NCBI RefSeq assembly: GCF_001625215.2
Contig: NC_030389.2
Coordinates: forward strand, 9,320,432 to 9,384,431
Source of the DNA: Daucus carota subsp. sativus
Lineage: Eukaryota > Streptophyta > Magnoliopsida > Apiales > Apiaceae
Direction of reading: 5' to 3'
DNA: 64,000 nucleotides
In this document: piece by piece, positions 1 to 64,000 of the stretch
Numbering within the stretch: position 1 is the first letter of the stretch
Layout: every line of letters begins with the position of its first letter
The notes under the pieces: model-generated
What the model was told of the DNA's origin: nothing
Database searches by the model: none
The model's input: the letters and a program-made list of their open reading frames with translations, nothing else
Position numbers and translations under genes: made by a program

Positions 1-242
1 TTTCATTGGGGAAATACAGCTGGTCCAGATTTCTACTTAGTTTTCTGCATTTCCTGCATTTTGTCGTCGTTCATAGTTTTCTACATAATTTTCTTATATT
101 TAAGTTGCTATTTTTGATATCACTGTTTTCAGTGTTTGCTACATGATATCCTGAAGTTTGCTGAAGTTGAAAGTAAAATAGTAATTAAGAAACTCATTTT
201 GTCTTAGATTTCACATTAATTTAAATATGTTTGTTTAACATA
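1..242. repeat. Direct repeat of the interior of the 20.4-23.6 kb CACTA element
   Basis: This stretch matches 21346-21588 almost base for base, then the two diverge abruptly. The second copy lies inside the CACTA element at 20360-23630. The left edge of the window may therefore be the interior of a related element, or both may hold the same captured genomic fragment. No reading frame is supported. Confidence 0.75.
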
Positions 243-2017
243 TATGCTAAAAAACAATTCGCCATAAATACATCAAAATTCAAATATGAAAAAACACATA
301 ACTTTCCAAAACCAAAAGAGTACAAGTGATTATTTTGAATTTTTGCAACCAAAACCTCGCAGTCTTTTAAGCTAAACCAAACACCTCCATAATCTAGATA
401 TCTCATACATTTGTCTCGTAATTATTACTCACTCCGTCCCATCCAAGTGGAGAACATAAGTTAAGAAATAAGTAAATAGTCTTTCCAATGTGTGCCAGGG
501 ACACACAATAGGCACCAACTCTCATGAAAATGGCTTGTTTTTATTGGTGGAATTAGTGTGCATGTACTGGAGTCACCAACATATATTATTCATCCACCAA
601 TCAAAACTTACCGTTCGAATGAAAGTTGGTGACTATTTTGTGCGCACCATTGAAAATCCCATAAACAAAATATGAGTTAAATATAAGAAAAAGGGAAGAT
701 ATTGGAGGGAAGATGATATTTAAAATATATGAATAGTTAATTTTCAAATTATAAAATTTTAAAGAAATATTTTAAGAATGGTGGATTACTAAATAACTTG
801 TGCATGTGTCGTGGTGGACATGGGCTTAAGGCCCCTACCCCAGTATTAATATGCAATGTATATGACCATCATCTCCACCCTAATCATAGTAATAGACCTT
901 TTACCATCACAACCCGTCGTTTACTTGTCACCAACGTCTACCATCACCAATATGCATGGACACTTGTCATCATAATTTACCAAAACTAGCGACTACTTAC
1001 CACCGCAGTCTAAAATTTTGGTTAATTTTTTTGATTGGTCATGTCCTTTTATACCTACGAGTCTGCAACACCTAAGCTTCTTTTATTCTAACATCATTGA
1101 ACAGTTTTATACCGTTTAAATTACAAACGCGCTTATGATGTACTACAAAATAAAATTCCACTATTATTTTTCCAAATATGATTTATAATTAGTTAAAAAA
1201 TAAAGAAAGTAATCTACTATCATTAAGATATATTAATATCATAAAATAATTAAAAGAAAAATTGCAAGTCACGCAATTATCATATGCATACAATGGAAAT
1301 TAATTTTGACAAAACATAGATGAATGTTTTGATGCAAAAAAAAATTACGAGGACTGGAATTTGAATAGAGGAACAAATGTATGATGATGCAATTGAATGC
1401 TGCAAACAGAAGAGTGTTCTGTAAAATTTTTGTCCAGGGAATTTCCTCCCCTATTTGGTATCTTTATAATCAAACATATGGAATCATACGCCATTTAACA
1501 AGTACGTACATAATGTGGGTATATTTTAGCTCCTCAGTCCCTGTTTCTTTGCCCCTAGTCATACAAAACAAAACCCTTGAAAAATAGAATAGAGCTATTT
1601 CAGACACGTACGCCACCTAAACGGAAAAGTTTATTAAAATTCATAAAAGTTTTTTCTTAAGTATAACCAGTAAGTTGTTGTACCAAGCACATGTAAAAAA
1701 GGAAAAAAATTCTATATGACCAAGGACCTTATAAATGAGAACAACTTGTCCAACTACCACAAAACGAGGCGTTTAAAAATCGGTGCATGAATATGTAATT
1801 GGACAGCACTAAATTCAGATTCTGATATTCAACCGATTTTTCTGATATCTAAATTAATCAAATTATGGTTGAATTTTTCCAAGGCCTTGCTAGCCCTTCC
1901 CAAATGCACACGGCAGAATGTATGTTTGTAAACCACACTTTATGTTCTGGACGCATGCATGCATTTATATTGATAACGTTATGGCGTTGCCACTAGCCAC
2001 AGTGCACCCTAAATTGC
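243..2017. other. Intergenic, no gene seen
   Basis: AT-rich non-coding DNA upstream of the MLP gene. A Stowaway-like TIR relic (ACTCCGTCCC) lies near 430. Short open frames at 490-989 and 1381-1587 have no recognisable domain and no conserved start context. I see nothing else supportable. Confidence 0.6.
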
Positions 2018-2024
2018 TATAAAA
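2018..2024 (+). promoter_or_regulatory. TATA box of the MLP gene
   Basis: TATAAAA lies about 50 bases upstream of the ATG at 2073, with a CA-rich likely start region between. This spacing is normal for a short plant 5' UTR. Confidence 0.6.
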
Positions 2025-2072
2025 AGATCACAATATCTACCTAATTCTAGCATAAATATATACACTCTGAAA

Positions 2073-3134
2073 ATGGGATTATTGGGTAAGTTGATATGCC
2101 AGACAAGCATCAAGTCAGACGGAGATGTGTTTCATGAGCTCTTTAGCAGCAAACCGCACCATATACACACCATGGCCTCTGATATACAGGGTTGTGATCT
2201 TCATGAAGGTGAATTTGGAAAAGTTGGTTCCATTATCGTTTGGAAATTTACCGTAGGTAAGCGCAAAGATGTTTTGTATTTGATTTTTTGAGCTACGTTT
2301 GCATAAGATGTGACATGTAATATATGGTTTAATTAAGTTCTAGTTCGTTCTTAAACATGTTTTAGTACCAATATTAGATGATATCAATACACTACAAGAA
2401 AACGGGTCAAAACAGACCAATTAAAACCGACCGATCAGACATTGCAGCACTAAAACCGACCGAGGGTCGCGTGGTCGGTTATAACGCGTCAAAGTAACTG
2501 AATGACATAAGATTATTCTCGACGGACCTTGCGTTCTTAAACATGTTTTAGTACAAATAATAGATGACATAAGACTATTCTCGATGGACCTTGCGTTGAA
2601 AATCAGTTGTAAATATTTTTTTGTTTCGTGCTTATTGAATTTTTTCGAAAAATCCCTGATTAATTTTTTTAAAATATTTTATCAATTTAGCGATTACATT
2701 GAGATTTGACTGAAAATCTCCGATTTATTCAAAATATCTTGGATAAAGCCGCGCTGAATTAGTAGATCAAGCAAGTTGCTCCGATTTCCGAATTCTGCAA
2801 CCATGCTTATTTATTACTTAACACACGTACTCTTTGTCGAATACTATATAATTTCAATTATACAGATGGGAAGGAAATGGTAACAAAGGATAGGGTGGAA
2901 GCCATAGATGAAGAGGACAAATCAGTGACTTTTAAGGTGATTGAAGGAGATCTCCTAGAGTCCTTCAAAATCTTTGTCCTCACTATTCATGTTGATACCA
3001 GTGGTGAGGATAATCTTGTGACATGGAGCATCGACTACGAGAAAGTGGACGAGAGTGTGAAGGATCCCACAGAGTACTTGGACGTTGTGCTTCGTATTAC
3101 CAAGGATATTGAGGCTCATCATCTCTCAATGTAA
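2073..3134 (+). CDS. Major latex protein (MLP)-like, Bet v 1/PR-10 superfamily
   Basis: Two exons, 2073-2256 and 2866-3134, give a 150-residue protein, the usual MLP length. The donor is GTAAGC after V-G and the acceptor is TACAG; they join to read V-D-G-K-E, the position of the conserved single MLP intron. The N-terminus MGLLGKL, the loop motif HEGEFGKVGSIIVW (MLP version of the glycine-rich loop), an acidic lysine-rich middle and the C-terminal K(D)PTEYLDVVLRITKDIEAHHL helix are all visible. The family has a hydrophobic cavity fold, is cytosolic, and is linked to ligand binding and stress or ripening; the ligand here is unknown. The frame is intact. An AATAAA signal lies about 55 bases after the stop. 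The intron carries a CACTA end (2390) and local duplications. Confidence 0.87.
2390..2500. mobile_element. CACTA transposon left-end fragment in the MLP intron
   Basis: It starts CACTACAAGAAAACGGG, the classic CACTA terminal inverted repeat, followed by short subterminal repeats of the ACCGACCG type in both orientations. No matching right end with the same subterminal motif was found nearby; the TIR at 4085 has a different subterminal repeat. Flanking intron sequence (around 2346-2385 and 2525-2597) is locally duplicated, so the insertion was followed by rearrangement. Confidence 0.6.
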
Positions 3135-3402
3135 CTCGTTCTAAAGTTTGGACCTTGCTATATTTTCCATGCAGTCGCATCGGCACAATAAAAAAGGGCT
3201 TAGCAGGCACTTATAAGGCGTTTGGTTTGCAGATCGAGTTACTACTGATCTGGTTGTTATTCGGTTTTATGGGTTACTTACATGTATTTATATTACACCT
3301 GTGAGGTCGTGTATGGGATATTTCAATCCATTTGTATTCTTTTCGATAATAATACCTTCTTATATATAAATCTAGTTGTCAAAGTCGCGCTTCGCGGCGG
3401 CG

Positions 3403-3775
3403 TATGCAAGTAGCCTGTTATCAAGATTTATGCTAAATCCAAGTCGAATACATTATGGTGCGGCAAAAGGAGTATTAAGATAGTTGCAGGGAACCATTGA
3501 ATATGGCATCTGGTACAAGCGAGTTTTATAGTCGAAATTTCATGGCTATTCTCTTAGTGACAAGGTTGCTGCAGATTCAAAGTTACATGGTTACACAGAT
3601 AGTGTAATTGGGCCGGTTCAGAAGATGATATGAAAATCACTTCAGGTTAGCATTTTCACTGGGATCTGGCATCTCTCATGGGCATCAAAGAACTAAGAAA
3701 CAGTGGATCAATCCTCGGCTGAAGCAGAATATGTGGTTGCAGCAAGCGCAGCTAATACGAAATTTTTTGATATCA
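3403..3775 (+). pseudogene. Copia RNase H fragment, copy of 7014-7375
   Basis: This segment is nearly the same as 7014-7375 of the Copia relic further on (end of the reverse transcriptase and start of RNase H), with small indels and stops. It is joined directly to the CACTA right end that follows, so it may have been picked up by that element. It is not coding. Confidence 0.75.
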
Positions 3776-4085
3776 TAAATTTGTGACCAAACTAATCCGG
3801 TTGCTTTTTATAAATTTCACCGGTTTCGGTTGGTTTTATAAAAGCTACCGGCTTCGGTTTCTTTTATTAAAGCAACCGATTTCAGTTGCTTTTTTACGGA
3901 ACTTTCGGGAGCATCACGCGGGAATTTTCCCGCCGGTAAAAGCAACTAAACAAAAGCAACCGATTCCGGTTTCTTTTATGCTTTAATCTATTTAAATTTG
4001 AATTGACTTTAAAAGCAACCACATTCGGTTGTATTTGTACTCGGTGGCTTTTAATTGGTAGTTTTTGGCTATTTTTCTTGTAGTG
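3776..4085. mobile_element. CACTA transposon right-end fragment
   Basis: It ends TTTTTCTTGTAGTG (4072-4085), the reverse complement of the CACTA TIR. The 300 bases before it are packed with AAAGCAACCG and CGGTTGCTTT subterminal repeats in both orientations. The left partner is not certain: 2390 has a different subterminal repeat family and no shared 3-bp target duplication. Confidence 0.6.
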
Positions 4086-5934
4086 GATATTGCTATGGTA
4101 AATTTTGAATAATTACAGAAAAAATAAATATATTCAAACACGTGTACCTTTTAGAATTGTACGATGACTATAATTAATGAGGTTAATAGGCTAAAACATC
4201 ACTAAACTAACTCAAAACTTGCAATTGAGTTACTCAACTCAAAATAGTTTTACTCGACTAACTAAACTAATATAAACTTGCAATTAATTAACTGAACTAA
4301 TATAAACTTGCAATCGAATAAGTGAACTGATCCTCGACTTGTAATCGGGTAATCAAAATTTTTTTATTCCAAATTTAAGAAAATTATAAGACTAAATCAC
4401 TCCCTGGACAAAAATGATTCTTTGTATATATTGATTAATTGTCGTCGTTGGTTCATACAAATTTATGTGATAATTTTTTAGATTGAAAATAAAAATTATA
4501 TTTTATTTAATTATATTTTTTCTATTAAATAAATAAAATCATACTCCTTTTATGATTCCTAAATACGAAAAGAATTGTATTACCTTTACAACCCCTGAAC
4601 CTCGTTTTTTTATTATAATTTTATATTCTATACAAAAATTAAAAAAACTATTTTTTAGATATATAATTTGAAATTTTTTTAATAAAATAAGACTATATAT
4701 TTTATAACTTTTGAAAAAAAGAATTGTATTTGTTTCATGATCATTATTTTCAATAAATAGAATCCTATTCCTTTTATGATTTCTAAATAAGAAAAAGAAT
4801 TGTACTATTTTTGCAATCCATTTACCTTTACAATACTTGAACCTAATGTTTAGATTATAATTTTATTTTCTATTCAAAATTTATTAAAAAAAATTATAAG
4901 ACTAAATTCAACAATTCTAGACACGCCACGTATTGAGAAAAAGATACAAAATCAAAAGATTACTAGCAGAGACCTTCTCAAAAGATTACTAGCAGAGGCC
5001 TTAGGCGTGTTGTATAAGAGCATCTCCAGTAGTTTCCCAAGTAGGTTCCTTAAATATATTTTTTTTAATAAAATAAGACAATATATTTTATAACTTTTGA
5101 AAACAAGAATTGTATTTGCTCAACATTAGAGCATCTCCAGCAAATGTACCTTCACTTTCATCCCACTTTTGGAGTGAAACTTTTGGAGTGAAAGTATGCT
5201 ATATTTACATCCACTTTCATCTGCTTTCCTCTCCTTTTAAATTGGAGTGAAAGTCGCATAACTTTACTTCCTTTTCACTTACTTTCCTCCCTAATTATAA
5301 CTCCGGAGCAGGCATTAGGGAATCAATAGGGACTCTGTTGGAGTGAATTTTTGTTCATATTCTTCAAAATTTTAGCTTAGGACATGATAGAGCTAATCTG
5401 TTGATGCTCTAATGTTGAGCAATATGTAGCACACGATTATAGCCTCCGTTGCCAAGTCGGAGCAAGTTATAGGCATCTAGATTAAAAGTAGAGTATGAAT
5501 AGGTTAAGTTATAAAATGGTGAAATTACACAGGGCTTGCTGCTACCTTAGATGCATGTCTCCTCTTCAATTAATGCAGCCACCCTTACAATCTTGATTTT
5601 TATACATTTTGATATAAATTTATGTGATATAACATTTTAGATATATAATTTGAGAAACTTTATTAAAATAAAATAATACATTTTATAACTTTTGAAAATA
5701 AGAATTGTACTTTTCTAATAAGTTCTATATTAATATGTAATTAAAAATAAGAATTGTATTAACTTTATGATTCCTAAATAAGAAAAAGAATTGTAGTATT
5801 AGTTTACAATTCTTTTTCTAGCTAGATTGTAGAGTATTACTTTTAGAATCCGATAAAAAAAGAATTATATTACTTTAGGATTCTTAAACCTAATTTTTTG
5901 AATTATAATTATAATACACGTATGTGCCATCGTT
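4086..5934. repeat. AT-rich degenerate repeat tract
   Basis: Very AT-rich DNA in which a module around AAGAATTGTATT and ATTCCTAAATAAGAAAAAG recurs at about 4555, 4730, 4770, 5100, 5690, 5760 and 5860. A repeat beginning GAGGTTAATAGGC at 4178 is related to the 24806-25165 insertion. A small palindromic-ended MITE is annotated separately. No gene is seen. Confidence 0.55.
5117..5421. mobile_element. Small MITE with perfect 19-bp inverted ends
   Basis: The ends are TGCTCAACATTAGAGCATC and its exact reverse complement, about 305 bp apart. The inner sequence begins TCCAGCAAATG, the GAGCATCTCCAGCA type common in plant PIF/Harbinger-like MITEs. A second partial copy of the motif is at about 5019. 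There is no coding content. The superfamily is inferred from the end motif only. Confidence 0.6.
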
Positions 5935-7693
5935 GCAGGAAGATAAAAATGAAAACAAGGATAATTGGAGGCCATAAATATTGCCACCTTCTTCACCGTT
6001 CTCTCAAAAAAACTCTCCTCAAAATCAAGACGATCAAAATTATGATACAACACCACTACGATTTGGTTCACTAAAAGAAATATATAAAGATGCAACCTTG
6101 AAGAAGTTGTACCAAATTGCTTTGAGGAGGCAGTCAAAAACGAAAGATGGGTATGGACGAAGAACTTAGGATGACTGAGAAAAACGAATCTGGGAATTGG
6201 TTGGGCAGCCTCGTGATAAAGAAATTATTGGAGTCAAGTGGATTTTCAAAACAAAACTCACTCCTGATGGTTTAATACAAAAACATAAATCAAGACTTGT
6301 AGCTAAGGGTTACTCACAAAGGCCCGGAGGTGATTACGAGGACACATTCGCGCCAGTAGCTGGGTTTAATATAAGAACAATGGTGGCTCTAGATGTTCGG
6401 AAAAAATGGAAAATTCACCAATTAGATGTAAAGTCCGCTTTTTAAATGAGTTTCTCGAAGAAGAAATTTATATAAAGCTCGTAAAAAGAGGAAGTGAAGG
6501 AAAAGTTTTGAGATAAAAGAAAGTCTTGTACGTGATTAAACAAGCTCCATGAGCATGGTACAGTCGGATTAATGATTATTTCACAAGTTTGAGATTCAGG
6601 AGGAGTCCAAGTGAGCCTACACTTCACATTGAAACACAAGGTACCTCTAGCAAGCTTTTAGTTTCCTTGCATGTAGATGACTTAATCTATACAGGAAATA
6701 ATGAAAAAATGATTCGGATGATTTGAAGGAAGATATGATGAAAACTTTAGAAAGAGTGATCTTGGATTAATGCATCATTTTCTTGGCATTGAAACTACAC
6801 AAGAAGATGAAGGCATTTTCATTTGTCAAAAACAACATATAGTGAACCTCTTAAAGAAGTTTAATACGAGTGGTTGTGAAATAGTTGCCACACCACTTGT
6901 TGCAAAAGAAAAGATGAAGAAGGATGATGGGTCTTCTAAAATTGAAGGCTCGCGATATAGAAACCTCATCGGAAGTCTCCTTAACAAATACAAGAAGTCA
7001 AGAACTGGTATCATGTATGCAAGTAGCCTGTTATCAAGATTGATGCTAAATCCAAGTCGAATACATTATGGTGCATGCGGCAAAAGGAGTATTAAGATAC
7101 TTACAGGGAACCATTGAATATGGCATCTGGTACAAGCGAGTCTCATAGTTGAAATTTCATGGCTATTCTCTTAGTGACAAGGTAGCTGCAGATTCAAAGT
7201 TACATGGTTACACAGATAGTGTAATTGGGCCAGTTCAGAAGATGATATGAAAAGCACTTCGGGTTATGCATTCACACTGGGATCTGGCATCTCTCATGGG
7301 CATCAAAGAACTAAGAAACAGTGGACCAATCATCGGCTGAAGCAGAATATGTGGTTGCAGCAAGCGCAGCTAATCAAGCTATCTGGCTAAAGCGAATACT
7401 TGAGGACATGGGAGAGATGCAATTTTGAGCTGTGCAATTATTCTGTGACAACAAGTCAGCAATTGACATGACAAAAAATCCAGTCTATCACACTAGAGCA
7501 AAACATATAGCGATTAAGTATCACTTCATTCCAGAAGCATCAACAAATGGAGAAACTCAGGTGGTCTACTACAGGACAGAGGAATAGATGGCAGATATAT
7601 TCATTAATTAAAGCGCTAGCAAGGCCAAAGTTTGAATACCTTCGAGACATGCTTGGAGTTGCGAGAAAATGCGTTAAGGAGGAGTGTTGAAAT
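5935..7693 (+). pseudogene. Copia retrotransposon pol relic (RT to RNase H), 5' truncated
   Basis: A broken Copia pol. It starts in the integrase-RT hinge (RFGSLKEIYKD-like, 6061) and continues through RT: KEIIGVKWIFKTKL, RLVAKGYSQ and IHQLDVKSAF at 6217-6445, YGL-less QAP region about 6540, SLHVDDLIYTGN at about 6666. It then runs through MHHFLGIETTQEDEG (6770) to the RNase H end and a YLRDMLGV-like tail at about 7640. Frameshifts and stops interrupt it many times. gag, protease and most of integrase are absent. A fragment of its RNase H part is repeated at 3403-3775. The 3' LTR follows. Confidence 0.88.
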
Positions 7694-8704
7694 TAGGGTT
7701 GTTTAACGAACCGAGCTGTTCGCGAACAAGCTCGAGCTCGGCTCGTTAAGAGCTCGTTCGCCTCGGCTCGTTAAGTTAACGAGCTCGAGCTCGAACACAA
7801 AAAATTGTGCTCGAGCCGAGCTTTTAGTATGTTCGGCTCGAGCTCGTTCGGCTCGAGCTCGTTCGGCTCGAGCTCGTTCGGCTCGTTAAAACTCGAAAAA
7901 ATATAATATTTTTGATTTTTTTTAATAATTTATATATGTTTTTGAACTCAGAATTCAACTTATAATATATATATAGATATATTTTAGTGATGTAACTAAA
8001 ATTTCAGGAAATAATAATTTTATTTGGTTTGCTATTTTAACAGTCAAATAGAAGTTTTACTGGTACCGCTGACTAGTGTTTAATCCTAATTTAGTGTTTT
8101 GATATTTTAAAAAATATTTTTTACCGACCCAACCGTATGGATGTTAACATATATACATTTTAGTGAAATAATCAAAGTTTCAAAAAAATAAATAAATAAT
8201 TTGGTTAGTTATTTTAAGAGTCAACTAGCGGTTCGTCCTTATTTTTTTCTGGCTCGACTCGGCTCGGCTTGTATTTGTTCGCGAACAAGCTCGTGTTCGG
8301 CTCGTTAGTTAACGAACTCAAGCTTGAACACGATTTTTGTTCGATAAAAAAGTTCGGCTCGGCTCGGCTCGTCAAAAAAAAAAAATTAAAGCTCGGCTCG
8401 GTTCGGTCAAAACTCGGCTCGGCTCGGTTCGTGAACAGCCCTAGTTGAAATTACTAATGCATTTTGAGACTATCAGAATTTTCTAATGTAATAAATAAGA
8501 TTTAAATAAGGATGTATGATCATAAATAAGACTATTTCTAGATAGTCTTTATAGCTTCCAGGATGAAATATAAATAGTCTTATGTACTTAAGGTATTGAA
8601 AGAACAATATATTGAAAAGAAAAAAACCATTCTATCTATTCAGTGTTGCTTTTCCTTCTACTATTACACCAGTACGAGCATTATTGTTTTGTGTATTAGA
8701 CTAT
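7685..8704 (+). mobile_element. Copia 3' LTR, interrupted by a hAT element
   Basis: The LTR begins TGTTGAAAT at 7685, is interrupted at 7694, and resumes at 8444 (TTGAAATTACTAATGC) to about 8704. The same LTR occurs at 24179-24425, where it is followed by a tRNA-Met primer-binding site; this confirms its identity and length (about 250 bp uninterrupted). Its right edge falls in the 3' flank of the dead germin gene GLP1. Confidence 0.8.
7694..8443. mobile_element. hAT-type non-autonomous element with GCTCG-rich ends
   Basis: It inserts in the Copia LTR with a perfect 8-bp target duplication GTTGAAAT (7686-7693 and 8444-8451), the hAT signature. The TIRs are TAGGGTTGTTTAACGAACC and TAGGGCTGTTCACGAACC. 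Both subterminal regions are filled with short GGCTCG/CGAGCC repeats, far more GC-rich than the AT-rich centre, and no transposase is encoded. The 24179 LTR copy lacks this insertion. Confidence 0.88.
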
Positions 8705-8767
8705 CAATAATCAGTAGTACAGTATGAATCTTGACACTTGTTGAAAGAATGTAAATTGATCCCTTAA

Positions 8768-9546
8768 ATCTTGGATTGTGAACTGCAGGGATCAACTTCT
8801 TATTGACCGGGAAGGCCTTCGCCAGAATATCACCAGGAATCGAAGGGTTTGATCCAAACACTACCTTAGCGATTGTAGTCACACCCGGGTTCTGGCTGTT
8901 AAGAGCTCCAATTGCAACTACATGAGACTTTCCAATATTTTTCTGGTAATGAATAGGACCCTCAGGAAACGAGGCGATTATCAGGGTTCGAGGTGATAAA
9001 TCCAACTTCAAGGGTACCCTCTATAACTGTAAGAATTTCAGTAGCACGTGGGTGCGCGTGCAGAGGGTTTATGTCCGATGGGGCTATGTCAAATGCCAAG
9101 GGTGTTGAGTCCTGGTATATGTGCAGCAAATGCTGGAGTCACCCTTGAGCCAACAGCATTGTTGGTATTACCAGCTACATGAAGTCCTGCTAAAGAAAAA
9201 TCACTGGCCGTAACAAGCTTAGAATCCTTGCATGCCTTTCCATTCACTAGAACTGTCATAACATAAATTTGGGTTACATTTAGTCATCTCAACAAATATA
9301 TTCAGCATTCTGCATTATTGATGATGTTAATGTACATTATGCAATCAAAATTGTATGACTAATAATAGCAGCTAGTAGTAAACTGAATTTTTCTTAAAAG
9401 TATAGAGAAAAATTAATGAATTGTCATTATGATCTTACCGGAACTCTTGGGATCAGCAACACAAAAATCTTGTAGAGAAGGACCGTCAGAGGCCAGAGCC
9501 CCTGCAGACATTATGGCCAACAATAGTAGATAAATTTTATAGGCAT
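8768..9546 (-). pseudogene. Germin-like protein pseudogene (GLP1)
   Basis: It has the same two-exon layout as the intact genes at 51-54 kb: exon 1 9439-9546, exon 2 from 9252 down to about 8768. It is broken in at least three places relative to them: a 4-bp loss in the signal-peptide codons near 9520, loss of about 14 bp in the metal-box region (near 9088), and a larger loss in the stretch before the second box (near 8963). It keeps clear cupin sequence ([49 protein letters not shown]). The TATA box is still present. A Copia LTR abuts its 3' end. It is not expected to make a functional oxalate oxidase- or SOD-type protein. Confidence 0.9.
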
Positions 9547-11077
9547 TTTAAGAACTATTGGATTAGATTTGGAAGCTTAAGCGAGGTGTCCTTGAGCTGT
9601 GAGAACTAAGTATCAGAACTTTGTGTGTTTATATAGAGTAAAAGAGTCCAACAATATGCCACCATTTCTACACAAACAAACGCAAAAGATACAACCTTAA
9701 GTTCTAAATTACATGCCGGATGCAGACAAAATCTGTGATATTTTTTTATTCGGTCAAAACTGGCACTAGCAGTGTTAATGTCATACATGGAGACCAAGTA
9801 TTGGACTTACTTCACCTAGTCCACGTTCAGTCTAAATTTCGAACGTGTTTATATATGGTCAAGAGTGATTAGAGTGTTTGAAGTAGTAGCTTATGTATGC
9901 AGAATGCAGCTCATTATTCTGATTATGATTTGATAGTGACCGCAAAAATGACATTATCTTGGTGGATGATTTCCAGCTAATTACATCTGTAATACTCCCT
10001 CCTTCCTTTTTTAGTTGTCACGTTTCTATTCCCATTTTTATTGGTCATATTGACTAATTTTTTGCCAAAGATTATAAGTCACTCTTTCATTATTTTAAAA
10101 AACTAAAAAATACATTTTAAAGTAGATTATTAGTTTTTATTGCATGATTGTACATAGTGCATGCCCAAAGGACTAGTCCGAAACTCACTGTGTCATAAAA
10201 TCCACTTAGCTGTTCTTCAGAATTTTTCAGTAATTTCCAACAATGAAATCTGGAGCTTCTGTTCACTTGCATTTGATAACTCTTTGGAAGAGCTTGTTGA
10301 AACTGAAAACTTATACTACAACAGAGCAGAAATTGACATAAATGGCGAAATTTGTATTCATCGTTTACTGTTTGGAGTTCGATTTTGACCTCACTTCTGC
10401 CCTATAAATAATAGTAGTAATTGGTGGTTGATAAATATTAAGTTGGTAAACGGAAATGAGGTGACAATCAAACTTTATATTTCTAGCACTTGAAGTATCT
10501 TCACTACTCGAACACTTCTTGATTGCCTAAAAAATATCAATACTCACCAGGAAGTCTATCTTACCTAATTATAGTCTTTCTGAAGCAGCAACTTGGCAAG
10601 GGGCTTGTGATTTTGTTAATTATGTAAAATATGATTTATGGCATTTAAGAGTTGTGATAATAAGTTCGGATACCGTGTGTGTAATGTGTATTACAGGCTG
10701 ATAGACCTGTATACAGGTCTGCACATTATAGAAAAAAGATTATGAAAATACAGCTGACTTAAATTAATGTCTGAACCAAGATTCTTTCCCAAGTTCTTCA
10801 ATTGTTATAAATTTCTTTATCATCTTTTCATTTGTAGGATGTAATTATTTGGTCTTGTGTTCTGGAGTTTTGGATAACACCCTGATTTAAGTTAGGAGAG
10901 TAATAGTGTTTCTGGCCAGTCTAATTGAAGTCTGGCAAGTAGCAACTCTCTTTTATGATGACATTGGCCAAATAGATTAAATCATTAATCATATTACAAT
11001 TAAAAAAACAGTGATTCAATATAATCAATAGTACAGTATGAATCTTGACCTTTGTTGAAAGAATGTAAATGTATCCC
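9547..11077. repeat. Germin upstream/downstream duplication block
   Basis: 9570-10130 (GLP1 promoter side) is repeated at 45150-45715, and 10495-11077 is repeated at 45716-46053 plus 51033-51240; the latter two parts are now separated by a Copia element. Parts of 10140-10850 also recur at 19890-20359 and 23631-24178. Because it lacks the insertions, this block is an empty-site reference for the Copia element (about 10850) and for the CACTA element (about 10625). A Stowaway-like CTCCCTCC end is at 9996. No gene is seen. Confidence 0.8.
9628..9635 (-). promoter_or_regulatory. TATA box relic of GLP1
   Basis: TATATAAA on the minus strand, about 82 bases upstream of the degraded ATG. It aligns with the TATA boxes of GLP3 and GLP4. 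Confidence 0.5.
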
Positions 11078-11234
11078 TTAAATCTTGAATTGTGTCCGCA
11101 TCACTGGGATCAACTTTTTATTAACCTGGAACGCCTTTGCCAGAATACTACTAGGAATCGAAGGGTTTGACCCAAACACTGCATTAGCAATTGTAATAAC
11201 ACCAGGATTCTGGCTGCTTAGAGCTCCAATTGCA
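11078..11234 (-). pseudogene. Germin-like 3' fragment (GLP2)
   Basis: This is the last ~52 codons of a germin-like exon 2, on the minus strand: identifiable [35 protein letters not shown] and the end -TQFKI-stop. It is closest to GLP3 (51253). It is cut off sharply at about 11234, where unrelated AT-rich DNA begins. No upstream exon remains. Confidence 0.88.
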
Positions 11235-12029
11235 AAATTGTTATGTTAAAATTTGAGAAGAAATTGAGAATAGAAGAGGATAGAGCACTATATCTCAAAT
11301 AGATGGTGTGATATCTAATATATATGTGATGTAATGAATGAAATGGAAAAATGAATGAAATTTCTTAACAGTTGTCCATAACATAGTTTTCATTCCATTC
11401 TTTTCCTCGTCATTCACCCCAACCAAAAATAACACAAGGCTTATATTATTCTGTAATTTTAATTTTAATTTTATTTCATAAAGAATAATTGCCTATATAT
11501 ATTGTTAATATAAATAGAAGATATTAATACATTATTATAAAAATTAATCAAATTTTTTTTCGCATAAGTTTGAAGTCGTTTATTGATTCAAATCGAAATT
11601 TAGATATAAATATATTCATATCCGAATATCATTTAACAATCCAGTCAAAATTCGATACGAAAAGCCCTGCTCTAAGAATATCCACCTTAGTCTCGTCATT
11701 TCTTTACGGTATATTTTTTGGGGTGCCACATCCAATTCATTACATTTAGAAAGTTACCAACAATAGTCAATGGGTCTCACCACTTCCCCAATTTTTCTCC
11801 GTTTTCACATTAATTTTATTCAACTATCTCTTTTTTATACCTTAAAAGTCAATAGATCCCACCACTTCACCCACTTTTTTTTTCCACTACTGTATACATA
11901 CATCTTAACCTCCGTTGCTAAACCAAATATAAACAATTGGCTGGGACGAAACGAGTATCTATTATCTATTTTAATTATAAAGAGGTGCATGTTAACCAAA
12001 AAACTGTGAACTTGTGAGGCCGATATCAG
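11235..12029. other. Intergenic with a decayed Stowaway-like MITE
   Basis: The sequence truncating GLP2 begins TGTTAAAATTTGAG and is not recognised. At about 11690-11955 there is a relic similar in its interior to the Stowaway element at 14616-15379 (both contain TTTCTTTACGGT, CCCACCACTTCACCC-like and AAACAATTGG-TGGGACG stretches), with decayed ends. No gene is seen. Confidence 0.55.
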
Positions 12030-12038
12030 TATTCAAAT

Positions 12039-12615
12039 GGGTTAATTATCAAATTGGTCACTGAGGTGGGCTTAATGTATCAAATTGGTCACTGAACTCA
12101 ATACGGTATCAAGATGGTCACTAAAGTCACCATAAATATCAAACAAGTACATTGAAATATGAGTTCAAATAGTAAAAATATTATTTATAAAGTTTTGCAT
12201 ATTATTTTTAAATGTTACCACATTATTTTTAAATGTTACCACAACCTACTAAAAGGTTATGACTTCTAGTATGTAAAATAATATATTTATATTTTATCAA
12301 GTTTATTTATTATTTATATTTTATTATATAGTTATTTTTTTGTTTTAATTAAAAATAAATAATAAATAAACTTGATAAAATCTAAATATATTATCATAAA
12401 TATTAGAAGTCATAACCTTTTACTTAGTTTTGGTAACATTCAAAAATAATGTGTAAAACTTTATAAATAATATTTTTACTGTTTGAACTTATATTTCAAG
12501 GTATCTGTTTGATATTTATGGCTACTTCAGTAACCATCTTGATACCGTTTTGAGTTCAGTGACCAATTTGATACATTAAATCTAGTTCAATGATCATCAA
12601 CTAGATAATTAACCC
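12039..12615. mobile_element. Mutator-like fold-back MITE (577 bp hairpin)
   Basis: The ends are GGGTTAATTATC and GATAATTAACCC. Flanking 9-bp repeats TATTCAAAT and TATTCAAAC (one mismatch) fit a Mutator-type target duplication. The two arms are complementary over nearly their whole length (for example GGTATCAAGATGGT against ACCATCTTGATACC and CTTGATAAAAT-type sequences near the centre), so it can fold into one long hairpin. It has no coding content. Confidence 0.85.
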
Positions 12616-12624
12616 TATTCAAAC

Positions 12625-13912
12625 TGTGAGTGCTAGAATCCAGATTGCGAGTGTGGTTGTCATACATAGTACAGGAGATTCTTTCAAAGGTAGGGCTCAG
12701 TACTTCATAATTCACTTTTGACTTTATAAAAATAATTGGTTTACAACTTTACATAGCTACTACCATAGGACTCGTGTTCTTTTAAACCTAAAACAGCTTA
12801 AACTCATTTTCATTACAATTTGGCATGTCCTTTGCCCCACTTTTTACCGTGGAATATTTTGCACACGATGCTTATGGTGTTTTTCGATGATAAAATGCTT
12901 TGCACTCGTCACTCTCAGCCCGAAAATAATTCAGCGGGAGTTGAAAAAAAAAATACACTATTTTTTTGAGGTTAGAGGGCTCTAACATCTCTTAGCGCTC
13001 TCTAGTTCCACCTTTACCTGCGAAAATTAGTACTCGTGTTTTTGGAGAGATGGTATACTATTAGTCTATTAGAACTAGTCATTCCGAGACCTACTACTAT
13101 TTAAAATCAAAAATCAGTTTTTAATGTAAAACTATAACAAAGTTACGTATATTTTGACACAATCATTTCAGTATTCTAAAGCATCTTTGCTTTTCTTTTT
13201 ATACAAACCTTACAAGCGTTAACCGGCGTAAATAAACATAGCCGTTGGTTAAAAAGTTCGATCTCCCTTTGTTTAATTAGCCTGGTTCTAATTCTTTTAT
13301 TAAGACCCAATTCTGAGGATAAAAATCCGTTCGATTCCTAAACGAAACTGAGCCATATTTTTTATATGTTTCAAAGTCGGCTCATTTAGTTCGGAATTGG
13401 TTCGAGTTTAGTTTGTACTCGCCTAACTCGACTCAGTTTGACTAAAATTTATATATTTTTAGAATTTTTAAATTTTATGTATAATTCAAATATTTAATAT
13501 AAAAATTTGAGACTATAATAATTAAAAAGTTATGATATATTATTATTATTCAAATAACTGGAAAAAAAAATTCAATTTTTAATCTAATATACTAAAATTA
13601 TATAAATAACAAAGTTACTATTTTAATATTAAACCAACCAGTGAATTTTGAGTAAAAAATGGTGATGATCCAAATTTAGATCACCTTTTTTAAAAAAGAA
13701 ATTTGAAATACTTTATTTCGAATTTGGATATTTCAATCAGTAACGATTTCAGAAGGGAATACACCCTTAGCCAATGGTTGACTACATGAGTACATGTAAG
13801 ATGGTTGAAAAGGTCATGTAAACAGAAGCATGAGCAATGTGGGACATAAATAGTTTTTATAGGAAAAATGTATCGATATACAAATTGTCAACAAGCGTAA
13901 GCTATTAATAAT
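12625..13912. other. Intergenic, upstream of TPS1, no gene seen
   Basis: AT-rich DNA. Around 13230-13460 there are degenerate GTTCG/CTCGA motifs like the ends of the hAT-type element at 7694, possibly an older relative. Nothing coding is supportable. Confidence 0.5.
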
Positions 13913-13914
13913 TA

Positions 13915-14226
13915 CTCCCTCGGTCCCGATGAATTATATACATTGGGATCGGACGCGGAGACCATGGAAAAGTGTAAGAAATGAGTAAATTTAGATGTAA
14001 AGTGGGTAAAGTCGTGGGACCAACATATTTTTTAATAATAGATTTGAGATGGTGGAGTAAAGTAGTGGGTGTAATAGTGTTTTATTATTATATAATGGAG
14101 ATAGTGGGAGAAAGTAGTGGGTGTAGTAGTGTTTTGTATTATGAGAAGTTGTTATTTTGGGAATGTATAGAAATAATAGGACATCTCAAAAAAGAAACTG
14201 TATACAATTGATTGGAACGGAGGGAG
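13915..14226. mobile_element. Stowaway MITE upstream of TPS1
   Basis: TA target duplication on both sides. The ends are CTCCCTCGGTCCCGATGAAT and the complementary ...GGAACGGAGGGAG. Internal repeats of a GTGGGxGxAGTAG type; no transposase. It lies about 170 bp before the TPS1 start, so it could contribute promoter sequence (inference). Confidence 0.85.
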
Positions 14227-14399
14227 TATGACATAATGTACTAGAGGACTAATCCCATGCTAAAAAAACACAAATGTCAACAAGTGTAAGCTATCGGAAA
14301 ACACTATAAGAAAAGATATAAGGTTCCCAGAACATCACATTTGCAAATAATTATCTATGTTTGGTTTTAAAAGAAGTAAGATAGATATATCAGCAGATC

Positions 14400-17300
14400 A
14401 TGGCTATGTATGTTAATTCTACTTCTGGTCCACCAAATGTCTCAAGTACTGCAGTTACTCGGAGTTCGGCAAATTATCATCCCAGCATCTGGGGAGACAG
14501 ATTCCTCCCATACTGTAACTCGTCGCTCCTGGTACGTTAGTCGTTACTGTCTCAATTGTTCACATCGAGGGACCGGGGCTCCGCACGCCTTTTATAAATA
14601 TAAATTATATAATTACTCTTTCTGTCCTATCCATATCTGTCCCAACCATTTCTTTACGGTTTCCTTTTTGTGAATGGGTCATCCAATTTTTTACAATCCA
14701 AAACTTACCAAAACTAATAGTGAATGGGTTACACCACTTCCCCACTTTTTTTCACTTTTGACACTACTTTTATTCCGCTGTCTCGTTTTTATACATTAAA
14801 AATCAACGAGTCCCACCATTTCACCCCTTTTCTCTCTCTTTTCTACTACTTTATACATATTGGCTTAATGACCTTTTAGCCCTTGTAGTTTGGGTGAAAG
14901 TTCCGATGCGGCCTCAAAGTTTAAAAACGTACCTTTCGACCCCCAAAGTATCTTTGTCGTGCCTTTTAGCCCTTATGTCGTATACCGGTATATAACGGGG
15001 TGGACAAAGTTGACATTTCACACGTGAGGGTTAAAAGGGGCATTAAACATTAAGGGTTAAAAAGAACCTCTAATGTATTTTAATGTATTCTTTAGGGGTT
15101 AAAAGGAACCAGATGTATACTTTAAGGGTTAAAAGGTATGCCCAAACTTTACCCCGAATATGAATTGTCAAGTTTATCCCCCGATTTATACCGGTATATT
15201 TAAAAAGGGCTAAAAGGTACGACAAAGATACTTTGAGGGTCAAAAGGTACGTTTTTAAACTTCGAGGCCGCATCGGAACTTCCACTCATACTTCGAGGGC
15301 TAAAAGGTCATTAAGCCATACATATTTCTTAACCTCCGTGCCTAAATCATACGTAAACAATTGGTTGGGACGGAGGGAGTATATATGTGTGTGTGCATGC
15401 ATTAATTAATATACGTGTAATTTGTATTAACAAACTCATGCAACCAGAAAACTGAAGTTGATAACGCAGAGGAGAAACACCTTCAAGTGCTGAAAGAAGA
15501 GGCCAAGCAGATGCTAGTTGCAGGGGACACACCTCAGTGCAAAATAATAAGCTTCATCGATGATATTCAACGACTGGGTCTGGCCTACCATTTTGAAGCT
15601 GAGTTAGATGCAATATTACAGCACTTGAAGGATAGCTTTCTTCAACTTTACTGCAGCAAAGATGATGTTGATTTGCATGATGCTGCTCTATGTTTTCGGC
15701 TGCTTAGACAGCAAGGACATGTGGTTTCTTCAGGTAGCTTGATTGTTATCAATCCGACCTCGTGTCAAACGTACATACTAACATATCTTAGGGTATTTCC
15801 ACGCATGCAGATGTATTCTACAAGTTCAAGGACAACAACGGGAAGTTCAAGGAGAGCTTGGCTAAGGATGTTAGAGGAATGCTAAGCTTGTATGAAGCAG
15901 CACATCTCATGGTGCATGGAGAAACTATACTAGAAGAAGCTCTTGAATTCACCACCTCTCACCTTAATCTATATCTGAATTTAAACCTCAACGATCCATT
16001 AGCAGGCCTTGTGGGTCGTGCACTCAAGTATCCCCTCCGTAGAAGTTTAAATAGGCTTGTAGCAAGGCATTACATTTCCGTCTACCACAAATTATCTTGG
16101 CATAATCAAGTGCTGTTAGATCTGGCTAAACGTGATTTTAATCGAGTACAGGCATTGCATCAGAGTGAGCTCGGTCCTATTACAAGGTATATCCATATCC
16201 ATAAATGATGCGCGAGTCTTGAGCATGTAAAGCTTTCTTAATTCATTTGTATTGAATGAAACAACTTTAATTTCAGGTGGTGGAAAGATCTAGATTTTGC
16301 AAATAAACTTTCTTTCGCAAGGGATAGAGTGGTGGAATGTTACTTTTGGATATCAGGCGTGTACTTCGAGCCCCGGTATACGGAGGCCCGAGTATTCCTA
16401 ACCAAAGTGATTTCCTTAACATCCATTGTTGATGACATATATGATATCTATGGCACTATCGAAGAACTCCAGCAGTTCACTGATGCAATTGAAAAGTAAG
16501 TGCAAATTTGAGTGGCCTATCAGATAGAAAAAGCAATATATTATTTTTAAGAAAAATGCTTGGTGTACAGAATTGTGTACAAAATTTTGTACATGATGAC
16601 ATGTGGTGGGTTTTAATTAGAATGGACCTCTCTATTCACATCAACAACCCCAATTAAAACATTCCAAATCAATTGCCATGTCATTATGTACAAATTTTCT
16701 GTACACAATTCTGTACACCTAGTACTACTCTATTCTTAATATCTGATAACTATTGTTAAATGTTTTGCATTAGATGGGATATCAGTACCATAGATCAGCT
16801 GCCAGAGTACATCACCCTTTGTTATCGTCCTCTGCTGGAAGTTTTTTATGAAGCTGAAGAAGAGATAGAAAAGGCAGGAAGGCCATCCTACGGATTTCGT
16901 TATGCAAAGGATGCTGTAAGAGTCCTAAATATAAAGCAAGTACCAAGTGCCCTTTTAAACTTCTGTCCTTTCTAATACATGCTACTTCATTTTTAGTTTA
17001 AAAGGTTATCAAGAGGCTATTTCGACGAAGCAAAATGGTGTAAAGTAGAGTACTTTCCAGAATTTGAAGAGTATATGAGTGTTGCACTCATATCTGGGGC
17101 GTACAAAATGTTATCGGTCACAAGCTTCGTGCTGATGGGTGATGTGGCAACCAGAGAAGCATATGAATGGATTTCTAAAGATCCGCTGATTGTCAAAGCT
17201 TCATCTGTGATTTGCAGACTCAGTGACGACATAGTAGGACATGAGGTCAGACATAGAAACTTTAGGTTGCAGCCGTTATTAATTAAGTAAAATGTTCTGA

Positions 17301-18087
17301 TTAAATTGACTATGGGCCGTTTGTGTTAGCTTAAAAGAAGTGACTTCTTACTTAGAGTAAAAAAGTGGAATATAAATGAGAAGTAAATTAATAATTATAA
17401 GTTATCAGAGTATTTGGAAAAAAAAACAGAAGTTGTAAAGAAAAACTAGCATTTTCTACTTCCTACTTCTTTCTCGTGACTTCTTAAAAGTACTTCTTAC
17501 TTTTTTACACAAACGGGTCAAGAAAAACGAAAGTAAAAAGTTGCTCCTACTACCGTTGCCCGGACAGGGGCTATAACTCTATGGACACCTCATACAGTAC
17601 AATAATCACACCAACCAAAATATTTCAATTGACAGAAGAATTTTTGGTACCTAATTTGGGTTCGTTAGCATTAAATCCTAGGTGAAAGAGAAATCATTTT
17701 GCCTGCGCAAACCAAAAAAAGAAAGAAGAAAAATTTGTTTTGATACACCCAACTTCTAATTTATCGTCTACATACTGACAGTTTGAATTGCAGTTTGAGT
17801 TGCAGAGACCACATATACCGACAGCTGTGGAGTGTTTTATGAAACAATACAGCGTTTCAAAAGAAATAACTTACGGTGCACTGCAGAAGCGCATTACAAA
17901 TGCGTGGAAGGATATGAATCAGGAATGCCTCAATCCAACAGCAGCTGCAATGCCGTTGCTAATGAGAGTTTTCAATTTGGCACGAGTCATAAATCTTCTT
18001 TATGACGGGGATGACGGATACACACATTCCTCGGCTCGGACAAAAGAGATGATCACCTCCGTCCTGTTGGACCCTTTTCCTATATAA
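14400..18087 (+). CDS. TPS-a sesquiterpene synthase (germacrene-synthase-like), TPS1
   Basis: Seven exons: 14400-14531, 15448-15733, 15811-16186, 16277-16495, 16774-16915, 16997-17245, 17794-18087, all with GT/AG borders and matching phases, giving 565 residues. Seven exons and this length are standard for angiosperm TPS-a/b genes. Residues seen: [11 protein letters not shown] near 21-31 (TPS-a form of RRX8W), no plastid transit peptide, RWWK at 265, ARDRVVE at about 279, DDIYD at 317-321, and the second metal motif DDIVGHEFE at 462-470 (Gly where Ser/Thr is usual). The family ionises farnesyl diphosphate with Mg2+ in the cytosol to make cyclic sesquiterpenes; the product cannot be read from sequence. 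All frames are open, so it is probably functional. A truncated paralogue lies at 41.0-43.5 kb. Confidence 0.92.
14616..15379. mobile_element. Stowaway MITE in TPS1 intron 1, split by a Mutator-like MITE
   Basis: TA on both sides. Left end CTCTTTCTGTCCTATCC, right end GGTTGGGACGGAGGGAG. The element is only about 300 bp without the 456-bp insertion at 14862. The right end is only about 70 bp from the exon 2 acceptor. Confidence 0.8.
14862..15317. mobile_element. Mutator-like MITE family A, copy 1
   Basis: 456 bp with ends GGCTTAATGACCTTTTAGCC and the near-complement AAAAGGTCATTAAGCC. A perfect 9-bp target duplication, ATACATATT, is at 14853-14861 and 15318-15326. The arms are largely complementary (TTCGACCC..AAAGTATCTTTGTCGT against ACGACAAAGATACTTT). 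Further copies are at 23052, 38886 (partial) and 42590. The 71-codon open frame that recurs in the copies is a by-product of the conserved arms, not a gene. Confidence 0.9.
16559..16722. mobile_element. Short MITE in TPS1 intron 4
   Basis: About 165 bp with ~45-bp inverted ends: GGTGTACAGAATTGTGTACA at the left and TGTACACAATTCTGTACACC at the right, both continuing into a matching GACATG block. The target duplication is not clear, so the superfamily is left open. Confidence 0.7.
17314..17519. mobile_element. hAT-like MITE in TPS1 intron 6
   Basis: It starts GGGCCGTTTGTGTTAGC and ends ACACAAACGGGTC, with complementary AAGAAGTGACTTCTTAC-type arms. The same family, with GGGGCCATTTGGG and CCAAACAGGCACC ends, lies in the intron of the truncated TPS2 at 41737-41973. 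It has no coding content. Confidence 0.65.
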
Positions 18088-18634
18088 TGCTTAAGCGCTT
18101 TCCAGTGTGTTCTTATGGCTTGTTAATCAGTACTGTTGTTTGATAAATGAACTCTATCAGGTGAGATCTCGTCGTAGAAATGAACAATAATGTAAGGGTT
18201 GCTTCAGGTAAGAATTTTCAGTGTCATGACTGGTTTGTTTGTGTAAGATAACTTTTATTAATATAAGAGTGTGCAACTACTTTATTATGATCTAAACTGT
18301 GTAACAAATTCTCGGTGAGTCTGGACAACGAACAAGGTGTTGCATGTTTTATAATCCATATATAAGTAGAGCAGCTGTATACTATTAACAACTGTTAATG
18401 GAGGAATTTGGTGATAACAAATTCAGAGGTTGCTGAATACTCCAAATATAAAAATAGGAGTTTTGGGTTTTTGGTTGTTTAAAGCTAGACTTGAGAGATG
18501 TCTCGACTTGTTAGATGTGTGGGATCCTTTTCGAAGATGCATGCTTGCCTACCCTATTTATAAAGTCATCAAGCCAATGCAGTTATGCTCCATGATTGTT
18601 TAGAGATATATTTGGAATTAGTGGATTTTATCTT

Positions 18635-19516
18635 GGGAAAACTAATTCTAACATCCCAGAACTATTGACACTTTTTTTTCTAGGTCCTTGAATTATAAAT
18701 AAAAATGGATAAGTGATTGAACTTTCGAATTATTCCTGTCGCAGTCCTTCTGTTAAATTTTAGTAAACGTCAGTTATATTTTGCTGATGTGGCAAGTTAA
18801 AAAATAAATCAAAAATATCTCTTTTCAGTGTAAGCAACATACTTGGACGACACATGTAAAATAATAAATTAGGATTTCTTGATAAACTAGGCTTCTTGGT
18901 ATAAGATTGGGGCTTTTATAATTACGGTGTCGGATTGTTCAATTGGATTGGAAGTTGTTGGTAAATGGGTCAGGGGAAAGGATTGGAGGCTTTAATTAAG
19001 CCAAGGGGCTGTCGGAGCACCGCCAGGCGACGCTCGTGGCCGACGACTTACGGTGGCAACCAGAGAGGATTAAGAGCGGATGAAGCGAATTGAGTTGTAG
19101 ATAGGTTGTCGTATTGGAGGTATGATAGTATGTATATGTATGTAGTTGGGTGAGTACGAAGGGAGGTGGCGACGTTACCGCCACCAGTTGTGCACGAAGG
19201 TAGATGATGAGGGGAGGGGGGATGGTGAAAAACAGGGGTTGGAGTGTGCTTTCATACATGAGCCTCTTATTTGAGTGTTGTGGGTGTTTTATGGTAGAGT
19301 GGGTCACGAGAGAGAAAGAAAAGGAGTGATATAGAGAAAGGGAAGGAAGGAGACTGGCAGAGAAGGTGGACGACGATGAAGAATCGCCGGAATTTTGCCA
19401 CATCATCAACATGCAACGGATGTTAACAAAAATTTAACGGAAGGACTATGATAGGAAAAGTTCAATTACTTATTCATTTTTATTTATAGTTCAGGGACGT
19501 TAGAATTAATTTTCCC
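18635..19516. mobile_element. Mutator-like element, family C (882 bp)
   Basis: The TIRs run GGGAAAACTAATTCTAAC at the left and GTTAGAATTAATTTTCCC at the right and continue for about 140 bp (AATAAAAATGGATAAGT against its complement). A 9-bp target duplication TTTTATCTT/TTTTATGTT (one mismatch) flanks it. The centre (18900-19400) is GC-richer and holds an open frame of 138 codons on the minus strand with no recognisable domain; I do not call it a gene. Confidence 0.8.
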
Positions 19517-19889
19517 TTTTATGTTTTAATCATATATATTCGCGTTAAGATATTTTCCGGATTTGAAGGATATAGTTGTCTATAATTATTTAGAGATTAT
19601 CCTCATTTAACATAGAGGAAATAATTAATTTGGGACTAAGAGTCTAAGATAAATTAATAATAGATTATTATTACGAAATTTGGGAGATTATTGAGCCTGA
19701 CGAAAATAAGCAATAACAACAACACACAATTCTTCAGTGCAGCTTGATGGAGCGGAGAACTAAGCATTCTGAATCTTTCTAATTTCCTGATTCATAGAAT
19801 ACACTAGAAGTGGAAGATTAGTAAAAATATGTAGAATATGTCGTATATTGCATGTGAGGATGAAAGTAAGAAATAGTGTTTTTTTTCTT

Positions 19890-20359
19890 TGCATGTACAA
19901 AAAGTGGATGCCCAGAGTACTCACAGACTCACAGTGTCACTGAACCACTTAGCTGTTCTTTAGAATTTCTCAGTTTGGAGCTTGTATTCACTTGCATTTG
20001 ATAACTAAAGTTGACGAGCCTGTTGAATCTGAAATAAAAAAACTCAAAAAGAGCACAAAATTGACATAAATTGTGAGACCCTTAATCATGTTTCTCTGTT
20101 TGGAGATTGAATTTTAACTCACTTCTGCCCTGTAAATAATAATTGTTATTGGTGGTTGATAAATAGTAAGCAGGTAAATGGAGGTGAGGGTGACAATCAA
20201 ACTCTAGACTTTCTAGCACTCTAAGTGGCTTTCACGGCTCGAACACTAGTTGGTTGCCTAAAAAATATCAATATTCACCGGGAAGTCTATCTTGCCTAAT
20301 TATAATCTTTCTGAAGCGGCGACTTGGGAAGGGGCTTGTTTTTTTTTTGATTACGTAAA
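19890..20359. repeat. Germin-flank duplication, left half
   Basis: Matches 10140-10630. It continues at 23631 after the CACTA element; the join reads GTAAAATATGAT, as in the uninterrupted copies at about 10625 and 45855. Confidence 0.8.
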
Positions 20360-23300
20360 CACTACAAGATCAACCGGGTATTTTTGACCGCCTGAATTTT
20401 GACCGAACGCAGTTACATTTAAGGTCAAACTCGCATGCCACCAAGTCAAGGCTAAAATTGACCGATTAATTTTGACTCTTTACATATTTGACCGTTTTCG
20501 GTCAAATTTAGTTTTCGGTCAAATTTATCCGGTCAATTTTAAATGGCGGGCCCCGCAAAAAATGGAGGGAAAGTTTTGACCGGCTCCGGTCAAATAAATA
20601 ATTTTGACTGGATTCGGCCAATACCTACTGCCCATTCAGGCCGCTTTCTCTTTCTCTCTTCAATTCTCCCTTTTCCACCATTCCTCTTCTTTCATGCCAT
20701 CACATATATCATATTCTTATCAAATCATTAAGATCATCAAGTAAGTATCACATTCTAATATTTAAATTTTACTAGTTTTTCCTTTGAATAATATAAATTC
20801 AATACCAAATTATGATTACTATATAGGTTAAATTGTGTTCCTTAAATTTGTTAAATTAGTGTAGAGTGTTGTTTGTGAAATTGGTATAAATGTTTGATGT
20901 TATTCATGTATGATGAAATTAGTATAGATTTGTGTATTAGTATACATTTTAGGTATGAGTTAATTAGAATTTTGTGATTTTATTATATTTGCATTTAAAT
21001 TGAATTGTGTGTATATTTTGTAGATGACATCCGAGTTGAAACAATAAGTTGAAACAAGGATTACACAAGATTGTCATATTTCAAGAACAAGCATTATTGT
21101 AGTAATAATGGCTTCAATGAGTTACTTTGATCTTGATTAGGCCATACTTGCACAGTAGACCGTAGTCCCTCTGCTCTTTACGGTGTGCTTATACTGAATA
21201 TGTTTGATTTTGTTTTGAAACTCAGTTTGGTTAAGTCACTTACAGTGCAAAATCAACAAGATAGTCCCTCTGGTTAAGTCACATTCATGGATTTAGCTCA
21301 AACTACAATAGGAGCTCTTAAGAATTTCCCGCATTTAGATACTAGTTTCATTGGGGGAAATACAGCTGGTCTAGATTTCTACTTAGTTTTCTGCATTTCC
21401 TGCATTTTGTCGTCGTTCATAGTTTTCTACATAGTTTTCTTGTATTTAAGTTGCTATTTTTGATATCACTGTTTTCAGTGTTTGCTACATGATGTCTTGA
21501 AGTTTGATGAAGTTAAAAGTAAAATAGTAATTAAGAAACTCATTTTGTCTTAGATTTCACATTAATTTAAATATGTTTGTTTAACATATTTTTTGTTATT
21601 GAAATATGTAGAACATACATGCAAAATGAAAGATAATATTGTTGCATCAAATGAGAAGATCAAGACAGACCATAAATATTATTGATGATTAATTATGCAT
21701 CACTTTAATATTCTTGTTTGAAGCCTGAGAAAACTATTATTTAAACTAACTTCCAGTATAAGGACTATTTTTAAGTATGTTTTATTAAGGCTAGAAAATT
21801 ATAGCACTAGGTGGAGTGCAGACTTAATTTCACAAATAATATGGTTGTCTGTACTCTGTGTTCCCAATTCTATCATAATTGCAGTCTTTTTAGTTAAAGA
21901 TAATTGCCTAGTTAATTAGCTCAGTAAGAACTTTAAGCTTATATTTGTACCGCGCATAACTGCTTGGTGGTGGTTATATATTACAGCAGGACAACAGAGA
22001 ATCACAAAGAAACAAAACGGGGTTCCTTATTATCATTTATGTGAAGATTTAATCTTTTGTTTTTCTTGTATTTGCAATGAAAATTTATTTTTAAAATGAC
22101 ATTTCTCTGTGTATGAAGAAAATATAATTTATTCAATTGCGTGCAGGGTACTAGTATTGAAAAATCTCCAATGGATCGCGACATCTTAGGGAAACCATGA
22201 TGATGAAGACATAGACAAAGAAGCAGATCAAGTTCCCTCGTAATTGATGCAAGGTTTATGAGGGACTAACTCATATTTTGAGGCTAACTTTTTGAAACTC
22301 ACATAGAGTTTTAAGACTCAAATGCACAAGTGGATGTATGCATATAATGTTGTAAGTTGTTAGCCTAACCTTGGTGATAGAATTTCTAACTGGTGTAGGA
22401 ATTAATTTTGCAGCGTAAAACTTATCCTATCAGTTATGAATGTTATGAATGGTATCAGTAGTTATGAATGGTATCAGTTATGAATGGTGCACAATCAAGT
22501 TTGTTTACAATGTTTATCTAATTTAAGTTTACATTAAATTGCAAAGTATAATATAGTTAGTTTGAGTTATTGTGATTGGATTGGATTGAGTTATTTTGAT
22601 TTGGTTACAGGTGAGATAGTAGTATATATAGCAAGATCATGGCGTTTTTTTTTTTGGGTAATATTATTGATAAATTTGGTTGTTTTCGGTCGAATTAAAC
22701 TTATTATATTTGAACGAATAACGTCAAATTTATAAATTTGACTACCCAACATCAGTCAAGTTTATAAATTTGACTACAATTTTTTAGTCAAAAATATAAA
22801 ATTGACTAACTGAAATAAGTGGACAAATTTATAAATATGACTGGACACAAGCAGTCAAAAAAATAAATTTGACCGATCTGGTCAAATTAAACTAAAAATA
22901 GGTGGGAAATTTGAATTTTCATGAAAATTTGAACATTGAAAGCAATAGTCAAAACTGACCGAAAACGGTCGAATTTGGCGGTCAATTTTAAATGGTCAAA
23001 ACTAACCGGTCAATTTTAATTATTTTGACCGGAAATGGCTAAAATCCACTAGGCTTAATGACCTTTTAGCCCTCAAAGTATGGGTGGAAGTTCTGATGCG
23101 GCCTCGAAGTTTGAAAACGTACCTTTCGACCCTCAAAGTATCTTTGTCGTACCTTTTAGTCCTTTTTAAAAATACCGGTATAAATCGGGGGATAAACTTG
23201 ACAATTCATATTCGGGATAAAATTTGGGCGTACCTTTTAACCCTTAAAGTTTACATCTCGTTCCTTTTAACCCCTAAACAATATAATAAAATACATTAGA

Positions 23301-23630
23301 GGTTCTTTTAACCCTTAATGTTTAATGCTCCTTTTAACCCTCACGTGTGAAATGTCAATTTTGTCCACCCCGTTATATACCGGTATACGCCATAAGGGCT
23401 AAAAAGTACGACAAAGATATTTTGAGGGTCGAAAGGTACGTTTTTAAACTTCGAGGCCGCATCGGAACTTCCACCCAAACTTCAAGGGCTAAAAAGTCAT
23501 TAAGCCAATCCACTAAGTTATGACTGACCGCCGATTCCGGTCAAAATTAACTAAATTTAACCGAACGCGGTCAATTTTAACTAAATTTGACCGGAAAAGT
23601 CAGTCAAATTTACCCATTTTTCTTGTAGCG
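20360..23630. mobile_element. Non-autonomous CACTA (En/Spm) element, copy 1
   Basis: 3,271 bp with ends CACTACAAGA and TCTTGTAGCG (one terminal mismatch) and a 3-bp target duplication AAA (20357-20359, 23631-23633). The subterminal 300 bases at each side are full of TTTGACCG/CGGTCAAA repeats in both orientations. An unoccupied paralogous site is visible at about 10625 and 45855. The interior shares 20730-21030 with the other copy (31538-35179, inverted) but is then replaced by unrelated DNA, including a segment repeated at 1-242. A Mutator-like MITE (23052-23506) is nested in it. No transposase frame remains. Confidence 0.92.
23052..23506. mobile_element. Mutator-like MITE family A, copy 2 (nested in CACTA copy 1)
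   Basis: 455 bp with the family A ends and a perfect 9-bp target duplication AATCCACTA (23043-23051, 23507-23515). It sits in the right subterminal repeats of the CACTA element, so it arrived later. Confidence 0.92.
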
Positions 23631-24178
23631 AAAATATGATTCATGGCATTTAAAAGTCTTCAGATATCTATGTTACTTCTAATTTTTCTCTTTGTGTTGA
23701 ATGAGATTTACAGAGGAATTATCTTAAAACTTAGCAATGGTAAAAGAATATAAGTAAATTAGTGCTCCTTGTATGCACATCGATGAATCAAGCATCAGTT
23801 CTATCCTTCTATAATATACTACTTTTGAAGTTTGTATTCACTTGTGATAATAAGTTCGATAGCGTGTGTGTAATGTGTATTACAGGCTGATAGACCTGTA
23901 TACACAGGTCTGCACATTATAGAAAAAAGATTATGAAAATACTGTTGACTAGAAATTAATGTTTGAACCAAGATTCTTTCTCAAGTTCTTCACTTGTTAA
24001 AAATCTCTATCATCTTTTCATGTAGCATGTGATTATTTGATTTTGGGTTCTGGAGTTTTGGCAACACCCTGAATTAAGTTAGGAGAGGAATATTAGTGTT
24101 TTTGTCCAGTCTTATTGAACCCTGGCAAGTAGCAACTCTCTTTTATGATGACTTGGCCAAATAGATTTCATAGTTAAT

Positions 24179-24680
24179 TGTTGAAATTACTAATGCATTT
24201 GTAGACTATCCAGAATTTTCTAATGTAATGAATAAGATTAATAAAAGGATGTATGATCATAAATAAGACTATTCTAGAGAGTCTTTACAGCTTTCAGGAT
24301 GAAATATAAATAGTCTTATGTACTTCAGGTATTGAAAGAACAATATATTGGAAAGAAAAAAACCATTCTATCTTTTCTAATTGGTATATCACACGCGCAT
24401 TATTGTTTTGTGTATTAGACTATTAGTGGTATCAGAGCCACACAAGGGCGTTGAATAATACTTCAGCCTATAATATTCCAATTCCTGTCTTTGATGGAGA
24501 AAATTATGACTTCTGGAGCATCCGAATGAAGACATATACCTTCAAGCACAAAATCTATGGAACATAGTAGAGGCTGGTTTTACAATTTTAGAAGACATGG
24601 AGAGCCTGGCTCAAAATATGTATTGAACCAAAACATAACCAGGTATGCTGTTGCACTTGTTTACATACAGAGCTTCTTCT
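24179..24680 (+). mobile_element. Copia 5' fragment: LTR, primer-binding site, start of gag
   Basis: The LTR at 24179-24425 is the same family as 7685-8704. It is followed at 24427-24438 by TGGTATCAGAGC (initiator tRNA-Met primer site). A gag start with IPIPVFDGENYDFW and SIRMKTY-like sequence is readable at about 24475-24540, then stops. After about 24680 the germin upstream flank resumes. Everything 3' of gag is missing; the family's 3' half is at 5935-8704. Confidence 0.85.
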
Positions 24681-25276
24681 AAAATATGTAAATGTGCAGA
24701 ATTAAAGCAGCTCATTATATTAAATTTGATTCAATGTGACTGCAAAAACGGCTTTGTTTCCATTGACAAGTTCTTGCTGCGTGTGGTTAACATTCAAAAC
24801 AAAAGAGGTTAATAGGCAAAAAGATCACTGAACTCGTTGTCAACTTGCAATTGAGTTACTGAACTCAAAAAGTTTGCAATTAGATCACAGAACTATATTT
24901 AACTTGCAGTCAACTCACTAAACTAATAAAAATTTAAATTTAGGTCACTGCGCCGTTAAGTACCAGTTGACTTTAACGGAATCCGTTAAGAAAAATAAAA
25001 ATAAATAAAAATTCGTTTTTTTAAAAATTCTGAAAACTTAAAAAAAATCCGAAAATTTTGAAAAAACTTTAAAAAAATGGAAAAATCTAGAAATTCAAAA
25101 ACTATACCTGAACTTTTGAAATTAAAAGATTTCAGAATTTTTACCAAATTTCCAGATTTTTCCTGAACAAAAGGCAGTGTCAAAATAATATTTTTTACCA
25201 AAACACATCAGGAACATTGCACGTACACTACAAATTTTGACCTAATCTATTGGCTGACATGAACTATGTGGCATTC
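24681..25276. repeat. Germin upstream flank, left half of a split copy
   Basis: Matches 54880-55101 upstream of GLP4 (for example GCAAAAACGGCTTTGTTTCC and GGCTGACATGAACTATGTGG), apart from the 360-bp insertion at 24806. It stops at CATTC (25272-25276). The next bases of the same ancestral sequence occur 14.6 kb away, at 39887. Confidence 0.85.
24806..25165. mobile_element. 360-bp insertion with 8-bp target duplication
   Basis: AACAAAAG occurs at both edges (24798-24805, 25166-25173). The uninterrupted site is at about 54988-55000. The insert starts AGGTTAATAGGCAAAAAG and has runs of ATCACTGAACTC; a relative is at about 4178. Ends are not clear inverted repeats, so the class is uncertain. Confidence 0.7.
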
Positions 25277-25464
25277 TGTTGATGATTTTGATACAATAGG
25301 GAGAGAGATAATATATTTGATGGAAGCTTATAATTTTATTAATCAAAAGGCTCTTTATATAGAGCTCGTACAAATCACATAAGCACGATTAGAGCTACAT
25401 AATAAGTTTATAGAGTTAAAAATCTTCTCTAATTAAAGAGACATTAAAACATAAAAATATAATA
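25277..25464 (-). mobile_element. Small LTR element: part of its left (3') LTR
   Basis: Matches the first ~190 bases of the complete LTR at 39650-39886, beginning TGTTGATGATTTTG. It breaks off after AAAACATAAAAATA. The rest of this LTR seems to be at 39007-39050 (AATTGATTCTTT...CCAACA), on the far side of the AHL/CACTA segment. Confidence 0.75.
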
Positions 25465-25689
25465 AAACATATGGTCATCATTGACTACCAATGTCTGTGT
25501 CCATAAAGTCCTAAAATTAGTGTTGATCAAATGTTCAACATCTTGTTACAATTATTTCACAATATTCATTTCTTTCAAGCAGACATAATTTCAAAACAAT
25601 ACAGTATGATCATATATCAGAAGCAAAAGGTATAAATTCAACTTAATTGATCATACTGCAGAGCAGTCATGATGGACCTAGAACGCGAC

Positions 25690-25872
25690 CCAATTCAAAC
25701 ATATAAAACTAAACATCCTTTGCTAACGCGACTACAGTAACATAACTAGCTGTTTTCATGCTGTAACCAGTGCTCCATTTTTAAGGTTACTATTCTGACT
25801 CCCCATTGTAACTACAAAAGACTTCTGAATATTATCCAAAGAATTAGCAACGCGACCATCACAGTTCCCTGA
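25690..25872 (-). pseudogene. AHL 3'-end fragment
   Basis: Matches the last ~60 codons of the intact AHL gene (26616-26780): CTAACGCGACTACAGTAAC, then divergent sequence through TTAGCAACGCGACCATCACA. It joins at about 25872 directly to DNA that resembles the region upstream of the intact gene (28766 onward), so a duplicated AHL copy lost most of its body by deletion. Confidence 0.85.
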
Positions 25873-26615
25873 AATGTGATTATTTAGGTATCTTTGCTGT
25901 TAGTTGAACTGCATTTATTTTTATAGGTTATTTTAAATTTATGTTATTTATATATGTTGGTTAAATTTTGTTATATTTTATGGGTCAATAAGGGGATCAT
26001 ATTTAGAAGAGGAACTATATCTTTATTCATTATGCTCTTACTCGCTCTCACTCTCTGAGCACTAAGCTCTAATATTCGCACATTTAGAAAAAAAACATTT
26101 AAATCATATTCAAACTAAAACACCAATTTTAAAGATGCGATACAACAATCTGTTAAGCCCTAGCACTCTATCATATTGACTCTTGTCTTGTTCCGGCGTA
26201 CTACTAATTGATTATTTGGCAGATGTGATGTAACAATCTGTTAAGTACAACATTGACTTGTTGTGTGAGAGTTGACAGGATATAAACCGGCCAAATTTGA
26301 TTTCATATATTAATGAAGTATCAAGCATTTAGGATTAGAATCTACACACAAGTTAACTGGAAAAAAAATCTAGTCACAACATTTAAATTTTTTTATATGT
26401 TATCAAGCTAGCTAGCGTTGGATTCGCATTCAATGAGTAGCGTGCTATACAAAAAAGAACATGAACAAATTATTTCACAATATTCATATATTTCAAGCAC
26501 GCATAACTTCAAACCAATACAATATTATGATATATCAGAAGCAAAAAAATTCAACTTAATTCATACAGAGCAATGATAATGGACCTCAGACGCTATCCAA
26601 TTCAAACACATAAAA
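25873..26615. repeat. Duplicated flank of the AHL locus
   Basis: 25873-26450 matches 28766-29350 (shared stretches include CTTGTCTTGTTCCGGC and GAGAGTTGACAGGATATAAA), and 26470-26600 matches 25540-25690. These are remains of a tandem duplication of the AHL gene with both flanks. No gene is seen. Confidence 0.75.
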
Positions 26616-27731
26616 TTAAGCATCCTTTGCTAACGCGACTACAGTAACATAACTAGCCGCTTTCATGCTCTTAACCACTGTTCCATTTGTAAGAACATTA
26701 TTCTGACTCACCATCGAAACAACAAAAGACTTCTGAATGTCATCCAGAGAATTAGCAACGCGACCATTACAGGTCCCTGAAAACGAAATTATCTGAAAAT
26801 TTCCCAAAACATCTACAGACAGGGGATGGGACCTCGAATTACCAATGTCAACTTCTGATACAAGTCCGCTACAACAAAGAACCGAAAAATTCAGAGAATA
26901 GTACCTCGCAAATTGTACCAAGGCCTTGATCACATCAGTCCCTGGTTCGAAACTCAGGACCACAGACCATTTCAAGTTCCTTCCACTCAACAGATTGTAA
27001 TTGGACTCCATAGCCATTTCCTCGGTAGCCCTAACAGCCAACATTTCTGGATTGTAGAAAACAGTTGCTGTCAACGTGACCTCATCCATGGTTATCATAC
27101 TGACTGCAGTACCCGAAACGATGTCCCCGCTGAGTCTGCCCAATGTGACATTAAACAAGGCAAGGAGACCGTCTTTCGAGCCAGAGAACAAAAACATCCC
27201 TGACATAGTAATCAGGCTAAGTGGTTCAGTAAATGTTATCGGAGGAGCCTGAGACCCCATGCGAGTCAGATCAGCCCGAAGCACATTTCCACTTCCACAG
27301 AGAATAGTGAGATGAGCCTTCTTTGAGCTGGCATAACTCACCACCCAATCAATCAGATCAACGCCACGTGGCACCTTCAAAATAACCGTAATGGGTGCAG
27401 AATCCTCTCCTCTGGGTTTATTCCGGGATCCACGAGGGCGTCCAGGACGACTTGCACTCGTGTTAGCAACACCCCCTGCATTATTAAAATTTGGGCTTGC
27501 CCCGTTGATTAAATCGTTTTGCGCGGAATAAGCATGAGGCATTGTGTTTGGAGTTGTGACATGAACAGAATTATTGAAGTAATTCATACCGGAAGTAAGG
27601 TCTGATGAGTAAGAGATTGAGAGCTGAGGCGTGAATGATATGTTTGGAGGAAGTCCTCTAATAACACCGGCTCCGAGCTGAAAATACAAGGGTGGATTAC
27701 AGCTGTAAGACAATACTCTTTCGGTTCCCAT
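26616..27731 (-). CDS. AT-hook nuclear protein (AHL-like) with two tandem PPC/DUF296 domains
   Basis: A single-exon 371-residue protein. Residues ~96-106 hold an AT-hook, RPGRPRGSRNKP, that binds the minor groove of AT-rich DNA. It is followed directly by a PPC/DUF296 domain (~112-229; PITVILKVPRGVDLIDWV ... AHLTILCGSGNV ... PLSLITMSGMFLFSG ... LSGDIVSGTAVSM). A second, weaker PPC domain follows (~252-368; LSFEPGTDVIKALVQFARYY, FSVLCCSGLVSEVDI, GNFQIISFSGTCNGRV, VVALA near the end). Known AHL proteins carry one PPC domain, which makes trimers and recruits partners; the conserved GRFEIL core is altered in both copies here (EPLSLI, GNFQII). The N-terminus is Asn/Ser-rich. The nuclear role is inferred. 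A fragment of a sister copy is at 25690-25872. Confidence 0.87.
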   Translation of the reverse strand: MGTERVLSYSCNPPLYFQLGAGVIRGLPPNISFTPQLSISYSSDLTSGMNYFNNSVHVTTPNTMPHAYSAQNDLINGASPNFNNAGGVANTSASRPGRPRGSRNKPRGEDSAPITVILKVPRGVDLIDWVVSYASSKKAHLTILCGSGNVLRADLTRMGSQAPPITFTEPLSLITMSGMFLFSGSKDGLLALFNVTLGRLSGDIVSGTAVSMITMDEVTLTATVFYNPEMLAVRATEEMAMESNYNLLSGRNLKWSVVLSFEPGTDVIKALVQFARYYSLNFSVLCCSGLVSEVDIGNSRSHPLSVDVLGNFQIISFSGTCNGRVANSLDDIQKSFVVSMVSQNNVLTNGTVVKSMKAASYVTVVALAKDA

Positions 27732-27970
27732 TTACTCACTTCATGACAAAATAGGAGCCGTTTTGATGTTTTGCATGTAATTTGAAACGTAAAGAAAACG
27801 TATTTTCAAGCATTTTTTTTTAAATTTTTTTTTAAAATAAAAATATAGATGTTCAACATTTGTTCAGAAAAAAAAATTTGAAAAATGATTTATAAAAGTG
27901 TTTTTTAGACCTCAAAGTACGCGCAAAAAATAAAATCACGGTCATTTTGAAATGAAGAGAGTATTTGTTA

Positions 27971-28004
27971 CTCCCTCCGTCCCATAATAGTGGAACAGAG
28001 GGAG
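27971..28004. mobile_element. 34-bp Stowaway remnant
   Basis: CTCCCTCCGTCCCATAATAG directly followed by the complementary end, with TA on both sides. It is an element deleted to almost nothing but its two ends, in the AHL upstream region. Confidence 0.6.
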
Positions 28005-28166
28005 TATTTGACAAGAATACTTCCATGACATGTCAAATAATTTCAATTAAATAACTATGTAATTTGAATTGTAACATTAATTATATCTTGGAAATGAAAC
28101 AAAAATTTATATTTAAGCGGAACTACTTTTCTTGAAATAGCATTTAATGAAATATGCAAAAGGATA

Positions 28167-28429
28167 CTCCCTTCGTCCCACAATACATATATCTTTTGGA
28201 AAAATTATGTATATTAAGAAAGTATTAATTAGATAACATTTTCTTACTTGTACCCCTAATAAATGCATGCATGTAGAATCTTATTCAACCCCCATTAATT
28301 GTTATACAACTTTCACGAAGGGTAATTTTGGAATATCCACAATTTATTTGCATTCAAAACAAAAAGTGGACAAGTATTATGGGACGAAAATTTCCTCCAA
28401 AAGAGACTTGTATTGTGGGACGGAGGGAG
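28167..28429. mobile_element. Stowaway MITE upstream of AHL
   Basis: TA target duplication. The ends are CTCCCTTCGTCCCACAATAC and its complement GTATTGTGGGACGGAGGGAG. 263 bp, no coding capacity. Confidence 0.85.
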
Positions 28430-31400
28430 TAGTTGAAGACAAAATAATTAAAGTATGATTTATTGAATTTCATACTAGTTGCTTACAATTAAATAATAAT
28501 TGTGATAATTTATTTCAAATGAATAATATATGTTCATAGAATTGGTAATAGCTAAACAACAATTGTCCAAATTTATCTCAATAGAATGATAACAGCTGAA
28601 TAAAGATTGTCAAAATTTATTTCAATGGAATAATATATACTCATAGATAGGATTGATAACAGCTCAATAATGATTGTCAAAATTTATCTCACTGGAATAA
28701 TATATCCTCACTTGGTTGGTTACAAGACTAATTACTAAAAATTATATGTAAGATAATTAAGCGAATATGGGGAGTGAAATGTGATTATTTAGGGTTTTTT
28801 GCTAGTAGTTGAACTGCATTAATTTTTATAAATTATTTTAAATTTATGTTATTTGTATATTTTTGTTAAAAAAAATCATATTTTATTGATTAATAAAATC
28901 AGGTCAAATATCTTTGTTCATTTTATTCTTGCTATCACCCTATGGGACAGTTCTGAAGATACAATGCAACCATCGTTTAAGTCATTGGCATCTACCACTC
29001 GTGTCTTGTTCCGGCATACTATTAAGTGAATATTTAGCAGTTTTGATGCTACAATCTAGTAATTAAGTACCATATTGACTTGTCTTGTGAGAGTTGACAG
29101 GATATAAATCGGTAAAATTCAATTTCATATATATATATGTGAAGTATCAAGCATTAAGTTTAAACTCTATACTTACAAGTTAACTAATAAAAGAAATTTC
29201 TAGTCACAACATTTCAATTTCTCCTTTGATTTAATTAATATTTCTTTAACATTACAATACAAGTTTTCATTCATAATCATAGTGCCAAAATATATTATCA
29301 AGCTAGTTTTAGATTCGCATTCAATGAGTAACATGCTATGCATGAAAAAAAATGTCACAATCTAGTCAATTCAGGCCAGTGTCTCAAAAAACCATTTATC
29401 TCAAGTTCAATCAATATTGTACATTCTTTGTTGTTGGTTCCTTGTCCATAAAATCAACACTAATTCAATTCGACACATCACTTATGTAAGAAATTAAATC
29501 AACACAAAATTATAATTTTTGGTGCAACACACCCGACTTCCTATATAACAATATGATAATATAAGTATATAATGAAAAACAACATAATATCATACTATTA
29601 ATATAAGTCAACAATACTTGTACACAGGGATCATCACAGGCATGAGTATAAACAATACAATCTACAAATCCAAAGTTATTATAAATCAAAATAACTATTT
29701 AAATCTGATTACATCCATTCTGAAAGTTCTCACTAGACCTTCTAAATTGTGCCTTTTCTAGTTACTTAAGCCTCTAGGCATACCCAGACCCTCACGTCGT
29801 CTAACAAGTTACTTTGATGAATCTCATCATTCTCAGATTTCAGTGTAAGATAAAAATACCATAATTGAGCCAAAGCTCAGGAAGTGCAAAATCTCAAATA
29901 AATAGAATTAGTGATAAAATAATAAGACATTTTTGTCAAAAAAAACGTGATAAAAGAACAAGAGTATTAAATAAACCAAGAATCTAGAATAGAAGATTAG
30001 TCAACACAAAAGCAAAATTGATCAGTTATAGATGTTGAATTGGAAATCTGATAAGATGCTACGAATTAAGGTGGGTGATTAGCCCATGACATAGCTCTGA
30101 ACCACATATAATGTGATTCTCAAATATAAAGGATCCTTAGACACACATTGACTTATAATAAAATAATAATTTGGACGGGCATCTTGGTCTCCATCCAATT
30201 CCTTCTAAAATATTTTCATGATGAGTAATTTGATTCTTAATTAACTTTCAAATCCAATACTTAACAATGGAAAAATTCCTGAATTTTATTTAAGCAGGCT
30301 AAACTGAATTATTATGCCAAGTTTCTAATGGATAGTTGTTAGGGAGAAAAGGGTATATGATCTAGTTTTGTTCAGCGTGGAGACTCAATTTATCAAAGGA
30401 AAAATGTTCAAGTTAAGTATAAGGTTTGACGTTATTGCTAGGTAGGGACAACCAAATAATATTTTGCTAAGTTCTATTAGTGAAAATAAATTTCCGGATA
30501 GTTCAAGCTAAGGGAAGTTCAAATATATATGTAGTAAGAATTTAATTATCAGGTGTAAAGCAATTATGCTAAGTGTTGGCGTTTAGGGAAATAATCAGAG
30601 ATGGATACTGTTTGATTACTATGATAGTGAAGTATAGTGTTCTGTGATTTCTTCAATTAGATAAAAGATGTTCAAGTTTCATTATCATGTTACGTGGGGA
30701 CAAAAGTACTTTACATCTAAAGAATTCACTAGCTAGTCAAATAATCCTGTAATAGGATTCTAGATATAACATATACAATTTAGATTCAGAAGAATGAATC
30801 AAGATAGGATAGATTGTACACTCGTCTTACAATAATACTAGAGTAAATACTTATCCTTTGATGATAGTTGTGACTTTTAGAATTGAACCTGAACTCGCTC
30901 CTTGTCGAGTCTCCTACTCAGACCTATGATCAATAATACTAGAGTAAATACTTATCCTTTGATGCTACCCTATATGTGAATTAAAATAAAAGAGTATCAG
31001 TAAATAGAGATAGCATTAATTAAATAAATGAATTCTAGCCTCTCTCTTAACCCTAAATTTCTCCCTCTCTCTTGTCATAGGTTCCGGGGATTCCATCGGT
31101 TTTCACCGGTGGAAAGCCCCGAATCAGTTGATTACTTTGTTTTCTTCTTAGTTTTTGAATAATACTTCTTTTCGGGAAACTTGGATCTAATATCATCGGA
31201 GATTTCATTGTCTCTCTTCTAAGCGCGTGGGTTTCAGTCTGATTCTTGTTTTTGTGGTTCTACTCCAGATCTAATCTCGGGAGAATTCTTAGATCTAAAA
31301 CCATCGGAGATTTTGTTGTCTTTCTTCTCTGTTTCAAGCGGGTGGATTTTCAGTCCGATTTTTCTTGTTTCCGTGGTTCCGCTTCACATCTAAAGTTTAT

Positions 31401-31537
31401 TTATCTTTAGTTATTATTTTGGTCTGGTGTAGTCTCTCCTTCGTGAGAGTTAGGTTGTTTCTCTCCTTGGTGAGAGCTTTGGTTTTTCTCTCCTTTGTTT
31501 GTGAGAGTATGATATTTGATTTGGTGATAAAAACTGT
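28430..31537. other. AHL upstream and intergenic DNA
   Basis: 28490-28700 has degenerate ~70-bp repeats around GATTGTCAAAATTTATCTCA. 28766-29350 is the duplicated AHL flank. 29350-31000 is AT-rich with no recognised element except a ~40-bp direct repeat (30831-30869, 30930-30968). 31020-31537 contains pyrimidine-rich text (CCTCTCTCTTAACCCTAAA, GTGAGAGTTAGG) resembling 5' untranslated sequence of a plant LINE or gene, but no coding frame is present. It resumes after the CACTA element at 35180. Confidence 0.5.
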
Positions 31538-32010
31538 CACTACTAGAAAACGGGTAAAATTGATCGTCATATCCGGTCAAATTTAGTTAAATTTGACCGC
31601 GTTCGGTCAAATTTAGTTAATTTTGATCGGAAACGGCGGTCAGTCATAGCTTAGTGGATTTTAGCCATCTCCGGTCAAATATAGTTAAATTTGACCGAAT
31701 AAAATCGATCGGTTAGTTTTTACCATTTAAAGTTGACCGCCAATTTCGACCCGTTTTCGGTCAATTTTGACTACTGTTTTCAAAGTTCAAATTTTCACGA
31801 AAATTCAAAGTTCATAGTTAAATAAAATCAGAATCCACTAAAAATAACATCCACAACAAACAGAGAGTTCAAGAAATTAGCATCTAGTAGACAAATAGAA
31901 GTAAGTCATCTAAATGGAAGGAAACAACCAAATCAACAGTAAGTCTGGGCAGACGAACACTGAAACTAGCAAGCAAACAAACACCGAGAAAAATCGATGT
32001 TATGGACTAA

Positions 32011-32015
<5 letters not shown>

Positions 32016-32053
<38 letters not shown>
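32016..32053. repeat. (AT)n microsatellite
   Basis: About 19 AT units inside CACTA copy 2; likely length-variable. Confidence 0.95.
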
Positions 32054-32060
<7 letters not shown>

Positions 32061-32588
32061 ATATAATAAATCGAGGTAATTACCTGAGATATAGCCATGG
32101 ATTGAAAGAGTTTTATGACAGAGAATAAACCCTAGCTCTGAAGAGCGGCGTCTGTGAAAAGGCTAATGTGAGAAACGGGAAAAAAGGGGAACTTTAGTTG
32201 TATTTATATATTTGGTAAATATAACTGTTTTCGGTCAAACATTAAAATTGACCGGGCTCCGTAAAAAAAAGGCGAACATTATGGATTTCTTGGCAGTAGC
32301 TACTGGAGTAAAACAGAGCAATCAAATAAAATAGAGCAACAAAACATAGTAATTAAATCAATTTAATTTTAAATACTTAAAAAAAATATTAAGGGCATAA
32401 TATAAATTTGGTTAATTTAGTACAAATTATCACAATGAGTATTAAATACAAATTTGATTAAACCAATAATAAATTAAACTAAATCATCATCATCACTTTG
32501 GTCATCATCATCCATATCTTCATTTTGATCTTCATTGTCAATTGCAATTTGTTCTTCTTCATAGTCATCCAAATGATTGCTTTCAAAC

Positions 32589-33022
32589 ATTGTCAAATCA
32601 ATAAATAAATTGTGGGATCACCAATAATCACTCTTTCCACATTTGATGACGAAGAATTTAATATCTCATTGTGGAAAGCATCTTCATTTGCTTTATTTGT
32701 TTCTTTAGTTGTCAAACTTTCATTTACTTCTCGACTCTTTGTTATTATAATTGTGTAACACGATATCCTTCTCCCCGTGTAAATCTCATTTGGTATACCA
32801 TCGCATAATCCCATGAAGATACAAATCAACTTTCACATCACTATAGGATCTTTGAAATACCTATTTTTACACTTTTGACATGGACATCTCATAAGGTTCA
32901 TCTTCAAGATTATCACAAGCAAATTTAAAAAAACTATCCACACCACTCTTGTATTCTTCCGTTATATATATCAACTCATTGTATCGACTACGACCAACCC
33001 AACTACGATCGGATGTTATCAT
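32589..33022 (-). pseudogene. CACTA transposase-associated domain relic
   Basis: On the minus strand from ATG at 33022 the frame reads ITSDRSWVGRSRYNELIYI, then EEYKSGVDSFFKFACDN, the start typical of the plant transposase-associated domain (Pfam Transpos_assoc). After a frameshift it reads C-Q-K-C-K-N-R, the Cys pair of the domain's zinc-like motif, and after another shift DLYLHGIMRWYTKWNLHGE, the end of the domain. At least two frameshifts break it, and the TNP2 catalytic part is absent. It shows that this family descends from an autonomous En/Spm element. Confidence 0.8.
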
Positions 33023-33335
33023 CAAAATATACACACAATTCAATATAAATGCAAATAAAATAAAATCACAAAATTCTAATTAACTCATACCTAAAATGTG
33101 TACTAATACACACATCTATAGTGATTTCATCATACATGAGTAACATCAAACATTTATACCAATTTCACAAACAACACGCTACACTAATTTAACAAATTTA
33201 GAAAACACAATTTAACCTATATAATTATCATAATTAGGTATTGAATTTATATTATTTAAAGGAAAAAAAAACTAGTAAAATTTAAGTACTAGAATGTGAT
33301 ACTTACTTGATGATCTCAATGATTTGATGAGAAGA

Positions 33336-33341
<6 letters not shown>

Positions 33342-33375
<34 letters not shown>
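33342..33375. repeat. (TA)n microsatellite
   Basis: About 17 TA units at the left edge of the 581-bp tandem element. Confidence 0.95.
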
Positions 33376-33377
<2 letters not shown>

Positions 33378-34534
33378 CTCATGATCAAATAGAAACCACT
33401 CTTAAAATAAAAACTAGAAACCAGTTTCCCTACCACTATTTATAACTATGGGTATCACTAATTTATACTGCCCTAACCACTGTTTTTATATAGTATGTAA
33501 ACAGCGATTTTTATTATCAAAATTGAGAAAATCTACTTATCTAAACTATTGATAATCGATTATAGATGATCAATTTCATCCGTAGGATGGTTTTTGGCGG
33601 CAGGAAGCCGCAAGAGAAGTTGTATGATGATGGGAAGTAGTCGTTAGTTTTGTAAGTTATGATGGAAAGTGTATGTGACTATTGGTGATGATAGACAATG
33701 GTGGCAAGTCATAGAAACGTCTGGTAATGGTGGTAAGAGGTCCATTATTACGATTTGGGTGAAGATGATGGTCATATACGTTGCATATATGTACATATAC
33801 ATATTTATATTCGCGAGATATGCTATATATAAATTAGTGATATGTTATGTACAAATTAGTGATTTCTGTAGTTAAAAATAGTGATAAAAAACTGTCCAAA
33901 AACTGGTTTTTAGTTTTTAGGCTAATTTGGTTTCTATTGGAGTAGGACTCTATATAGGCTCATGATCAAATAGAAACCACTCTTAAAATAAAAACTAGAA
34001 ACCAGTTTCCCTACCACTATTTATAACTATGGGTATCACTAATTTATACTGCCCTAACCACTGTTTTTATATAGTATGTAAACAGCGATTTTTATTATCA
34101 AAATTGAGAAAATCTACTTATCTAAACTATTGATAATCGATTATAGATGATCAATTTCATCCGTAGGATGGTTTTTGGCGGCAGGAAGCCGCAAGAGAAG
34201 TTGTATGATGATGGGAAGTAGTCGTTAGTTTTGTAAGTTATGATGGAAAGTGTATGTGACTATTGGTGATGATAGACAATGGTGGCAAGTCATAGAAACG
34301 TCTGGTAATGGTGGTAAGAGGTCCATTATTACGATTTGGGTGAAGATGATGGTCATATACGTTGCATATATGTACATATACATATTTATATTCGCGAGAT
34401 ATGCTATATATAAATTAGTGATATGTTATGTACAAATTAGTGATTTCTGTAGTTAAAAATAGTGATAAAAAACTGTCCAAAAACTGGTTTTTAGTTTTTA
34501 GGCTAATTTGGTTTCTATTGGAGTAGGACTCTAT
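33376..34534. repeat. Two identical tandem copies of a 581-bp MITE-like element
   Basis: Unit 1 is about 33376-33956, unit 2 about 33957-34537, and they look identical by eye. Each unit starts GGCTCATGATCAAATAGAAAC and ends with the imperfect complement GTTTCTATTGGAGTAGGACTC, flanked by TATATA, so the unit is itself a TIR element. The 68-codon open frame that appears in both units has no known domain. Confidence 0.88.
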
Positions 34535-34555
34535 ATATATATATATAGGAAAAAG

Positions 34556-34644
34556 TTCTACAACCATAGTTGGATATGTTGGCTTATCCAACCAACCCAA
34601 CTGTGGTTGTAGAACAGGTCCCCCCCCCCCACACACACAAACAA

Positions 34645-34686
<42 letters not shown>
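34556..34686. repeat. Small hairpin followed by C(n)/(AC)n/(AT)n tract
   Basis: GTTCTACAACCATAGTTGG and CCAACTGTGGTTGTAGAAC form a hairpin (34557-34615). It is followed by a run of 12 C, then AC and AT repeats to 34686. The open frames crossing it are low-complexity artefacts. Confidence 0.85.
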
Positions 34687-35179
34687 GATGACATGAAAGA
34701 AGAGAAATGGTGGAAAAGGTAGAATAGAAGAGAGAAAGGGAAAGCCGCGTGAATGGCCAGTAGGTATTCAATCTGGGAAGGGTAAAATTGACCAACCCTG
34801 GTCAAAATAAGTAAATTTTTGACCGACTCCAATTAAACATATATTTATTTATTTATTCAAACTTTGTGCGAGAGAATTCTAGCCTAGAAAAGAATTTTGA
34901 CCGCAAACAAATTTGACCGCGACCGGTCAATTTTGATGATGTCATTGAATCAAGCTTTGGCGGGAAATTTCCCTCCATTTTTTGCGGGCCCGTCATTTTA
35001 AAATTGATCGGATAAATTTGACAGAAAACTAATTTGACCGTTTTCGGTCAAATATGTGAGCTGTCAAAATTAATCGGTCAATTTTAGCCTTGAGTTGGTG
35101 CCATGCGAGTTTGACCTTAAATGTGACTGCATTCGGTCAAAAATAAGACGGTAAAAAATACCCGGTTTTTCTTGTGGTG

Positions 35180-35845
35180 TGTTAAGAGATTGCAATTATG
35201 ATCGATAGCTCAAACATGATTAACTCCAACCTTATGTGGAGAAGAGGATGCTTGTAAATATCTCATCTTCAACAAATCGTGTGATTTCATGAATAATGGA
35301 TTAATCGACGATTGTTTATGTTTTATGTTTGTTCGACGCGACTATTTTTGTAGATGCCGTATGGCTTTTCATTATTAAATTGATTTTCTACTCAAAGAAA
35401 TAATAAACGAATTGAATAGATATTAATGAATAAGTGAATAAATAGGTTAAGTAAATAATAAATAAATAAATAACAATTAATTCACCTTATCCTTCACAAT
35501 TATATGATATTAATTTATGAATATATTTATATATAAATGCATTTGAGCGTGCATTTGGACACATATTACTTATTTAGTAATTTTCTTATATATATATTGA
35601 CATGAATGTCATGATTTAGAGTATCCATGTATAAAATAATATGATATTTTGACAATGTATATAGGAGCAGAATCTCGAGATTGAATTTGTTTAGACAACA
35701 TGACAAGGTATTCTGATGAAGGGATAAAGGTTCAACTAAACAAAATTCTCATAATTAACTTTCTAAGGGCAATGATAATAGAAGTTCATTCATCAACTGG
35801 TGTGGCTAGAAACAATAGTGGTGCTTTACAAGTGCTACAAATACA
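35180..35845. other. Intergenic, no gene seen
   Basis: AT-rich DNA continuing the interrupted sequence from 31537. No recognisable element. Confidence 0.5.
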
Positions 35846-37051
35846 TTTTTGACCTCGAGTAATTCGTACACATTTGACAATTATAAGATATATAAGCACA
35901 GTCCATTTACATCTCTGCACTGACAAATAGTACTATGATAAGATTTTCCTTAATGATGTTCAAATTCTCTAACCTTGATCTTGTACAGATGATGGCTGAG
36001 TTTCAGGTTCCATGGCCATAGATACCAATTCAAGGTAATTACTTTCTTGCAGCCGTCTAGATTTGATCCTTGAGAGAAGACAAACTCTTTTGTGCAACCA
36101 CTGTTATATATGCAGAAAAAAAAAGCATTTTGCTAATTATATGTTGTTATTTTGTAAGAACCTTATATTGTGTTTGGTTGTAGAGGAGTGGAGTGCAATA
36201 AACAAATTTAAAAGGAAATTATGGAGGCAGGATGAAAGTTCTTATAGAAAAATGAGTGATTTCAGATTTTTTGTGTTAAGATTCAAAAAGAAAATGGTTA
36301 GGTGGAGAGGGGGGAATTTGTTTTCAAAATGGATGTTAAGAACGGAAGAGAGGAAGGAGTGAAAATTTTGATATATACACCATATATGGTCTGTCCTAAC
36401 ACCGAATTTTCGTTGCTAAAACCATCATTTATGTTATTGTGTTGCTATTTTTGACCTCGAGTAATTCGTACACATTTGACAATTATAAGATATATAAGCA
36501 CAGTCCATTTACATCTCTGCACTGACAAATAGTACTGTGATAAGATTTTCCTTAATGATGTTCAAATTCTCTAACCTTGATCTTGTACAGATGATGGCTG
36601 AGTTTCAGGTTCCATGGCCATAGATACCAATTCAAGGTAATTACTTTCTTGCAGCCGTCTAGATTTGATCCTTGAGAGAAGACAAACTCTTCTGTGCAAC
36701 CACTGTTATATATGCAGAAAAAAAAAAAGCATTTTGCTAATTATATGTTGTTATTTTGTAAGAACCTTATATTGTGTTTGGTTGTAGAGGAGTGGAGTGC
36801 AATAAACAAATTTAAAAGGAAATTATGGAGGCAGGATGAAAGTTCATATAGAAAAATGAGTGATTTCAGATTTTTTGTGTTAAGATTCGAAAAGAAAATG
36901 GTTAGGTGGAGAGGGGGAATTTGTTTTCAAAATGGATGTTAAGAACGGAAGAGAGGAAGGAGTGAAAATTTTGATATATACACCATATATGGTCTGTCCT
37001 AACACCGAATTTTCGTTGCTAAAACCATCATTTATGTTGCTATTGTGTTTA
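35846..37051. repeat. ~600-bp direct tandem duplication
   Basis: Unit 1 is 35846-36441, unit 2 36448-37051 (offset 602), with only scattered substitutions and 1-3 bp indels. Each unit starts TTTTTGACCTCGAGTAATTC and ends near AAAACCATCATTTATGTT. It contains GATGGCTGAGTTTCAGGTTC and a poly-A run. The 82- to 99-codon frames within it carry no known domain and are broken differently in the two units, so they are not called. Confidence 0.88.
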
Positions 37052-37380
37052 AGGCAACATTTTTTCCAATTTCGAAGATGTTGCGAAAATCCATGTGGCC
37101 ATAGAGGTTTTGCTAGCACTTTGTCCATTTTTTGGTAACATAGTAAATAACGTTGCCATAGAGTTGTATGGCAACATCTATTTGGTTAACAGCAACATGT
37201 ATTATACTGTTGCTTTAAAGGTTATGGCAACACCTCTTTTAAATAGCAACACCACTTTTTATGTTACCATAAAGTATAACTAAAATAAAATTATATGGTT
37301 ATGCCAAAACTTTTAATGTTATAGCAACACTGTAAATTAATTTTCTTAGCAACATTTTTCTAAGCTATGGCAACAGGTTC
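37030..37380. repeat. GCAAC/GTTGC subterminal repeat cluster
   Basis: About a dozen GCAAC or GTTGC motifs in both orientations (for example ATGGCAACATC, TAGCAACACC, ACTGTTGCTTT) in 350 bp. This density is typical of the subterminal region of a CACTA element, and it lies just 3' of the transposon-protein relic at 37641-38009. The terminal CACTA end itself was not found. Confidence 0.55.
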
Positions 37381-37640
37381 AAATAAAAAATTTGCAAGCT
37401 TTTGTTTGAAAATTAGATCATCCCTTTATAAATAACAATATCAAGTTTCCAAGCAAACAAACAACCAAATTCTCAAACAGTACTGACAATTCCCCAACTC
37501 CAAAATACATCACATCTTCCAAAATACAACCAGATCCTCTAACTTCTCCAAAATACAAATTCATCATAATATAAAACCTAAATAAAAGTTAATCAAGGAC
37601 ATGTTTAGTTCAGAATACGGAAAATATCAATCAAGGGCTG

Positions 37641-38009
37641 TTAATTACTGCCATTGTTGGCCTGTGATGGCTCAACTGTTGGCTCAGCTGCACTGGTTAG
37701 CTCGATATCGAGATTAAGGCCTGGATTCTTTTCTGCCAGCTTGGACATCATGAGCTTGACATTATCTTCAACCTTCTTCTGCACTTGTTCTTCCATCTCC
37801 TTGTAATTTGATCTCGAATCTGTTCAGTTAAACTAGCCACATACTTCTCTGGAATGGTAGGCAAAGGACGTGCATTTTTTTTTCTTTGGTTCCTTTTTCT
37901 GAATAAGCCTCCCCACTAAAAATGTGCGACTGTGATCCTTCCCACCATAAACAACTTCATCAGCTTCGTCAATTGTTCCATCTTTCAGCAGATTCTCTAC
38001 ATTTTCCTA
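37641..38009 (-). pseudogene. C-terminal relic of a plant transposon protein (probably CACTA Tnp-type)
   Basis: Minus-strand sequence reads ENVENLLKDGTIDEADEVVY, then GGKDHSRTFLVGRLIQKKEP, then after a poly-A frameshift PLPTIPEKYVASLTEQIR. After another shift it gives a charged coiled-coil-like KEMEEQVQKKVEDNVKLMMS and a stop at 37641. The G-K-D-x-x-R-T-x-x-x-G-R followed by a coiled coil resembles C-termini of plant CACTA second proteins (Transposase_24-like). That assignment is from memory and moderate. Two frameshifts make it dead. Confidence 0.5.
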
Positions 38010-38169
38010 TAACAATAACATGCATACATTGAGCAAAAAAATATCTTGATCATCTACAACTACCAAAAATTATTTAAAATAGCAAAACTAAATATCAAGG
38101 ATATAACTGTACAGATTATAATTTATATTTGTATTCTAATTATGAAGTCCAAGAACTTATATGTTCATA

Positions 38170-38882
38170 GGGTCCGGATCCGGTGCAAAAGTTTGCTACT
38201 TAAGTCTTATCCAACAAAAATGGCTTCAGAACCGTTGGATTAGAGAATAAACACCGTGATTTTAAAGGAGCCGCAAACAAAAAAACGTAGCCTATCACTT
38301 GGGCCGCACTTTTTTTCCGCCGATTGTGCTGAGTAAATGCAGACAACATTCTCTAATATTTTCTTGAGAACTAGTCATGATTTGAGAAAAAGAACTGACA
38401 ACCACCATAATCTTTTTTATCAAATGGACTTCGTAAAGTCTCAGAATTTAATTTTTTTTCTTGTCTTCTTCATACTTCTTAAGGCTTCTTTGTCAGAAGA
38501 CGTCGCAGATTTCATTTACAAAAGTTGTGCAAATCACAAATTTGAGGACCCAATGGGGTTTATTCACAAAATCTCAAAACCCTATTTACAACTTAGATTT
38601 CACAGTCAACTATGGCTAAATTCTACAAGACCACTTCTGGGCAAGGCATATCAGCCATTTCTGGGCTGTTTCAGTGCATAGGAGACCTCAGTAATGTTGC
38701 TTGTAACAGAGAGCTCTGCACGAGCCGCAGAAAAAAGTGCGGCCCAAGTGACGACCGGGCTGCGCTTTTTTTGTGTGGCTCCTTTAAAAGCAAGACCGTT
38801 TATTTTCTAATCCAACAATTCTGAAGCCATTTGTTGGGTAAGGCTTATATATAGCAAACATATAAACCGGATCCAGATCCAC
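38170..38882. mobile_element. Pack-MULE-like element with ~165-bp TIRs
   Basis: The left arm (38170-38335) starts GGGTCCGGATCCGG and the right arm (38707-38882) ends CCGGATCCAGATCC. The arms match over ~165 bp (for example GGCTTCAGAACCGTTGGATT against the complement of AATCCAACAATTCTGAAGCC, and CTTGGGCCGCACTTTTTT). Long GC-rich TIRs of this kind fit Mutator-like elements. Between them lies a captured gene fragment (38424-38706). A 9-bp target duplication is not visible, probably because the right flank is a truncated family A MITE. Confidence 0.8.
38424..38706 (+). pseudogene. Captured fragment of a DUF26/Gnk2 cysteine-rich secretory protein
   Basis: An ATG at 38424 opens a hydrophobic signal peptide (FFLVFFILLKASLSEDV-like) and continues DFIYKSCANHKFEDP. 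A frameshift follows, then MAKFYKTTSGQGISAISGLF and QCIGDLSNVAC. The last part is the C-X8-C core of the Gnk2/stress-antifungal domain (DUF26) found in secreted CRR proteins, plasmodesmal PDLPs and CRKs. The capture stops at the second Cys, exactly at the right TIR. Only the first part of one domain is present, and it is frameshifted. The parent gene is not in the window. Confidence 0.72.
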
Positions 38883-38885
38883 GTT

Positions 38886-39006
38886 AGGGCTAAAAGGGCT
38901 AAAAAGTACGACAAAGATACTTTGAAGGTCGAAATGTACGTTTTTAAACTTCGAGGCCGCATCAGAACTTCCACCCAAACTTCAAGGACTAAAAGGTCAT
39001 TAAGCC
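38886..39006. mobile_element. Mutator-like MITE family A, copy 3 (left part missing)
   Basis: Only the right ~120 bp remain (ACGACAAAGATACTTTGAAG to GGTCATTAAGCC). The left part is replaced by the foreign segment that ends with the Pack-MULE. The expected right target duplication (ATAATTGAT) lies in the LTR remnant that follows; the broken left LTR ends in ATAAT at about 25464-25469. Confidence 0.85.
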
Positions 39007-39886
39007 ATAATTGATTCTTTAGTTACAATTTTAAATCAAATCTTCCAACACTCCGTTTTGATTCGACATTGTAAAATTTATTCATAATTTGAAAATGATG
39101 ATGTACTTCTCATCATCACCAAGCATGCGTGGAGCAGTTCTCTCTACAACCGCGAAGCACTTCCCTTTACAAACATGGTACACTTCTCTCCGGAAACGTG
39201 TAGCACTCTTCTCCATAAACATGGTGCACTTCTCATCAACTTCAAATTTATTGGGGCACTTCTCTCTAAAAATATTTTTCTTGGGGCACTTCTCACCAAA
39301 TTTTTTATATCAACCTTTTATATATATTAAATAACACTTCTCCCCATGGTGAAACACCTACAAATTTAAAAAAAAAAAAACATTCTTTCATGGCCACGTG
39401 CGCCATGCACACTCAATCTTGGTGCCTCTTGTTATTGGATCCTCTTGACCCCCTTCATGTTCTTTCTCGGGAGGTTTGGTTGACCCATCTTCAAAATCCC
39501 TTATTTGATTTAGTGTTGATTGTATCCAAGAGGTTGCATCTCCCTCTCAGATTCAATCCTCCACCAACTTGAACTTCTCATGGCGGAAGTCATGACTATA
39601 AACTCACATTGACAGATCCCTTAATTAGAATATTAAAGCTCTAATACCATGCTGATGATTTTGGTACAATAGGGAGAGAAATAATATATTTGATGGAAGC
39701 TTATAATTTTATTAATCAAAAAGCTCTTTATATAGAGCTCATACAAATGACAATGCACGATTAGTGCCACGTAATAAGTTTATGGAGTAACAAATGATCT
39801 TCTCTAATTAAAGAGACATTAAAACATAAAAATACAATTGATTCTTTGGGAGTTCGGCTACAATTCTGAATCAATATATCCCAACA
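39007..39886 (-). mobile_element. Small non-autonomous LTR element (rest of left LTR, interior, right LTR)
   Basis: 39007-39050 completes the broken left LTR. 39051-39649 is a ~600-bp interior. 39638-39649 reads TGGTATTAGAGC on the minus strand, a tRNA-Met-like primer site directly next to the LTR. 39650-39886 is the complete 237-bp 5' LTR (ends TG...CA on the minus strand). A purine-rich CAAAACGGAG precedes the 3' LTR. The interior has no intact gag or pol, so this looks TRIM-like. The open frames at 39089-39572 are not supported as genes. Confidence 0.72.
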
Positions 39887-41039
39887 CATGATTTACACAT
39901 ATTTATGAGCACATATGGGAAATAGATTATGAGGTGGCCGTTGCGGATTTCTATCTATGTATGATACTTGTATACTGTAACGTTGTTAACAGATAGTCGT
40001 CTGTTGTTAATTTGGCTGAGCAAGTGGTGCCAGAGAGCCATAGCAGAAATGGATGGTGATCCTGCTTATAACCAATCATCCCAATTGTAAGGGATGAACA
40101 CCAAAGGATTGATTACAGCTCTCATCTCCCCTTCATACATATATGATGATCATACGAAAGTGCCGGAGGTTAGTCTTTTTGTGCGTGCATGTAAATGAAC
40201 AAATTAAAGGACTAGCTAGTCACAAACATAACTACTAAAGAATGGAGCCTGTTGACAGGAATTGCACTCCAGCACTAACCAGTAGAGGTTGTAAACCCTT
40301 ACATTATTTTTAGTTTTTTACTTTCTTCTTTCTCCATAAAACTTTTATATAATTTTTCATTTCATTCTCTCCACATACCATTCCATCCAAATGAACACAA
40401 TCTTAGTTAATAAAAAACACATTCATTTTATTAACAATTATGATCAACACCTCAAAATCAAGAAAAATGAAGATGAAGAATATTAATTAATTAAGGATCT
40501 TAGAATAACATCATCCAGACGATAATAATTACTCATCCGTCCCCCTCTTTTGTTTACATTGTGGGACGGGGGCTCGATACACATTCTAATGCTCTCATAA
40601 AATATAGTCTAATAAATTATTCTGTATCCTTTTTTTTCTGAATAAATATTTACTATCTAAATTTTTATATAAGAAAGAAAAGTTTCAAAAGAACAATGCA
40701 AAAGTGTTAAAAGAACTATGCTTTTGCCTGTGTATATACAGGCAAAAGTACACAGGCAAAAGTGTAAATTACTCTCATTTACATTAAAAAAGCTTCATCT
40801 TGTGGCGTTAGTCTCATATGTATCATCCGTTCATCGAGTTGTGTTAGAATTGGAAAATAAAAGACTTTAAACACAAAGAAAGTTCCAGCATCACTGCCCC
40901 CTCATATATATGAGCTAGGTTAGTTGAGCAGTTGAGCAACAAAAATATATAGAGTAGGGCACAAACAACCGATACTAAAATTCAAATAAATCTCCTTATC
41001 TTACATTAATAAAAAGCTAATGGGGGCAGTGATTAATGA
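39887..41039. repeat. Germin upstream flank (right half of the split copy) and TPS2 3' flank
   Basis: 39887-40330 matches 55102-55350 (GAGGTGGCCGTTGCGGATTT, TGCCAGAGAGCCATAGCAGA), continuing the sequence that stopped at 25276. 40330-41039 holds only a short decayed Stowaway palindrome (about 40534-40571) and no gene. Confidence 0.8.
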
Positions 41040-41736
41040 TCACACCAGAATAGGATCAATCAATATCGAGGTTATCCTCTCTTTCGTCCGAGTTGAAGAT
41101 ATAGTGTATCCATCATAATCCTCGTAAAGAAGATTTGTCGCACATGAAAAATTGTAAACGTTTGTTAGCAACCGCCTTGGAACTGCTGTTGGATTGAGGC
41201 ATTCCTGATTCATATCCTTCCACGCATTTGTGAGGCGATTCTGCAGTGATTCATAAGCGATTTCTTTTGGAACACCATACTGTTGCATGAAGCACTCAAC
41301 AGCTGATGGTACATGCGCTCTCTTCCTCTCATTCTGCAATTATTGACGTCAAAAATATGTTATGAACTAAGATGTATACTGGAAACAAGGATGTTGAAGC
41401 AATTTTGTTGTTTTCTACAGAGCGTAAACCCTAGTACCCTAACTTCAAAATATATTGTATCTAACCTCATGTCCCACGATGTCGTTACCGAGTCGGCCAA
41501 TTTCAGCTACAGCTCTAAGATTCAAGGGATCTTTCGACGTCCATTCAAATGCTTCTTTAGTTGCCACATTACCCATAAGCACGAAGCTTGTGATTGACAA
41601 CATTGCCATGCCAGCAGATAAACATGCAACGCCCATGTACTCTTCAAACTTTGGAAAGTAGCCGACATGACACCATTTAGCTTCCTGATGATAATGTCTT
41701 ACTGTCCTCTTAAACTGCAAACGGATTATATATTAA

Positions 41737-41973
41737 GGGGCCATTTGGGTAAACTTAAAAGAGTGCTTCTTTTTTAAAGTAAAGAAGTGGACTAGAAGTG
41801 AGAAGTAAATTAAGACTCATAAGTGATTAAACTGTTTGGGAAAAAAAGTAGAAGTCCTGAAACAAAAGCTAGCAGCTTTTTATGCTTCTCGCTTTTTACA
41901 CAAAGAGATCAGGAAAAGTAGAAGTCGGCTTCTTATCGAAAAAACCATGAATACCGTTTGCCAAACAGGCACC
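41737..41973. mobile_element. hAT-like MITE in TPS2 intron 5
   Basis: Ends GGGGCCATTTGGGTAAAC and CGTTTGCCAAACAGGCACC; same family as 17314-17519 but in a different intron from the TPS1 copy, so the insertions are independent. Confidence 0.65.
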
Positions 41974-42289
41974 ACGTATTAAAATAAATAAATAGAAATA
42001 CTAATATTAAAGAGACAATGTTAATTAAGGTCCGTTCCTCATTCGCTTAAGAGACTCACAGCGTTTTTTGCATGATCGAAGCCGTATGTCAGTCCTCCCT
42101 CCTTTACCATCTCTTCTTCGGCTTTAGAAAAAACATCCAGTAAAGCTTGATAACAAACTCTCATGTAATCAGGAAGTTTGTCTAAGCTACTGATATCCCA
42201 CCTATAAAATAGAGAGTTGTAATTAGAAGAGTACTCTGTTACGGAAGACTTTCCTTTCTTTTTTTTGTTAAGTGACTCAAATTGTACTT

Positions 42290-43429
42290 AGAGGCTGTTT
42301 GTATCAACATAAAGCTGGAGCTTTTTTTTTTTGAGTGCAACTAAAAGCTGGGGCTTAATTAAAACTGTTTCTAACTTTAAACTGGAAAATGTTTGTGTGT
42401 GTAATAAGTTAGAAGCAGCGGATCTACCCAAAAAAATTCACCCAGCAGAAATATTTTTATATACAGACTCATAAATTACAAGAACACAAGAACATCATAT
42501 CTCAGCTAAACTGTGTGTTCTGCGATCTCCATAATATTATTCTAGACAAACATACAGTAAATATTTTCAATATTAGTTGTTCAATTTTTGGCTTAATGAC
42601 CTTTTAGCCCTCAAAGTATGGGTGGAAGTTCCGATGCGTCTTCGAAGTTTAAAAACGTACCTTTCGACCCTCAAAGTATCTTTGTCATACCTTTTAACCC
42701 TTTTAAAAATACCGGTATAAATCGGGGGATAAACTTGACAATTCATATTCGGGGTAAAGTTTGGGCATACCTTTTAACCCTTAAAGTTTACATCTCGTAC
42801 CTCTTAACCCCTAAAGAATACATTAAAATACATTAGATGTTTCTTTTAACCCTTAATATTTAATGCTCCCTTTAACCCTCACGTGTGAAATGTCAACTTT
42901 GTCCACCCCGTTATATACCGGTATACGCCATAAGGGATAAAAGGTACGACAAAGATACTTTGAGGGTCGAAAGGTACGTTTTTTAAACTTCAAAGCCGTA
43001 TCGGAACTTCCACCCAAATTTCAAGGGCTAAAAGGTCATTAAGCCTTAATTTTTACCCTCAGATCTTTTACCCAGCTGGAAAAAAAAAATTCCCTTAAAA
43101 GCTATGAACTTTCACCCAGCTGGAGCTGGGCCCGTTGCATGTAACATCCGCCTCTGCTTAGAAGTCGGCTTAAAGTCAGGAATAAGTTAGAATCCGACTA
43201 AAAGCTAGAAGTTGAGGTTCTTTTTTCCGTGACTTAATTTTTTAAACTTTTTTTTTTTGATAAAATTAACTCTAAGCCATAAATTGTCCATAAATCACTT
43301 TTATTTTTATTAATATACTTTTACTGACCCATAAGTCATTAGTAAGTCAAATTTACCCAAACAAACATTTTAAACTCCCAATTTATCAAATAAGTCACGT
43401 TAAGTCATAAGCTCACCCAGACGGGCTCT
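42290..43429. mobile_element. hAT-like MITE in TPS2 intron 4, split by family A MITE
   Basis: The ends are AGAGGCTGTTTGTATCAAC and CACCCAGACGGGCTCT. Both arms have AAAGCTGGAGCTTT / AGTCATAAGCTC-type sequence. The 456-bp family A MITE at 42590 interrupts it. The assignment to hAT is from end motifs only. Confidence 0.55.
42590..43045. mobile_element. Mutator-like MITE family A, copy 4
   Basis: 456 bp with GGCTTAATGACCTTTTAGCC and its complement at the ends. 9-bp target duplication TCAATTTTT / TTAATTTTT (one mismatch). Confidence 0.9.
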
Positions 43430-43515
43430 TACTCTTCGATTGCATCACTGAATTGTTGCAGTTCTTCAGGTGTTCCATAGACATCGTACATGTCGTCAAC
43501 AATGGATGTCAAAGT

Positions 43516-45149
43516 CGCCATACACCCACAATATCTTCTTATATCTATGTATCTATGTCTATGTATATAATAAATACTCTTGCCTCTTCTGCATAGTATA
43601 TTTAGGCAGCTTATCTATCACCCTTCAACATGCTTTTAATTACAGCTGCTGTCATTCCACCTGATACACTCCGCTGTTGACACGTCGCTGAAGCACGTAG
43701 GCCTCCAATTTTTGCTGCCAACAGCAGGTAACACAGATTGTATAACCGAAGCTACAAAAGATAGTAAAAAAGACAAGGCTTCTCCGCGAAGCTTTCACTC
43801 CCGCCGCGATTGCAAGGACATTTATTCAATTTTCAAATTTCAAATTAGTGTATAGATTAGTACTTTTTTCATCAACTCTTTCTCTCTTTTCTCTTTTTTC
43901 TACTCTTTCTCTCTTAAAGACCATACACTGATACACTCACATAAAAAGATAGCATAACCATGACGGCTACGGACCTTGAAATCTCTACAGCCATCAATAT
44001 AAATATTGATAATAGTTTTATGTTTTAAATATAGTTGATTTATTCGGTTATTTCAATTAAAATATATTGAAAATACCATAATATTGAAATTTATAAAAAT
44101 CATAAATGAACAAAATTTGAATTAATTTGTTTCGGTATTCGGTTAATCAAAATAAATGCTCACTCCTATGTGTATGACTTAAAAAGATCAAAAAAAAAAA
44201 AAAAAAGAGTGAGAGAGCTCATCTATATACCGTTGATCATTAAATACTTTAGTGATTTTAAATTGCACATTAAAATTATTTAGCTTAATAAGCCTATCAA
44301 GAATATTTAGACTTCAGAAATATTTTAACTTCTAATTTCGGACATCATTTGAAGACTAAAATCAAAGTTGCTTAAAAGAGTATATTCGGAAGCTAAACAG
44401 ATTATCTCTATGTTCATCTATACAATACTATAATAAACCAACATAGGTATAATTTGTAATCCAAAATTTTAGTTATATTTTTTGGTTTGGTACTCTCCTT
44501 TTGGTACTACAAGTCTATCTATTAGTCTACAAATCGTCTACAAATGTGAAGTCTATCTATTAGTCTTACATTGTTAAGCAGTTTCAAATATTAAAAACTC
44601 TTATAACAATATATTATCATATAATATTTCATTAAAAAAATTATAATGATGTTATAAATAAAATTATAAATATACAGTTTTGAATATCTTTTTTTAACAA
44701 GAACTTTTATATGACTTTTTTTAAATTTAACGTACGTGTTCTATTTCAATATAAACACGAACCATTACATAACTCTTTCTAACTTTAATCTGAAATTCGA
44801 TTGTTTAGATTACTGAATTTTTCAAAGGTATTACACGATCGTCTATGTTTGGAAAAGATTTAAATTTTCTGATTTTTTTTATTTTTAAATCTACGTATAC
44901 TAAATTTGGATTAAATGTACTAAATTTTTATGGATTTTATTTTAAAATTGATAACATCATTCCCTTAATTTATTTGTAATTAAATTATCTTCGTCTTTTT
45001 AAAAGTTACGTCTTTTCTTGATGTTGGTCGTGTGTTTTTCACTTGTTTTGTTGGTTTTTGAATATTATTATGATAGTGGTTGTATATTATTGCATTTTTA
45101 TTTCTTTTCGAGGTTGTATAGGGCTTTTTTGTAATACTATTGCATTTTA
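43516..45149. other. Intergenic between TPS2 and the germin block, no gene seen
   Basis: AT-rich apart from a GC-richer patch at 43640-43810 (GCGAAGCTTTCACTCCCGCC) that I could not assign in any frame. 44000-45100 shows nothing recognisable. Confidence 0.45.
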
Positions 45150-46053
45150 TTAGGAAGCTTAAGCGAGGTTCCTTGAGCTGTGAGAACCAAGTGTTCGAAC
45201 TTCGTGTGTTTGTTTATGTAGAGTAAAAGAGTCCAACAATATGCAACCATTTCGACACAAACAAACGGAAAAGGTACGACCAGGAAGTTCTAATTAATTA
45301 CATGCCGGCTGCAGACAAAATCTGTGATGTTTTTTTATTCGGTCAAAACTGGCACTAGCAGTGTTAATGTCATAGTACATGGAGACCAAGTATTGGACTT
45401 ACTTCACTTAGTCCACGTTCAGTCTAAACTCCGAACGTGTCTATATATGGTCAAGAATGATTAGAGTGTTTGAAGTAGTAGCTTATGTATGCAGAATGCA
45501 GCTCATTATTCTGATTATGATTTGATAGTGACCGCAAAAATGACATTATCTGGGTGGATGATTTCCAGCTAATTACATCTGTAATACTCCCTCCGTCCCT
45601 TTTTAGTTGTCACATTTCCATTTCCATTTTTATTGGTCATATTGACTAATTTTTTACCAAAGATTATAAGTCACTCTTTCATTATTTTAAAAAACTAAAA
45701 ATTACATCTTAAAGTATCTTCAAGTATATCAATACTCAGGCACTTCTTGATTGCCTAAAAAATATCGATACTCACCAGGAAGTCTATCTTACCTAATTAT
45801 AGTCTTTCTGAAGCAGCAACTTGGCAAGTGGCTTGTGATTTTCTTAATTATGTAAAATATGATTCATGGAATTTAAGAGTTGTGATAATAAGTTCGATAC
45901 CGTGTGTGTAATGTGTATTACAGGCTGATAGACTTGTATACTGGTCTGCACTTTATAGAAATAAGATTATGAGAATACAGTTGACTAGAAATTAATGTCT
46001 GAACCAAGATTCTGCAAGTTCTTTTCATTTAAAGGATTTAATTATCTGATTTT
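45150..46053. repeat. Germin promoter/flank duplication, gene body missing
   Basis: Copy of 9570-10130 (promoter side of GLP1, with the TATA box decayed to TTATGTAG at about 45217) followed by a copy of 10500-10850. The germin gene that should lie to the left of 45150 is absent. The sequence is broken at 46053 by the Copia element and resumes at 51033. Confidence 0.8.
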
Positions 46054-46414
46054 TGTGGTTTCTAACACTGGGTTTCACACAAACACAACTGATATATATA
46101 AATCTGTATATTCTGAGAGAGAATTTCAGTAATGCAAAACGTTGTATTACTTCCTCTAATAAAGCTGAATGCTGAAATACAAATATATAGAAAATGCAGC
46201 TACCTAAGATAATGCTTATTACTCCTACAAACCAGCTACTTACTATAGCTACTTCTTGCAATCACTAAATTAACGCCCACAATCTCTCAACTGCATGAGA
46301 GTTATTCTCCTGTGCTAACGTGTAAAAACAACGTTAACAATTATTCAAAAATCAAACTAAAACAAATAAAAACACATAAGTTTAGATTATAACTCCAACA
46401 TTCACCCCTGTAAT

Positions 46415-49400
46415 CTAAACTTCAGTCTGCAGATTCTTTATTCCCAACAATTCCCTCATTCTTTCGAACTTCACAACAGTCATGGCCTTAGTTAGTATAT
46501 CTGCTCGTTGTTCTCCTGAGTTGATGAACTTAATCTGAATTTCTCCACGCTCCACACAGCCTCGAATGAAATGAAAACGTATGTCGATGTGCTTACTCCT
46601 CCCGTGGAAAACCGGATTCTTGGTTAAGTCGATGGCTGACTTATTGTCTATATATATCACCACTGGATCAAGCCTTTTCCCTGTGATCTGACTGAGCAGT
46701 TTACTTAACCACACTCCTTGACACGCAGCTGCATTGGCGGCCATAAACTCAGCTTCGCATGAACTCAAGGCTACACATCTTTGTTTTTGAGACACCCAGG
46801 TAATTAAGCTATCATTCAGGTAGAAGACCATTCCTCCGGTGCTTTTCCGATCCTCAACACAACCCGCCAAATCGCTGTCTGAATACCCTGAGAGCAAATA
46901 GTTTCCAGTTCCCTGTTCATAAATCAGCCCATAATTAACAGTCCCTTTCACGTACCTTAAAATCCGTTTGACAGCGTTCATGTGCAGAGTTGTTGGACGT
47001 TCCATATATCTGCTGACAACACCAACACTGTAAGCTATATCAGGTCTAGTATGAACCAAATACCTAAGACCTCCAATCAGACTTCTGAAAATCGTAGGAT
47101 TTATCGCCTTTCCTTCCTCATCTTTGCTCAATGGAATATTTGCTTCCATTGGATACTTAACAGCATTGCAACTACTAAGTCCTGCCTTCTCGAGCAACTT
47201 CTTTGCGTAGGCTGCTTGCTTTAACTTTGTGAAGCCAATTTGTTGATCTACCTCAATGCCCAGATAATACGCCAATTTCCCGAGATCACTCATCTCAAAC
47301 TTCTCCTTCATCTGTTTCTTGAATTTGCTTATAATGTCAATGCTAGTGCCTGTGATTAACAAGTCATCCACATAAACACCTACAATCAACACCTCATTTC
47401 CTTCACGTTTTGTATAGACTGCATATTCATAAGGACATTTAACAAATCCCAGCTCTTCTAAATATTCATTTAACTTGGCATACCACGCCCGTGGTGCTTG
47501 TCGCAATCCGTATAAGGCTTTGATGAGTCGATAAACCATGTGTTCCTTTCCTTCCTGAATAAAACCATCCGGTTGAGTTACATAAACAATCTCCTGCAAC
47601 TCCCCATTGAGAAACGCGGATTTTACATCCATGTGATGGACTTCCCATTGGTTTTTGGCAGCTAAGGCGAGCAATAATTTTACTGTTTCTAACCGAGTGA
47701 CTGGGGCATATACTTCCTCGAAATCGACCCCTTTCTTTTGTACGTAACCCTTGGCCACGAGTCTCGCTTTGTGCTTGACCACATCTCCATTAGCATCTCT
47801 TTTTAACTTGTATACCCACTTTACGCCGATTGCCTTGTGACCAGTTGGTAGTTCCACCAATTTCCAAGTTTTATTTCTTTCAATCGCATTTATTTCTACC
47901 TCCATTGCTTTCTGCCACGCTCTGTCTACTGCTGCTTGATCAAAGTTGTTTGGCTCCTCGACTCCTAGTAACATAAGTTCAGCTTCATCCAATTCTACCG
48001 GTTCTGACTCATTGTAGACTTCATTCAACATTCTGAATTTTCTGGGCTGCTCACTGCTATCAGACTGTGTCGTTTCAATGCTATCTTCGTCAGAGAATGT
48101 TTCATGTTGTGAAACTGAATTTTCATGATCACTTGCAGCTGAGCTTTCACGATCACTTGCAGCTGAGCTTTCAGGATTACTCGCAACTGAATTTTCACGA
48201 TCACTTGTAGCTGAGAAATCAGAGTTCCCCTCTGGTATGCTCTGTCCTCCAGAATTTTGACTTCCAACAATTTCACTCGCAGGAATTTCTTGTACCACGA
48301 AACTGCCTTGAGGTGCTGTTGCAATCGTTTCTTCACTTTCGTTTTCCCAGTCCCATGTTTTCCCTTCTTCTATGACAACATCTCTGCTCACCCAAATTTT
48401 CTTTGCTTCCGGGTCATAAAGTCGACATGCCTTTGTACCTGGTTCACGCCCCAAATAAACAACTCTTTTGCTGCGATCATCCAGTTTTCTGACATTAACA
48501 CTCGGGATCTTCATATGTGCCAGGCTTCCAAAAATTCTCAAATGACTCAAGTCAGGCTTATTCCCGGTCCAAGTTTCATAAGGCGTCTTCCCGGATAAGG
48601 CACGTGTGGGGAGCCTGTTCAAGATGTACACAGCATGGCGGGCTGATTCTCCCCACATAACTCCTGGTATTTTCTTTTCTTTTAACAAACTTCGGGCCAT
48701 AGCTACCACTGTACGGTTTCTCCGTTCAACAACCCCGTTTTGTTGAGGAGAGTATGGGGCTGTAAAATGTCTGATAATACCGTTCTCCTCGCAGTATGAT
48801 TTGAACTGGTTTGACATGAATTCTCCTCCTCGGTCTGTCCTGAGCACTTTAATTTTTTTATCTTTCTCTCTCTCGACTTGAGCCCTGAACTTCTGAAAGG
48901 CTCCCAAAGCTTCATCTTTGCTGCCAAGCATGTAAATCCACATAACACGACTAAAATCATCTACTAGCAACAGAAAATATTTATTACCAGCCATTGTTGT
49001 TGGAGAGATCGGTCCGCATAAATCTCCATGCACCAATTCGAGCACCTGTTTTGCTTGAAAGTTTGCCTGCCCTGGAAATGGTTTACGAGTCTGTTTGGAC
49101 ATCAAGCATCCAGTGCACAAGTCTTTAGGTTGAACAAACTCGGGTAGCCCATACGCCATCTCGTCCTTTGACAACAACACCATTGATTGAAAATTTACGT
49201 GGCCAAGCCTTGAATGCCACAACCAAGCATTTTCCTCCTGTTTCGATAGTAGACACGCAGGCTTGCTAGTTTCGAGCAAAATTTTGTACAGCCTATTAGC
49301 TGATCTTTGCACTTTCATCATTAATCTGCCATCTCCATCGTATACCCACAAGTGATTTCCATTCAGTACAACCTTATTCCCATTTTCTGATAATTGCCCG

Positions 49401-50656
49401 AGACTTATGATATTATTACAGAGTGTGGGAATATAATATACCTCGTGGAAAACAATTTCTTCGCCATTCTTGCATTTGAACATCACCGACCCTTTGCCTT
49501 TGATCTCCACAGTAGACCCATCACCAAACCTCACCAACCCAGTCACGCCTTCATCGAGTTCTCTGAATTTTGTACGTTGGCCAGTCATATGGTTACTAGC
49601 ACCATTGTCTAGATACCATATATTTGAATCAGTTTGTTTCTCCATTTGCTTCAGCTTGGGATTCACTAACTCCTCATTCAACAGTAGTTTGGTTTCTTTC
49701 GGATCGTGACACTCAGCCAAAAGTAGTGCCGGTTCTTCGTCTGTGACCTGTGTCAAGTTTGCTTCAGGATTCACCTCTTTGTCACGTTTTGGCTTTCGAC
49801 ACTCGCTTGCATAATGTCCAAGAACATTGCAATTAAAGCACCGTACTCGGCTTCGGCTACTACGACCACTCTGATTCCCATTGTTGCCGCGAAACTTCGA
49901 GTTTGGCGACATCTCTGTTCCTCCGGTTTTAGAACGTTTCAGCCATTCTTCTTTAGTGAGCAAGAGCTGCCCGTCATTGCCTTCTCTTCTCACCCATTCT
50001 TCCTCAGTCAGGAGGAGTTGTCCTCCAGTGTTCTCAGGTTGTTTACCTTTCATTCGCTCCTCGTGAGCCTTCAGAGAACCAATTACCTCTTCAATGGTCA
50101 TCTTTTCAAGATCTCCAAATTGTTCGATGGCAGAAGTAATCTGCAAAAATTTTGTTGGTACTGACCGAAGGAATTTCTTCACAACGTATGATTCCTCGAT
50201 AGTTTCTCCTAGTGCCTTGATGTTGGTGACCAAGCCATTTAACTTCATCGAGAAATCATCGATCACATCAGTTTCCTTCATTGTTAAGTTCTCAAACTCC
50301 GTTTTGAGCGTCTGAACTTTGGCTTTCTTGACTCTATCAGCCCCCAAACACATTGTTTTCAACGCCTCCCATGCTTCTTTTGCAGATTTCTTGTCCGCCA
50401 ACGAGAGTAAGATGTCATCTGGGACTGCTTGAAAGATCACCGCCAGCGCCATCTTGTCTATCTTGTTATCGACAACAGCTTTCGGATCCGTGGGTTCTAC
50501 AGCTTCCCAGATTGCGTGAGCTTGCATCAGTACTCTCATCTTCAATGACCAAACCGTGTAATTGCTTCTTGTCAACATCGGGTAACTCAGGCCTAACGAA
50601 CTGTCCTTGATCTTGTGTGCATCCATCGTATTTTTCTTTGGCATATACTTTGGCAT
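46415..50656 (-). CDS. Copia Gag-Pol polyprotein
   Basis: 1,413 residues in one frame. Order: gag (LSYPMLTRSNYTVWSLKMRV, ~23-200), zinc knuckle CX2CX4HX4C at 273-286, protease with D-N-G-A-S at 350-354, integrase HHCC (H481, H485, C514, C517), D-D-E core (VHGDLCGPIS, TDRGGEF, SPQQNGVVER). An acidic Ser/Asp-rich hinge with repeats at ~811-850 follows. Then RT (GVKWVYKLKRD, HHMDVKSAFLNGEL, YVDDLLITG at ~1095) and RNase H (SDSDLAGCVEDRKSTGG, SSCEAEFMA, RADILTKAM). PR-INT-RT-RH order defines Copia. The protease motif has Asn in place of the usual Ser or Thr after Asp (DNGAS), as in many plant Copias. There are no stops or frameshifts, so it may be mobile. The lineage is not assigned. Confidence 0.96.
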   Translation of the reverse strand: MPKYMPKKNTMDAHKIKDSSLGLSYPMLTRSNYTVWSLKMRVLMQAHAIWEAVEPTDPKAVVDNKIDKMALAVIFQAVPDDILLSLADKKSAKEAWEALKTMCLGADRVKKAKVQTLKTEFENLTMKETDVIDDFSMKLNGLVTNIKALGETIEESYVVKKFLRSVPTKFLQITSAIEQFGDLEKMTIEEVIGSLKAHEERMKGKQPENTGGQLLLTEEEWVRREGNDGQLLLTKEEWLKRSKTGGTEMSPNSKFRGNNGNQSGRSSRSRVRCFNCNVLGHYASECRKPKRDKEVNPEANLTQVTDEEPALLLAECHDPKETKLLLNEELVNPKLKQMEKQTDSNIWYLDNGASNHMTGQRTKFRELDEGVTGLVRFGDGSTVEIKGKGSVMFKCKNGEEIVFHEVYYIPTLCNNIISLGQLSENGNKVVLNGNHLWVYDGDGRLMMKVQRSANRLYKILLETSKPACLLSKQEENAWLWHSRLGHVNFQSMVLLSKDEMAYGLPEFVQPKDLCTGCLMSKQTRKPFPGQANFQAKQVLELVHGDLCGPISPTTMAGNKYFLLLVDDFSRVMWIYMLGSKDEALGAFQKFRAQVEREKDKKIKVLRTDRGGEFMSNQFKSYCEENGIIRHFTAPYSPQQNGVVERRNRTVVAMARSLLKEKKIPGVMWGESARHAVYILNRLPTRALSGKTPYETWTGNKPDLSHLRIFGSLAHMKIPSVNVRKLDDRSKRVVYLGREPGTKACRLYDPEAKKIWVSRDVVIEEGKTWDWENESEETIATAPQGSFVVQEIPASEIVGSQNSGGQSIPEGNSDFSATSDRENSVASNPESSAASDRESSAASDHENSVSQHETFSDEDSIETTQSDSSEQPRKFRMLNEVYNESEPVELDEAELMLLGVEEPNNFDQAAVDRAWQKAMEVEINAIERNKTWKLVELPTGHKAIGVKWVYKLKRDANGDVVKHKARLVAKGYVQKKGVDFEEVYAPVTRLETVKLLLALAAKNQWEVHHMDVKSAFLNGELQEIVYVTQPDGFIQEGKEHMVYRLIKALYGLRQAPRAWYAKLNEYLEELGFVKCPYEYAVYTKREGNEVLIVGVYVDDLLITGTSIDIISKFKKQMKEKFEMSDLGKLAYYLGIEVDQQIGFTKLKQAAYAKKLLEKAGLSSCNAVKYPMEANIPLSKDEEGKAINPTIFRSLIGGLRYLVHTRPDIAYSVGVVSRYMERPTTLHMNAVKRILRYVKGTVNYGLIYEQGTGNYLLSGYSDSDLAGCVEDRKSTGGMVFYLNDSLITWVSQKQRCVALSSCEAEFMAANAAACQGVWLSKLLSQITGKRLDPVVIYIDNKSAIDLTKNPVFHGRSKHIDIRFHFIRGCVERGEIQIKFINSGEQRADILTKAMTVVKFERMRELLGIKNLQTEV

Positions 50657-50672
50657 CCACTAAACCTAGGAG

Positions 50673-50684
50673 CTCTGATACCAA
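50673..50684 (-). other. Copia primer-binding site
   Basis: TGGTATCAGAGC on the minus strand, complementary to the 3' end of initiator tRNA-Met, immediately inside the 5' LTR. Confidence 0.85.
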
Positions 50685-51252
50685 ATGTGGTTTCTAACAC
50701 TGGGTTTCACACAAACACAACTGATATATATAAATCTGTATATTCTGAGAGAGAATTTCAGTAATGCAAAACGTTGTATTACTTCCTCTAATAAAGCTGA
50801 ATGCTGAAATACAAATATATAGAAAATGCAGCTACCTAAGATAATGCTTATTACTCCTACAAACCAGCTACTTACTATAGCTACTTCTTGCAATCACTAA
50901 ATTAACGCCCACAATCTCTCAACTGCATGAGAGTTATTCTCCTGTGCTAACGTGTAAAAACAACGTTAACAATTATTCAAAAATCAAACTAAAACAAATA
51001 AAAACACATAAGTTTAGATTATAACTCCAACAATTTTGTGTTCTGGAGTTTTGGATAACACCCTGAATTAAGTTAGGAGAGTAATAGTGTTTCGGACTAG
51101 TCTAATTGAAGTCTGGCAAGTAGCAACTCTCTTTTATGATGACATTGGCCAAATAGATTAAATAGTTAATCATATTACAATAAAAAAAACAGTGAATCAA
51201 TATAATCAGTAGTACAGTATGAATCTTGATTGAAAATATGTAAATGTATCCC

Positions 51253-52088
51253 TTAAATCTTGAATTGTGTCCGCATCACTGGGATCAACTTTTTATCAAC
51301 CTGGAACGCCTTTGCCAGAATACTACTAGGAATCGAAGGGTTTGACCCAAACACTGCATTAGCAATTGTAATAACACCAGGATTCTGGCTGTTTAGAGCT
51401 CCAATAGCAACTGCATGAGACTTTCCAATATTTTTCTGGTAATGAATGAGACCCTCAGGGAACACAAACACATCTCCCTTTTTTAGTATCTTGGTAAGAA
51501 GGCGATTATCAGGGTTCGAGGTGATAAATCCAACTTCAAGGGTACCCTCTATGACTGTGAGGATTTCAGTAGCACGCGGGTGGATGTGCAGAGGGTTTAT
51601 GCCTGATGGTGCTATGTCAAGGCGCACCATTGAAATGCCAAGGGTGTTGAGTCCTGGTATATGTGCAGCAAATGCTGGAGTCACTCTTGAGCCAACAGCA
51701 TTATTGGTATTACCAGCTAGATGAAGTCCAGCTAAAGAAAAATCACTGGCCGTAACAAGCTTGGGATCCTTGCATGCCTTTCCATTCACTAGAACTGTCA
51801 TGACATAAATTTGGGTTACAGTTAGTCATCTTTTAACAAAGATATTCAGCATAAATGATGATGTTAATGTACATTATGCAATGAAAATTGTATGACTAAT
51901 AATAACAGTTAGCAGGAAACTGAATTTTATTTTAAATGTATAGAGAAAAATTAATGAATTGTTATTATGATCTTACCGGAACTCTTGGCATCAGCAACAC
52001 AGAAATCTTGTAGAGAAGGGCCGTCAGAGGCCAGAGCTGCTGCAGACATTATGGCCAGCAATCCTAGGTAAATAAACTTTATAGGCAT
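51253..52088 (-). CDS. Germin-like protein GLP3
   Basis: Two exons: 51977-52088 (112 nt) and 51253-51794 (542 nt), joined S-S-V-L-V-N-G, giving 217 residues. The first ~22 are a signal peptide ([20 protein letters not shown]), so the protein is secreted. The two N-terminal Cys of germins are in LQDFCVAD and GKACKDP. Germin box 1, [13 protein letters not shown], and box 2, [16 protein letters not shown], supply the three His and one Glu that bind Mn in the cupin barrel. Family members act as apoplastic oxalate oxidases, superoxide dismutases or proteins without known activity; which applies here cannot be told. It is intact. Copia sits just beyond its 3' flank. TATAAAAA is 81 bp upstream of the ATG. 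Confidence 0.93.
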
Positions 52089-52168
52089 TTTAAGAACTAC
52101 TGAATTATATTTGGAAGCTTAAGAGAGATTGTTTTGAGCTGTGGTAACTAAGTATCAGCACTGGTGAG

Positions 52169-52176
52169 TTTTTATA
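52169..52176 (-). promoter_or_regulatory. TATA box of GLP3
   Basis: TATAAAAA on the minus strand, in the same context (CTCTATAAAAACTC) as the GLP4 box. Confidence 0.7.
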
Positions 52177-53764
52177 GAGTAAACGAGTCCAACAATATGC
52201 CACCATGTCAATAACGAACAAATGGAAAAGATACAAGCAGGAAGTTTAAAATTGCATGCAGGCCCAGGCCGCAGACAAATTCTTTGTTATTTTTTGTTTA
52301 GGCAGAATTGGCACTGACAGTGTTATTGCCATATATTGAGACCAAGTATTGGACTTACTTTACCTAGTCCACCTTCAATTAAAAACTCTGAACGTGTCTG
52401 TAGTCAAGAAGGATAAGAGTCTAAGATGTAGTAGCCTATGTGCAGAATGCAGCTCATTATTCTGAATGTGATTCAATAGTGACTGCCAAAATGGCCTTAT
52501 CTTGATGGACAATTCCCAGCTGAATTCATCAGAAACAATATGTAAAGAATAGATGAAACGATGAAATGGTCTTGACCTGTTCTATTGGGCGACTGGAACT
52601 ATGTGGCACATCCGCTACATGATAATACGACACTTTTTGTGACCATCGTATTATAATAAGGGAGATTATGTTTTTTTTTTGATGCATGCACAATAGGATT
52701 AGTCACAGATATCACCAGTAAACTTATTTGGATATTCTCTCTCAGATTTCTCAGTATGAAATTTGGAACTTTTTTTTACTTGCATTCGATAACTGAATTT
52801 GACGAGCTTGTCAAATAACAATAACAGAGCACATATATTGACATAAATGGTGATTTTTTGATCGCTATTGAAGTTGTAAATTCTATTGGATACCAGCTAC
52901 CTATGTACCTTTTACTGTCTATGGTTCGATTTTCACCTCACCTTTGCCCCTATAAATAATCAAACTCTAAACTTCTCCTGGCACTCGAGCACTTCTTAAT
53001 TACCTCAGAAATATACTCTTTCTGAAACTGCTGCTTGGCAAGGGTGTTATACTTTCGTTAATTATGCAAAATATGACTGATGACATTAATATTTTCAAAT
53101 ATACAAAATTACTACCATTGTGACACTGTAAGATGTAAAATTACTATGTTTTCAATGTAAATGTGTTCGAGGAATGACATTATTCGCAAGCTAGTAGGAT
53201 ATCAGTATGTTGTCTTTCTTAGTCGAGCTATGGCCTGGCAGCAACTAGTCCACTCTAATAGAATTATGGGTTCTTTTTTATGAGACTGAGACATATAATG
53301 CTGGGGACTGAGACATATAATGCTGGGGACTGATTGTGAGTAGGCTGTGGAGTTTAGGGGCTCATGAAGACCATGAATACAATAATTTCACTAGGAAATT
53401 GATGGATCTGATGACAGAGACAGTGTTATAGTATAGTTCACATTTTTTGACTCCTGGTTCACATTAACAGCTCCTACAACATCTCCTACATGTTTTTCTT
53501 TTATAAATGACTTAATTGATCACATTATGTAACATGCTAATCTGAATATCAGAACATCAGAACAGTTGTGTTTTTCATTGCTCTTAAATTTGTGGTTCAA
53601 CTTCACTAGCCTCATTACTGGACTGTGTTTGATTGAAATCTAGCAACTCTTTTATCATGACACTAGTCAAATTGATTCAAACAAATATAGTTGAACACAT
53701 TACAATGGTGCTGTATGGATCTTTGCATAATGACACTTATCATCAGAGAGTATGAACAGAGTTT
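52177..53764. repeat. Upstream of GLP3 / downstream of GLP4, duplicated flank
   Basis: 52440-53060 is a divergent copy of the germin flank (compare 9880-10620 and 19900-20340). A 23-bp tandem repeat (CTGAGACATATAATGCTGGG, twice) is at 53285-53330. No gene is seen. Confidence 0.7.
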
Positions 53765-54542
53765 TCAAATCTTAAATTGTGACCGCATCACTGGGATCAA
53801 CTTCTTATTGACCTGGAAAGCCTTTGCCAAAACATCACTAGGAATCGAAGGGTTTGACCCAAACACTGCGTTAGCAATTGTAATCACACCCGGGTTCTGG
53901 CTGTTAAGAGCTCCAATAGCAACTGCATGGGACTTTCCAATGTTTTTCTGGTAATGAATAAGACCCTCAGGGAACACAAACACATCTCCCTCTTTTAGTA
54001 TGGTGGAAATGAGGCGATTATCAGGGTTCGAGGTGATAAATCCAACTTCAAGGGTACCCTCTATAACTGTAAGAATTTCAGTAGCACGTGGGTGCGTGTG
54101 CAGAGGGTTTATGCCCGATGGTGCTATGTCAAGGCGCACCATTGAAATGCCAAGGGTGTTGAGTCCTGGTATATGTGCAGCAAATGCTGGAGTCACCCTT
54201 GAGCCAACAGCATTCGATGTGTTACCAGCCAGATGAAATCCTCCTAAAGAAAAATCACTGGCTGTAACGAGCTTCGGATCCTTGCATGCCTTTCCATTCA
54301 CTTGAGCTGTCATAACATGAAATTGGTTTACACTTAGTAATATTTTCAAAACAATTATACCATCCAGCATTAATAATGAGGTTAATGTACATTATGCAAT
54401 GAAAATGAATTGTCATAATTATGCTCTTACTGGAACTCTTCAGATCAGCAACACAGAAATCTTGTAGAGTAGGACCATCAGAGGCCAACACAGCTGCAGA
54501 CATTATGGCCAGGAAGATTAGGTAAATAAATTTCACAGCCAT
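53765..54542 (-). CDS. Germin-like protein GLP4
   Basis: Two exons: 54431-54542 (112 nt) and 53765-54306 (542 nt), the same lengths as GLP3, joined S-S-T-Q-V-N-G, giving 217 residues. Signal peptide [20 protein letters not shown]. Cupin boxes [13 protein letters not shown] and [16 protein letters not shown] have all four metal ligands. It differs from GLP3 mainly at the N-terminus, at box 1 (HTH against HIH) and in ISTILKEGD. The intron is about 124 bp. It looks functional and secreted. Its upstream flank (54880-55350) is the uninterrupted version of the sequence split at 25276/39887. Confidence 0.94.
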
Positions 54543-54640
54543 TGAAAATGTATATCAATATCAGGTAAAGAACTATGAATTATATCAGAAGCTCAGAGAG
54601 GTCTTTTTGAGCTGTGATAACAGAGTATCAGCTCCTAGTG

Positions 54641-54648
54641 TTTTTATA
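54641..54648 (-). promoter_or_regulatory. TATA box of GLP4
   Basis: TATAAAAA on the minus strand about 99 bp upstream of the ATG. Confidence 0.7.
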
Positions 54649-56618
54649 GAGTCAAAGAGTCCAGGTATATGCCACCAATTCCAATACAAACAAACAGAAA
54701 AGATACAGCCCGGAAATCTTACATTACATGCCGGCCACTGGAAGTATTTTTGACTGAGGTAGACTGGCAGTGTTATTTTCATACTCGTGGAGACCAAGTA
54801 TTGGACTTGACCTAGTCCCCATTTAATAAAAATTATGAACGTGTTGATATTCAAGAACAGATAAGAGTTTCTTCTGAAGTGTGAAAATGTGCAGAATGCA
54901 GCTCATTATATTAAATTTGATTCGACAGTGACTGCAAAAACGGCTTTGTTTCCATTGACAAGTTCTTGCTGCGTGTGGTTAACATTCAAAACAAAAGGCA
55001 GTGTCAAAATAATATTTTTTACCAAAACACATCAGGAACATTGCGCGTACACTAAAAATTTTGACCTGATCTATTGGCTGACATGAACTATGTGGCATTC
55101 ACACACATTTACCTGAGCACATATGGGATATGGATTATGAGGTGGCCCTTGCGGATTTCTATCTATGTATTATACTCGTAAACTGTATCGTTGTTGACAG
55201 ATAGTAGTCTGTTGTTAATTTGCTGAGCAAGTGGTGCCAGAGAGCCATAGCAGAAGCGGACTCGTCACAAACATCACCACTTAAGAATGTAGCCTGTTGA
55301 CAGGATTTGCACTCCAGCACTAATCAATAGAGGTTGTAAACCCTTACATTATTTTTGGTTTTTTATTCGACGAGCCAGGTATAATTCACAATAAATAGAT
55401 AAGCCTTCTCTACTCACATTGATGATCTAAATCAAATCTTCTTCCTGTTGAATGTTGTAATCACAAGTATTAAGCTATGTTTTGTGTCATAGATTGATAG
55501 ACATGTATGAAAAGCCGGCACACTGTATATAAAAGATCACGACAGGAAAGTGAACCTAGTTGAGAGTCTCAACGATGCATCATATATGTAGTTAAGTTTA
55601 CTACAAAACTCATCAAGTATAATGGAGATTTGAAAATATAGAACTGCAACATATCAAATTACGGTGGTTCATCCACCATTATTATAAATGCTATTATATA
55701 TATGCTAATAATCATGTCTAGTCTTAATTAAGATGTTCCCGCTAAATTCATCTGTTTATAAGGAGTTAGAATTCTGCAGCTGAATGTCCACTAATAGAAG
55801 CAACAGCAATCTGCACATAAACAGGAAAGCCAGGAAAATAAGAATATTATTAGTAAATTTCTCAAAAGCAGCATCATTCTTCACAGTTATATATCTTATA
55901 CTGATATACATGTTTTTTAGAATACCTATACGAGGCTAAAAGATATACTACAGATAGAAATGTTCTGATTATAGGAGAACATACATGATACATATGCATC
56001 AATCTGATTATGAGCATCAGGAACTGTATGAGTCTAGTCTTTGGAGTATATTTTTCAAAATAGCGTACACAAATTTAACCAGCTTTATAAGTTTATTTGT
56101 TAGAAATGCTCAATTAAAATCAAAGTTTCTTGTATGAGGCAGCAATGCAACCTATGTCAAGATATGGTCTTGGCTTGTCAGACTTTGAACACGAAGTACA
56201 AATATCTACTTTCAGAATTCAGAAAGCATGAAGATACTTGTAAAATACTAAAAAGGATCAGAAAAAATAATTTCATTTAATCATGGGAAAGAAAGGAAGG
56301 TGATTCTAATTTTCCTTGTCAAATATGGTTAAACACACACCAGTATAATATCACAATGTACTGTTATGAATATTGTTATCTGTTATAATAATCATTTTCG
56401 ACGAATTCCTACAATAATCACATACTAGGAGCAAGCTGCAATATACAGATATTACAGAGGGAGTAGCTGCATTTTGAATGAATAATTTGTTCATACTATC
56501 GACTTCTTGAACCTTAAATAGGTCATAGGTATACAATGAATATACTTGATGGAAAGTTGCAAAACACACACCATTTCATAACAAAATGCAGGTTTATGAA
56601 AGTGTCAAAAGGACTTAC
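54649..56618. other. GLP4 upstream flank and bHLH 3' region
   Basis: 54880-55350 is the intact reference for the split germin flank. 55350-55730 shows nothing. A likely 3' UTR exon of the bHLH gene starts at about 55814 on the minus strand (acceptor TTTATGTGCAG followed by ATTGCTGTTGC). The rest would be a ~0.8-kb 3' UTR intron. No other gene is seen. Confidence 0.55.
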
Positions 56619-58535
56619 CTAGTAGCTACTAGTTGGTTGGCTGGCTGCATATTCCCTATCCACGACATCAATTAGCTTGTTTGCAATTGCGCTTGCATAA
56701 ACTGAAGAACCTTCACAAATCTGGATAAACAATTGAAATTAATTTCTTTTTCAAGGAAATTTAATCATCCAGCCAGATTTGAATTAATTATATAAAGCCT
56801 TGAACATTTTATAAATGACAGGGTAATTTATGTGTACATAACATTTCACTTTACCTTTGTATTAAAGAGAAAACTGTAGAAATCACCGATAAGTCCACCA
56901 GCGACATGTTGAAGATCCAACTGAAGCTCATCAAGAACCTTAGACACAAACAACAAACTGTTGATCCTTTTCTGTTGAACCAGTTTGATGGTTACTTCAT
57001 CGTCAATGATTCGAACATCAACCTCAGTGTTCTTGGACTTCCTCTGGAGCCATGAGCTTCTTAGTGCATTCCCGTTATAGGCCTGGTCCGAATCACCCTG
57101 AGGCTTCATCATGTTTTTGCTCTCAACTTCCAACACAGATTCATCCTCAGTCATGTGCCTTCTTAGCCTTTCTCTGCTATACCTTTTTTTCTCAACCAGA
57201 ATTTGTAGCTCATTCACTGTTCTCTGGAGTTCTTTTATGTAGTCAATTGCATCCCCCACAACTGAAGCTCTATCAGGCTTTGAATTTCACTCACAATACA
57301 ACAGATTAACATAAATATCACACATGGAATATACAAAAAACTGCATTTGCTACTCTTGTAGTAAAGCTAATTCAATTATACAAAATCTAATTATGATGCA
57401 TCAATGTTACAACACACATGTATTCAGAGAATGATTTAAATATCTCTTTGTATCTCAAAAGTAATTATTTTAAAGCTCTGTACTTGTCATTCAAGTGCAG
57501 AACAACAAGATATATAAATGTTTATCAGGCACAAAAAAAACAATCAAATAGTATTGATGTTCTTAAATACATTTTCTAGAATAAGCACAATACATACCAA
57601 AGAAGCCAGGGAGAGAGAGAGAGAGAGAGATTTGTCAAGCATACCTTGGTTGAGATGGGAACTAAGTTTTTCAAAACTGCGTACTTGCCATTCAAGTGCA
57701 CTCTCCTTTGCTTCTCAGTAGCAAAGTGTTTGACATCTTTACCTCCCTTGCCTTTACCCAAACAATTTAAGTCTCTACTGAACTCCAAAACCCCAGCATC
57801 AAATTCACCATTACCTTCCGTATCCTCCATTCCATCAAACAACGCTCCATTTCTCGTGCCAGAAAAATTGTACCCATGTGGAAAATTAGACTGAAACAAG
57901 TCCCTAAATATAGGAGGAGGTGGAGGAAGGTTCAAATGAAACATTGGGTCATAAAGAACAGAACTTGAGCCCACCGTGGTGTCTTGAGTGTTTGGTAAAT
58001 CGCCAAAAAAGCCTGATTTGTGCGTCGGGTTTGTGAATGTGATTGATGAGTTTGGGAGCACAGAAGATGAGCAATTAGGCAAGTGAAAAAGATTTAAAAG
58101 ATCAGGTGTTTGAGGGTATTGATTAGCCGTGTTTTCCAACGAACAATTATTGTTACTATTATGTTGCATTTCTTGAATTTGCTGGTAATGATTAAAGTTC
58201 AAAACTTGATGAGTCTCCCAACTAGGCTGATGATTTTGGTCTTGCATCAAATGAGGCTCACCATTATTGTTAGGATTGTAACAATTCTCAAGGTCTAGCC
58301 CCATTTGCTGGTTGATCTCGAGCTCCATGTTGGCTGCAGCAGCCGCGGCAGCTGCAGCAGCATCTTGCTGAGGATAAGAGAGCATTTGTTGCTGATCATC
58401 CATGGAAAAATTGGTAGAATTGCAATTTTGGACCATAGTTTGTGAGTAACCATCTTCTTGAAGTGCTTGATATTGCATGTGGGATGGATCAATGCATGCA
58501 CTGCCCTCTTCATACAATTCTGGATTCACAATCAT
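56619..58535 (-). CDS. bHLH transcription factor, bHLH10/89/91 (EAT1-like) tapetal type
   Basis: Coding exons 57645-58535, 56855-57277 and 56619-56720 give 471 residues from MIVNPELYEEG. A 5' UTR exon ends at about 58655 (donor GTAAGG) and the acceptor TTGCAG lies 17 bases before the ATG; the upstream in-frame Met is intronic. The N-terminus has a poly-Ala run, then Asn/Gln- and Pro-rich sequence. The bHLH starts KGGKDVKHFATEKQRRVHLN (~260) and ends with PDRASVVGDAIDYIKELQRT, then a leucine-rich NELQILVEKKR. An ACT-like C-terminal region (EVDVRIIDDEVTIKLVQQKR ... LLFVSKVLDELQLDLQHV) follows. This matches the Arabidopsis bHLH10/89/91 and rice EAT1 group, which act with DYT1/TDR-type partners in tapetum development; the anther role is inferred. 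The HER-type basic motif reads T-E-K-Q-R-R. Confidence 0.88.
57609..57630. repeat. (GA)n microsatellite in bHLH intron
   Basis: GAGA run just downstream of the donor of the large coding exon (CTCT on the transcript strand). Confidence 0.9.
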
Positions 58536-58654
58536 GTTTCTTGGCTTTGTTTCTGCAATGTAACAATGTAAACATGAACAAAACAATCGAAAAAACGAAG
58601 AACAGACAAAATTGTTTTCATAGTAAAGAAAGATAAAGGATCAAAGGCCTTACC

Positions 58655-58860
58655 TTGTGAAAGAAATTTCTGAGCCACCTGCCTCTTGAATATTTTCTTG
58701 AAAAGAGAGAGAGTTTTTCAAGAAGTGCTCAAACTCAAAGTGAAAAAAAAGTAAAAAATTGAGGGATTGAGGGAATAAATATATAGGTAGGTTGGGGTTG
58801 GTTTTGCTGAACTGAAACCTGTAAAGAAGTGAAATTTTATACACACACACAGTGGTATTT
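58655..58860 (-). promoter_or_regulatory. bHLH 5' UTR exon and core promoter region
   Basis: A CTATATATTTATTCCC sequence (minus strand, about 58770-58785) is a plausible TATA region, followed by a leader ending at the donor near 58655. An (AC)n run at 58841-58851 lies just upstream. The transcription start is not determined. Confidence 0.4.
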
Positions 58861-61800
58861 AGCTAGTAATTTCAGTTGAGTAGAAAGAAATCCCCTGAAA
58901 AATGGTTTGCATTTTTCCTACAACATGCAAGTTTGTTACTGAAAATTTGTTTCAGTGGGCCCCATAAAAGTCTTTAAAATCAGCATCATCTTAGTTTTCT
59001 GTACTTGACTGAAGCTCTGGTTTTTTTGTCCCATTATTTTTGGCTTTATATAATGTAATACTTTTCTGGTCCCATAAAATGTCTCTTCCTGGATTCTACA
59101 CATGTTGTATGGCCAAAAACAGCTTCTTTACAGTGTGGTATAATTACAAGCCAAATTGATAGTAAACTTGTTTTAAAATTTTATAAGAAAAAAAAAAGAC
59201 TAAATTTATTGGCTCGGCTACAATGTAGTTGGCAGGTTGTTTTCGTGAAAACTCCGACTTCCGAATAATTTTTATTTTTGTGGGATATTTTAAATAATGT
59301 TTGAGAAACATAGAAAAGACTTGTGGACCATCTGCAAGAAAAACTGGCTAATGCAGAAAAATTGAAGAGATTTTATAAGACAAAATACTGATAGCCAAGT
59401 GCAGGAGTTGTTGGTCATACATAAGTACCTTATATTTCCTAAATTGTACCTGGAAAAACTGTCCATGCAAAAAGAGAGAACTGGCATCTATGCCTATTTG
59501 CCAAACTGCCATGTTCATAATCTCTATGTATAGCTCACTGCTGCAGCAGTGTAAGCCTCCAGTTCAAAGACAACTATGACATAATAGTGGTCTCAGTGAC
59601 TTTGTTATATATGCAAATTGTATATTGATTTGAATTTCATTAAACATTTATATGCTATCCCATTTGTTGGAATTAATGAGGTCAATGGCTTTTTTACTTA
59701 AGCAAATAATACTTTTATTTCATAAAATGGAAGTATGGTCTCTGTCAATTCTTTTCGCAAGTCCCCCGGTAGAGAGTTCGGGTCTTGTCGCAAGATATTA
59801 TATCTAAGTTTTTGATACGAATACAAAAATATAGTATCTAGTATCTACTATCTGTCAGCAGAAAAATAACTCATTATGAAATAATTATTTCTCGATAGTT
59901 CCGGACCAGTGGCCTCCACTGAAGTTGAAAATGAATTAGAAAGTAGTTGGTTTTACAGGAGCTATTCTTTTCTTGCTGTAGTTAGTTCAAGTTTAGATTG
60001 AAATTAAGTCACCGGAAGTTAAAAGCAGAGTTAAGTAATAATTTATTTGATTAATTAAAAAAAAATCTGTTTATACATACAACTCCGAAGATTTCTGAAA
60101 TTACCAGTACTAGTCGATTCCCAATTTTCGTGAAACAAGGAACAAATTCAAGCACTTATAGAATTACAAATATTACCAAGCTTCATTCTGCACCTTGTAT
60201 GCACTTCTCCCTGTGATATTCTTAAAAGTCAAAAGAACGTCGAAAATTTGCAAAAAATTAAAAGATACCCATTGGCAGTCACTTATTTTTCATGTATTTC
60301 AGTTAGGCACACAAATTAGGAAGTAGCAACAAAATGCTTCATGTAAAATAACTAGCCTATCTCATATCATAAACATATATACATGATATAGTCAGAGCAA
60401 CTCCAAGTCTCCAACACAAATATTAAATGGATAGTGTGACACCAAATTTGATATTAATATAAATTACTATAATATATTGAAAATATTTTATAAATATGTA
60501 ATTTTAACATTAAAATAATATAAAAGTTAGGGTATTTCAATTTCATGAGTTGTCAATGATCCCAGTATAATACAGTGTAAGTATTAATAGGGACGTAGAA
60601 AAGAGAGTCCCGTAGAAAAGGAGTAATAAAAATTAGTTAGAAAAAGGAAGTTGGGAAATGCGAGACATGCTTCTTAACAACCAGCCAATCAAGATTTTAA
60701 TAAACTACCAACCTCCATGGTTGTTTCCCTACACCCACGCAACTTTCTTGCCCTCTCATTTCTTTTCTCTCTTGTGCAAACATTATAGAATTTGTTCTCG
60801 GTTGCTAATTTGATTTATCTTTTCCTCATGCATAACAATTATGGATATGACGGATCGAGAGAATTTAAATTCAAATCAAACCCGACAAATGAATTTCTGT
60901 AACGAATCGAGAGGATTTAATTTCAAATCAAACCCGACAAATGAATTTCTATAACGGATCGAGAGGGTTTAAATTCAAATCAAACCTGACAAATGAATTT
61001 CTATAAATGAGAAACATATCTATACTGATAAATCCATATAAATTGAATCTCGATTAAATAATATTTTCACGGTTTCCAAGTAATATTGATGATGTATAAA
61101 TTTGATAAAATAATATTATTTTTCCTGATTTAACTGAAATATACAACATTTCTTGTTTCTTACCTATCGGTTGGTTCGGTTTGCCTGTGCGTCTGTCTAT
61201 GTGTTATGTAGAGTTAGTTAGCACAAAAGGTGGATATATCATATATGTAAACTAGTTTGCTCTAAAATGGAAACAAGAAACAAGGATTAGTATTTACAGC
61301 TTACGTTTTAACTAACTAAATTAATTTTTACTCCATCAGTACAGAACTAACCTTCTTTAACCATTTATATCATCCCATTATATATTTTTTTAGTTTTCTT
61401 TATAACATAGGAATCCGCAGCCGCTATCCTTTGGGTGTGCACTGGGTAAGCCCACGAGCTCACGTAATAGCCTACAAACCACGTGAACCAAGGTAAACCG
61501 CACTTAAGCATTTATTAAGCATTTATTTAGTTATTGTACACTAATACTGTATTTATTTATTACTTATTTTCCATGGTTCTTGGAATTAGAAACAAACACG
61601 TTTCTTGAATGGAGTTGTGGTCCGATTTGCTAATAGTTGCTAAGTTGTATATCCAGGCACTGAAGTTGCTAGTTCACAGGAGGCAAGATAGTCATGTGTT
61701 TCCCTGGCCTAATCTTTTTCCAAAGATTCTGCTTTGAAATATAAACTAATCATTGATCAATATTTGCTAAACATAACATTCGACCTTTCTATTAGGGCCA

Positions 61801-63519
61801 AAGTTTAACTCATAAGTTGAGAAGTACAAAAGACAACTATAATTGGAATAGGAATAGGACGATGAACACTAAACCTCCTTCGTGAAATGTATCTACCTAA
61901 GACAAGAAATACCGAAAATCCTCCATGAATATGCAGGACACTTAACCGCTTCCATTTTAGTTATGTGAGTCCTGACGAGCATAAACCACTATTGCCTTGT
62001 ACTGCTTACGCTGTCTTATTTCTTGTTTCACACTTTTTTAAACATAATATCGGCTACTTACAAAAGACTCTAGCATTCTTGCCCTTATATGAGAGGTTGA
62101 AGGCTCGAGCCATGTCAAGGTACAGTGAGTGGGTGCCCAATGACAATTGACAGACTATAACGATAATTATAATTAGCTACTCCCTGTACTTGCTCCATAA
62201 ACTGCTACAAGAGAATAAAGGTCCAACGGTTTATTAGCAGCAAATGGTCAGACAATCAAGGAACCTAAATAAATGCACTCAAAGGAAGGAACTAAATTAT
62301 TTTAAACTCTCTAACAAACTACAATAGATTATATATGATAGTCCCTCTCTAACAAACTGTAAGGATGCAAAATGAGTCCCATCTAATAATTATTTGCAAG
62401 GATTGCAATTCTAACAAGTGAATAACATTATGGCAACAACGCTAAACAGATTACTGTTTTATCTTCCTTAATTATAGGAATGTAGAAATTTATTTCCTCT
62501 ATTTCACTAAGCCTAATTCCAGTAAGGAGATTCCGTTTACTTTTGCTTTTCTTTTATACTAGTCGATTCAGTTACAAATTTTAGATATATTAGTTAATTT
62601 GAGGTAGATTCAAGGTATTTAACAAAGTTTTTTTTTTTTTACCAACATTTAACAAGGCTTTTAAAGTATCATTATACGCAGTATCTACTCTTTATTAAAG
62701 TTGGAAAGACACAAGTAAAACTGAAATAGAACGATCATAAAGCTAATGCTGAAGATATAGTCCTAAAGCAATGTGAACCTTAAGCTGCTAAGGGAAATTA
62801 GTGTGCATTAAGTGTCTAACTCTTTAGTATTTTGTAGCTAATTGTGCTAAAACTTCGCAAAGCAACTGCGTCAGTCAAGAAATTGATTTCGATTTTTAGT
62901 ACATACTAGCATCAAAGATATACATCAATGTGAAAGGGGAAATTTCAAGTAAAACAAATGGCTTCTGTGAGGCCTCTGGCTTGAAAATCAGGCGAATGCG
63001 ATCTCAAATATATATCTTAAACACCTCAGCGCATAACTAAAGTCTAAAAACAATATGTTGTTGCTTGATCTGTACTAGATAAAAAAATTACAATTCTGAA
63101 GACTGGTAATATATCAGACACAAAATCACATTCTGCCAGTGATGATATCAAAACAATAATGCCACACCAAATTTGTATTATAGTTTTATCTCTACATTTC
63201 GATAGGCAGTTGCAAGAACTAAGCCATTGGATACGCCTCTAGAAGTACTAAAAGTTTTGGCTACTGGCACCCCAACAATATAGATTAGCTAATATGATCC
63301 TTCAAACTTTCTAAACAAGTACCAAAAATATACTAAAAACAACTTCACCATCAATGAGAGCGAGCTATTACAACTTTCACATCAATGAGAGCAAGCTATT
63401 GCATATCATATTTAATATGATATGCATACGAGATTTCACTTTCATACATATGTAGACATTTTAACTGTCAAAACATTTATGGAGAGGACAAGTCTTCATA
63501 AGTGACGAGCAGATTGATA
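58861..63519. other. Gene-poor intergenic region
   Basis: About 4.6 kb with no supportable gene. Contents: a 52-bp tandem repeat (60851-61006), a GC-rich conserved-looking block at about 61411-61505 (CCGCAGCCGCTATCC, TGCACTGGGTAAGCCC, ACCACGTGAACC), poly-T at 62629-62640. Open frames at 59290-59487 and 61965-62150 have no domain. Confidence 0.55.
60851..61006. repeat. Three tandem copies of a 52-bp unit
   Basis: Units begin at 60851, 60903 and 60955 (CGGATCGAGAG / CGAATCGAGAG), each continuing TTCAAATCAAACCCGACAAA with a few substitutions. Confidence 0.92.
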
Positions 63520-63792
63520 TTACTGAATATATTTCGGGATTTCACCTTTCCTCAAGAGGGAGAGAGCGTACTCGCCTGTATCAATAAGATCTTCCACATT
63601 ATGTAGTGATCGTTCCTCAGCAGCCACCATAAAGATTGCACGGACCTCTGCTTTCTTAGATAATCGAGCCGCCAAGTTCAGTGGCAAATTGGGTGAGTTT
63701 AGGCTCCTCAATATCTGGCGATACAATGACAGAACCCGACCTTTATTCCTAGCCAAATCTTCAGCTGTTGCCCATATCATACCTTTTGCCAT
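63520..63792 (-). CDS. LYR-motif (Complex 1 LYR family) protein
   Basis: 90 residues from ATG 63792 (MAKGMIWATAEDLARNKG). An in-frame Met six codons upstream is possible, but TTTTTAG just before the ATG looks like an acceptor, so I chose the inner start. The LYR motif is L-S-L-Y-R-Q-I-L-R at ~23-31, followed by a helix with SKKAEVRAIFMVAAEERSLH and a C-terminal RKGEIPKYIQ. LYR proteins are small helical mitochondrial factors that bind the acyl carrier protein and help Fe-S delivery or respiratory-complex assembly; the exact client is unknown. It resembles a small conserved plant LYR protein of this length. The 5' UTR probably continues upstream with an intron. Confidence 0.82.
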   Translation of the reverse strand: MAKGMIWATAEDLARNKGRVLSLYRQILRSLNSPNLPLNLAARLSKKAEVRAIFMVAAEERSLHNVEDLIDTGEYALSLLRKGEIPKYIQ

Positions 63793-63810
63793 TTCTAAAA
63801 ACTTCAGCAA

Positions 63811-64000
63811 ACAAACAGCACAATAAAATTAATTATGTTTAAGCATTCCACTCTTCAGTGAACAAACATTATAAACCAATTAAATTTGCAGAATATAATA
63901 GCTTGCTACCCACATAAAGTCCAAACCACAAGACCCTTCCAAAAGCAATAAAATTTCATCCGAACCGGCGATCACACCGAGAATAACATGTATACCACCA
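63811..64000 (-). other. Probable 5' UTR/intron of the LYR gene
   Basis: AT-rich to about 63930, then GC-richer sequence (GAACCGGCGATCACACC at about 63962) that could be a 5' UTR exon on the minus strand. The window ends here. Confidence 0.35.

Follow-up and report, generated by a model that had tools for sequence, protein, structure and literature searches.

A stretch of the AHL locus very probably entered a germin cluster in Daucus carota subsp. sativus via an extrachromosomal circle, as a circle-mediated gene duplication. The donor, C9:29717555-29729065 (~11.5 kb), lies inverted on the same chromosome, 20 million bases away. Donor and inserted segment consist of the same blocks on one strand, colinear but in rotated order, and travel as a circle is deduced from this order and from the breakpoints. 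The window, i.e., the whole stretch of 64,000 nucleotides analysed here, corresponds to C9:9320432-9384431 in a genome of 441 Mb (Table 1). The internal rotation, which gives the mechanism, was not visible to an earlier note made from the window, and its account of the segment was incomplete in this respect.

Table 1 Features of the window that bear on the insertion.
Feature	Position	Strand	Remarks
Left half, germin 5′ flank	24665..25276	+	Holds an extra ~360-bp insert, 24806-25165
Left LTR, first part, TRIM-like element	25277..25464	-	Starts with TG after GTGGCATTC
Left integration junction	25464..25472		c1 and c2, AAAAATATAA/ACATATGG; window, AAAAATATAA/TAAAACATATGG (slash, junction)
Putative circle-derived segment	25465..38885		Source C9:29.7176-29.7291 Mb; order rotated versus donor
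AHL gene	26616..27731	-	PCC domain; single 371-aa frame
CACTA-like element	31538..35179	+	TSD TGT; homologous stretch in donor
Putative circle closure junction	35631..35636		Donor outer edges joined at the 6-bp microhomology ATAAAA
Non-autonomous TIR (MULE-like) element	38170..38880	+	In donor too
Later deletion junction	38885..38886		About 0.7 kb; common to window and c1, absent in c2
MITE A, remaining right end	38886..39006	-	Complete in c2, C9:9286664-9287121
Left LTR, remainder	39007..39050	-	Opens with the MITE's right-hand 9-bp duplication ATAATTGAT
TRIM interior	39051..39649	-
Right LTR of TRIM	39650..39886	-
Right half, germin 5′ flank	39887..40330	+	From alignment and genome search
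Uninterrupted flank copy (empty site)	54861..55365	+	Upstream of germin gene 53768-54391

The two halves of the germin flank (24665-25276 and 39887-40320) aligned end to end with the uninterrupted copy (481 of 518 aligned bases identical); the break lies directly after GTGGCATTC. This bears out the proposal that a single flank had been split in two. Stretches of ~360 bp (24806-25165) and ~168 bp (40049-40215) in the window's flanks are missing from the uninterrupted copy. Genome-wide we found four copies of the flank (91–100% identity), one uninterrupted and three split, the left halves of the latter all stopping at query base 261. The genome search gave four further matches, all short and weak (75–84%, about 50–120 bp). 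An origin of the halves from two separate germin duplicates, which the earlier note had named as a refutation of its own reading, was rejected, since all three split copies are broken at one base, with the same pair of LTRs between the halves.

The LTRs of the element at the break (25277-25464 plus 39007-39050 versus 39650-39886) had 207 of 225 aligned bases identical. Short LTRs with TG..CA ends, a candidate primer-binding site beside one LTR and no evident coding capacity characterize it as a TRIM, and the genome search recognized it as a repeated family. The longest listed frame in its interior was 100 aa, stop to stop. The sequence TGGTATTAGAGC, which we take to be the primer-binding site, touches the LTR opposite the left one. 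Where a 5-bp target duplication would be expected, the flanks, CATTC at the left and CATGA at the right, had three of five bases equal. MITE A, with long TIRs and a 9-bp TSD, is of the Mutator-like type. Its terminus is defined by the 9-bp duplications of all three other window copies (one with 1 mismatch) and by the size of the family, with 373 candidates, of which 40 were scored. The sequence of events proposed before, a small retroelement first and then a MITE into its left LTR, is supported. Landing of the MITE after the segment was rejected, because the right 9-mer ATAATTGAT is missing on the MITE's left. No germin flank having the TRIM and the MITE without the segment was found in genome searches with the germin flank and the TRIM.

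The segment itself is, as had been suggested, a large gene segment of foreign origin that lacks terminal repeats. The AHL gene and the CACTA element recognized earlier were both present; from the reported Pack-MULE the TIR element stood, with its “Pack” part unproven, as the 114-aa ORF had no Pfam match. In c2, a sister copy of the segment, this TIR element had a 9-bp TSD, ATGTTCATA / ACGTTCATA (one mismatch), and in the window none.

Two such sister copies, c1 and c2, lie upstream at distances of 70 and 95 kb and are split at the identical germin base. The three cluster copies are K2P 0.022–0.036 apart. The AHL frame was intact in the donor (373 aa) and in c1 (373 aa), and shifted by a 4-bp insertion in c2. 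Around the left junction c1 and c2 were 99.4% identical, and gene conversion may have homogenised this junction. The TRIM LTRs diverged in the three copies by 0.080, 0.082 and 0.051 (SE about 0.02), which is not above the donor–insert divergence (0.082–0.084), though the TRIM must be older; this conflict lies within error for two copies and amounts to about 1.8 SE for c2.

The right integration junction was kept only in c2. There, a complete Mutator-type MITE lies in the TRIM LTR, and its first base directly follows the right end of the insert; the MITE has lost no bases, and the LTR side lacks 4–5 bases of the MITE's target duplication. The segment had been thought to replace the left part of the MITE, which the whole MITE of c2, adjoined by the segment at its first base, contradicts. 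Judged from the comparison of the copies, the apparent replacement is a later deletion of ~0.7 kb common to the window and c1, which removed the circle's last 370 bp and the first part of the MITE.

The rotated donor aligned to the window segment over 9,388 sites, with a K2P of 0.084. Five of the 27 bins of the window segment had no donor counterpart in this alignment; these are stretches missing from, or present once in, c1, c2 and the donor. The insert's right third was covered in parts by the genome-wide search. The join of the donor's outer edges was the same in all three cluster copies, with c1 reading ACAAAA. Of random joins within the donor's 70 kb, 0.28% had microhomology of at least 6 bp. 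The two ends of the insert (the right in one of the three copies, the left in all three) led to one internal donor point, within about 10 bp. Bases 1–170 of the donor query matched the right end of c2, stopping one base before the MITE, and bases 161–331 matched the left ends of the three copies, the overlap being 10 bp. The only other matches to this query were the donor and four hits of 64 bp. For two independent breaks on such a unit to fall at most 10 bp apart, the chance is near 0.002.

With respect to direction, the donor order is ancestral, because a hAT-like element across the donor's low edge is continuous there and elsewhere, and not in the cluster. The donor and five of the six dispersed copies aligned contain it up to its terminus, and in all three cluster copies it is left at ATAAAA. 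In the sixth dispersed copy (C4:27468287) homology also breaks off at the A-rich part of the low edge, showing that this part can be lost without a circle. The donor's high edge carried no independent information on direction. The reverse direction, from the germin cluster to the AHL locus, was rejected on the broken hAT-like element, and is opposed also by the insert interrupting the TRIM.

In the mechanism that we consider very probable, the ~11.5-kb stretch would have left the AHL locus by copying or excision, and its ends would have been joined through microhomology-mediated end joining into an extrachromosomal circle. This would then have been opened at about C9:29726860 and ligated into the TRIM LTR. 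The whole arrangement was later amplified in tandem with the germin/terpene-synthase cluster, giving three copies, and the 0.7-kb deletion carried by the window copy and c1 came afterwards. From the three options of the earlier note, a transposed gene segment is the correct one.

Template switching in break repair (SDSA, MMBIR or FoSTeS) is an improbable alternative. Synthesis would have started at 29726860, gone down to 29717555, switched at ATAAAA to 29729065, 11.5 kb back, and continued down to its start. The microhomology at the switch point and the retained donor, as copying would leave it, agree with such a path; however, nothing would halt the second tract at the starting base of the first, and ends meeting within about 10 bp again have a chance near 0.002. 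A circular template would remove this coincidence. More improbable still is a donor that was formerly an array of two tandem units, from which one phase-shifted unit moved in linear form. Tandem amplification is common in this cluster and the AHL locus is partly duplicated internally, but no second unit was found within the 70-kb region examined around the donor, and the transfer of precisely one unit length as a rule implies a circle. The matches in these 70 kb comprised 158 bp of AHL sequence, the duplication inside the AHL locus, and short or simple repeats. A repeat spacing of 11.4 kb near the donor was rejected as a tandem unit, being a pair of identical 2.5-kb repeats. An assembly artefact or chance juxtaposition, for which the density of repeats and tandem duplicates here might speak, can practically be dismissed, and with it the assembly join considered in the earlier note, because the junctions are common to three copies diverged by K2P 0.022–0.036.

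Other routes were tried and rejected. The insert has no 5′ TC, 3′ CTRR or A-T insertion of a Helitron capture, its left end being ..ACATATGG and its right end ..AGAACATA followed by the MITE. A MULE macrotransposon or composite does not fit a MITE at the right only and no TIR at the left end. Circle transposition through flanking repeats, in the form outlined in PMC2869330, was rejected, as among the listed repeats of at least 60 bp only the TRIM LTRs, halves of one older element, flank the insert. A retrogene was rejected as well: there were no fitting termini, and the insert has non-coding flanks and nested transposons in common with the donor.

The landing of the presumed circle is less certain than the circle itself. 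Possibly a transposase cut one end of the MITE, which then attacked the circle (one-ended transposition). We tentatively suggest that a non-autonomous Mutator-type MITE caught the circle in this way, with a 9-bp stagger, and that dispersed MITEs may act as docking points for gene-carrying circles re-entering plant chromosomes. One-ended transposition would also account for the resemblance between the 9-mers at either end of the insert, TAAAACATA in the window and TAGAACATA in c2. At the opening point the donor reads ACATACATATGG; if this is ancestral, the overlap of the insert ends is about 1 bp and not a 9-bp duplication. Somewhat unlikely is the capture of a linearised circle by end joining at a MITE-edge break (failed excision or hairpin cleavage of the long TIR), without transposition into the circle. 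The 4–5 bases lost on the LTR side are in line with this, and the insert ends would need no duplication if the donor state is ancestral; the loss of 0 bases at the MITE end, however, is easier to reconcile with a protected transposon end than with an exposed break. Less likely again is homologous recombination between a circle-borne MITE and the LTR MITE, as described for SVA elements in the account of PMC9132208, with later excision of the left MITE. The inner 9-mers TAAAACATA/TAGAACATA and the outer ATAAT.../ATAATTGAT are the expected remains of two nested MITE target duplications, and ACATACATA in the donor might be the footprint of an excision. Yet there is no MITE at the donor opening point and no left MITE in any of the three copies, and an extra insertion and excision are required.

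It has long been asked how plant genes reach non-homologous positions, and circles were proposed earlier (in the outline given in PMC2869330). Here a single genome shows where the circle would have closed, opened and landed, as well as the donor and the empty site, so that the circle route can be tested in plants. Should MITE ends be favoured as landing sites, rotated duplications abutting a MITE terminus are expected genome-wide, which is simple to test. In the literature searched, with few subscription journals, we found no plant case of a rotated, circle-derived insertion except the flanking-repeat proposal outlined in PMC2869330, and no precedent for a circle landing at a MITE end. In the relevant part of an Arabidopsis eccDNA paper (PMC10462705), the only systems named as suggested cases of eccDNA integration are yeast, cattle and cancer cells.

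Precedents for circle-mediated duplication exist in cattle, yeast and human (accounts in PMC3927395, PMC3053389 and PMC7450558). The Arabidopsis proposal, as outlined in PMC2869330, likewise has circles as a vehicle of plant genes; it relies on flanking direct repeats and homologous integration, whereas here such repeats are absent and the rotation is directly visible. In the SVA-mediated circle reintegration of great apes (account in PMC9132208) the integration point likewise carries a transposon and shows both inner and outer target duplications, but two recombinant SVA copies flank the insert, compared with one MITE on one side here. Region B of the wine yeast Zygosaccharomyces bailii, in the description drawn from PMC3053389, shares circularly permuted inserts and non-homologous integration; it was acquired horizontally and has several permutations, whereas here one permutation was tandemly copied. 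The cattle KIT colour-sidedness translocation (Durkin 2012, as summarized in the review PMC3927395) resembles our case in the gene-carrying segment, reshuffled order, microhomology-mediated joining and circular intermediate. Unlike here, it spans 492 kb and moved between chromosomes, and the review's summary describes no transposon end at the site. The human pairs of circular-DNA-mediated segmental duplications, as presented in the relevant parts of PMC7450558 and PMC7188851, show the same order shift, have closure and integration points marked by microhomology or short indels, and keep the donor. In contrast to them, the present case is from a plant, is ~11.5 kb long, would have landed exactly at the terminus of a DNA-transposon MITE, and was later amplified in a gene cluster.

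The window spans C9:9320432-9384431, and its own genome (441 Mb, 11 contigs) was searched for the source of the AHL-bearing segment that splits a germin 5′ flank. The earlier note had proposed looking for the AHL part elsewhere, and an inverted relative was found at C9:29.72 Mb with 83–91% identity (the donor; low and high edges 29717555 and 29729065). Two sister copies, c2 and c1 (with the window, the cluster copies), lie 70 kb and 95 kb upstream and match the AHL part with 98% identity. The germin flank occurred in four copies at 91–100% identity, three split at the identical base and one whole, plus four short weak matches. The shared split base and the upstream AHL copies show a real chromosomal state, tandemly amplified along with neighbouring cluster sequence.

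Both halves of the germin flank, the divided LTR pair and what is left of the MITE were confirmed at the positions given in the earlier note. Joined by script, the germin halves were identical to the uninterrupted copy at 54.9 kb at 481 of 518 aligned bases, and the LTR parts to each other at 207 of 225. The small retroelement lies on the minus strand, and TGGTATTAGAGC directly adjoins an LTR, presumably as a Met-tRNA primer site; we take the element to be TRIM-like. MITE A, in its left LTR, has the termini GGCTTAATG...CATTAAGCC and is Mutator-like, since all three other window copies carry 9-bp target duplications (ATACATATT and TAGTGGATT exact, AAAAATTRA with one mismatch).

Features of the window, its cluster and the donor surroundings (plain coordinates, window; C9, chromosome)
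Feature	Position	Strand	Observation
First block	25457-35667	minus	follows donor 29726872-29717523
Second block	35683-38880	minus	follows donor 29729002-29727600
AHL frame	26616-27731		single exon with two PCC domain stretches; donor protein alike over whole length
Tandem units	33370-34537		two of ~581 bp, 100% identical, head to tail in TA tract of CACTA-like element
Repeat stretch	36378-38157		~1.8 kb, incl. second ~602-bp unit 98% like its neighbour; unit single in c1, c2 and donor, rest absent there
MITE A, complete, c2	C9:9286664-9287121		
LTR element, presumably Copia-type	46054-51032	minus (frame)	347-bp LTRs 100% identical, apparent TSD ATTTT, uninterrupted 1,414-aa frame; recent insertion
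Terpene-synthase coding pieces	15421-18084; 41068-43509		with inverted related stretch at a distance of ~25 kb; likely gene remnants belonging to the cluster
Tandem array	C9:9307906-9311322		period ~176 bp, ~19 units, between germin-cluster repeats
Repeat pair	C9:29733870-29747756		both 2,481 bp and identical, spaced by 11.4 kb, starting ~4.8 kb beyond donor's high edge; probably LTRs of one element

Both blocks of the segment follow the donor on the minus strand, in the order 35683-38880, gap, 25457-35667 at the donor versus 25465-35667, 35683-38880 in the window; the window order is thus rotated relative to the donor. In the rotated alignment 9,388 donor sites pair with the segment, and the bins without a donor counterpart (5 of 27, ~500 bp each) fall within stretches absent from, or present once in, c1, c2 and the donor. 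The low edge (..ATGTATAAAA|AAATAAAATTTC) and the high edge (GAGGAAA|ATAAAATAATATG) are joined via ATAAAA in all three cluster copies, as ATGTATAAAATAATATG in the window and c2 and, with one substitution, ATGTACAAAATAATATG in c1. When joins were simulated at random on the donor's 70 kb, 0.28% of them shared 6 bp or more.

Past the MULE-like TIR element c2 retains 370 bp that were lost from the window and c1; they match the donor gap in two pieces (79% and 90% identity), between which the donor has ~0.4 kb more. The c2 insert ends ..GGATATATAGAACATA, followed at once by the first base of the complete MITE A, and the left ends begin ..AAACATATGGTC in c1 and c2 and ..TAAAACATATGGTC in the window. 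A donor query across the opening point (GGGATATATAACATACATATGGTAATC) matched the c2 right end with bases 1–170 and the three left ends with bases 161–331, the remaining matches being the donor's own locus and four further ones, of 64 bp. Both insert ends thus coincide on the donor; two breaks made independently in a unit of 11.5 kb would fall within 10 bp of each other with a chance of ~0.002. Such coincidence reads as the mark of a circle, and a DNA circle was very probably the vehicle of the AHL segment.

The donor low edge lies inside an element (CAGGACCGGTCC.. to ..CTAGGACCGGCC; TSD GAATTATC/GAACCATC, 6 of 8 equal) that we take to be hAT-like. Its 12 matches outside the donor comprised the three cluster copies and nine dispersed copies, of which four cross the low edge, two end there and three cover the right end only; the first two groups (six of nine) were aligned. 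The copies on C6, C5, C7 and at C4:24195714 continue beyond ATAAAA to the terminus, like the donor, and that on C2 to a degraded terminus; at C4:27468287 homology is lost at the A-rich place of the edge. Continuation was thus seen in five of six, while in all three cluster copies the element breaks off at ATAAAA. This continuity and the interrupted TRIM mark the donor order as ancestral. Relatives of the donor high edge were sought elsewhere in the genome and none were found, giving no information on direction. A PTR2-family transporter gene neighbours the donor.

In c2, MITE A has the right duplication ATATTTGAT (ATAATTGAT in the window) and has lost 0 bases from its end; the insert stands to its left, and the LTR ends at ATAA(T), 4–5 bases short of the full left duplication. 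We infer that a transposase would have made a break at the MITE edge, at which the circle was joined. One-ended transposition, the MITE end attacking the circle with a 9-bp stagger, is a tentative reading, and simple ligation of the circle into the break stands as its alternative. The 9-mers at the insert ends (TAAAACATA in the window versus TAGAACATA in c2) are equal at 8 of 9 positions, and the donor's extra CATA at the opening point is compatible with either route. As a third possibility, two MITEs would have recombined and one of them would then have been excised; PMC9132208 describes a similar case for SVA elements.

The window and c1 have a common junction, ACGTT|AGGGCT, left by a ~0.7-kb deletion that took out the circle's last 370 bp together with the initial portion of the MITE; what had been taken for the insertion point is this junction. 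K2P distances between the donor and the three cluster copies were 0.084, 0.083 and 0.082 (9,388, 9,368 and 9,798 sites), and those among cluster copies 0.022–0.036. The TRIM must be older than the circle event; its LTR pairs diverge by 0.080, 0.082 and 0.051 (SE ~0.02), values not resolvable from that event. Donor, window and c1 each carry an intact AHL frame, whereas that of c2 is frameshifted; the donor–window dN/dS is 0.42 (42 nonsynonymous, 30 synonymous differences). Because the ~581-bp units have no counterpart in c1, c2 or the donor, the window copy probably gained ~1.2 kb there.

Published circle-mediated segmental duplications are recognised by a rotated order and by microhomology where the pieces join, in human (PMC7450558, PMC7188851) as well as in cattle (reviewed in PMC3927395). 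For wine yeast, PMC3053389 describes a permuted order whose breakpoints share little if any similarity. In plants a circle route was proposed on the basis of flanking repeats (PMC2869330); the AHL insert is without them. The AHL insert bears the marks of circle-mediated segmental duplication, and what it adds to the known cases is that the landing site is a transposon terminus.
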